Assembly: GCA_017610265.1 (NCBI GenBank)
Contig: JAFCCH010000005.1
Span: forward strand, 1 to 32,383
Direction of reading: 5' to 3'
From: Nitrososphaerota archaeon
GTDB lineage: Archaea; Iainarchaeota; Iainarchaeia; Iainarchaeales; GCA-2688035
Length of the DNA stretch: 32,383 nucleotides
Shown here: in pieces, positions 1-32,383 of the stretch
How positions within the stretch are numbered: the first letter of the stretch is position 1
Layout of the letters: the number at the start of each line of letters is the position of its first letter
Notes under the pieces: model-generated
Databases searched by the model: none
Told to the model about the DNA's origin: nothing
The model's input: only the letters and a program-made list of their open reading frames with translations
Program-made: the position numbers and the translations under genes

Positions 1-269
1 AAGAAGATTTGGGCATTTTTTTCGCCTGAAAACTCGGTAAGAGGCTTTAGGGCTTTTTCCAAATTGGCTTCTTCTTTTACTGCTTTGGCAACTGCCTCAA
101 AAAGCCCTTTGTCTTTGAGCATTTTTACCATTCTTTTCCTAATATTTGGAAATCTGCTTACCCCCATGTAAAAATAGCTTTGAATAGCTGGAGGAAGGTG
201 TTTTAGGGCGTAAATGGATTTGTCTCTGTTTGAAAAAAAGTAGTCTATTACCGCTTCTTCGTCCCCCAT
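1..269 (-). CDS. ThyX-like (FAD-dependent thymidylate synthase family) protein, N-terminal part, cut by window edge
   Basis: An open frame runs from an ATG at 269 down to the left edge without a stop, giving 89 complete residues beginning MGDEEAVIDYFFSNRDKS. The stretch SNRDKSIYALKHLPP, followed by a region ending GVSRFPNIRKR, resembles the segment 'TNxDxxVFALxNLPEVVKxALFxRYSRSP' known from the long, tandem-type ThyX proteins of archaea and some bacteria. Catalytic residues of ThyX (RHRxxSxNExSxRY) would lie outside the window, so the call rests only on this N-terminal similarity. A TATTTAAA box 24-31 bases before the ATG and the lack of a Shine-Dalgarno sequence suggest a leaderless transcript. 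It is divergent from the dikinase gene. Confidence 0.5.
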   Translation of the reverse strand, partial: MGDEEAVIDYFFSNRDKSIYALKHLPPAIQSYFYMGVSRFPNIRKRMVKMLKDKGLFEAVAKAVKEEANLEKALKPLTEFSGEKNAQIF

Positions 270-292
270 AAGCCAAATAATGGTATAAACTC

Positions 293-300
293 TTTAAATA
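293..300 (-). promoter_or_regulatory. TATA box for the ThyX-like gene
   Basis: TATTTAAA on the minus strand, centred about 27 bases before the ATG at 269, which is the spacing expected for an archaeal leaderless promoter. Confidence 0.45.
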
Positions 301-331
301 ATAATCTTGGCTTTTTGGGGCCTTTTGCATC

Positions 332-340
332 TATTTAAAA
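332..340 (+). promoter_or_regulatory. candidate TATA box for ppdK
   Basis: TATTTAAAA on the plus strand. Transcription would start near 362, giving a leader of roughly 75 bases that contains the Shine-Dalgarno sequence at 427-434. TTAATTAA at 359-366 is a second possible box. Confidence 0.35.
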
Positions 341-426
341 GACTTTTTTTCAGAAAATTAATTAATCAGAGAGCCTAATAAAAGGAAACCATTTTTTTGT
401 GATTAAAAAATTGTTAAGCTAAGCTA

Positions 427-434
427 GAGGTGAT
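427..434 (+). promoter_or_regulatory. Shine-Dalgarno sequence deciding the ppdK start
   Basis: GAGGTGAT ends four bases before a TTG at 439. A GTG at 430 lies inside this motif and has no Shine-Dalgarno sequence of its own, so TTG at 439 is the better start. Confidence 0.55.
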
Positions 435-438
435 TTAT

Positions 439-3084
439 TTGACAGAAAAACAATGGGTTTACTCTTTTGACGAAGTAAAAGGAGCAAACACACAGGAATG
501 GATTTTTAAGTTGGGAAACAAGGGCGCACAGCTTGCAGAAATGACTGAATCAAAGCTGCCTGTTCCACAGGGTTTCACAATTACAACAGAGGCCTGCAAC
601 CAGTTTTATGACGAGGGCAAGAAATGGCCTTCTGGACTTGAAAAGCAGGTTAAGGAAAAGCTTGAAAAGCTTGAAAAGCAGATGAAGAAAGAGCTTGGAG
701 GCAAGGAAAGCCCGCTATTTTTGTCTGTTCGATCAGGATCATATGTTTCAATGCCTGGAATGATGGACACTGTTCTAAACCTTGGCATGAACGATGAGAC
801 TGTTGAAATCTTTGCAAAAAAGACTGGAAACGAAAGGGCAGCTTATGATAGCTACAGGCGTTTTATCACAATGTTTGGCGACGTTGTCATGGAAGTTAAG
901 CACGCTCTTTTTGAGGAAATTCTTGACGCTGCAAAGGAAGCAAAAGGTGTCAAAATTGACACAGACCTTAGCGCAGAAGACCTTAAGGCACTAATTCCAA
1001 AGTACAAGGAGCTTGTGAAAAAGGAAGCAGGAGAAGACTTTCCACAGGATCCATGGGAACAGTTGAAACTTTCAATAAACGCTGTTTTTAACAGCTGGAA
1101 TGTTCCAAGGGCAATTGCCTATAGGAGAATCAACAATTTGAGAAAAGACGCAGGCACCGGAGTTAATGTGCAGGCAATGGTTTTCGGAAACATGGGCGAA
1201 ACATCTGGAACAGGTGTTTCTTTCACCAGAAACCCTGCAAACGGAACAAAGGAACATTACGGAGAATTTTTGATTAACGCACAGGGCGAAGACGTTGTTG
1301 CAGGAATCAGGACTCCAAGGCCTGTTGATGAATTGAAAGAGGTTTTGCCAGAAGTCTACAAAGAACTTTTGGAAATTTATGAAACTCTTGAAAAGCACTA
1401 CAAGGACTTGCAGGACTTTGAGTTCACAATTGAGGACAAAAAGCTCTACTTGCTTCAGACAAGGAATGGAAAAAGAACTGCTCAGGCAGCTATAAAGATC
1501 GCGGTTGACATGGAAAAAGAAAAGCTTTTGACAAAAGAAGAAGCAATTCTAAAAGTAAAACCAGCGCAGCTTGACCAGCTTTTGCACAAGCAGCTTGATG
1601 AAGTTGCAAAGAAGAAAGAGGAAGCAATCACAAAGGGACTGCCTGCCTCTCCTGGTGCAGCTGTTGGAAAAGCAGTTTTTACAGCCGAAAAGGCAAAGGA
1701 ACTGTTTGAAGCAAATTCCAAGGAAAAATTAATCCTTGTAAGAACAGAAACCAGCCCTGAAGACATTGAGGGAATGCATGCAGCACAGGGAATTCTAACT
1801 GCTAGAGGCGGAATGACAAGCCACGCTGCTGTTGTTGCCAGAGGAATGGGCAAGTGTTGTGTTGCTGGAGCAGGAGACATTACAGTAAACGAAAAAGAGG
1901 GCTTTTTCACAGTCGGCGAATTAAAGGTTAATGATGGCGACTGGCTTTCAATTGACGGAAGCACAGGAGAAGTCTTTGAAGGACAGATTCCTTTGGTTGA
2001 GCCAACTCTTTCAGGGGACTTTGAAACCCTTATGGGCTGGGCAGACTCTTTCAGGACAATGAAGGTTAAGACCAACGCTGACACTCCAAAGGACGCAAAG
2101 ATTGCCCTAGAATTCGGCGCAGAAGGAATAGGTCTTGTAAGAACAGAACACATGTTCTTTGAGGGAGCAAGAATTAAGGCAGTTAGAGAAATGATTCTTT
2201 CAGAAAATCTGGAGGGAAGAAAGAACGCTTTGGCAAAGCTTTTGCCATTCCAGAAAGAGGACTTTTCAGGAATCTTTGAGGTAATGGACAAATTGCCTGT
2301 CATCATAAGGCTTTTGGACCCTCCACTGCACGAGTTCCTTCCACACGAAGACAAGGACATTGAAGAACTTGCATCAGAAATGGGTGTTTCAGTTGAAAAG
2401 CTGAAGCAGACAGCAGCTTCATTGCACGAATTCAACCCAATGCTTGGATTCAGAGGATGCAGGCTTGGAATGGTCTACCCTGAAATCAACGAGATGCAGG
2501 CCACTGCAATTTTCCAGGCTGCTCTTGAGCAGAAGGAAAAGGGTGTCACTCCAAACCCTTGGATTGAAGTGCCTCTTGTCGGAAATGTCAAGGAATTCCT
2601 TAAGATAAAGGAAATCATCAAGAAAGCTGCAGTAGACACAGGTGCAGAGGGAAAAATTGACTACAAGATTGGAACTATGGTTGAAGTGCCAAGAGCTGCT
2701 TTGACTGCAGACAAGCTTGCACCAGAAGTTGAGTTCCTTTCATTTGGAACCAATGACCTTACTCAGATGACCTGTGGTTTCAGCAGAGATGACGCAGCCA
2801 AATTCCTCAAGCCATATGTTGAGGACCTTGACGTCTACAAAAGAGATCCTTTCCAAAGCATTGATCAGGAAGGAGTCGGCCTTTTGATGGAAATCTGTGT
2901 TGAGAAAGCAAGAAAAGCCAATCCAAAGATTGAGATTGGAATTTGCGGAGAGCACGGTGGAGATCCAGAATCTGTGGAATTCTGCCACAGAATTGGCTTG
3001 AACGATGTTTCATGCAGCCCTTTCAGGGTTCCAATCGCAAGGCTTGCAGCAGCACAGGCAGCAATCAAGGACAAGAAGAAGTAA
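439..3084 (+). CDS. ppdK: Pyruvate, phosphate dikinase (EC 2.7.9.1)
   Basis: Interconverts pyruvate, ATP and phosphate with phosphoenolpyruvate, AMP and pyrophosphate in the cytosol, linking glycolysis and gluconeogenesis. The 881 residues match the family's usual length (about 870-890). Three parts are visible: an N-terminal ATP-grasp domain (NKGAQLAEMTESKLPVPQGFT near the start, SVRSGSYVSMPGMMDTVLNLG around residue 100); the phosphohistidine swivel domain with GGMTSHAAVVARGMG, whose His is codon 1822-1824; and a C-terminal PEP/pyruvate TIM barrel with GFRGCRLG, SFGTNDLTQ and the catalytic Cys in GICGEHGGDP at codon 2944-2946. All key residues are present. The gene stands alone, between its own leader and a poly-T terminator. 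GTG at 430 would add three residues. Confidence 0.97.
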   Translation: MTEKQWVYSFDEVKGANTQEWIFKLGNKGAQLAEMTESKLPVPQGFTITTEACNQFYDEGKKWPSGLEKQVKEKLEKLEKQMKKELGGKESPLFLSVRSGSYVSMPGMMDTVLNLGMNDETVEIFAKKTGNERAAYDSYRRFITMFGDVVMEVKHALFEEILDAAKEAKGVKIDTDLSAEDLKALIPKYKELVKKEAGEDFPQDPWEQLKLSINAVFNSWNVPRAIAYRRINNLRKDAGTGVNVQAMVFGNMGETSGTGVSFTRNPANGTKEHYGEFLINAQGEDVVAGIRTPRPVDELKEVLPEVYKELLEIYETLEKHYKDLQDFEFTIEDKKLYLLQTRNGKRTAQAAIKIAVDMEKEKLLTKEEAILKVKPAQLDQLLHKQLDEVAKKKEEAITKGLPASPGAAVGKAVFTAEKAKELFEANSKEKLILVRTETSPEDIEGMHAAQGILTARGGMTSHAAVVARGMGKCCVAGAGDITVNEKEGFFTVGELKVNDGDWLSIDGSTGEVFEGQIPLVEPTLSGDFETLMGWADSFRTMKVKTNADTPKDAKIALEFGAEGIGLVRTEHMFFEGARIKAVREMILSENLEGRKNALAKLLPFQKEDFSGIFEVMDKLPVIIRLLDPPLHEFLPHEDKDIEELASEMGVSVEKLKQTAASLHEFNPMLGFRGCRLGMVYPEINEMQATAIFQAALEQKEKGVTPNPWIEVPLVGNVKEFLKIKEIIKKAAVDTGAEGKIDYKIGTMVEVPRAALTADKLAPEVEFLSFGTNDLTQMTCGFSRDDAAKFLKPYVEDLDVYKRDPFQSIDQEGVGLLMEICVEKARKANPKIEIGICGEHGGDPESVEFCHRIGLNDVSCSPFRVPIARLAAAQAAIKDKKK

Positions 3085-3128
3085 GGGGGTTTTCCCCTTC
3101 TTTTTTTATTTTTTTTTTTTTTTTTTTT
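3083..3128 (+). terminator. Terminator after ppdK
   Basis: A short AAGGGG/CCCCTT hairpin begins in the stop codon and is followed by a nearly pure T tract to 3128. Archaeal RNA polymerase stops on such T tracts. Confidence 0.75.
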
Positions 3129-3158
3129 GAAATTTATTGTTTGTTTTTTTTTCAAAAT

Positions 3159-4022
3159 CTAAAGATTGCTGTCTTTTTTACTAAATTCGTGTTCAATTTT
3201 TGTTCTTTCAGAACTGTAAAACAATTTTCGCCTGTTCATTTCTCTTTTCATCCTGCCTAAAATTTTTTTAAGGTCTTTGTCAATTGCTTTTCTTTCAAGA
3301 TATGCATATAATTTTTCACCAGATTGTGTAAGATTAAAATATTGATATGTGAGAGCATATTCTGCAAGCAAAGACTGCCTAAGATATTCAATTGCATTTA
3401 TTTTTCCGAATGAGTATATGTCAGCCAATTCTTTAATGCGCTTGTTTGTCCTTTTAATTTGTGTTTCAAGGCCCATTCCTGCAAGCGAAACCTTTTGCTT
3501 GTATATTGCATATTTTTTATCATGACTTACCTTAAGCCTCACCAAAAGCTCGCCAAACTGTGCCAGTTTTCCTGCTTTTCCAAAGTCTTTCATTCTCCCA
3601 AAAAACATCCATTCAGAATTTATTTCCGCCTTTAAATCCTTCATTGCAAGCACTCTTCGAATCGCGTTCCAGTCCTTTTTATTTAACGACATTTTTGTTG
3701 CAACAGCACGCATTTTCAAAAAGCTTTCCTTAACCTCCAACGTCTTTTTCGTGTTTTTCTGAGCATTAATCAGCATTTCAAGAAGCTTTTTAGGCGTTGC
3801 CTTTCCGCTTAACAAATAGTTTTCAATTGCCTGCCAATTTTTTACATTTTGCCTTTTGCTTTTACGCCATTGGCTCAAGGGCTTTGACAGGACTTTTACT
3901 ATCCGTTCCCTTGCTCTGCTTTGTCTGTAAATGCCAGGGTGTTTTTTTCTAAAGGTCGCTGATTCCTTTTCCCAATATTTTTTTTCAGCGTTTGGATTTT
4001 CAGGCTTTTTTCTTTTTGCCAT
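3159..4022 (-). CDS. Hypothetical basic protein, last gene of a three-gene operon
   Basis: The 287 residues are very rich in Lys and Arg (it begins MAKRKKPENPNAEKKYWEKES) with no signal peptide or membrane segment, so it is probably cytosolic and may bind nucleic acid; that is inference from charge alone. Long predicted helices dominate, for example around residues 40-130 and 180-260. I do not recognise a family. Its ATG lies one base after the stop of the split-barrel gene, which argues for cotranscription with that gene and the Cas4-like nuclease upstream. It converges with ppdK, from which it is separated by the poly-T terminator. Confidence 0.75.
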   Translation of the reverse strand: MAKRKKPENPNAEKKYWEKESATFRKKHPGIYRQSRARERIVKVLSKPLSQWRKSKRQNVKNWQAIENYLLSGKATPKKLLEMLINAQKNTKKTLEVKESFLKMRAVATKMSLNKKDWNAIRRVLAMKDLKAEINSEWMFFGRMKDFGKAGKLAQFGELLVRLKVSHDKKYAIYKQKVSLAGMGLETQIKRTNKRIKELADIYSFGKINAIEYLRQSLLAEYALTYQYFNLTQSGEKLYAYLERKAIDKDLKKILGRMKREMNRRKLFYSSERTKIEHEFSKKDSNL

Positions 4023-4023
4023 T

Positions 4024-4428
4024 TTAATCTTCTTCTATTGTTTCAGCGCCACAATATATTTCTTCAACATTCATTAAAACGGCTGCTTTTGGAACCATTT
4101 CCGATTTTGATTCCCTAATTCTTGTTTCCTTAACCCATTTAACACATTCTTCAAAAACATTTCCTTTTTTATGAATTTCAACACTTCCCTTTAACTGGTA
4201 TGCCTTTCCTGTTTCCTTGTCCAAAACAAGACTAGTCATTTTTGGGTTTTCAAGCAGATTTTTTTCGGTTTTGAAAAATTTGTTGTTTGCAACCATTAGC
4301 TGTGTTTCGCTGTATACTTTAAGAAATACAACATAAATCAAATTAGGGCTGCCTTTACTTGAAGCTGTTGCCACCAAATGTAGCTTTTGTCCTTCTATAG
4401 CTTTCAGAACCTTTTCAGGAATTTTCAT
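4024..4428 (-). CDS. Pyridoxamine 5'-phosphate oxidase-like FMN-binding split-barrel protein
   Basis: A 134-residue protein of the PNPOx-like split-barrel fold. The pattern KVLKAIEGQKLHLVATASSKGSPNLIYVVF and then TEKNLLENPKMTSLVLD, YQLKGSVEIHKKG is typical of the small single-domain members that bind FMN or another flavin. The substrate cannot be told from the sequence; members act as flavin reductases, oxidases or cofactor-binding proteins. The start is well supported by a strong purine-rich Shine-Dalgarno sequence (GGAGGAGGAG on the minus strand) just upstream. It sits 24 bases after the Cas4-like gene and one base before the basic protein gene. Confidence 0.8.
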   Translation of the reverse strand: MKIPEKVLKAIEGQKLHLVATASSKGSPNLIYVVFLKVYSETQLMVANNKFFKTEKNLLENPKMTSLVLDKETGKAYQLKGSVEIHKKGNVFEECVKWVKETRIRESKSEMVPKAAVLMNVEEIYCGAETIEED

Positions 4429-4452
4429 TCAATCTCCTCCTCCTTAGTGTAT

Positions 4453-5115
4453 TCATGCTTCGTTTTTTTCGCATTTTTCTGAATATTCACAGAAGCGGCA
4501 AAGCCAGTTCTTTTTCTGGTTTTTTTTGGCTTCGTCAATTGGCAAAAGCTTGGATGTTAAAAGCTGGTGAAGCTGGCCAAACCTTTTCATGATTTCGTCA
4601 ACTTCTTCCTTACTGTATTCAATTTCAAATTGCTTGCTTTGCAAATTCCCCTTGTCAACATACAAAACAATTCCGTTGTGAATTCCTGTTGCATGCATGT
4701 AAAGCTGTAATTGCATAACATGGCTCTCACTGGCCTCTCTTACATAGTCAATTCCCTTGGTTGACTTTACTTCAACAACAATGGTTTTTCCGCTTGCCTT
4801 TACAAGGACGAGGTCGTCAACCCTTCCGCTAATTACAAAGTCATCTGTTTCAATCTTTAGCGGAAATTCGCTTTGAAGAAGCTGAACATCCTTGTTTTTT
4901 TCGCTTTCAAGCACGTTTACAACAAAGTCGTGCATTATGTTTCCCATTTCAAAAATCTTAAGCAATTCTGGTTGAATTTCTTTTGGGTAAAAATAACCAT
5001 ACCAGACCTTTCTGATGCAGCCGCCTATCTCGCTTGGGTAATACCTTCCAATAGACTTTGTGTGGCTGCTTACTCTTCTAAGGTGATTTGTCACCATGTC
5101 GTTAAAATCAAACAT
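4453..5115 (-). CDS. Cas4/RecB-like PD-(D/E)XK nuclease with four-Cys Fe-S site
   Basis: A 220-residue predicted DNA exonuclease of the Cas4/RecB nuclease family. All the signature positions are visible: His62 (GNIMHDF), Asp100 (GRVDD), Glu115 and Lys117 (VEVKS), and the QxxxY motif Gln135-Tyr139. Cys33 (GGCIRKVWYG) and the C-terminal cluster Cys206, Cys209 and Cys215 (C-x2-C-x5-C) match the four ligands of the 4Fe-4S cluster in Cas4. No CRISPR array or other cas gene lies in the window, so it is a stand-alone Cas4-like protein, perhaps used in DNA repair. It is first of three minus-strand genes. A TATA-like box lies about 35-45 bases before the ATG. Confidence 0.85.
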   Translation of the reverse strand: MFDFNDMVTNHLRRVSSHTKSIGRYYPSEIGGCIRKVWYGYFYPKEIQPELLKIFEMGNIMHDFVVNVLESEKNKDVQLLQSEFPLKIETDDFVISGRVDDLVLVKASGKTIVVEVKSTKGIDYVREASESHVMQLQLYMHATGIHNGIVLYVDKGNLQSKQFEIEYSKEEVDEIMKRFGQLHQLLTSKLLPIDEAKKNQKKNWLCRFCEYSEKCEKNEA

Positions 5116-5148
5116 TTTCTTCTCACAAAGAACTTTTGCTAGAAAGGG

Positions 5149-5158
5149 TTTTTTAAGC
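5149..5158 (-). promoter_or_regulatory. TATA-like box for the Cas4-like operon
   Basis: GCTTAAAAAA on the minus strand, about 35-45 bases before the ATG at 5115, leaving a leader of about ten bases. Confidence 0.4.
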
Positions 5159-5199
5159 TTCTTGGAGACTGGGTTTCCATTGAAAGTTATTCTTATCTC

Positions 5200-5207
5200 T
5201 TTAAATC
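5200..5207 (+). promoter_or_regulatory. TATA box for the coiled-coil gene
   Basis: TTTAAATC centred about 30 bases before the ATG at 5234. No Shine-Dalgarno sequence precedes that ATG, so a leaderless transcript is likely. The box rules out the earlier in-frame ATG at 5096 as the start. Confidence 0.55.
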
Positions 5208-5233
5208 CCTTTTACTGCCTATTTTTTATTGAA

Positions 5234-6529
5234 ATGGGGTTTTTGGGAAAAATTTTTGGCAATGGCAAACCCAAGAGGGTTGAGCTCGAACTTGAAAAAG
5301 CAGACTCTTTTCTTGAAAAAGAGCTTTCTGGAAAGAGAAAAAGCCTTCTTGACAAAAGTGCCGGAAAGCTTGCAGAAATAAAGCATCTTTTGAGAGAAAC
5401 TGAGGCCTCCCTCAAAGGGCTTGAGCAGGCAAAGGCGGTTGAAAGAGGGGGCAAAAGAGCAAGGCTTGACAAGATTGCAGGAACCGCCAAGTCAAATGTC
5501 TTGAAGCAGCTTCATTCCCTTGTTGACAAATTAAGTCCTCCAAACACCTCTGACCTTTTTCAAATAAGAGAATACTGTTTTGAATCCCTTCAGATACTGC
5601 AGCAGTCGGGAAATTTTGTGAAAAATGTTGCCTATGCTGGAATTTCCTTCAAGGACGAAATGAAACTTATTGGAACCCATGTAAAGCATTTGAACAAGGC
5701 ATTTATTTCTCTAAAAGAGCTTTTCGAAGAAAACAAGGTAGTTTTCCTAAAACAGGGTTTTGACAAAAAGCTTGCTGAAATAGCTTCCGTGGAAAAGTCT
5801 GTTGACTCAAGTGAAAAAGACCTTGTCTCCCTCTTAAAGAAACTGGAGCAGGAGGGTCTTGAGGAAAGCAGGTTCAAAACAAAATTGGAAAAATTAAGGG
5901 GAGGTGACGAATTCAGGAGCATTGATTCACTGAACGAGAAAAAGGCTGAACTCCTAAGAAAAAAGCAGAATGCAAAAACAGAACTCTTGGACCTGTTTGC
6001 AAAGATTGAGAAACCATTGCACAGGCTTGACAAGGCTGTTAGTGCGAGAAAGGTTTTTCTTGAGGGAAAGCGTGCTTCTTTCTTGCACGAGCTCTTGCTA
6101 AATCCTTTTCGCGCCCTGAAACTTGATCCAAAGGCCGAAATTTTGAAGCAAGTTTTGCTTGAAACCAAGAAAGCAATTGACTCAGGCTTAATTGAATTAA
6201 AGGACCGGGAAAAAGAAAAAAAGCTCAATGTTTTGCAGGAGCTTCTTTCGTTTGATTTTTTCAGTGAGGCCTTTTGGAAATTTAACGGCTTTGATTCAGA
6301 CATTCTTGCAATTGAAAAAAAGCTTGCCGAACTTCCAGCTCTTAGGGAAGAAACAGCGCTTCTTGCCTCTTTGAGGTTGGCAGAACAAAGTCTTTCTGTA
6401 ACAAGGGAAAGCATTGCGAAAAAAGAGGGCTCTGTTAAGAAAACAAGGCAGTCAATAAGGGAAACAAAACTTGAAATTCAAAACCTTTTGTCAAAGGCAA
6501 CAGAAAAAGAAGTTGTTCTCAAGGTTTAA
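5234..6529 (+). CDS. Coiled-coil protein of unknown function
   Basis: The 431 residues are mostly long charged helices with heptad-like spacing, roughly residues 15-85, 165-260 and 370-430, and lack membrane segments. It starts MGFLGKIFGNGKPKRVE. An open frame extends upstream to an ATG at 5096, but that would place the promoter inside the gene and overlap the divergent nuclease start, so I prefer 5234. I see no catalytic motif; a structural or scaffold role is only a guess from the coiled coil. Its last 11 bases overlap the end of the convergent degenerate KaiC-like gene. Confidence 0.7.
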   Translation: MGFLGKIFGNGKPKRVELELEKADSFLEKELSGKRKSLLDKSAGKLAEIKHLLRETEASLKGLEQAKAVERGGKRARLDKIAGTAKSNVLKQLHSLVDKLSPPNTSDLFQIREYCFESLQILQQSGNFVKNVAYAGISFKDEMKLIGTHVKHLNKAFISLKELFEENKVVFLKQGFDKKLAEIASVEKSVDSSEKDLVSLLKKLEQEGLEESRFKTKLEKLRGGDEFRSIDSLNEKKAELLRKKQNAKTELLDLFAKIEKPLHRLDKAVSARKVFLEGKRASFLHELLLNPFRALKLDPKAEILKQVLLETKKAIDSGLIELKDREKEKKLNVLQELLSFDFFSEAFWKFNGFDSDILAIEKKLAELPALREETALLASLRLAEQSLSVTRESIAKKEGSVKKTRQSIRETKLEIQNLLSKATEKEVVLKV

Positions 6530-7169
6530 TTTGTGGAGTGGGCTTTATTACTTTGTCACTAAACTGTGACAAAACATTCATTACTTCCGGCCTTGTCTTG
6601 TCCATTATTGTGAAAACGCACTGAAAGTCTAAACTTTTCAATCTTTCCCCTAGCCTGTGGACAAACTTTTCAACATTTTTTTCCGCATTGTAAACCATCA
6701 TTGTTGAAATGCTGTCAAGAATAAAGAAATGTTTTCCAGGTGGAAGCTTTTCAACAAAGTCGGAAATTTGGGCCTCCGTTTCTGTCAGGTCCTGCGGTGA
6801 ATCCACAAAAGTCATGTTTGCAATCTTTTTTGCAGCTTCTCCGCTCTTTCTTGAGATTGCGTCAACCACAAAAAGATTAGTGCAGTCCACACCGTTCTTT
6901 TCCAGAACAGCTTTCAAATCTTCTCCGCTCTTGTTTAATGTAACAAAAATTCCGGATTCTCCTTTTTTGATAAAATTTTTCACAAGGTTGGAAATAAGCA
7001 GTTCGTTGTCGTCCCTTTGAGTAATAAACAGGGCAACATATTTCATAGGCAGTTCTTCAAGCCTTTTCTCTATCTCAAGCCCAAGGCTCCCCCCCTGCTT
7101 AAGATAGTCCATGAGTTCATCAATGGTTTCTGCCTGAGTTTTCTTTTTAGGCGGCGTTAGCCCCGCCAT
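6519..7169 (-). CDS. KaiC-like RecA-fold protein lacking the P-loop
   Basis: A 216-residue protein with the RecA/KaiC fold as judged by its strand pattern: VALFITQRDD, GIFVTLNKSGEDLKAVLEKNGVD, LFVVDAIS and the Walker B-like strand HFFILDSISTMMVY. Where KaiC has GxPGSGKT this protein has ITQRDDNELLIS, so it should not bind ATP in the normal way. It follows the intact KaiC-like gene directly, with no base between stop and start codons, so the two are translated together and may form a complex in which this one is a regulatory partner. That pairing is inference. Confidence 0.7.
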   Translation of the reverse strand: MAGLTPPKKKTQAETIDELMDYLKQGGSLGLEIEKRLEELPMKYVALFITQRDDNELLISNLVKNFIKKGESGIFVTLNKSGEDLKAVLEKNGVDCTNLFVVDAISRKSGEAAKKIANMTFVDSPQDLTETEAQISDFVEKLPPGKHFFILDSISTMMVYNAEKNVEKFVHRLGERLKSLDFQCVFTIMDKTRPEVMNVLSQFSDKVIKPTPQIKP

Positions 7170-7868
7170 TTATCTCACTTCCTCAAACAGTTCCTGCTTT
7201 GCAAGCACCTTAATGCCCTCTCCAGTAATGCGGATAGGATGCAATTTTTCGCTTATTTTTGTACCACGCATTTTTAGGATTCCAATGCTTCTGATAAACC
7301 TATCCTCAAGCTTTGTGTGATACAGGAGAATAACTCCATCTGCAACATATTCCTCAAGGCCAAAAAGGCTGCTTTGTTTTTCAAGGCTTATCTCATTTGT
7401 GATAATTGCCGTACAGCCAATTCTTTTAAGCATTCTTCCAAGGGAAAGAATCCTTTTTCTTGCATCAAGTTCCCTTTCAAAGTATAATCTGAACACAACA
7501 CCTGGGTCAATAACAAGCCTTTTGGCTCCAAGCCTGCTTACCTCGTCTTCAATTGTGTTCTTCAATTTGTCAAAGTCGTATAATTCAACTGTAATAATGC
7601 TTACAAGCTTTTTCTCAATTAATGTCCTGAAATCCCAGTCAAAAAGTTCTGCAAAGCCAATTATTTCCTCGGCAGATTCCTCCAAAGAAATGTAGATTCC
7701 TGGCTCGTTGTATTTTATAACGCCGTTGTAAAGGTATTCCAGGACAAGTCCTGTCTTGCCTGAACCAGGGTCTCCGCTCACAACAACAAGATTGTTTTTA
7801 GGAATCCCCCCATAGAGTATTTCGTCAAGGCCAGGAACGCCTGTTTTTGTTCGGTATGGCTCAACCAT
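7170..7868 (-). CDS. KaiC-like ATPase (RecA superfamily)
   Basis: A 232-residue single-domain KaiC-like ATPase. GVPGLDEILYGGIP is the usual KaiC opening; Walker A is GDPGSGKT at residues 32-39 and RLVIDP supplies the Walker B aspartate. GIYISLEES matches the strand holding the catalytic glutamates. Such proteins are common in archaea and mostly act as regulators, but the target here is unknown. Start choice: AGGTG six bases before the ATG at 7868 is a good Shine-Dalgarno sequence, whereas a GTG at 7877, three codons earlier, lies within that motif. It is the first gene of a pair with the degenerate KaiC-like gene. A structured element lies about 100 bases upstream. Confidence 0.85.
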   Translation of the reverse strand: MVEPYRTKTGVPGLDEILYGGIPKNNLVVVSGDPGSGKTGLVLEYLYNGVIKYNEPGIYISLEESAEEIIGFAELFDWDFRTLIEKKLVSIITVELYDFDKLKNTIEDEVSRLGAKRLVIDPGVVFRLYFERELDARKRILSLGRMLKRIGCTAIITNEISLEKQSSLFGLEEYVADGVILLYHTKLEDRFIRSIGILKMRGTKISEKLHPIRITGEGIKVLAKQELFEEVR

Positions 7869-7965
7869 TCTTTGCACCTAATAATTTTTTCAATAAACTT
7901 GAAGATATAGGCATTAACTTCTTTAAAAAGATAACCTAACAAAGTTCCTGCTAAAATTAGAAAAG

Positions 7966-8057
7966 TGGCGTGGTTAAAACCACGCAAGTTAGAATTCAGA
8001 GCGAATCCCCCTAGCCAATCACCGTGGATTGACAACCTGTTACTCCCAACCACGCCA
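7966..8057. other. Structured inverted-repeat element with competing stems, unidentified
   Basis: TGGCGTGGTT (7966-7975) and AACCACGCCA (8048-8057) are a perfect 10-base inverted repeat 72 bases apart. A third piece, AACCACGC at 7977-7984, can pair with the left arm instead and makes a tight local hairpin. Inside is another small stem, CAATC/GATTG near 8017-8032. Read on the minus strand, the local hairpin is followed by a T-rich run, like a terminator, so the two pairings resemble an attenuator upstream of the KaiC-like gene. It could equally be a small noncoding RNA or a MITE. The total length and seven-base acceptor-like stem recall a tRNA, but no T-arm is present. Confidence 0.5.
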
Positions 8058-8074
8058 TTACCTATACTGCTTTT

Positions 8075-8094
8075 GAAAAATAAAACCATTGGTT
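8075..8094 (-). terminator. Terminator after the glycosyltransferase pair
   Basis: On the minus strand a small AACC/GGTT hairpin is followed by TTATTTTT, about 65 bases after the stop of the second glycosyltransferase. Confidence 0.45.
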
Positions 8095-8159
8095 CTTTGC
8101 AAACCAAACGGTAAATCAGAAAAAAAATTAGATTTCCTTACTATCACTGTTTTTGGAAA

Positions 8160-9326
8160 TTACTGCCTGCTTGCAGCAGTATTAAACAGGTCCATATAGG
8201 TGTTTCCAATGGCAGGCCAGTGCCAGCCTCTTGTGTAATTGTAGGCATTTCTTTCAAGTTTCAACCTGAGTTTCCTGCTCGCAAGAACCTTGTTAACTGA
8301 ATCAGCCATACATCTGCTGCTTTTGAACTTTACGAGCATTCCTCTGCCATGCCTTAAAACATCTTTTGCATAAAGGAACGGAGTTGCAACACAGGCTGTG
8401 CCTGAACCAACCGCATATGCAAGTGTTCCACTACTTATTTGGCCTGGGTCATAATATGGAGTCATGTATACATCTGTTGCCTGAATATACTTGCACAACT
8501 CTTCCAGTGACAAAAACCTGTTTTCAAACTTGACATGGTCCTTTAATCCAAGTTTGTTAACAAGACCTTTCAAATAATTACGATACTGTTCTCCGTGGTG
8601 CTTTCTTACAACAGGGTGGGTTTCTCCAATCACCATATACATTGCATTAGGATTTTCCTCAATTATTCTTGGCATTGCTCTTATTGCGTAATGGATTCCT
8701 TTTCTCCTATCCATTAAGCCAAATGTCGACAAAACCTTCTTGTCCTGCAGTCCAAGCTCTTTTTTGGCTTTTGCTTCTTCCCTGAACGGGATCTGTGGGA
8801 CGCCGTGTGGCACAACCGCAATTTTGTCCTTTGGAATGCCATACTTATGCATCAAAATGTCTTTTCCATAACCGCTGATTGAAACAACCTTGTCTGAATT
8901 CTGACAAATTTTCTTCACAACATATTTTCTCTGCCTTTCAATATCAGGGTTTCCCGGCAAAATACTGTGGAATGTTGTAACAACCGGCTTTTCAAGCTCT
9001 TCAAGGAATGGAATTAAGTATTCTCCAAATTCTCCTCCAAATAGGCCAAATTCGTGCTGGATACAGACAACCTTGCTTCTCTTGCTTTTGTTGAGCTTTT
9101 CGGCAGCAATCAAATAGCTTTCCTGGTCGTCCTGGTCAATCTGAATATTTACGTCCCTGCCGTAACTGTAAGCACCAAGGTTTTCGTTCATTGCAGCAAT
9201 CTTGCATTCAATACCCGGGTTTTTATTCTCCTCAATAGAGTTAACGAGGTCTTTCGTAAAAGTTGCTATTCCACACTCCCTTGGTGGATAGCTGCTTAGG
9301 AAATGAATCCAGTCTGTTTTTTTCAT
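8160..9326 (-). CDS. Family 4-like glycosyltransferase (second of tandem pair)
   Basis: A 388-residue GT-B-fold glycosyltransferase that would move a sugar from a nucleotide donor to an acceptor glycan or lipid. The N-terminal half shows SSYPPRECGIATFTKDL, IQHEFGLFGGEFG and TFHSILPGNP; the C-terminal half shows VVPHGV, STFGLMDRRKGIHYAI and the donor-site region YYDPGQISSGTLAYAVGSG. In the last motif the usual E-x7-E pair of GT4 enzymes is replaced, as in a known subfamily with the SGTLAYA signature. No membrane segment is seen. The start has GGTGG about seven bases upstream. It lies ten bases after its paralogue and probably works in the same glycan pathway, perhaps surface or pilin glycosylation, which is inference. 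Confidence 0.88.
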   Translation of the reverse strand: MKKTDWIHFLSSYPPRECGIATFTKDLVNSIEENKNPGIECKIAAMNENLGAYSYGRDVNIQIDQDDQESYLIAAEKLNKSKRSKVVCIQHEFGLFGGEFGEYLIPFLEELEKPVVTTFHSILPGNPDIERQRKYVVKKICQNSDKVVSISGYGKDILMHKYGIPKDKIAVVPHGVPQIPFREEAKAKKELGLQDKKVLSTFGLMDRRKGIHYAIRAMPRIIEENPNAMYMVIGETHPVVRKHHGEQYRNYLKGLVNKLGLKDHVKFENRFLSLEELCKYIQATDVYMTPYYDPGQISSGTLAYAVGSGTACVATPFLYAKDVLRHGRGMLVKFKSSRCMADSVNKVLASRKLRLKLERNAYNYTRGWHWPAIGNTYMDLFNTAASRQ

Positions 9327-9336
9327 AGGTCCCCAC

Positions 9337-10530
9337 CTAGAACGGACTTTCTTTTTTCTTCGGTCTCCGCTCTTCAGCTAAATCTGTTATTAATTTTTGG
9401 TAAAGCGCCATATGTTTTTTTGCAACAATGCTCCACTTAAGTTGTTTAGTAACATACTTTGCGGCATTCTTTGCATAACGCTTTCTAAGCTCGTCATGTT
9501 TCATAATGTGTGCAATTGCATGCATCAATTCTACATCGTCTCCAGGCGGAACAGTTAGTCCTCCCTTGCTGATTTCAATCTCGGCTTTTAGGCCCTCCAT
9601 TGCGGTTGCAACGCAGGGAATTCCCATGGCAAATGCATGGGCAAGATTTCCTGACTGTGATGCCCTGCTGTAAGGCAAAACCATCAAGTCAAAGGTTGAA
9701 AGAACCTCATCATACATTTCAGGGGTAAAACTTCCAGTAATAACCTTAATACTGCTCTTGGCCGGGCTCTTCTCAATTGCCTCCAAGAGCTTTGGCTTGT
9801 AAATTTGCCCTGAACTGCTGCCAGGCCTTGCGTCTCCTGCGACAACAAGAACTGCTTTTGATCCAACTTCCTTCCTTATCTTATGCCAGATTTTAACAAC
9901 GCGCTCAAATCCCTTGTTAGGCTCCCACCATCCAATAAGGCCAACAACTTTTTTTCCTTTAAGACCATATTTTTCCTTAACATCTCCTGCAGGGGCAATA
10001 TCCTTTGCTCCGTGGGGGATAACATAAACATTGTCTGGAACCCTTCCAATATTAATTGGCAAATTGTTTTTCTGAAATTCCTCGTGGACAAGTGCGGCAT
10101 TGGTTAGTTTCAATGCAACATCCATATAAATAGATTCAACTCTGTCAAGCACAGTGTAAACACTGTGGTAAGTTACAACTGTTGGAATCTCTGTTTCAAC
10201 CTTCCACCTAAAAAAGGCCCTCAAAAGCCCTGCACTATAATCTTCTTCATGAAGGTATAAACCATATTCGTGCTGGATGTGGATTACATCTGGCTCTATC
10301 TTGTCAATAGCCTTGAAAAGCTTTTTGTCCCAGCCAGCCTCAACAAGGGCTTTGTTTTTCTTAACCTTAAGGGCCTTGTGCACGAACTTTTCGCCTTTTT
10401 TACCACCATCGCTAAATGTGACAATATGGACCTCATTGCCCTCTTTTCTCAAAGCCCTTACAAGATCCTGGCTATATGTTGCAATTCCACAGTGCCTTGG
10501 GGGCCAACTTGTTACCATTACTATTCTCAA
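9337..10530 (-). CDS. Family 4-like glycosyltransferase (first of tandem pair)
   Basis: A 397-residue GT-B-fold enzyme starting IVMVTSWPPRHCGIATYSQDL after its initiator, with IQHEYGLYLHEEDYS, VTYHSVYTVLD, VIPHGAKD, GLIGWWEPNKGFE and the donor-site region PYSRASQSGNLAHAFAMG. It is a paralogue of the following gene, sharing the PPR.CGIAT and IQHE.GL motifs. Start choice: TTG at 10530 follows AGGCGATT at five bases and gives an N-terminus (MRIVMVTSW) that fits the family; a TTG at 10551 would add seven residues without a ribosome site. A TATATAT box at 10569-10575 fits transcription starting near 10545. Acceptor and sugar are unknown. Confidence 0.88.
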   Translation of the reverse strand: MRIVMVTSWPPRHCGIATYSQDLVRALRKEGNEVHIVTFSDGGKKGEKFVHKALKVKKNKALVEAGWDKKLFKAIDKIEPDVIHIQHEYGLYLHEEDYSAGLLRAFFRWKVETEIPTVVTYHSVYTVLDRVESIYMDVALKLTNAALVHEEFQKNNLPINIGRVPDNVYVIPHGAKDIAPAGDVKEKYGLKGKKVVGLIGWWEPNKGFERVVKIWHKIRKEVGSKAVLVVAGDARPGSSSGQIYKPKLLEAIEKSPAKSSIKVITGSFTPEMYDEVLSTFDLMVLPYSRASQSGNLAHAFAMGIPCVATAMEGLKAEIEISKGGLTVPPGDDVELMHAIAHIMKHDELRKRYAKNAAKYVTKQLKWSIVAKKHMALYQKLITDLAEERRPKKKESPF

Positions 10531-10568
10531 ATAAATCGCCTGCTCGCTCAACTGAGCTCACTCGTTTC

Positions 10569-10575
10569 TATATAT
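10569..10575 (-). promoter_or_regulatory. TATA box for the glycosyltransferase operon
   Basis: TATATAT (plus-strand spelling) about 40 bases before the TTG at 10530, allowing a leader of about 15 bases that still includes the AGGCGATT ribosome site. A second box, TTTAAAT at 10593-10599, is palindromic and could serve either direction. Confidence 0.45.
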
Positions 10576-10642
10576 CTTATCACTTCGGAGAATTTAAATC
10601 TTCGCACCGCGCGTTGTGACTGGTCCAGAGTCAGGGCTCGGC

Positions 10643-10650
10643 TTTAAATT
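10643..10650 (+). promoter_or_regulatory. TATA box for coaE-coaD
   Basis: TTTAAATT centred about 28 bases before the coaE ATG at 10675. There is no Shine-Dalgarno sequence, so the transcript is probably leaderless. Confidence 0.55.
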
Positions 10651-10674
10651 AACTTTTTACCTATTCTTTTTTGA

Positions 10675-11244
10675 ATGAAAGCAATTGCGTTGGCTGGTTT
10701 AATTGGGTCGGGAAAATCCACTGTCCTAAAAACTGTGCGAAGAATGGCTCTTCCTGTGGTGGACTGCGACTCCATTGTATCAAAACTTTACAGGGGTAAG
10801 GCTGTTAAGAAAAAGCTTCTCAAGCTTTTTGGCACTGTCAATAAGAAAAAGATTGCAGACCTTGTTTTTTCTTCTTCTTCAAAGAGGAAAAAGCTTGAGG
10901 CATTGCTGCATCCCCTTGTCTGGAAGGAAGTTAAGGCAAAGCTTGCTTTATTTAAAGAGGGAAAGAAGAAGCTTGCGGTTGTTGACGTGCCTCTTTTGTT
11001 TGAAGCAAAGTGGGAAAACAAGTTTGATTCAATTGTTTTTGTTAAGGCACCTAAGGCAAAGTGCCTTGCAAGGCTTGTGGACAAAGGTCTTTCAAGAAAA
11101 GAAGCTTTGCAAAGATGGAATTCTCAAATAAGACCCGAGAAAAAGATTAAAAAAGCTCAGCATGTTATTGATAATAGTGGAAGCTTGTCTCACACAAGAA
11201 AACAGGCAAGGCTTCTTTTCTCGGAGTTGAAAAAAAATGGCTGA
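10675..11244 (+). CDS. coaE: Dephospho-CoA kinase, bacterial CoaE type
   Basis: Catalyses the last step of coenzyme A synthesis: ATP-dependent phosphorylation of the 3'-hydroxyl of dephospho-CoA. The 189 residues show Walker A GLIGSGKST (8-16), VVDCDSIVSKLY, the substrate-lid region LHPLVWKEV, the strand VVDVPLLFEAKW and the C-terminal VIDNSGSLSHTRKQ, all characteristic of the bacterial CoaE family. Most archaea instead use an unrelated GTP-dependent enzyme for this step. The end overlaps the coaD start by eight bases, so the two are translationally coupled. The start follows a TATA box at leaderless distance. Confidence 0.88.
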   Translation: MKAIALAGLIGSGKSTVLKTVRRMALPVVDCDSIVSKLYRGKAVKKKLLKLFGTVNKKKIADLVFSSSSKRKKLEALLHPLVWKEVKAKLALFKEGKKKLAVVDVPLLFEAKWENKFDSIVFVKAPKAKCLARLVDKGLSRKEALQRWNSQIRPEKKIKKAQHVIDNSGSLSHTRKQARLLFSELKKNG

Positions 11245-11728
11245 AAGAATTGTAATTTATCCTGGAACATTTGATCCTGTTACTCTTGGGCACTTGGATG
11301 TCATCAAAAGGGCTTTGCAGCTTTTTGACAGGGTTGTTGTTGCAGTTGCCACAAAGTCCGGGAAGAACCCATTGTTTTCCCGGAATGAAAGGGTTTCTAT
11401 GATTAAGGTTTGCACAAAAGATTTGAAGAATGTCGATGTTGAAAGCTTTTCAGGCCTGCTTGTTGATTATGTAAAAAAGAAAGATTCCTTTGTTGTCATA
11501 AGGGGCCTTCGTGAATTATCGGACTTTGAATCAGAGTTCCAGCAGGCTACTGTTAACAGGAAATTAAATCCTGACTTTGAAACGGTTTTTGTTGTTACAA
11601 GTCCCAAATTCTTTCACTTGAACAGTACTGTTGTCAAGGAAATTGCTTCAATGCATGGCAATGTCAAGTGCTTTGTTCCTGCTTTTGTTGAACTTGCCTT
11701 GAAAAAAAAGTTTGCTAAAAGGGCTTAA
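11237..11728 (+). CDS. coaD: Phosphopantetheine adenylyltransferase, bacterial CoaD type
   Basis: Joins 4'-phosphopantetheine to AMP from ATP, giving dephospho-CoA, the substrate of the gene just upstream. The 163 residues match bacterial CoaD in length and motifs: YPGTFDPVTLGHLDVI with the (T/H)xGH nucleotide site, RGLRELSDFESEFQQATVNRKL, and the ISSTxVRE-like motif here read LNSTVVKEIASMHG, followed by VPAFVELALKKKF. The archaeal counterpart is normally a different, distantly related protein, so both final CoA enzymes here are of bacterial type. The start overlaps the last codons of coaE. A weak hairpin AAGGC/GCCTT follows the stop at 11729-11744. Confidence 0.93.
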   Translation: MAERIVIYPGTFDPVTLGHLDVIKRALQLFDRVVVAVATKSGKNPLFSRNERVSMIKVCTKDLKNVDVESFSGLLVDYVKKKDSFVVIRGLRELSDFESEFQQATVNRKLNPDFETVFVVTSPKFFHLNSTVVKEIASMHGNVKCFVPAFVELALKKKFAKRA

Positions 11729-11773
11729 AAGGCTGTTTTGCCTTAGGAAAGCTTTTTAAAGGAGAAATACATC

Positions 11774-11781
11774 TTATATAC
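11774..11781 (+). promoter_or_regulatory. Candidate pilin TATA box with nearby inverted repeat
   Basis: TTATATAC predicts transcription from about 11803. TTTTTAAA at 11754-11760 is an alternative. GTCCCT (11793-11798) and AGGGAC (11818-11823) form a perfect six-base inverted repeat around the likely start site, which could be an operator or, with the upstream box, a leader hairpin. Confidence 0.4.
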
Positions 11782-11863
11782 GAATAAATCTGGTCCCTTC
11801 CTGGATAAATTTTTGGCAGGGACTGAAATTGGTTTTTAAAAAAAAAATTATAGGAGGGAAAGC

Positions 11864-12316
11864 ATGAACAATAAAGGACAAGCAGCATTGGAGTATTTGA
11901 TGACTTATGGATGGGCATTGATTGTAATTGCAATTGTTGTCGGTGTATTGGTTTTCATTGTATCAAGCCCTGCAGGAGTTGTTTGTAACAGCAGCGACCC
12001 GGCAAAAATTGTTGTAAAGGCTTCAAATCTTGAAGCAAATGTTGCTACTGGAACAGATATGGGTAAGATAATTCTTACTAATCTGACAGGTGGAGATATT
12101 TCATCAGTTTATATCTCATCTTCAGGCGCAATTGCTACAACAGACCAGGCTTATAATGCTAGTGTTTCAAGCGGTGACACAATTGAAGTCACAGCAACAT
12201 CTGCGGCTGTAGAGACCTATTCTACAAGTAATTTGATGGTCGGATACACAGATTTTGCTGCACTTGACAGAAACGTCACCATTACTTGCAGCGGTCCAAT
12301 AACTGTAACAACTTAA
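11864..12316 (+). CDS. Major type IV pilin-like protein with class III signal peptide
   Basis: A 150-residue archaeal pilin. MNNKGQAALEYLMTYGW is a classic class III prepilin signal: the leader is MNNKG, cleavage comes before Gln6, and Glu10 is the conserved +5 acid, followed by a hydrophobic helix to about residue 33 that would form the filament core. The rest is a Ser/Thr-rich beta-type domain with two Cys (41 and near 144) and several N-glycosylation sequons (NSS, NLT, NAS, NVT). The ribosome site GGAGG, six bases before the ATG, is one of the strongest in the window, and the gene is monocistronic with a strong terminator, both fitting a highly expressed structural subunit of the machine encoded convergently downstream. 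Confidence 0.9.
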   Translation: MNNKGQAALEYLMTYGWALIVIAIVVGVLVFIVSSPAGVVCNSSDPAKIVVKASNLEANVATGTDMGKIILTNLTGGDISSVYISSSGAIATTDQAYNASVSSGDTIEVTATSAAVETYSTSNLMVGYTDFAALDRNVTITCSGPITVTT

Positions 12317-12346
12317 AGCGATTGAAAAATCGCTTTATTTTTCTTT
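12315..12346 (+). terminator. Pilin terminator with GAAA tetraloop
   Basis: AAAGCGATT (12315-12323) pairs perfectly with AATCGCTTT (12328-12336) around a GAAA loop, starting in the stop codon, and is followed by a T-rich tract. Confidence 0.8.
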
Positions 12347-12392
12347 TCTTCTTCTTTTTATTTTTTTCAACTAGTGTTAACTCTACATTTTT

Positions 12393-12462
12393 TACGGTGG
12401 AGTCAAGTGCTTAAAATAAGTGTCTAATACGGTGGAGTCAAGTGCTTAAAATAAGTGTCTAA
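12393..12462. repeat. Perfect 35-bp tandem direct repeat, two copies
   Basis: Copies at 12393-12427 and 12428-12462 are identical, beginning TACGGTGGAGTCAAGTGC and ending GTGTCTAA. They lie between the converging pilin and membrane-platform genes, where the remaining bases (12347-12392 and 12463-12515) show nothing else clear. There is no spacer between copies and no third copy, so it is not a CRISPR array. Confidence 0.9.
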
Positions 12463-12515
12463 AAGTCTTTGATTCAACCTAGCAATTTTCTTTCTTTAAT
12501 GAACGGCCTTTCCTT

Positions 12516-13532
12516 CTACATCATTCCTGATATTCCTCCAAGGGCGCCGCCCAGGAAAAATCTTATGGCTGAAAACAGGAGGACGGAAATAATTACCACT
12601 ATCGGAATATAGTGAATCCCCTCTTTTTCGCTTCCAGACGCCATTGCTCCAATTGTAAGTGATGCAAAGATAGCGGTAACCGTCAATGCCACCACAGAAT
12701 AAGTTACAATAAATGATTCGGTTATGTTAACAGTTGGCAGGCCCATAAACCTTCCAACACTGCTCATTGAGCTGTATTCATCCATTTGTTCAGGGGAAAT
12801 GCTTATGCTGCTTGTTTGCTCTACAAGGATTCCAACAATGATGCTACTAATTCCAAATAGCAGTGGTGCTCCAATAATAGCTGCCGCAAATATCAGAATT
12901 ACGTACATACTGATGTTTGCCGAAATTTCGTCCTTCATTGCGTTTTCTTCTCTTAAATCTGAGCCAAGCTGTATCAATAGGTCGGCGATTGCTCCACCAC
13001 TCTTAATGCCCTGAACCAAAAGCCACATACTTCTTGCGAGAACTTTGCTTTTTATCTCCCTGCTCATAATCATAAGTGCGTTCTCCATTCTTTCGCCTGA
13101 AATTATTTCTTTGCTCGCATTCTTTAGTTCCTCTGACACAACACCGAATTCCGGCCTGGCTGCTGCAAACAATGCTCTTTCTGTTGTAAGCCCTGACTTT
13201 ATGTTGCTTGCAATCAATTCAAGAACATCTGGTAAAATCCGTTCCGCTTTCTTTCCTTCTTTCTCAGCGGTCTGGCTTAACATAAAATAGGTTCCACCCG
13301 CAAATGCGCTAAATACTCCTATAAACACGGCTAGTATTCCTAAAATTGAATTAATTTTAAAGAAAAGGAACAGGTTTACAGAAATTGCTATTGCTATTCC
13401 GATGCCAAACAATATGATAAATCCAACAAACCTTTCTTCTTCAACATCTATTCCAACATATCTTAGCTCCCGCTCAAAAGCCGTAAGGACAGGTTGCGGA
13501 ACCAATGATGCAATTCTGTGATATATCCCCAT
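12516..13532 (-). CDS. TadC/ArlJ-like pilus assembly platform protein (T2SF domain)
   Basis: A 338-residue polytopic membrane protein. An N-terminal pair of helices (about residues 38-60 and 65-85) is followed by a cytosolic T2SF domain (PDVLELIASNIKSGLTTERALFAAARPEFG and later LVQGIKSGGAIADLL), then further helices (about 205-235, 275-295, 310-330). T2SF proteins form the inner-membrane platform on which the ATPase turns to build the pilus. Start choice: ATG at 13532 has AGGGTG six bases upstream; a GTG at 13541 lies inside that site and would overlap the previous gene. It is the last gene of the assembly operon and follows a second, longer T2SF protein by five bases. Confidence 0.88.
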   Translation of the reverse strand: MGIYHRIASLVPQPVLTAFERELRYVGIDVEEERFVGFIILFGIGIAIAISVNLFLFFKINSILGILAVFIGVFSAFAGGTYFMLSQTAEKEGKKAERILPDVLELIASNIKSGLTTERALFAAARPEFGVVSEELKNASKEIISGERMENALMIMSREIKSKVLARSMWLLVQGIKSGGAIADLLIQLGSDLREENAMKDEISANISMYVILIFAAAIIGAPLLFGISSIIVGILVEQTSSISISPEQMDEYSSMSSVGRFMGLPTVNITESFIVTYSVVALTVTAIFASLTIGAMASGSEKEGIHYIPIVVIISVLLFSAIRFFLGGALGGISGMM

Positions 13533-13537
13533 TTTTT

Positions 13538-14791
13538 TCACCCTATAATATTTGGTCTCCTGCTTTTAATTATGCCAATGTACATAAATTGCATTACAGA
13601 AACCATTGCCAACAGCCCCCAGAAAATCAAGTGGGTTGGCTCAAGCCTTGTAACTTCAACTTGCTGCTGTCCAAAAAAGTTTAGTCCAATATTTTTTATT
13701 AACAGGCTTTCACCAAACAATGTTGTGCCCTCTGAGGTAACAAAGTATTCCCGCAGGTTGCTTTCGGCTCCGTAAACAGACTGTGTGTCAACTATTTTGC
13801 CTTCTGAACCAGGTTCCCGTTCCGCTACCAGGGAGAAAACGCCCCGTTTGCCGTCTATTTTGTCAACTCTTACAAAAAGCTCTGTGCCTGAGTACCGTGC
13901 TTTTCCTCCAAGGCCTGCAATATAGTCTCCTTCGTAATAAACTTCACCTGGCAAAACACCTTGCAATGTTCCGCCCACATCGTTCAATAATGGCATGCTT
14001 GAAATAGCGTCGCCTACCATTGGAAAAGTGAACAAGATTATCAAAAGTGTTACGCCAAGGGCCGGCATTATTACTCCAATCATCATATACATCAGGGAAA
14101 GAACTCTTAGCTGTGAGCCATATTTGGTTATTGCAAGCTTTTGCTCCCTTATCATTGACCTGACTGTTTCTCCAAGAATGTCGCTTATGTCTCCGCCTGC
14201 ATTCATTCCATTTACAATCTGCCAAATGGATTTTCTCAAATAAGGGCTTGGATTCTTTTCACTCATTTCCTCCAAAGCGATTTGCTCTGGTGTCCCTGTA
14301 TTTATTGCGTCAATGGCTTTTTGAAATTCTTCTCCAACAACGCCATACTGGCCTCTTGAAACCATTGTCATACTGTCAAAAAGGGAAACACCACTTTTTA
14401 ATTGAACAAGAATTGCCCTCATTGCAAACACAAGATTTTTTTCAATGTTCTTAACTCTTGTTCTCACAATTAGTGTGGGATACATTATCATCTGCACAAA
14501 TATCATTACAGCCATAAAAATGCTTATTCCTACTCCCATTACCAAAAAGTCTTCAGTCATCCTGCTTAGCACAAGGGTTGCAAGCCCTCCGACAAATATG
14601 CCGTAGAATCCCACTAAAAAAAGCATTAGGGCGCCGTATTCTTTCTCGTCAAATCCTAATTCAGCCTGGTCAAGAGACTTTTTAAGGTTTGGAAACACTT
14701 TGTCAAAGTTTGTAGTAAATCTCATCAAAGGGGCGGTCATTGTCCTAAGAATAGGCAGGGGTACTGGTGCAAATGGAATTATTTTTGCCAT
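13538..14791 (-). CDS. TadB/ArlJ-like pilus assembly platform protein with large external loop
   Basis: A 417-residue membrane protein with helices near residues 54-76, 83-105, 230-257 and 387-407. The T2SF region lies at about 118-220 (VFAMRAILVQLKSGVSLFDSM and IVNGMNAGGDISDIL). Unlike typical members it has about 130 residues (258-386) between the last two helices, with beta-rich, non-hydrophobic sequence such as ELFVRVDKIDGKRGVFSLV; with the T2SF domain inside the cell, the loop is expected outside. It stands four bases after the ATPase gene with GGAG eight bases before its ATG, and should form a heteromeric platform with the next protein. Two platform proteins are also known in euryarchaeal Epd-type pili. 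Confidence 0.87.
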   Translation of the reverse strand: MAKIIPFAPVPLPILRTMTAPLMRFTTNFDKVFPNLKKSLDQAELGFDEKEYGALMLFLVGFYGIFVGGLATLVLSRMTEDFLVMGVGISIFMAVMIFVQMIMYPTLIVRTRVKNIEKNLVFAMRAILVQLKSGVSLFDSMTMVSRGQYGVVGEEFQKAIDAINTGTPEQIALEEMSEKNPSPYLRKSIWQIVNGMNAGGDISDILGETVRSMIREQKLAITKYGSQLRVLSLMYMMIGVIMPALGVTLLIILFTFPMVGDAISSMPLLNDVGGTLQGVLPGEVYYEGDYIAGLGGKARYSGTELFVRVDKIDGKRGVFSLVAEREPGSEGKIVDTQSVYGAESNLREYFVTSEGTTLFGESLLIKNIGLNFFGQQQVEVTRLEPTHLIFWGLLAMVSVMQFMYIGIIKSRRPNIIG

Positions 14792-14795
14792 AATC

Positions 14796-16385
14796 TTAAC
14801 TCCTTGTTACTGTTGAACTTGGCTTTTTTTGCGCTGTATCTGCTATCAATACTGGTTTTTGGTTTTTTGCAATCATCTGCAAAACTGTGTCCTGATCCCT
14901 ATAGAATCGGGCAATTATTTTTCCAACATCTCTTACATCCCTAACATTGAATTTTATAAGCCATTCAATTACCTTTTTCTTCTTTTCAAGCTCGTTTTGG
15001 ATTTCGCTCCTGCTAAATCCTGTGTGCAATGATAATTCGTCAAACATTCTAATGCTTTCACTGTGTTTTACTATCTTGTCGTCGCTTCCTCTCCATCTGT
15101 AAAGAATATTTGCTTTAACCTCTTCTTTTCCGCCTCTTCTTTCCGGAACATATTCTGCAACCTGAAGTATTCTTCTCACTCCAAGCCTTCTGTTTCTAAA
15201 CATTACAATATTTAAGTGGACAGATTCCAGCATTGTTGGAGGAATGTTTACCGGTGGATTAATGAACCGTCTAATTGTTTCATCGGCAGTGTTTGCGTGG
15301 AATGTTGTGTATACTGAGTGTCCTGTGTGCATTGCTTCAAACATTACTTCTGCTTCCTTTTGACGCCTTATCTCTCCAACAATTATTCTGTCAGGCCTCA
15401 TCCTCAAACTGTTTACCAATAGGTCAAGCATTGAAACCCCCCCTTTCCCCTCTGGATTTGGCTCTCTTGTGGTTAGAGGGACCCAGTGTAGGAATGGTGG
15501 AAGCATTAGCTCTCTTGTGTCCTCAATTGTTAGAATTCTGTGGTTTGGCTGGATAAATGGCATGCAAACATTCAGGAAACTGGTCTTTCCAGAACCTGTT
15601 CCCCCTGAAACAATCATGTTCATTTCATATTCCATTGTTGTCCAGATAAGAGCCATTACTTCGGTGTTTGCAGTCTTGCTGTTGATAAAGTCGGTTACTG
15701 TCCAGGGCTCTCTTCTAAATTTCCTGATTGTAATAGTGTTTCCTGCACTTGAGATTGGGAAAAGCGTTGCATTTGCCCTGTCTCCTGTTATAAGATGTGC
15801 ATCAAGTAAGGGGCTAAGAATAGTTATTTGTTTTCCAATCCTTCTTGCAATTATGTTACTGTAATTTTCTGTTTCTGATTCATCCTTCATTTGCACGTTT
15901 GAAAGAAGCCATCCATACTTTTTGTGATAAACCCAGACAGGGGTTTTACTTGTGTTTACAACAATTTCTTCCAGGTTTGGGTCTGTCAACAAGAACTCTA
16001 TTTTTCCAAGCCCCAACATTTCATTTAACAGGATTGCAATCAGAAGCATTTTTGTTTCTTCAGGAATGCCTGGCTCGGCTTCCAATAACTTGATTGCCTT
16101 TTCTTTGAATCTTTGCTTTGTTCTTGCAACAAACTTTGCTCCAATTTGCCTTTCTGACCTGATTGAGATGTCGCTTAAAATGCTTGTCCTAAGATTGTTC
16201 AGTAATGCAACAGTTCCTGGGCCATAAGATGGAAAATTTAGAAAATATCTTCTTACATAGGCCTGGTCATCGTCAATTATGTTTACTTCTATTTGCACCT
16301 TGTCTGATTCAACCCTGTAGGTGTCAACAACCTTCATCTTTTCAATATCTTCTTTATTCATTGCCGGAGCTTGTTCTTCTGCCAT
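14796..16385 (-). CDS. TadA/VirB11-type pilus assembly ATPase
   Basis: A 529-residue cytosolic secretion ATPase that powers pilin assembly. Visible motifs: Walker A GGTGSGKTS (261-269), the Asp box ILTIEDTREL (284-293), Walker B RIIVGEIR (333-340) and the His box GHSVYTTFHANT (355-366). The N-terminal domain (about 1-225) includes IRKFRREPWTV just before the ATPase core. Length is within the usual range for the archaeal GspE/ArlI group. It begins 15 bases after the scaffold gene and is followed at four bases by the first platform gene, the standard ATPase-platform order in archaeal type IV systems. The C-terminal 100 residues are helical and may contact the scaffold protein. Confidence 0.95.
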   Translation of the reverse strand: MAEEQAPAMNKEDIEKMKVVDTYRVESDKVQIEVNIIDDDQAYVRRYFLNFPSYGPGTVALLNNLRTSILSDISIRSERQIGAKFVARTKQRFKEKAIKLLEAEPGIPEETKMLLIAILLNEMLGLGKIEFLLTDPNLEEIVVNTSKTPVWVYHKKYGWLLSNVQMKDESETENYSNIIARRIGKQITILSPLLDAHLITGDRANATLFPISSAGNTITIRKFRREPWTVTDFINSKTANTEVMALIWTTMEYEMNMIVSGGTGSGKTSFLNVCMPFIQPNHRILTIEDTRELMLPPFLHWVPLTTREPNPEGKGGVSMLDLLVNSLRMRPDRIIVGEIRRQKEAEVMFEAMHTGHSVYTTFHANTADETIRRFINPPVNIPPTMLESVHLNIVMFRNRRLGVRRILQVAEYVPERRGGKEEVKANILYRWRGSDDKIVKHSESIRMFDELSLHTGFSRSEIQNELEKKKKVIEWLIKFNVRDVRDVGKIIARFYRDQDTVLQMIAKNQKPVLIADTAQKKPSSTVTRS

Positions 16386-16400
16386 TAAAATTCACTTTCC

Positions 16401-19145
16401 CTATTTTTTTCCTAACCTCTTTTGCTGTTGCTTCCACTTAATGTATTGCGGGTAAACAAGCTTCACTGCCCCTATAGGGGGGTAATTGAGCTTTATAAGC
16501 TTGCTTCTTTCAAGAATCTCTGCGCATTCTTTAACTTCTTTTGATGTCATTCCAAGCTGCTTTGCAACATCATTAAGATTTATTGTTCCCTTTACCTGCA
16601 CAAGGCCAAGCACCCTGTCAAAGGATGTTTCAATCTTGGCTTTTCTTATCTCTTTTTCTTTTCCAACAATCTTTTCCCTTTTTCTTGAAATAAGTCCTGT
16701 TTTAATGTCAAAGCCTGCACCTGGCCTGATAAGTTCTACTGCCGCACCACCCTTTTTCTCTTCGATAAGTTTTATTAGCTTTTGAAAGTCCTGAACAAGC
16801 CTTCCGCTGTCAAGTGTCTGAATTCTTGCTGCAAGAGCATTGTCTGGAATGTGGTATTTTTTAAGAAGCTCTCCAAGTCTTCCTTCAATCCTGTTAATTT
16901 GCTCCTGGTCAACATTGCTTCCCATTGCTTTTTGCTTTATTGCATTGTCAACAAGCTTGCTTACAGGTTGCTGTTCAGCCGGTTTTGCAAACGGAACCCT
17001 TTCAATAATCCTTTCCCTAATTCTTTCAATTACTCTTGGAGCCCCGCCTTTTTTTGGTGCAGCTTTCTCACTGGTTTTAACAGTTCCTTCTACAATAGTT
17101 TCAACAGGTTCTTCCACATATCTTTCTTCAGGAATGCGCCTTTTCCTTCTAGGCCTTTTTCTATCTTCTTCTGGCCATAAAGGGCTTTCTTCCCTTTCCC
17201 TAGGCCTTCTTGACCTGTATTCTTCTTCAGGGTATGGCCTCGGGCGCCTTTCCTCTGGATAAGTCCTTTCAGCAGACCTTGCTGTTGGTTTTTGCCAGAG
17301 TTGGAATCCTGGCTTTTGCTGAACAGGTCCGGCCGGCTGCATTGGCGGTGCAGGCCTTGCTACTGGAGCCGCAGGCGGTGCCTGTGCAACAGGCCTTGGC
17401 GCAGTTGCAAGCTTTTCTGCAATCTGCTGCAATGCCGCCGCAGTCCTTTCGGCAAACTTTTTCTCCTCAGCTTTTTCGCTTACTCTTTCAACCTCTTTTG
17501 CTGTAAGCTTTTTAATTGCGTCAATAGCATCCTTTCCAAGTCTGACATCAATTGGCATATTAGCCATTTTTTCAAGTGCCTTGGATGCCTTTGGGCTTAT
17601 TCCCACTGCTTGCTTTCGCATGGCTGTTGCCTCTTCCATAGCCTTTCTTACTTCTGGAGACAAATTTGCCTTTCTGTTTTCAGCAATTTTTTTCCTAATT
17701 CTCAATTCAGACAGTTTTGACTGGTACTCAAAAAGCTTTTCTCTGAACTGCTCAAAGTCAACCTTTCTTTTGTAGAATGCCAGCTCAAGGTTTTTAATCA
17801 GGTTTTGCTGCGCACTTATTTGGTCGTCAATATTAAGGCTGTCTTTCCAGGTAACGTTTGCCATTGATTGCTTTGTGGCAGTGGCAGCCATTTCGTCTGC
17901 AACAGTCCTCATTGCCTCAACAAGGTCAACAATTTCAGATTTTTTGTTGAACTCTGACGCGCCTTTCTTTCCTCCAATATCCTTTATTTTTGGAATTTTT
18001 ACTCCAATAGCTGCTACTTTTTTCTCAAGTTGTTTGCCCTTAGCTTCTTTTTCCCTTTCAATAAATTCAAGTGTCCTTATCTGGTTTTCAAGGTTTTTAA
18101 TTTTCTTTGTTAAATCCCGATCCTCTGCCATCAGCTGCTTTTTCTTTTTTCTTTCGTCTGTAGTAATTTCTCCCTTTTTCTCTTTTTTCCTGATGTGGTG
18201 CAGTTTTACTTTTTTCCTAATTCTCCAGCCTGACAACGCTGCTTTTTTGTGCTTTAAGGCATCGCCATACCAGCCTCTTGCTTTCCCAATCATTTTTTCA
18301 AGCTTGAGCTCTTTTTTAATTTCCTTTGGCGAAAGTTGCTTGATTTCCTCAGCACTTTTCTCTACAAGCCCTGGTTCTTTTTTAATAATTTTTTCAATAA
18401 TCTTTTCTTCTTCCGGCTTAAGGCCTTTTCCTGGTGCGGCTTTTTTTGCTTTTCCTGCTTTTTTTGAGGGCTTTGCTTTTTTTCCAACCTTCTTTTTCTC
18501 AGCCAAAGCTTTCTTTTTATCTTCCTTTTCCTGTTTTTTCTTTGCCTTTTCAACAGCCTTTAATGCGGTCTCGGCTTTCTTTTCCATCTCTTCTTCTTTT
18601 TTTACAGTCTCTAACGCGACCTTTGCCCTTTTGTCTAATTCAACTTCTTTGATTGCTCCAACAGCTACCTTTCCCCTTTTGTCAAGTTCAACATTTTCTA
18701 TTGCCTTCAACGCAGCTTCGGCGCGCTTGCTTTTCTCCATCTTTTCAATATACTTGTCAATGCCAATTGCCTTCACAGTCATTGCTTTTTCAGGGCTTAC
18801 CTTTTCAGGAATTTTTTTTTCAGGAATTTCTTTTTCAACCTTTTTCAAGCCTTTTTCAAGATGTCTTATTGATTCAACAAAAGTTTTCTTCCCAGATGGT
18901 TTTAGTGCAGTGGGCTTTTTTCCAGAAATTCCTTTTTTGGCTTCTGCTGCAGAAATAGCTATCTCTTTTTGAACCGCTTTTTTTTCCTTTGCTTTTTTGC
19001 CAATGCCTATTCTTTCAAGAAATGTTTTGATGCTATAGCCAAACCCTTTGCCTTTTTTGGGCTTTTTTGTTGTCTTGCTTTCGACAGCGGCAATGTACTC
19101 TTGCCAGGCTTTTTCTTCTTCATGGGCATGGTTTTTTGTGGTCAT
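16401..19145 (-). CDS. Large charged scaffold-like protein with C-terminal winged helix, pilus operon
   Basis: A 914-residue soluble protein of unknown family, first in the assembly operon. In order: a very Lys/Glu-rich helical region (1-400) including four imperfect repeats of 16-17 residues at 141-200 (unit like RAEAALKAIENVELDK); a helical region (435-570) with LELAFYKRKVDFEQFREKL; a Pro/Ala-rich linker (582-620); an Arg/Glu/Pro-rich segment (625-680); a helical part (700-800); and a winged-helix domain (838-905) with INLNDVAKQLGMTSKEVKE as the recognition unit. No membrane segment. By position it could be a cytosolic ring or adaptor, as ArlC/D/E are in archaella, but I see no clear homology. 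The ATG lacks a ribosome site and follows a leader hairpin. Confidence 0.8.
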   Translation of the reverse strand: MTTKNHAHEEEKAWQEYIAAVESKTTKKPKKGKGFGYSIKTFLERIGIGKKAKEKKAVQKEIAISAAEAKKGISGKKPTALKPSGKKTFVESIRHLEKGLKKVEKEIPEKKIPEKVSPEKAMTVKAIGIDKYIEKMEKSKRAEAALKAIENVELDKRGKVAVGAIKEVELDKRAKVALETVKKEEEMEKKAETALKAVEKAKKKQEKEDKKKALAEKKKVGKKAKPSKKAGKAKKAAPGKGLKPEEEKIIEKIIKKEPGLVEKSAEEIKQLSPKEIKKELKLEKMIGKARGWYGDALKHKKAALSGWRIRKKVKLHHIRKKEKKGEITTDERKKKKQLMAEDRDLTKKIKNLENQIRTLEFIEREKEAKGKQLEKKVAAIGVKIPKIKDIGGKKGASEFNKKSEIVDLVEAMRTVADEMAATATKQSMANVTWKDSLNIDDQISAQQNLIKNLELAFYKRKVDFEQFREKLFEYQSKLSELRIRKKIAENRKANLSPEVRKAMEEATAMRKQAVGISPKASKALEKMANMPIDVRLGKDAIDAIKKLTAKEVERVSEKAEEKKFAERTAAALQQIAEKLATAPRPVAQAPPAAPVARPAPPMQPAGPVQQKPGFQLWQKPTARSAERTYPEERRPRPYPEEEYRSRRPREREESPLWPEEDRKRPRRKRRIPEERYVEEPVETIVEGTVKTSEKAAPKKGGAPRVIERIRERIIERVPFAKPAEQQPVSKLVDNAIKQKAMGSNVDQEQINRIEGRLGELLKKYHIPDNALAARIQTLDSGRLVQDFQKLIKLIEEKKGGAAVELIRPGAGFDIKTGLISRKREKIVGKEKEIRKAKIETSFDRVLGLVQVKGTINLNDVAKQLGMTSKEVKECAEILERSKLIKLNYPPIGAVKLVYPQYIKWKQQQKRLGKK

Positions 19146-19162
19146 TTTCTTTCAACAACATT

Positions 19163-19183
19163 GCCTTCGGCTGTGCCGAAGGC
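19163..19183 (-). promoter_or_regulatory. Leader hairpin of the pilus assembly operon
   Basis: GCCTTCGGC and GCCGAAGGC form a perfect nine-base stem with a three-base loop, between the TATA box and the ATG of the 914-residue gene. No T run follows, so it is not a terminator; it would sit near the 5' end of the mRNA. Confidence 0.7.
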
Positions 19184-19210
19184 TCTCCCATTTATTAAGT
19201 ATTAATGAAA

Positions 19211-19217
19211 TTTAAAT
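19211..19217 (-). promoter_or_regulatory. TATA box for the pilus assembly operon
   Basis: TTTAAAT about 27 bases from a predicted start near 19187-19191, which lies just before the leader hairpin. Confidence 0.5.
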
Positions 19218-19243
19218 GTTCCTAAATAGGATTTTGAACAGGT

Positions 19244-19276
19244 AAAAAGCCCTTTTTCGCCTATATAAAAAAAGGG
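19244..19276 (-). terminator. Terminator of the minor pilin operon
   Basis: On the minus strand CCCTTTTT and AAAAAGGG form an eight-base stem followed by C and five T, about 20 bases after the stop of the last pilin-like gene. It separates this operon from the assembly operon. Confidence 0.65.
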
Positions 19277-19294
19277 TTTTGGCAATTGTATGAC

Positions 19295-21436
19295 TTAAGG
19301 GCAGGACTCATATTCAATGCTGTAACTGCCTTGCTTGTTTAGAATAGTCTGGTTTGAAGCCAGGGCTGTAAAATTTACCCACCCCTCAATGGTTAAGTCT
19401 TTCATACCGTCAAGGTCTGTGGCATCTCCTACTGTGAGGAATTTGCCTGTTCCGTCAAACTGGTTTGATCCATCAATTTTTCCTGTAGTTGCTTCGCTTC
19501 CGGCAAAGCCTGTTGTGCTTGCATTGTTTGCTTTTGAGGTTGAGTCAAATCTCAAACCTGTTCCTTGTTCCTCTAAATGCTGAACCATTTGGAAAGAACT
19601 GTCCCAGACGCCAGTCACGTCTTGTTGGTTGCCTGCTGTCGCGTTTCCATAATATAAGAATATTGAGGTGTTAGCACTTCCATAAAGGCTTGTTTTTACC
19701 CATGCATCAAGTGCGCCTGTTGCATTGTTATATGTTTCAATTTCGTGGCTTAATGGAGTGGTACCGTCTCCTGATGTAAACATTATATCGTCTCCATCCG
19801 CCTGAACCTTTCCGCCTCCACTAATTAAGTCGGCGTCAATAACACTTATCAATACCGGAAAGTTTGTGAGGTTTGCTTCAACCAATGAACTGCCAATAAT
19901 TATTTTTTTCCTAAAGGTCCATCCAACAGGCCATTCAATATCACAGTCTGTATCAGCCGGGGCAGAACAGCTTGCAGGGCAGCATCCATCGCCTGGAGTG
20001 CACGCTGAAATTGTGTTCCATTCGCATACATTTGGAGCAGGCCCTGTATTGCATATAATATTTGTCTTGCAAGGGTCTGCATCATAAATTGTTTCACATT
20101 GGGAATTGTTGGTGCATTCGTCCGCTTCCGGACAATCTAAATCTCCTCCTACAAATGTGCATCCTGCAGGGCAACATCCGTCTGACCCATCATCGCACAG
20201 ATTTGGCGGGTAAGTGCAAACAATTGCGTTGCAAATATTTTGTGTGCAGGAATCACTGTCGTCACAATCTTCATTTATGGAACATCCTACTCCGACTCCT
20301 GGCGGATTCATTATTTGGAAATTGCACCCTGCTTCGGATGTGGCTCTGCATATGTCAAAGCCTGGTTTTTTTACGCCAAAGTCAAATGTTCCTGGCGGCA
20401 GTGAAACTTCATCTATCTCTTCCTTAAATGTTATTCTTGTTTTGAACGAGGAGTCAAGTGGTTCAGGTGGATTAACAGCATCCATTTGTTGTGCTCGTAG
20501 TTCAACGCTTAGTGTTTCAGTATTTGCTCCGTCCGGATTTATTAGGAATCCAACCCAGTTTTGCTTGGAAACAGTTTCTCCTGAATAATCTGTCTGAACC
20601 CATATTTTTCCGGTTGTTGTTGAATCAAAGTTCATTCCCACGGTCCATTGCCCGTTTACAAACGGTGCTGAATTGCAGTTTTCTCCGCTACAGTTGTCCC
20701 AAACAAATGTAACTTCTGCATAGGGGTCTATTCCATTTGGTGCTTCGTTGTTGCAATTGCTTGAACCGGTTCCGCCTCCTGCATCATAAACTCCTTCGCA
20801 CCATATCTCAAAACCGTTTTTAACGTGGATTTCTGTTTCCACTGTGTTAATTTTGTCAAAGGAGAAATCTGAGACACAGTCGTCTCCTAGGGCTGTGCCT
20901 TTGTTGAATTTTGCCTTGTCGTCAAGTATATCATTTATATTAATAGTTTCTGTTCCTTTGGCGACTGAGAATCGCATGCATTGGGGTAGTGTGATGTAAT
21001 TTATTTCAGGGTAGTCTCCTGCGCCTCCGCCCCATGCTCTATTTTGTATGCTGTGTTCTACGTCGACTTGTACTCCGCTTCCGCTGTTTTGTTTTGCGAA
21101 TATTGCGAATAGGTTCATTGTGTCGAATGCGTCGTTAAACCTGATCTCCTTTAGTGGCAGGTTTTGTTCTATTTCGAACCAGTTGCTTCCTGAGCTGAAG
21201 CCGTTGAATGGTGTTATTCTTCCGTATGTTGTGCCTGCGTATCCTTCTTTTGCTACGATCATTTGTTGTCTTAGGTTGTTGAATCTGTCGTTTACTTCGT
21301 TGAATGCAGTTTCTTCGATGATGTTTCTTTGTTGTTTTATTTCTGATCTGCTTATTGAGAAGTTTAGTGCGAGCAGTGTGCTAATTAGCAGAAATGCCAT
21401 GAAGGTTATGAATATTCCTTTTTTGTTCAGTTTCAT
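19295..21436 (-). CDS. Type c pilin-like protein with Cys-rich, DUF2341 and truncated LamG domains
   Basis: A 713-residue secreted protein. KKGIFITFMAFLLISTLLALN (residues 5-25) is a pilin-like leader and membrane helix, but no acidic residue follows the Gly. Residues 30-360 align end to end with the 336-residue type c paralogue (shared NNL, AWGG/RWGG, LPQC, RITF motifs). Added after it: two Cys-rich units (385-436 and 441-498, each ending in DGCCPAxC and D.DC), a DUF2341 domain (503-600, WTFRKKIII to SIFLYYGNAT), and the first part of a LamG-like jelly roll (615-710) that stops early. Many N-glycosylation sequons. Probably a surface adhesin at or near a pilus tip. AAGGT lies a few bases before the ATG. 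Its first 400 bases use codons differently from the rest. Confidence 0.85.
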   Translation of the reverse strand: MKLNKKGIFITFMAFLLISTLLALNFSISRSEIKQQRNIIEETAFNEVNDRFNNLRQQMIVAKEGYAGTTYGRITPFNGFSSGSNWFEIEQNLPLKEIRFNDAFDTMNLFAIFAKQNSGSGVQVDVEHSIQNRAWGGGAGDYPEINYITLPQCMRFSVAKGTETININDILDDKAKFNKGTALGDDCVSDFSFDKINTVETEIHVKNGFEIWCEGVYDAGGGTGSSNCNNEAPNGIDPYAEVTFVWDNCSGENCNSAPFVNGQWTVGMNFDSTTTGKIWVQTDYSGETVSKQNWVGFLINPDGANTETLSVELRAQQMDAVNPPEPLDSSFKTRITFKEEIDEVSLPPGTFDFGVKKPGFDICRATSEAGCNFQIMNPPGVGVGCSINEDCDDSDSCTQNICNAIVCTYPPNLCDDGSDGCCPAGCTFVGGDLDCPEADECTNNSQCETIYDADPCKTNIICNTGPAPNVCEWNTISACTPGDGCCPASCSAPADTDCDIEWPVGWTFRKKIIIGSSLVEANLTNFPVLISVIDADLISGGGKVQADGDDIMFTSGDGTTPLSHEIETYNNATGALDAWVKTSLYGSANTSIFLYYGNATAGNQQDVTGVWDSSFQMVQHLEEQGTGLRFDSTSKANNASTTGFAGSEATTGKIDGSNQFDGTGKFLTVGDATDLDGMKDLTIEGWVNFTALASNQTILNKQGSYSIEYESCP

Positions 21437-21530
21437 CTAATTACCTTATATGTAATAATCTATCACATTTATGAATATTCCTTTTTTGTTCAGTTTTATC
21501 TAATTGCCCCATATATAATAATCTATTACA
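21406..21530. repeat. Degenerate 62-bp tandem duplication at a gene junction
   Basis: 21406-21467 and 21469-21530 match at 56 of 62 positions, offset by 63. Each copy holds the end of the type b reading frame and the first codons of type c. In the copy at 21469-21530 the type c start codon has become ATA; in the other the type b tail contains a stop (VIDYYI then TAA). So each gene now uses only one copy. Confidence 0.88.
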
Positions 21531-24500
21531 TAAAACCTGTCTGCTGATTCAGACAGGCAGTTCATTATTGCTTGGTTATGCAGACTGCACTCGCCCACTT
21601 TTTGGTCGTTGTTTATTATTGCAATGACTGTTCCTGTGCAATCAGGAGGGTCCCCGGGGCAGTCGTTGAATTCAACATCTTCGACCCTTATCTTCCAATA
21701 GCTTGGCTGTGTACACACTCCCTCTTTCCAACTGCAAATTTCGCCTGGGCTTGGAGGATTTGGCATTCCAATAAACAAAATTCCGTCGTCAATGGCAATT
21801 TCTAAAGGTATTGGGCTGTCATCATCTTCTCCAATAAATGCGGTTGCAGAAGCTGCACTTGCCCTTAATTTTTGGTCAAAGTCTTTTTTGTAAAATGTAA
21901 CTGACAAAGGCTTTATTCCTGCAACTTCTGAAATGCTCACATCCTTAAAGCCATTGTTGTCTATCTCAAAGTTAACACTTAGATTTTCCGGGCCGCCAAT
22001 GGTGTTTCCTCCTGTAAATACAATGTTTAAGTCAGCGTATTTGAAGGGAAAGGTCTTGTGGCATCTTGTGTCCTCTGTGTCACACAAAATCTTTTCATCA
22101 AAGCTTCCGTCCCAGTTTACAGTGTCCAAAGTACTGTTGTCTGTGAATGTTGTTCCAAATGGCGGGAATGTAATTTCGTTAATCTCACAGTTTTCTCCGG
22201 TGCATGGTACTGGAATTTCTATTACTGCTGACCACCACTGGCCTGAAATAACATTTATTGCCTGGTCTTCAAATGTTAATATACTTGTTGTGGGATCCCA
22301 TTTAACAAAATCAGCTGGATTTGGGGCGGTAGAACATCCCGCAGTGCTGACAAAACCACCTGTTTCTGCCCAAGTGCCGCAGTCTGTTACATTTGGCGAA
22401 ATTCCTGAGGTGAACGGCAGTTCTATATTGACACTGCCCATTTCTTTTGCAATTTTTGATGCAATAAATTGGTATAATTGGTCTAATTCTGCTTGGTCTT
22501 CTGCAAAGTAATATTTTCCGCAGTTTACTCCGTCATCGCAGAATTCACTGTCCTCATCTTTTGCAACCTCTTCAAGAACTGTTTCATAACTTATTCCACC
22601 AGACCCTCCTACCCCGCTTTCAAGTGCGGCGCTGTCGGCAAATCCAATCACATAAATTTTTATATCCTGAAAATCCCTTGCTGTTTCGGCTTCTGCAATT
22701 GCATCCTGGGCCGCAGCCCATTCGCCACAGGCAGATCCATTAATGCAGATATTTGCCTTTCCGTCTGTCAACAAAACAATAAACTTTCCTGTGTCTTCGG
22801 CAACGCCTATTAATTCCTCTGCCGTTTTTTTAATTCCAAGTGCTAATCCTGTTGCCCCTGTTGGTTCAAGGACATTTAATGAGCTTTTTATTGCTTCTCT
22901 GTTGTCTGTAAGGCTTTGGTTTGCGTTTCCACTGTCAGAAAAGCTTACCAATCCAATTTTGTCAAGTGTTTGCCATTGGGCGTTGTCAATAAAGTCCCGC
23001 ATTGCCTTTTTAGCTGCGTCAATCCTTCTTAGATTCCAGCTTACTGTAAAGCTAGTAGGCTCCTCTGCCCATCCCTCAAGTTCGTATGGAGCTGCATTTA
23101 AGTTTGAGCCTCCGTTTGTAATTGTCCTTTCACAGTAGCCATCTTGACAGTAATATGCTGTCAAGTAGCTGGTTTCGAGAGGTGTGCTATTGCCCCCATT
23201 TGTCCTTACTCTAAACGCAGGGCTTCTATGACTTTGTGCTATAAAGTTTGCTTCTGAGCATGTGCCTAAATCTCCTGAATTGCTTACCTTTACCTTGAGT
23301 CCTTTGACATTGTCTCCTGAATTTATATTAAAAACATCCAGGTCTCCTGTTCCAAATGCCTCTTCGTCATTCCAGTTTGTTTTTGTAGGACAATTTGTTT
23401 CCACAGTAGTTGTACAGGCCACCCCGTTGCAGCCATTGCTTGAATTGTCAAGGGCTTTGTTTGGAATTGCTTTGTATCCTCCTCCATCTCCAATGGTATT
23501 GTCTACAACATAGTATGAAAAACTTACAGTTGAAAGGCTTATTTCATCATCACTCCATGCCCAAACCTCATAGTTTCCGCTTGGCTGGTCGCCTGTGCTG
23601 TAATATTTGTTTCTCTCACAAGCAGTGCTCCCAGTGCATGTTGCTATAGAAGAGACATCTGTTCCATCAGATTTCTTAAAGTAAAGCCTTGGCCTGCATC
23701 CACTAAGACTTGAATCATAGGTGCTACCATAGTACATATATCCATAAACATATTGGAATGTTTGGCCTGGTTCAAGTGTTGGTAGGTCCAAATCCCCAAT
23801 CTTTTTCCAGCCCCCTGTTGGAACACATTCGCTTCCGCTTCCTGTTGCTGTTCCTCCTGAAAGGGTATCAAGCTTATTGTTTACATTCAAATATCCTCGA
23901 AATCGCATGTAAACACTTGAAGTATATGGTGTGTTTGTCCATCCGTAAAGGTCCCATTCCTTATCTCCTGTATTGTGGCTTCCGTTTATTACTCCTTTAG
24001 TTGGATAAACATAATGCTGTGAATAATTTGTTGAGTCATACCTAAAATATTCTGTTCCGTCGGGTGCAACAAGCTTCAGTCTTGAAATTATTCTGCAGCT
24101 TCCTCCGTCATCTCTTGTGCCTGACCACCACATATATAATCGTTCACCCCATGTTCCAACAAACCTGTCAATAAAGTCGGCGTCTGCGGTAAAACTCCAT
24201 AAATGTGTCCAGTTTGTAAACTGGTTTTCGGTTGCCGCACTGTAACTTGTTGGGCAGTTGTTTGTTGTTACTATGCAGTCGCCTCCGTCGCAGGTGCTTC
24301 CGTTAACTGTTCCACTTGTTTCCTGGGCAAGTGCATCATATTCTGCCATGCTTCCGCTTATGTCCATGGCTAACATTATTGCAATTGGATCCCTTGACTG
24401 GTTTCTTGCCCTGATTGTAAGCTTTACTGTGTCGTCGCAGGAAATTTCACTTATTGCGCCGCCGCTAAGGTCTGTTACAGTTACATTTGTTTCAACATCT

Positions 24501-25144
24501 GCCTCCAGTTCCCCTTCAAATAAGGCCCTTAATGCCTGCTCTTCTTCTTCAAATTCAAATGTTTGTGGAACACAAACTGTTCCTCCTGTTTCCTCAATTA
24601 TAGGCTGTTTCATTGCAGCAATCTTTCGCCCGTGGGCAACCTCTTTTTCAGGAGAGGCTGATATGCCTGGATAACTTTCTTGTCCTGTTTCTTCATCAAA
24701 ACATTCATCAAAAACCGATTCAATAGTGTCATAAGTAGCTCCCGCGCCTAAAAAATCTGCGTATGCGGTTCTGCAGGCAGCCAAATTTTCTTTGGCTCGG
24801 TATTCTGTTATAACTATATTGAGTTCGGCGTTTGCAGGCAGTAATTTTTTGACCTCGTCATAAATGCCTGTTCCCTGGTTATTTGTCAAAGCTCTCTGGC
24901 TTAACTCGTTGTCGGCAAGGTTTTTTGCAAGAATGCCGCTGTTTTCCAAAACTGAAAAGCTATCGTTGGCAGCCTGCTTTAGGCTTGGGGCAAGCGGAGT
25001 CATGTCTGACTGGGGTGTTTGTATTCCTAACCCAATAAATGTCAGTACACCAATAGTTAGCATTGTTGCAAGCAGGGCGTCAACTGAAACAGCAAACCCT
25101 CTTTTACCTATCCCGATATAAAGTAAATTCTGCAATTGTTGCAA
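21500..25144 (-). CDS. Type b giant pilin-like vWA protein with split vWA domain
   Basis: 1214 residues. KRGFAVSVDALLATMLTIGVL (14-34) is a pilin-like signal and helix with Asp at +6. A region to about 250 resembles its paralogue. The von Willebrand A domain begins at 254 with IMLAMDISGSM (MIDAS Asp261, Ser263, Ser265) and resumes at 706 with RIDAAKKAMRDFID, then LVSFSD, GATGL (Thr765) and LLTDG (Asp794), so metal binding is intact. Between lie about 435 residues that look like three beta-sandwich units ending EWDLYGW, NYEVWAW and YELEGW. The C-terminal 300 residues are beta-rich with paired Cys. Surface adhesin is likely. TTG at 25144 abuts the AAGGAGG; TTG at 25135, nine bases after it, may be the true start. 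It overlaps the upstream gene by 41 bases. Confidence 0.88.
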   Translation of the reverse strand: MQQLQNLLYIGIGKRGFAVSVDALLATMLTIGVLTFIGLGIQTPQSDMTPLAPSLKQAANDSFSVLENSGILAKNLADNELSQRALTNNQGTGIYDEVKKLLPANAELNIVITEYRAKENLAACRTAYADFLGAGATYDTIESVFDECFDEETGQESYPGISASPEKEVAHGRKIAAMKQPIIEETGGTVCVPQTFEFEEEEQALRALFEGELEADVETNVTVTDLSGGAISEISCDDTVKLTIRARNQSRDPIAIMLAMDISGSMAEYDALAQETSGTVNGSTCDGGDCIVTTNNCPTSYSAATENQFTNWTHLWSFTADADFIDRFVGTWGERLYMWWSGTRDDGGSCRIISRLKLVAPDGTEYFRYDSTNYSQHYVYPTKGVINGSHNTGDKEWDLYGWTNTPYTSSVYMRFRGYLNVNNKLDTLSGGTATGSGSECVPTGGWKKIGDLDLPTLEPGQTFQYVYGYMYYGSTYDSSLSGCRPRLYFKKSDGTDVSSIATCTGSTACERNKYYSTGDQPSGNYEVWAWSDDEISLSTVSFSYYVVDNTIGDGGGYKAIPNKALDNSSNGCNGVACTTTVETNCPTKTNWNDEEAFGTGDLDVFNINSGDNVKGLKVKVSNSGDLGTCSEANFIAQSHRSPAFRVRTNGGNSTPLETSYLTAYYCQDGYCERTITNGGSNLNAAPYELEGWAEEPTSFTVSWNLRRIDAAKKAMRDFIDNAQWQTLDKIGLVSFSDSGNANQSLTDNREAIKSSLNVLEPTGATGLALGIKKTAEELIGVAEDTGKFIVLLTDGKANICINGSACGEWAAAQDAIAEAETARDFQDIKIYVIGFADSAALESGVGGSGGISYETVLEEVAKDEDSEFCDDGVNCGKYYFAEDQAELDQLYQFIASKIAKEMGSVNIELPFTSGISPNVTDCGTWAETGGFVSTAGCSTAPNPADFVKWDPTTSILTFEDQAINVISGQWWSAVIEIPVPCTGENCEINEITFPPFGTTFTDNSTLDTVNWDGSFDEKILCDTEDTRCHKTFPFKYADLNIVFTGGNTIGGPENLSVNFEIDNNGFKDVSISEVAGIKPLSVTFYKKDFDQKLRASAASATAFIGEDDDSPIPLEIAIDDGILFIGMPNPPSPGEICSWKEGVCTQPSYWKIRVEDVEFNDCPGDPPDCTGTVIAIINNDQKVGECSLHNQAIMNCLSESADRFYVIDYYIWGN

Positions 25145-26312
25145 CCTCCTTGAATGTTACTGGTCTTCTTACTGATACTTTCATTTTGTTGTCTCCGATT
25201 GGCTCTTCCCCTGACCAAAGAAGATCTCCTTTTTTATTTTTTACAATGGAGTCATCTTCAGGGTTTATTAGCCTAAAATAGTAGTCTGTTGATCCAATTA
25301 AAAGTTTCTGTCTGACAAATGCCTTGTCCCATTCCTGTAAAGCCCTTATTTCGCTCTGGTCAAGGGCTGTATCATAGATTCTTATCTCTTCCAGGTCTCC
25401 TGCAAATGGCCCTGCAGGGTCTGTTATCTTTTGGTTTTTGCCAATCCAGACCTTTTGTATACCAGGGTTGTAGGTTTCTCCAGGCTCTGTAAATTCATAT
25501 TCTGCCTTTAGGTCTCCGTCAAAATAGGTTTTCATCCACTGTGAATCCCATGTTCCAACAAGATGGTGCCATTGTCCGTCGGTAATGTCTGAGCCAGTAT
25601 AGCAGGTTTTTTTTTCTTCTACAGACGTAAAGACATGAAAGCATGCTTCACTTGAGCTTGCGCTCAAATGCCATCCTCTCAATCCTACAGTTCCACGCCT
25701 GCTTACAAGAGTTTGTGCAGCAATGTTTCCAGTCTTAAACCATACTGAAACAGTTCCTGTATGTTGGTAACCTAAAACAAGCTGCGCGCTTGTTTCATTG
25801 TCGTTGAAGCCAAAGTCAAAACCTGACTGTTCGTCAACTTCAAGGTATGCTGCTCCGTTAAATGTTCTTCCCTGTGTTTTCCATAAACCATCAACATAGT
25901 TTCCGCCTCCCACAAGAAATGCTGCATTATTGTAGTTTCCGCTTCCGTCTTCTGTTGAACTGTTAAAATGCCATTCTCCCATAAGATTGTCAGTTAGCCG
26001 CCCGGAACGCCAGATAAACTGGCTTGTTTTTTCCTCGTTTAGGACCCTGTCCCTTTTGCTTAATCCGATTGAGTTAACATCTAGCTGGCCTGCCTTTTCC
26101 CAGTTTGATGGCGAGCCAGAACTTTTTATTAACGTGTCCAAAGACTTTTCGGCCATTATTCTCATTTCCTGTTCCAACAGCCTTTTTTCCGCTTCAATAG
26201 TCTTGTTTGTCCAAATCCAGGTAATGCCTCCTCCAAGTAATAGGAATATCAGAACGGCTGCCATTAGGTCTACCATCATGCTTTGGCCTTTTTCGTTTGG
26301 CTTACTCAACAA
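25104..26312 (-). CDS. Type a pilin-like protein carrying a LamG domain
   Basis: 402 residues. NEKGQSMMVDLMAAVLIFLLLGGGI (6-30) is a class III-like prepilin signal with Gln at +1 and Asp at +6. Residues 50-100 (LDTLIKSSGSPSNWEKAG, IGLSKRDRVL) and 330-402 (LLIGSTDYYFRL, FKEVATIAEFTLY) match the shorter type a protein at the right edge of the window. Between them is a complete LamG/concanavalin-like jelly roll (105-325: GEWHFNSSTEDGSGNYNN, TVSVWFKTG, DGQWHHLVGTWD, FAGDLEEIRIYDTAL), a sugar- or protein-binding fold. The start is TTG at 26312 without a clear ribosome site, overlapping the previous stop by 11 bases, which suggests coupled translation. Confidence 0.88.
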   Translation of the reverse strand: MLSKPNEKGQSMMVDLMAAVLIFLLLGGGITWIWTNKTIEAEKRLLEQEMRIMAEKSLDTLIKSSGSPSNWEKAGQLDVNSIGLSKRDRVLNEEKTSQFIWRSGRLTDNLMGEWHFNSSTEDGSGNYNNAAFLVGGGNYVDGLWKTQGRTFNGAAYLEVDEQSGFDFGFNDNETSAQLVLGYQHTGTVSVWFKTGNIAAQTLVSRRGTVGLRGWHLSASSSEACFHVFTSVEEKKTCYTGSDITDGQWHHLVGTWDSQWMKTYFDGDLKAEYEFTEPGETYNPGIQKVWIGKNQKITDPAGPFAGDLEEIRIYDTALDQSEIRALQEWDKAFVRQKLLIGSTDYYFRLINPEDDSIVKNKKGDLLWSGEEPIGDNKMKVSVRRPVTFKEVATIAEFTLYRDR

Positions 26313-26733
26313 TTGTGATTTTATAGAAGGTCACCCCCTGTGGAAGCTTTTTTACATCATATCTTTCCCCTTGCCCGAGGTCAAATCCTGTTGAATCCTT
26401 GGTAAAAACTTCGGTAACCGGGTTTCCGTCGTCATCTTTTTGGGCCAGCCCGATGTATCTACAGCTTATTGTGCCAGTGACTATACTGCCTTTTTCTATG
26501 TGAACTGCTTTTTCAAGCCCTCTTAGAATTGACTGGCTGTAGGCCTGGTTTGAATTAAAATTTGAAATTGTTGCTGAGATTGCCTGACATTTTATTAAAT
26601 CCTGCTGTATTTCTCCAAATCTTTCTGTTTCAACATTTCTTTGGACCATTGTAACTGTTGTTGCAAGCATCATTCCAAGTAGCACAACCGCAGTTATCAT
26701 TACCTCAAGCGAGGTCTGGCCTTTTCTGTCCAT
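26302..26733 (-). CDS. Small pilin-like protein with class III signal (type e)
   Basis: 143 residues beginning MDRKGQTSLEVMITAVVLLG: leader MDRKG, cleavage before Gln, Glu at +5, then a hydrophobic helix to about residue 26. The remainder is a small mixed domain with two Cys (DLIKCQAIS, ISCRYIGLA). Start choice: ATG at 26733 has AGGTG four bases upstream and lies one base after the stop of the previous gene; a TTG at 26748 would add five residues. Probably a minor pilin of the same filament or tip complex; no specific function is visible. Confidence 0.82.
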   Translation of the reverse strand: MDRKGQTSLEVMITAVVLLGMMLATTVTMVQRNVETERFGEIQQDLIKCQAISATISNFNSNQAYSQSILRGLEKAVHIEKGSIVTGTISCRYIGLAQKDDDGNPVTEVFTKDSTGFDLGQGERYDVKKLPQGVTFYKITIVE

Positions 26734-26734
26734 T

Positions 26735-27235
26735 TTACACCTTTTCAAGCATTATTTTTTTCTTGTCAGCGGTCCAGCTTACTCTTACAACATATCCGCT
26801 TCCACTGTACTTGTTGAGGGCCCCGTTCATTAATGCCATTTCCCCGAGGTTTTCCCAAATTTTTGCTTTTGTTTCCCTGAGCATCTGGTTTTCTCCACTT
26901 AGCAAATTAACATTTATTGAAATTGCGCTGAACGAAACATTGTCGTCATAGTCTCCGCCGCATTCTGTTAAAGTCCCCTGGTTTGCAGCGTCACCTAAGA
27001 GGTTGACGCATTTGTGCACTATCTTTAATTCTTTCATCTCATTTGGAAATGAAATAGTTACAAATCTTGTGTTTCCTTCTCCGCTTGTGTAAACATCGTC
27101 CACCGCATTGGCAATTCTTGCGATTGCTTCATTTGCCTGTGCAACTCTTATGTTTTGGTTGTAGTTTATGAACGAAAAAGTGAAGATTATTGCAACAGAA
27201 ATAAGTATGAATGCTGTTAGCACAAGATATTCCAT
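26735..27235 (-). CDS. Small pilin-like protein, leader apparently missing (type d)
   Basis: 166 residues starting MEYLVLTAFILISVAIIFTFSF, which matches the mature start of archaeal pilins (xxLEYLVL) but without a basic leader. Upstream in frame is GLFYA, reading back to a stop with no standard start codon, so the gene either lacks a leader or uses an unusual start such as ATT. The rest is a small domain with two Cys (VHKCVNLL, LTECGGD). It overlaps the end of the type c gene by 19 bases and has no ribosome site, so translation is likely coupled. Minor pilin by context. Confidence 0.75.
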   Translation of the reverse strand: MEYLVLTAFILISVAIIFTFSFINYNQNIRVAQANEAIARIANAVDDVYTSGEGNTRFVTISFPNEMKELKIVHKCVNLLGDAANQGTLTECGGDYDDNVSFSAISINVNLLSGENQMLRETKAKIWENLGEMALMNGALNKYSGSGYVVRVSWTADKKKIMLEKV

Positions 27236-28227
27236 TGCGTAAAATAAACCAATTCTGGCTTTTGGTCAAATGTAATGTTTAGGTCTACATAGATCGGTGT
27301 TGTTGGCAGAGTATTTGAAATAACTATTGGAAACAGGTCTCCAACCTTTTCACACCCAATTTTTATCTTGAATTCATCGCTTGCATTCGCCGGAATTATC
27401 AAAGTGTCCTCTGTGCCAACAAGGGTGTAGGCTGGGTCGAAATGGGCTGTCCTTACTGCGATTCCTGGCTGGGCTTCATTCCTTGTAATATGGCAGCCTG
27501 CACCTGGGCATTGTGGATTAATTTCATTTATTGTGATTCTTACATAGGGTAATGTGTTTAGCGGGTCAAAGGCGTCAGTGCTGCTTGCAAGCGTTCCTTG
27601 TAGCGGAGGCGTTTGATCAATATAGGCTGTTGTGTTAACAGTAATATTTATGTCAACTATATTCAGGTCTGCGTAGTCAAATCCTCCACTGCATCCAAAT
27701 TCTGAATCAGCAAGTTCCCTCAAAATCATCATATTCAGGTCTGGGCAACATGCGTTTATGTCATACAAAAGGCATTGGGGCAGAATGGCATAATTGAGGT
27801 CTGCAAAGTCTTCTACTCCTCCCCATCTACTGTCCTGTATTGCGTTTGTTGCAATATTTAAGTCTGCAGTGGCATTTTTGTCTGCAAAAATGCTGTAAAT
27901 GTTTAATGCGTCAACATAAGCTGTTAGCATTGAAGTTTTTACAGGAATGCGCTGGCTTAGGATGACTGCATTTTCGTTAAAGTCATATTGAAACGGCATC
28001 GGCCTTTGCTGCACGTCTTTTGCAGGTCCTTCTTTGTTCAATGAAACAACCTCTTCGTAGAGATTGTTGAACGAATTGTTTACCTTGTTGAACGCAACTT
28101 CGTCAATGTACTTCCTTTCCTGTTTGTAGTTTGTTGTTTCAGCTACATCATGTAATGTAAGGATGCTTACAACAAGGAGAAAAACCATAAATGTTATAAA
28201 TACTCCTTTTGAATTCACTTTTCCCAC
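27217..28227 (-). CDS. Type c pilin-like protein, short paralogue
   Basis: 336 residues with SKGVFITFMVFLLVVSILTLHDVAE (6-30) as signal and membrane helix, lacking the acidic residue normally found at +5. It aligns with the N-terminal half of the 713-residue protein: FNKVNNSFNNLYEEV, RWGG, LPQCLLYDI and a closing VDLNITFDQ strand, after which it stops. Several N-glycosylation sequons and paired Cys indicate an exported, beta-rich domain. Its GTG start lies within the last codons of the type b gene (11-base overlap); a second GTG at 28218 is possible. By analogy with GspK or PilX, which also lack the +5 Glu, it may occupy the pilus tip; this is inference. Confidence 0.82.
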   Translation of the reverse strand: MGKVNSKGVFITFMVFLLVVSILTLHDVAETTNYKQERKYIDEVAFNKVNNSFNNLYEEVVSLNKEGPAKDVQQRPMPFQYDFNENAVILSQRIPVKTSMLTAYVDALNIYSIFADKNATADLNIATNAIQDSRWGGVEDFADLNYAILPQCLLYDINACCPDLNMMILRELADSEFGCSGGFDYADLNIVDINITVNTTAYIDQTPPLQGTLASSTDAFDPLNTLPYVRITINEINPQCPGAGCHITRNEAQPGIAVRTAHFDPAYTLVGTEDTLIIPANASDEFKIKIGCEKVGDLFPIVISNTLPTTPIYVDLNITFDQKPELVYFTQWNILC

Positions 28228-31200
28228 GCCCAGTAATCAAGTGTGTAAATAAAGGTCTTTGGAATAGCGCAATTAACTGCCACGTAATTATTGTAAGAAC
28301 ATTCTGCAACATCCTGGTCTTTGTTTACCCAAATGCAGATATAGCCGCTGTTAGCAATATTTGTGCTTTTTTCAACGCTTGTGCTGAGTCCGTCTGCATT
28401 AGTTCCATAGGATGAATCCAAAACATCTGTGAAGTTTTCAAAGTCCACGTTTATAAGGGGATCTGCACACGCAGTCAGGAAACTGCTACCCTCATAAAAA
28501 TTTATTGTCGGGCTGATTGTTGCAAGGTCTATGTCAAGATAACCCTTGTTTGAAATCTTATATTTGAGGGCAGTATCACTTGTTCCAAAAAACTGGCCGC
28601 TTATAAATTCCAGTTCCAGGTCATTGAAGTAGAATTCTCCACCTGAACTATATTTCATCGGCCAGAAGAAGGCATCTTTAGGCTCTGTTTTTAAGGCATA
28701 GCCAACCTGCGTATTTTCCGGTGGAAAAAAAACATCAGTGCCGCCGATAAATTCTGTGTCACATCCAGGATAATTACATGGAATTATTACGTCAAAACTG
28801 CCGGTCCAGCCGTTTTTAATATTCAGGTCCTCATATGTCAAAACGCCCCCTGCCCAGCTTGCAGGGCTTGGATTAAAATTGCTTAATTGCAATCCACTTA
28901 ATCCATCAAATTGCATTGAAATGTCTGTTGCACTTTTGTCAGGCATTCTTCCTGCAAGTTGTGCAATTCTTTCGGCAATTATATTATAGACATCCAACAA
29001 TGCCTCAGGGTCTGTTATATGGTGGTAGGAACCGCAGTCACTGTCTCCAATGTCGGGGCAGTATGCGTCAAGTGCAATATTTTCCATCTGCACATCATCA
29101 ACGTCTCCTCCAAATCCAATACTAAAAATGTAAACTTCATTTGTTTTTGCTCTTGCGACCTGGGTATCAATAAAATCTTGCGTTCCAAAATCACTTTGCC
29201 CGTCTGCAAGAAGGATAATAAACTGCACTGCATCAGCCCTTCCATTGCCACTGTCCAATATTTCATCAAGCGCCTCGTCAAGGCCTAAATGCATTGGCGT
29301 TCCACCTTCTGAGAGGATTCCGTCAATGGCTGTGCTAATGGTTGCCTTGTTTGGAATATCAGCGTCTGCCAAAAAATGGTCCAAACTTGAATTGCCATTT
29401 CCATAGCTTACCACTCCAAGCTTGTCTTCAGGGCTTTCCCAATCTTCAAAGTTGACAAACTGTTTTGCGCTGTTTCTTGCAAAATTCATTTTTGTTCCAA
29501 AAATCCTGTCTGCGGTTATAAGACCATAGCTCGTGGCCATGTAAAAATAATTTGGCCCCAAATTGAATTTGTAAAAGTCGTAGGGTGAATAAAATGTTTC
29601 AAGAACTATTGCATTTGGCGGATCACTTGCGTCAACAACATGTATCCCGTCGGCCATTGCTCCCAATCCAATGTCTGCAATTGTGTAAACATTTGTGTCA
29701 TATATAGCCACGTCCTCGATTGTTTCTCCTCCATGTAGTGTTGTTGAAATGCTTGGGCTTGCCTTGTTTGATATATCTATTATCCTTAAGCCGCCGTCTT
29801 CGTCTGCAAGATAAGCATAGTTGTTGCTGTCAACAACAACACCTTGCGGATTTGTTGTTGCGACAAATCCTGTCATACTTGGGCTTGCCTTGTCTGAAAC
29901 ATCAACTATCCACAATCCTTCTGTGCCGTCACCGCCTGCCCTGTCTGCAATATAGGCATAGTCTCCTGAAACAACAACGTCTTCTGGCTCGTCAATTAAG
30001 CCAGAACCTGTGTCATAAAGATTGCTTAAAGTTGTCCAATTGTCTGGATTTGGATGTGACTTGTCTATTATGACAAGGCCTCCAACCATAAAATCATATT
30101 TGTATATCCTGAATCTGCCGTCCTCGTAACTGCTTTGGAAAGGAGGTTCAACAGCGGTGCAAACATCTGAAGTATTGCACCTGTAAATGGCACCACCTGT
30201 GTACTGGTCTGTGCTCCTTGCCCTGCTTCCAAGTCTGTAATAATCGCCTGTGTCAAGGTCTGTTGTGGTTAAGACAATGTAATATGTTTGTCCAATATTT
30301 ACGTCAACAGGCCATGGGAAATCAATAGTTTCCCATCTATAGCCATTGCTTCTCACGCTTGCCATTGGAAAGTCAACAAAGGTTCCGTTTAAATCAGGGC
30401 CGTCAATGCTTGCCCTTATATGGATAGTCAAATCCCCTACAGGATTTCCTCTCCTATAAAGATACAATCTTACTCCGTCAATCCTGTCAATGTCTGAAGT
30501 AAATGATTGGGAAATCCATTTCCTTGCTGAATCATATCCAATCATTTCATAATTGTTCCTGCTTCCAGTCATTGAGGCGCCGTAAACCTGTGTTGGTGTT
30601 GGATTCACTGTACCGGCAGCGGCAACATATATGTAGTCACCTTCAACAAAAAGGCTTCTTGCAGTTGTCATGCTTCCAACTGTCTGTTCCAATGCCATTG
30701 TTCCCTTGTTTAAGACAGTGACTCCTGTGTCGTCGTTTGCAACATAGACATATGTGTCGTCAACAAATAATCCACGTGCATCATCAATGCTTCTCCTTTG
30801 CCCTGTATAGCTTAATCCACCGTTGTCCTGATTTACATCCATTTTGTAGACATAATCTGTTGTTCCAACAAATGCATTGCCGCTTGCACTGTCAAAAAAG
30901 GTTGATCTTTCGGTTCCGGTTGCACTATATCTTCCCATCCAGCTCATGCTTCCGCTTCTGTCCATCGAAATCATTATGTCAACAGGATTCTTTCTTCCAC
31001 CGCTTTCGGCTGAAACAGTAAAACTGAAATTGCTTGTTTTGTCACATTCCATTGGCAAATTTGTCATGCTTGAATCAAAGAAAAAGCACGGGCCGCCAAT
31101 TATTGCAAGTGGGCTGTTTACGTCCTCACCCCAGCTTGTGCCATCAGAAACCCTGACTTTGCATTTAAAGCGGTTGCCGTCATTGTCAATTGTTATTGCT

Positions 31201-31967
31201 TGTGTTGCGGCAGTGTTTCCTGTGAAAGTCCAGCCGTCTCCCGAAGCTGCTTCCTCATCATACCTGTACCATTGATATTCTACTGCTGTTTCAGGATCGC
31301 TTTCTGCATCATAATATTCGTAACAGCATCGCATTGTGTCAGTTGTTTCAGGGCAGGGATTTCTTTCACTCGGGCAGCTTACTCCAATTGTAATATTTAC
31401 ATCCCTTGCCTCAGGCGGTTCTCCTGCAAAGGATGCCGAAAACCATTTGTCTTTTGCCGCAACTGCGCCTTCTATAGCACAGTCACCTGGCTCTTTTTTT
31501 ATAAAGATCTTTCTGCCGTGAAATATCTCCTTGTCTGTTGGAAGGTTTTCTCCTATTGTAAAGAACTCATTTGAATCGTTTGGAAAGCAGCTTTCATATG
31601 TTTGATCTGCCCTGCAGGTGCTTATTGGATCGTCGAGCGTTGATTCAAATTGCAGCATCTGAACTTTAAAGCCGATCGTGTTCGGCAAAAGGGCTTTGAG
31701 TTTTTCCTCAATAGGCGTTACGTTTCCGTCTTCAATGGCGCGCATTATTGTCCCTGTATTGTCCATTGCGGCAATAGCATCGTCAACAATTTGTGTTGAC
31801 TCAATGTTTGCCTGAGTTATTGGCATTTGCCCAATTGGCTGAACAGAGATAAATGTTATCATTGCAATAAACAACACCATTGCAAGCAAGGCGTCTATTG
31901 AAATCGCAACTCCTTTATCGTTGCTGGAAATAAAATGTGAACCTGGCAATTGCTTCTTCCCCCTCAT
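28215..31967 (-). CDS. Type b giant pilin-like vWA protein with nested beta-propeller
   Basis: 1250 residues. DKGVAISIDALLAMVLFIAMI (17-37) is a pilin-like signal with Asp at +6. An Ig-like unit lies at about 205-290. The vWA domain opens at 328 with IMISMDRSGSM (MIDAS Asp336, Ser338, Ser340) and resumes at 826 with NFARNSAKQFV, VVSYGNG, EGGTP (Thr890) and LLADG (Asp922). The roughly 480 residues between form about seven LVIVD-type propeller blades (for example GLWIVDVSDKASP and GLRIIDISNKASP). The third blade is itself interrupted by a beta-sandwich (about 460-620). A probable adhesin or calcium-dependent sensor at the pilus tip. ATG at 31967 lacks a ribosome site; TTG at 31949, nine bases after GAGGGGG, may be the true start. 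Overlaps the upstream gene by 53 bases. Confidence 0.9.
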   Translation of the reverse strand: MRGKKQLPGSHFISSNDKGVAISIDALLAMVLFIAMITFISVQPIGQMPITQANIESTQIVDDAIAAMDNTGTIMRAIEDGNVTPIEEKLKALLPNTIGFKVQMLQFESTLDDPISTCRADQTYESCFPNDSNEFFTIGENLPTDKEIFHGRKIFIKKEPGDCAIEGAVAAKDKWFSASFAGEPPEARDVNITIGVSCPSERNPCPETTDTMRCCYEYYDAESDPETAVEYQWYRYDEEAASGDGWTFTGNTAATQAITIDNDGNRFKCKVRVSDGTSWGEDVNSPLAIIGGPCFFFDSSMTNLPMECDKTSNFSFTVSAESGGRKNPVDIMISMDRSGSMSWMGRYSATGTERSTFFDSASGNAFVGTTDYVYKMDVNQDNGGLSYTGQRRSIDDARGLFVDDTYVYVANDDTGVTVLNKGTMALEQTVGSMTTARSLFVEGDYIYVAAAGTVNPTPTQVYGASMTGSRNNYEMIGYDSARKWISQSFTSDIDRIDGVRLYLYRRGNPVGDLTIHIRASIDGPDLNGTFVDFPMASVRSNGYRWETIDFPWPVDVNIGQTYYIVLTTTDLDTGDYYRLGSRARSTDQYTGGAIYRCNTSDVCTAVEPPFQSSYEDGRFRIYKYDFMVGGLVIIDKSHPNPDNWTTLSNLYDTGSGLIDEPEDVVVSGDYAYIADRAGGDGTEGLWIVDVSDKASPSMTGFVATTNPQGVVVDSNNYAYLADEDGGLRIIDISNKASPSISTTLHGGETIEDVAIYDTNVYTIADIGLGAMADGIHVVDASDPPNAIVLETFYSPYDFYKFNLGPNYFYMATSYGLITADRIFGTKMNFARNSAKQFVNFEDWESPEDKLGVVSYGNGNSSLDHFLADADIPNKATISTAIDGILSEGGTPMHLGLDEALDEILDSGNGRADAVQFIILLADGQSDFGTQDFIDTQVARAKTNEVYIFSIGFGGDVDDVQMENIALDAYCPDIGDSDCGSYHHITDPEALLDVYNIIAERIAQLAGRMPDKSATDISMQFDGLSGLQLSNFNPSPASWAGGVLTYEDLNIKNGWTGSFDVIIPCNYPGCDTEFIGGTDVFFPPENTQVGYALKTEPKDAFFWPMKYSSGGEFYFNDLELEFISGQFFGTSDTALKYKISNKGYLDIDLATISPTINFYEGSSFLTACADPLINVDFENFTDVLDSSYGTNADGLSTSVEKSTNIANSGYICIWVNKDQDVAECSYNNYVAVNCAIPKTFIYTLDYWAWEK

Positions 31968-32383
31968 AGTTTACAATTCTCTTTGTGCTTACTTCAAGGC
32001 CTTTTGACCTCACTCCTGTGTCAGGTTTGCCTGTATTTGTAATCACAGTTCCTTCGGAATCGCTTATTTCGAAATAATAGTCGTAACCGATTAATAAAAG
32101 CGACTTGATTGCGTTGTAATCCGCACTTCTGTAGGTTGCTGCCCACGCTGTAAACTTTTGGACTTTTCCGCTTTCAAGAGCCCTGTCTCTTTTTGCAAGG
32201 CCGATTGTTGTAACGCTGTCAATGCTTTTTTCTTCCCAGTTGTTTGGCTCGCCGTCTGTTCTGACAAGCATGTCAAGGGTTTGCGCGCTCTTGCTTTGAA
32301 GTTCGTTCAAAAGGCTTTTGTCTGAAACAGTTTGGTTGCCGTTTGCAATAAGAGTCATGCTTGTATTCAACACAAGCAAAAAA
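31915..32383 (-). CDS. Type a pilin-like protein, short paralogue, cut by window edge
   Basis: The open frame continues through the right edge; the visible part begins FLLVLNTSMTLIANG, the end of a membrane helix that matches IFLLLGGGITWIWTN of the 402-residue protein. It shares the flanking segments LVRTDGEPNNWEEK, IGLAKRDRAL and LLIGYDYYFEI with that protein but has only about 20 residues where the other carries a LamG domain. Its last 53 bases overlap the type b start. The prepilin leader must lie just outside the window. A TTG inside the visible frame is not the real start. Confidence 0.8.
   Translation of the reverse strand, partial: FLLVLNTSMTLIANGNQTVSDKSLLNELQSKSAQTLDMLVRTDGEPNNWEEKSIDSVTTIGLAKRDRALESGKVQKFTAWAATYRSADYNAIKSLLLIGYDYYFEISDSEGTVITNTGKPDTGVRSKGLEVSTKRIVNYEGEEAIARFTFYFQQR

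Follow-up and report, generated by a model that had tools for sequence, protein, structure and literature searches.

A five-gene pilin-like module in two diverged copies beside a type IV pilus motor: a candidate adhesive tip in a Diapherotrites archaeon

Bacterial minor-pilin tip complexes are capped by a subunit without Glu5 (PMC10191384, PMC9934059). The GspH-I-J-K and FimU-PilVWX sets are operon encoded and include one such subunit, the proposed cap, which in the H-I-J-K order is the last (K), and in the PilVWX system the adhesin PilY1 is a separate protein. The Streptococcus sanguinis PilA-PilB-PilC tip complex (PMC9934059, PMC8179133) is built from modular pilins, with a von Willebrand factor A (vWA) domain grafted onto PilB and a ConA-like lectin onto PilC, and with a third subunit that lacks Glu5. 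Tad systems (TadE-TadF-TadG/CpaL) combine a TadA-type motor and paired platform proteins with a pilin-vWA fusion containing an intervening region; CpaL is the TadG orthologue, and its vWA domain is split by an insert (PMC12607857). Several exchangeable tips occur within one cell in the Kil system of Myxococcus (PMC12075869).

Archaeal counterparts include the Clade 1 type IV pili (T4P) of Methanococci and Thermococci, with at least five minor pilins, to which Makarova et al. (2016) assigned a position near the base on the model of minor archaellins, proposing only DUF2341 adhesins at the tip (PMC4858521). Pilus islands of DPANN archaea contain unrecognised signal-bearing proteins beside FlaI/TadC-type genes that were taken as diverse pilins (Makarova et al., 2019; PMC6393860), and the part of that study drawn on here flags these islands without a defined module, gene order, or position. 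Our literature search found no account of the module described below, although this does not prove that none exists.

The DNA analysed (the window) is a 32,383-nucleotide stretch of contig JAFCCH010000005.1, from a 1.28-Mb bin that is 82% complete; the source lineage is Ca. Diapherotrites (Iainarchaeota). Its minus strand encodes, in order of transcription, A1, B1, C1, D, E, A2, B2, C2, a coiled-coil protein, a T2SSE ATPase, and two T2SSF platform proteins (Table 1). An earlier reading of the window alone (the original prediction) had given the order as a, b, c, d, e, a', b', c', with overlapping ends throughout, upstream of an ATPase and platform operon. Both the order and the location of the motor genes are confirmed (the coiled-coil, ATPase, and platform genes lie downstream, from 19145 to 12516), and the overlap was slightly overstated: the six junctions from A1 to B2 overlap by 53, 13, 19, 14, 11, and 41 nt, respectively, but B2 and C2 are separated by 63 nt, and C2 and the coiled-coil gene by 149 nt. 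Two local irregularities emerge from comparison with relatives. The C1-D junction (27217-27235) is without the C-terminal ∼18 residues of C1, the spacer, the D start, and the D class III signal that are seen in sister genomes, reflecting either an assembly error or a real deletion, and the LamG domain of C2 ends early (19295-19450), whereas that of its L139 orthologue is complete.

Table 1. Features of the window; a slash in an N-terminal motif follows the [KR][GAS] site
Feature	Coordinates	Strand	Description
A1	31915-32382	-	Pilin A of module 1 without a grafted domain; 5' end outside contig; paralogue of A2, E 1.7e-11
B1	28215-31967	-	Module 1 pilin-vWA protein, 1250 aa; VWA 1.6e-14, LVIVD 1.6e-22; N-terminus KG/VAISIDALLA
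B1 vWA insert	29481-30947	-	Residues about 341-829, directly after DxSxS metal site; contains LVIVD beta-propeller repeats
C1	27217-28227	-	Pilin-like, 336 aa, without acidic residue at N-terminal helix start; proposed cap; paralogue of C2
D, module 2	26735-27235	-	Small pilin; start and signal apparently deleted in assembly; orthologue KA/QIAMEYL in L099, L105, L107
E, module 2	26302-26748	-	Small pilin, KG/QTSLEVM
A2	25104-26312	-	Pilin A with inserted LamG; A profile on residues 5-100 and 314-400; Laminin_G_3 5.8e-22
A2 LamG/ConA-like insert	25347-25781	-	Residues 178-322
B2	21500-25144	-	Module 2 pilin-vWA protein, 1214 aa; VWA_2 1e-11; KRG/FAVSVDALLA
B2 vWA insert	23015-24346	-	Residues about 267-710
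C2	19295-21436	-	Pilin C with C-terminal extension: DUF2341 (9.5e-8), truncated LamG start; C profile on residues 2-371
Coiled-coil protein	16401-19145	-	Weak winged-helix match at C-terminus; conserved between C and ATPase
TadA/FlaI-like assembly ATPase	14796-16385	-	Pfam T2SSE 1.7e-35
TadC-like platform protein 1	13538-14791	-	T2SSF 4.1e-14
TadC-like platform protein 2	12516-13541	-	T2SSF 4.3e-15
Candidate major pilin	11864-12316	+	KG/QAALEYLMTYGWAL; convergent with operon; many related loci have a similar gene next to platform protein 2

The repeating unit is five genes, D-E-A-B-C. That the a, b, and c pairs share segments is borne out by blastp paralogy beyond chance, with E values of 1.7e-11 plus 8e-6 for A1/A2, 1.3e-19 (vWA to C-terminus) plus 3.8e-13 (N-terminus) for B1/B2, and 3.1e-31 for C1/C2. 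The order in the window stands, but its D and E are part of the second copy. Because the contig end falls inside A1, whose orthologues are complete at loci L099, L105, and L107, the window has neither D1 nor E1, and the run appears to begin with a. One sister genome (G003) has the full arrangement D-E-A-B-C-D-E-A-B-C followed by the coiled-coil, ATPase, and two platform genes, and another (G004) begins likewise; such complete tandem pairs rule out an a-b-c triplet as the unit. Gene maps of relatives have D-E-A-B-C, then coiled-coil, ATPase, platform 1, and platform 2, with a single module copy in most other genera. Each of the six genomes in the genus of the window has two copies of C, and the C tree splits all C1 copies, together with the upstream copy of G014, from all C2 copies in 100% of bootstrap trees; the duplication therefore predates the genus, and both copies have been retained.

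Class III-type N-termini ([KR]G ahead of a hydrophobic helix) are present in E, A2, B1, B2, C1, and C2; that of A1 lies beyond the contig end, and the D signal is absent from the assembly and present in orthologues. The Class_IIIsignal profile matched 13 of 41 proteins scanned. Counted from the [KR][GAS] site, D (51/56) and E (47/49) have the acid of the mature helix at +5, A (59/62) and B have it at +6, and this +6 position leaves the cleavage site or packing of A and B uncertain. Far from lacking a cleavable or membrane N-terminus, which the original prediction had named as contrary evidence, 57 of the 58 B proteins have a hydrophobic pilin-type N-terminus with this acid at +6, ruling out a PilY1-like non-pilin secreted adhesin: the archaeal adhesin, unlike PilY1, is part of a pilin. 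C has no acid in any of 25 proteins, nor within +1 to +10 in any of 66 members of a broader set that includes genes placed solely by position after B, for which the site score penalised charged residues and the sites look unambiguous by eye in nearly all cases.

B1 and B2 each have a vWA domain by Pfam, which upholds the expectation of one vWA giant per module. In the aligned set an insert, 138 to 747 residues long (some boundaries being alignment dependent), splits the B vWA domain directly after DxSxS, so that B combines a pilin and a vWA domain with an intervening region after the metal site, as described for TadG/CpaL (PMC12607857). LVIVD repeats are present in 8/20 B proteins, and LamG is seen in A (window, L107, and L109), B (L107 and L101), and C (L139), with that of A2 interrupting the A profile at residues 100/314; these extra domains (LamG and beta-propeller) enter at fixed sites. 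Compared with the B1 of the window, orthologues within the genus are 48 to 58% identical in the scaffold and 27 to 47% in the insert, where 27% is a lower bound, the automatic scaffold/insert split being wrong for G005 B1 and G013 B2. Each module has a single bulky subunit, either B (vWA) or D and never both: among 49 modules with both genes, B is large and D small in 34, D is large and B small in 13, both are large in none, and neither is large in two, one of which has its B cut by a contig end. The Fisher p of 4e-10 for this size exclusion makes it look more certain than it is, since related loci cannot be counted as independent.

The scaffold model of a short B (L044; pLDDT 76 and pTM 0.44, and hence trusted at the domain level only) matches vWA proteins, including the tip adhesins Mfa5 (1.2e-11) and RrgA (3.3e-8) and the PilB minor pilin (5.4e-7). 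No homology to PilABC was detected outside vWA, and the two differ further in that the archaeal unit has five genes rather than three and its vWA is itself split by an insert. The AlphaFold2 model of C1 (pLDDT 89 and pTM 0.80) has an N-terminal helix at 6-61 (55 residues) and then a beta head; its fold had no PDB match at E ≤ 0.001, GspK included, and a sequence search against solved structures gave no match for A or C. C is last in D-E-A-B-C as K is in H-I-J-K, but C as a GspK homologue is supported by neither fold nor sequence. The TadE and Tad Pfam models, which are weak even in controls, have no match at the module genes, with the best matches elsewhere below cut-off; Tad membership by Pfam is rejected, and the five subunits also set the module apart from Tad and Kil tips. 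The best reading is one of likeness, family membership aside, in which the module would resemble the PilABC, HIJK, and TadEFG tips in its working.

The machinery is that of an archaeal type IV filament locus, with a T2SSE-type ATPase, a T2SSF/TadC platform, class III prepilin N-termini, and a prepilin peptidase in the source genome (three Peptidase_A24 matches). An archaellum is ruled out, the ATPase scoring 283.5 bits with the FlaI model against a curated cut-off of 550. The coiled-coil protein varies from about 170 to 990 aa in relatives, is usually encoded directly upstream of the ATPase, and is possibly a cytoplasmic adaptor. The source genome also has a second pilus locus (L154; contig C68, 2747-10999) of the D-large form, composed of D710, E130, A169, B149, a C-like 303, an ATPase, and two platform proteins.

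A search of related genomes for conserved triplets near TadA/TadC recovered the D-E-A-B-C order beside ATPase and platform genes in Iainarchaeota, in the Nanoarchaeota phylum, and in other DPANN archaea. The C family is present in 46/87 Iainarchaeota genomes. The A family is present in 100/194 genomes of the phylum to which a Woesearchaeota contig belongs (Nanoarchaeota) and in 94/116 of the phylum that includes a Micrarchaeota contig. Among 20 Nanoarchaeota-phylum loci picked by A alone, 18 have an ATPase within 15 kb, so the genes do not occur mainly without pilus genes; the gene immediately upstream is E in 17, the one before that is D in 17, and the gene immediately downstream is B in 18. 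The two exceptions have <10 kb fetched downstream, L178 lying on a 4.4-kb contig and L174 showing no ATPase across its 20 kb of fetched sequence. In the C-selected Iainarchaeota set, the ATPase is within 15 kb of A on the same fetched stretch in 18 of 31 A loci; of the remaining 13, nine have <10 kb downstream, the A1 of the window has its ATPase at 15.5 kb, the L107 contig ends before the motor genes, and L128 and L142 are candidate orphan modules. L128, L142, and L174, with no ATPase in the fetched region, count against a pilus-tip explanation. Three records filed as Falkowbacteria or Chloroflexota metagenome-assembled genomes (L038, L039, and L040) bear the same archaeal operon, with ATPase identity of 79 to 81%, and are probably mislabelled. 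Weak matches of A to DUF7287 (12/24 members, best 7e-4) and of D to DUF7289 (best 0.002), all below cut-off, suggest that the module may reach Halobacteria; DUF7287 occurs in Haloferax volcanii.

With moderate confidence, we favour a reading in which a five-subunit minor-pilin set, present as two diverged copies, feeds one archaeal T4P machine, giving a C-capped tip with a modular vWA adhesin and with alternative tips. This retains much of the original prediction of a minor-pilin tip presenting adhesins, in that the proteins are pilin-like and motor linked, with one vWA giant per module and a good likeness to bacterial tips; it departs from it in the five-gene unit and in an adhesin carried on a pilin rather than on a PilY1-like protein. 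We infer a tip position, an adhesion role, a stacking order, and an alternation of modules. The prepilin peptidase would cleave D, E, A, B, and C, and the cleaved minor pilins would assemble first, as a tip or initiation complex. C would be the cap, because it lacks an acid that could pair with the N-terminus of an overlying subunit, and below it would come B and A, then E and D, and then the major pilin. The adhesin would be the B vWA domain, held at the tip together with its large insert; its binding target would be tuned by LamG and other domains on A, B, or C, and the two modules would form two alternative tips on pili of one motor, much like the exchangeable Kil tips.

It is possible, but on balance unlikely, that the two modules instead join to build a single larger tip with as many as ten subunits, a reading that competes solely with the alternation of tips. 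The modules are adjacent and both are kept in 6/6 genomes of the genus, as a joint tip would lead one to expect, but most relatives have one module, and C1 and C2 are old, separate groups. Rather improbable is a basal or anchoring collar made up of the five pilins, from which only the largest domains reach outward; this would accord with the basal position of minor pilins in the Clade 1 model and with the proposal, in the same paper, that bacterial TadG is a membrane anchor (PMC4858521), but a C without an acidic residue fits a first subunit that no other overlies, and adhesin-type domains are poorly placed at a base. Least probable is that the giants serve as adhesins on the cell surface or as S-layer-like proteins, exported by the motor (as a pseudopilus or secretion system), and are not in a long filament, for although they reach about 1900 aa and some modules are without a nearby ATPase, a candidate major pilin adjoins the motor in many loci and the entire pilin set is conserved in order with it.

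Returning to the C-capped tip, a further and doubtful extension is that D-E-A-B-C is an archaeal tip-initiation complex ancestral to the bacterial TadE/F/G tips, in which the acid positions (+5, +5, +6, +6, and none) would set the stacking of D-E-A-B-C from base to tip and a single slot would take an interchangeable adhesin.

The location of minor pilins in archaea and the way in which pilus assembly begins there are unsettled, and the module bears on both. It gives a clear prediction of which subunit is the cap and of the likely site at which binding specificity changes, and many unannotated DPANN proteins become nameable by their position and N-terminal pattern. Cultivated DPANN members live attached to hosts (PMC11291902), and D-E-A-B-C, with its order conserved over several DPANN phyla, is a compact and testable candidate for an attachment tip.

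Follow-up and report, generated by a model that had tools for sequence, protein, structure and literature searches.

The open reading frame of P1 encodes a prepilin-like surface protein whose vWA domain is split in two by a giant insert, and the same loop of its paralogue P2 holds an unrelated insert. Across the wider family the content of this loop has been exchanged repeatedly while the mount stayed constant, which is supported by a survey of homologues and by a tree built from the protein minus the insert. We consider it fairly probable (roughly 65%) that P1 and P2 are modular adhesins of pilin-like type, belonging to a Tad-like type IV pilus of archaea, probably situated at its tip and equipped with an exchangeable head. 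The window analyzed here (32,383 nucleotides) is one 32-kb contig from a 1.28-Mb genome, in which P1 and P2 are the sole Pfam VWA matches (E ≤ 0.001).

Split vWA domains in a pilus locus

The two genes and their parts are located in the window as follows:

21500–25144, minus strand: P1, a single open frame of 1214 aa; split-vWA, prepilin-like surface protein
24347–24385, minus strand: P1 vWA piece 1 (residues 254–266), strand β1 and DISGSM
23030–24346, minus strand: P1 insert in the β1/α1 loop (residues 267–705, 439 aa)
22442–23029, minus strand: P1 vWA piece 2 (residues 706–901), with the RRIDAAKK helix, the T of GATGL and the D of LLTDG
21503–22441, minus strand: P1 C-terminal region, conserved up to the final residues (ECSLHN...DYYIW)
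28215–31967, minus strand: P2, a paralogue of 1250 aa with an LVIVD propeller in the same loop
29496–30944, minus strand: P2 insert (residues 342–824), a propeller with a nested jelly-roll-like domain
30084–30605, minus strand: nested jelly-roll-like domain of P2 (residues 455–628), within the propeller

The vWA domain of P1 is broken directly after the metal-site motif DISGSM (residues 261–266) and is re-entered at RRIDAAKKAM, residue 706. The original prediction had put about 435 residues between DISGSM and this helix, close to the 439 aa measured from local alignment, by which the boundaries may be off by a few residues. In the intact protein the Pfam vWA match begins only at residue 706, from profile positions 15–19 onward. 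When the 25 residues preceding the insert were joined to the part following it, the VWA_2 score rose from 45.9 to 59.3 bits and that of Pfam VWA from 34.4 to 48.5 bits, with the match now starting at profile position 1–2. The two pieces thus form a complete vWA family match once joined, as had been proposed for residues 254–265 and 706 onward. All metal-site residues (DxSxS, T, and D) are present in P1, as DISGS (261–265), GATGL and LLTDG.

An AlphaFold2 model of P1 residues 236–915 placed β1 at 254–260 and the next vWA helix at 710–721, and the folds it matches best are those of vWA domains, including that of Streptococcus sanguinis PilB. The pLDDT of vWA and insert together is 62; the vWA part is confident and the insert lies at about 50–80, with stretches below 50. 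Since the model is only moderate, where the head sits relative to the vWA domain is uncertain. A tandem 63-nt duplication (90%) at positions 21406–21531 of the window runs from the end of P1 into the beginning of the pilin-like gene that follows.

P2 has DRSGSM at residue 336 and its vWA domain is broken between residue 341 and about residue 825, giving an insert of about 484 aa. Joining the pieces raised the vWA match from 54.9 to 70.9 bits, as in P1. A 49-nt stretch that is 78% alike in P1 (24347–24395) and P2 (30945–30993) codes for the first vWA piece and terminates precisely at the boundary of each insert. The expectation that P1 is interrupted where its paralogue carries the propeller was thereby borne out. 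The inserts of P1 and P2 cannot be aligned to one another (best BLASTP E 0.016 over 46 residues; profile-profile probability 0.2%), and their contents are unrelated, again as expected.

Both genes lie in a pilus locus with these further features:

25025–25102, minus strand: prepilin-like N-terminus of P1 (residues 15–40), RGFAVSVDA followed by a hydrophobic segment
27217–28227, minus strand: pilin-like protein, 336 aa, SKGVFITF
26735–27235, minus strand: minor-pilin-like protein, 166 aa
26302–26748, minus strand: minor-pilin-like protein, 148 aa, RKGQTSLE
25104–26312, minus strand: minor-pilin-like protein with an inserted LamG domain (residues 178–322)
19295–21436, minus strand: pilin-like protein with DUF2341, neighbor of P1
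16401–19145, minus strand: coiled-coil-rich protein, 914 aa, conserved in the locus
14796–16385, minus strand: type IV pilus/T2SS ATPase (T2SSE), E 1.7e-35
12516–14791, minus strand: two T2SSF (TadC-like) membrane proteins

The N-terminal stretches read KRG/FAVSVDALLA in P1 and DKG/VAISIDALLA in P2, each followed by a hydrophobic helix (hydropathy 2.19 at residues 23–41 of P1). By a strict pattern, the motif [KRN]GxxxSxD is found in about half of the homologues. The motif of P1 and P2 has an Asp at +6, not a Glu at +5, and the Pfam Class_IIIsignal model has no match in either protein. Downstream of P1 lie the coiled-coil protein, T2SSE and the two T2SSF proteins, with pilin-like genes upstream and in between. 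Most relatives share this arrangement of T2SSE, T2SSF and minor-pilin genes in conserved order, and prepilin-peptidase-family genes are present in the genome.

The 914-aa coiled-coil-rich protein has no Pfam match and adjoins the pilus ATPase in most relatives; by eye, its C-terminus resembles a winged helix. The LamG domain of the 25104–26312 protein is absent from its relatives in L065, L068 and L071, all of the same genus. Judged from sequence comparison, this protein appears to represent another swap site within the operon of P1 and P2.

Domain R and the loop in homologues

The insert of P1 consists of three copies of a β-sandwich domain of ∼120–140 aa, here called R:

23894–24310, minus strand: R copy 1 (residues 279–417), profile E 2.8e-20
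23465–23869, minus strand: R copy 2 (residues 426–560), single-domain AlphaFold2 model, all-β
23033–23431, minus strand: R copy 3 (residues 572–704), abutting the vWA re-entry, profile E 4.4e-22

The motifs EWDLYGW (396), NYEVWAW (524), and YELEGW (687) each lie near the end of one repeat. In the self-comparison of the insert by direct Smith-Waterman alignment only R1/R3 stand out (z 4.7, 0/300 shuffles), while a profile search seeded with each repeat recovers the other two at E < 1e-17. The thirds of the insert are thus three copies of one domain, which agrees with the predicted three or so sandwich-like repeats. Across 24 R copies only two residues are invariant, a cysteine in the center and the terminal-motif tryptophan (YGW/WAW/EGW). 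A single copy is predicted to be all-β (AlphaFold2, pLDDT 82.7, pTM 0.75).

A Pfam search of the P1 insert gave no match, and searches of R against the PDB gave nothing below E 0.66 by sequence and no match at E ≤ 0.001 by fold. All R matches in 143 genomes fall within members of this split-vWA protein family, confined to the loop described here, and R appears to be a previously undescribed domain. Jelly-roll and sandwich folds, among them the ColH collagen-binding and EclA sugar-binding domains, resemble R weakly, and R was not assigned to them. No relation of R to the P2 jelly roll, the propeller or the whole P2 insert was found.

Homologues were collected from 143 relatives and from 87 genomes of the phylum (Diapherotrites-like DPANN archaea), 47 of which have a match. 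A single-sequence search of the genome contigs with the P1 protein gave no match; relatives were found with an alignment of the C-terminal part. Loop content was scored in 42 complete proteins, each with its two flanks in a single reading frame. The genomes surveyed are incomplete, contig ends truncate several of the proteins, and sampling of other phyla is thin. R is the only content in 15 of these proteins, with one copy (e.g., L082, L084–L086, and L107) to five copies (L068), and five more have R with the lectin-like LamG (730–1110 aa). A propeller fills the loop in 11 (288–304 aa); it has a nested jelly roll in another eight (437–511 aa where measured) and both a jelly roll and LamG in two (899 and 929 aa). 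The remaining protein, L115, has no insert. The loop therefore does not hold a single fixed domain.

The inserts of the homologues start at the same point and reach at most 1110 aa. In the search of the phylum, vWA matches of the split family re-enter at model column about 26–30 (join point 28), and other vWA proteins in the same genomes match unbroken, e.g., over columns 11–189. In the complete inserts of L064, L065, and L072 and the partial ones of L066 and L102, LamG is nested within a copy of R, each time at roughly the same loop of that domain; the partial insert of L066 also has a PA14-like match below the Pfam cut-off.

Three further observations concern this loop or its modules. A second family of proteins of about 1000 aa, encoded in these same genomes, has a vWA domain that is unbroken at this loop (G022:C97:4925-5482, G029:C1:196880-197431, and others). 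In L081 (ORF 7160–11032, minus strand) the P2-type jelly roll occurs twice (residues 420–555 and 822–956), one copy lying in the propeller insert and the other in another loop of the vWA domain. L099 (ORF 8810–12127, plus strand), from another archaeal phylum, is a pilus-locus vWA protein with a 115-aa insert at the same loop (residues 86–200); this could be a distant R domain, although the match is borderline (profile probability 18%, E 0.0014).

Exchange of inserts and its interpretation

With the insert left out, the maximum-likelihood tree of the protein requires at least four switches between R and propeller (4–6 in the bootstraps), with two long branches (L079 and L083) being uncertain. 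A single division into R and propeller types is rejected (p-AU 1.7e-36). The survey and the tree together bear out the idea of the loop as a site for exchangeable modules. Within the P1 clade the inserts are uniformly R-based, so variation there is in R copy number and in added LamG or PA14-like domains. True fold swaps are found across the wider family and are clearest in L069, from the genus of the window. This protein falls inside the supported clade of P2 (100/100), has the P2 gene order around it and flanks about 47% and 35% identical to those of P2, yet its loop holds one R domain instead of a propeller, and its metal site is degraded. As for how inserts were switched, mobile or repeat-driven switching was considered and not adopted: no insert-flanking repeats are found in the window and the insert is similar to its surroundings in G+C content.

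The same data bear on whether any exchange took place. Two ancient paralogue families, each with a fixed insert and later loss or decay, would explain why the P1 clade is all R-based and the P2 clade all propeller except for L069. This is very hard to reconcile with the position and gene order of L069, with the mixture of R and propeller types among single-locus homologues elsewhere in the order, and with the rejection of a single clade by a tree of at least four changes. What the proteins do is a separate matter. In the modular adhesin reading, the prepilin-type N-terminus would place P1 and P2 in or on the filament, and the vWA domain would act as a rigid mount whose β1/α1 loop, next to the metal site, carries a binding head. 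This head would be replaced, multiplied or interrupted by other modules over evolution on a constant mount, so that one pilus design could address different targets (glycans, partner-microbe surfaces, and minerals). Tip location, adhesion and ligands are putative here. Because the inserts include LamG, PA14-like and propeller domains, they may bind ligands, and the head rather than the metal site would probably be the main binding surface.

The adhesive site might instead be the vWA metal site, with the inserts serving as lids or arms to regulate its accessibility, a role proposed for the arms of RrgA and PilB. Most members retain DxSxS, T, and D, so the metal site may indeed be the main binding site, which counts against the head; the inserts also leave the domain beside this site, and the vWA domain of PilB binds host proteins (PMC8179133). 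Inserts of up to 1110 aa with complete lectin-like, propeller and sandwich domains nevertheless far exceed arms, and the degraded sites of L069 and L115 indicate that the metal site can be dispensed with, which leaves this explanation rather unlikely. We regard it as more improbable still that the protein, although encoded with the pilus genes, is a membrane anchor of the TadG kind or belongs to the cell surface (S-layer-associated), with inserts as spacers or cell-cell contact domains. The single N-terminal hydrophobic segment would also fit an anchor, and an archaeal pilus census discusses vWA-bearing TadG as a hypothesized anchor of bacterial pili (PMC4858521). Against it, the recurrent KGxxxSxDA motif resembles prepilin cleavage sites, the neighboring genes are pilin-like, and spacers have no need of lectin-like and propeller folds.

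If P1 and P2 are modular pilin-like adhesins, the family shows a route by which new binding specificities can arise on a single pilus design. Partner and surface recognition is largely obscure in the tiny DPANN archaea, for which the family provides defined candidate pilus adhesins. A constant mount, naturally varied heads and the new domain R together provide naturally occurring head swaps that can be tested, and the vWA loop is a natural insertion point for protein engineering.

Comparison with known systems

The available portion of the archaeal pilus census lists DUF2341 proteins as large putative tip adhesins in type IV pilus loci; it describes no split vWA domain, and its vWA entries are ArnB-type regulators (PMC4858521). 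The pilus-tip protein PilY1/PilC1 combines a vWA domain with a β-propeller in many members, as does P2. It is, however, not a pilin, and its propeller is C-terminal (IPR008707) rather than within the vWA domain; the PilC-type propeller domain has no Pfam match in P1 or P2. RrgA, GBS104 and Mfa5 share with P1 a vWA domain with insertions, in their case arms, and are found at the pilus or fimbrial tip. The arms of the RrgA/GBS104 type are located within strand C and between β4 and α4 (PMC7835359), unlike the P1 insert between β1 (254–260) and the helix at 710–721, and the assembly systems are unrelated. PilB of S. sanguinis, a bimodular pilin in which a pilin part is joined to a vWA domain with a metal site (PMC8179133; PDB 7b7p), is matched by P1 both by sequence profile (E 9.8e-5) and by fold, but has only small arms around its metal site and no giant insert.

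The closest known protein to P1 is CpaL, a minor pilin of the Caulobacter crescentus Tad pilus with a pilin-like N-terminus that is predicted to be at the pilus tip (PMC12607857). It has one vWA domain with a metal site, in two segments (148–203 and 384–626) with β-rich domains (204–383) between them (PMC12607857). Compared by description, the two proteins are alike in a vWA domain split by one or more β-rich domains and may also be alike in a pilin-like N-terminus, which is putative in P1. CpaL differs in being bacterial and in having an insert of about 180 aa whose content is fixed as far as described; this starts about 39 residues after DxTxS, compared with directly after DISGSM in P1. The split-vWA kind of pilin is thus already known, and the setting of P1 and P2 in a type IV pilus locus gives their likely function. 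More tentatively, the vWA β1/α1 loop could be an ancient and general grafting port of archaeal and bacterial Tad-type tips, CpaL included, a possibility that we consider somewhat doubtful. As the head emerges from the vWA domain at the metal site itself, any load on a bound head would pass straight there, and with such a general port a single mount could be used to sense force by a variety of heads.
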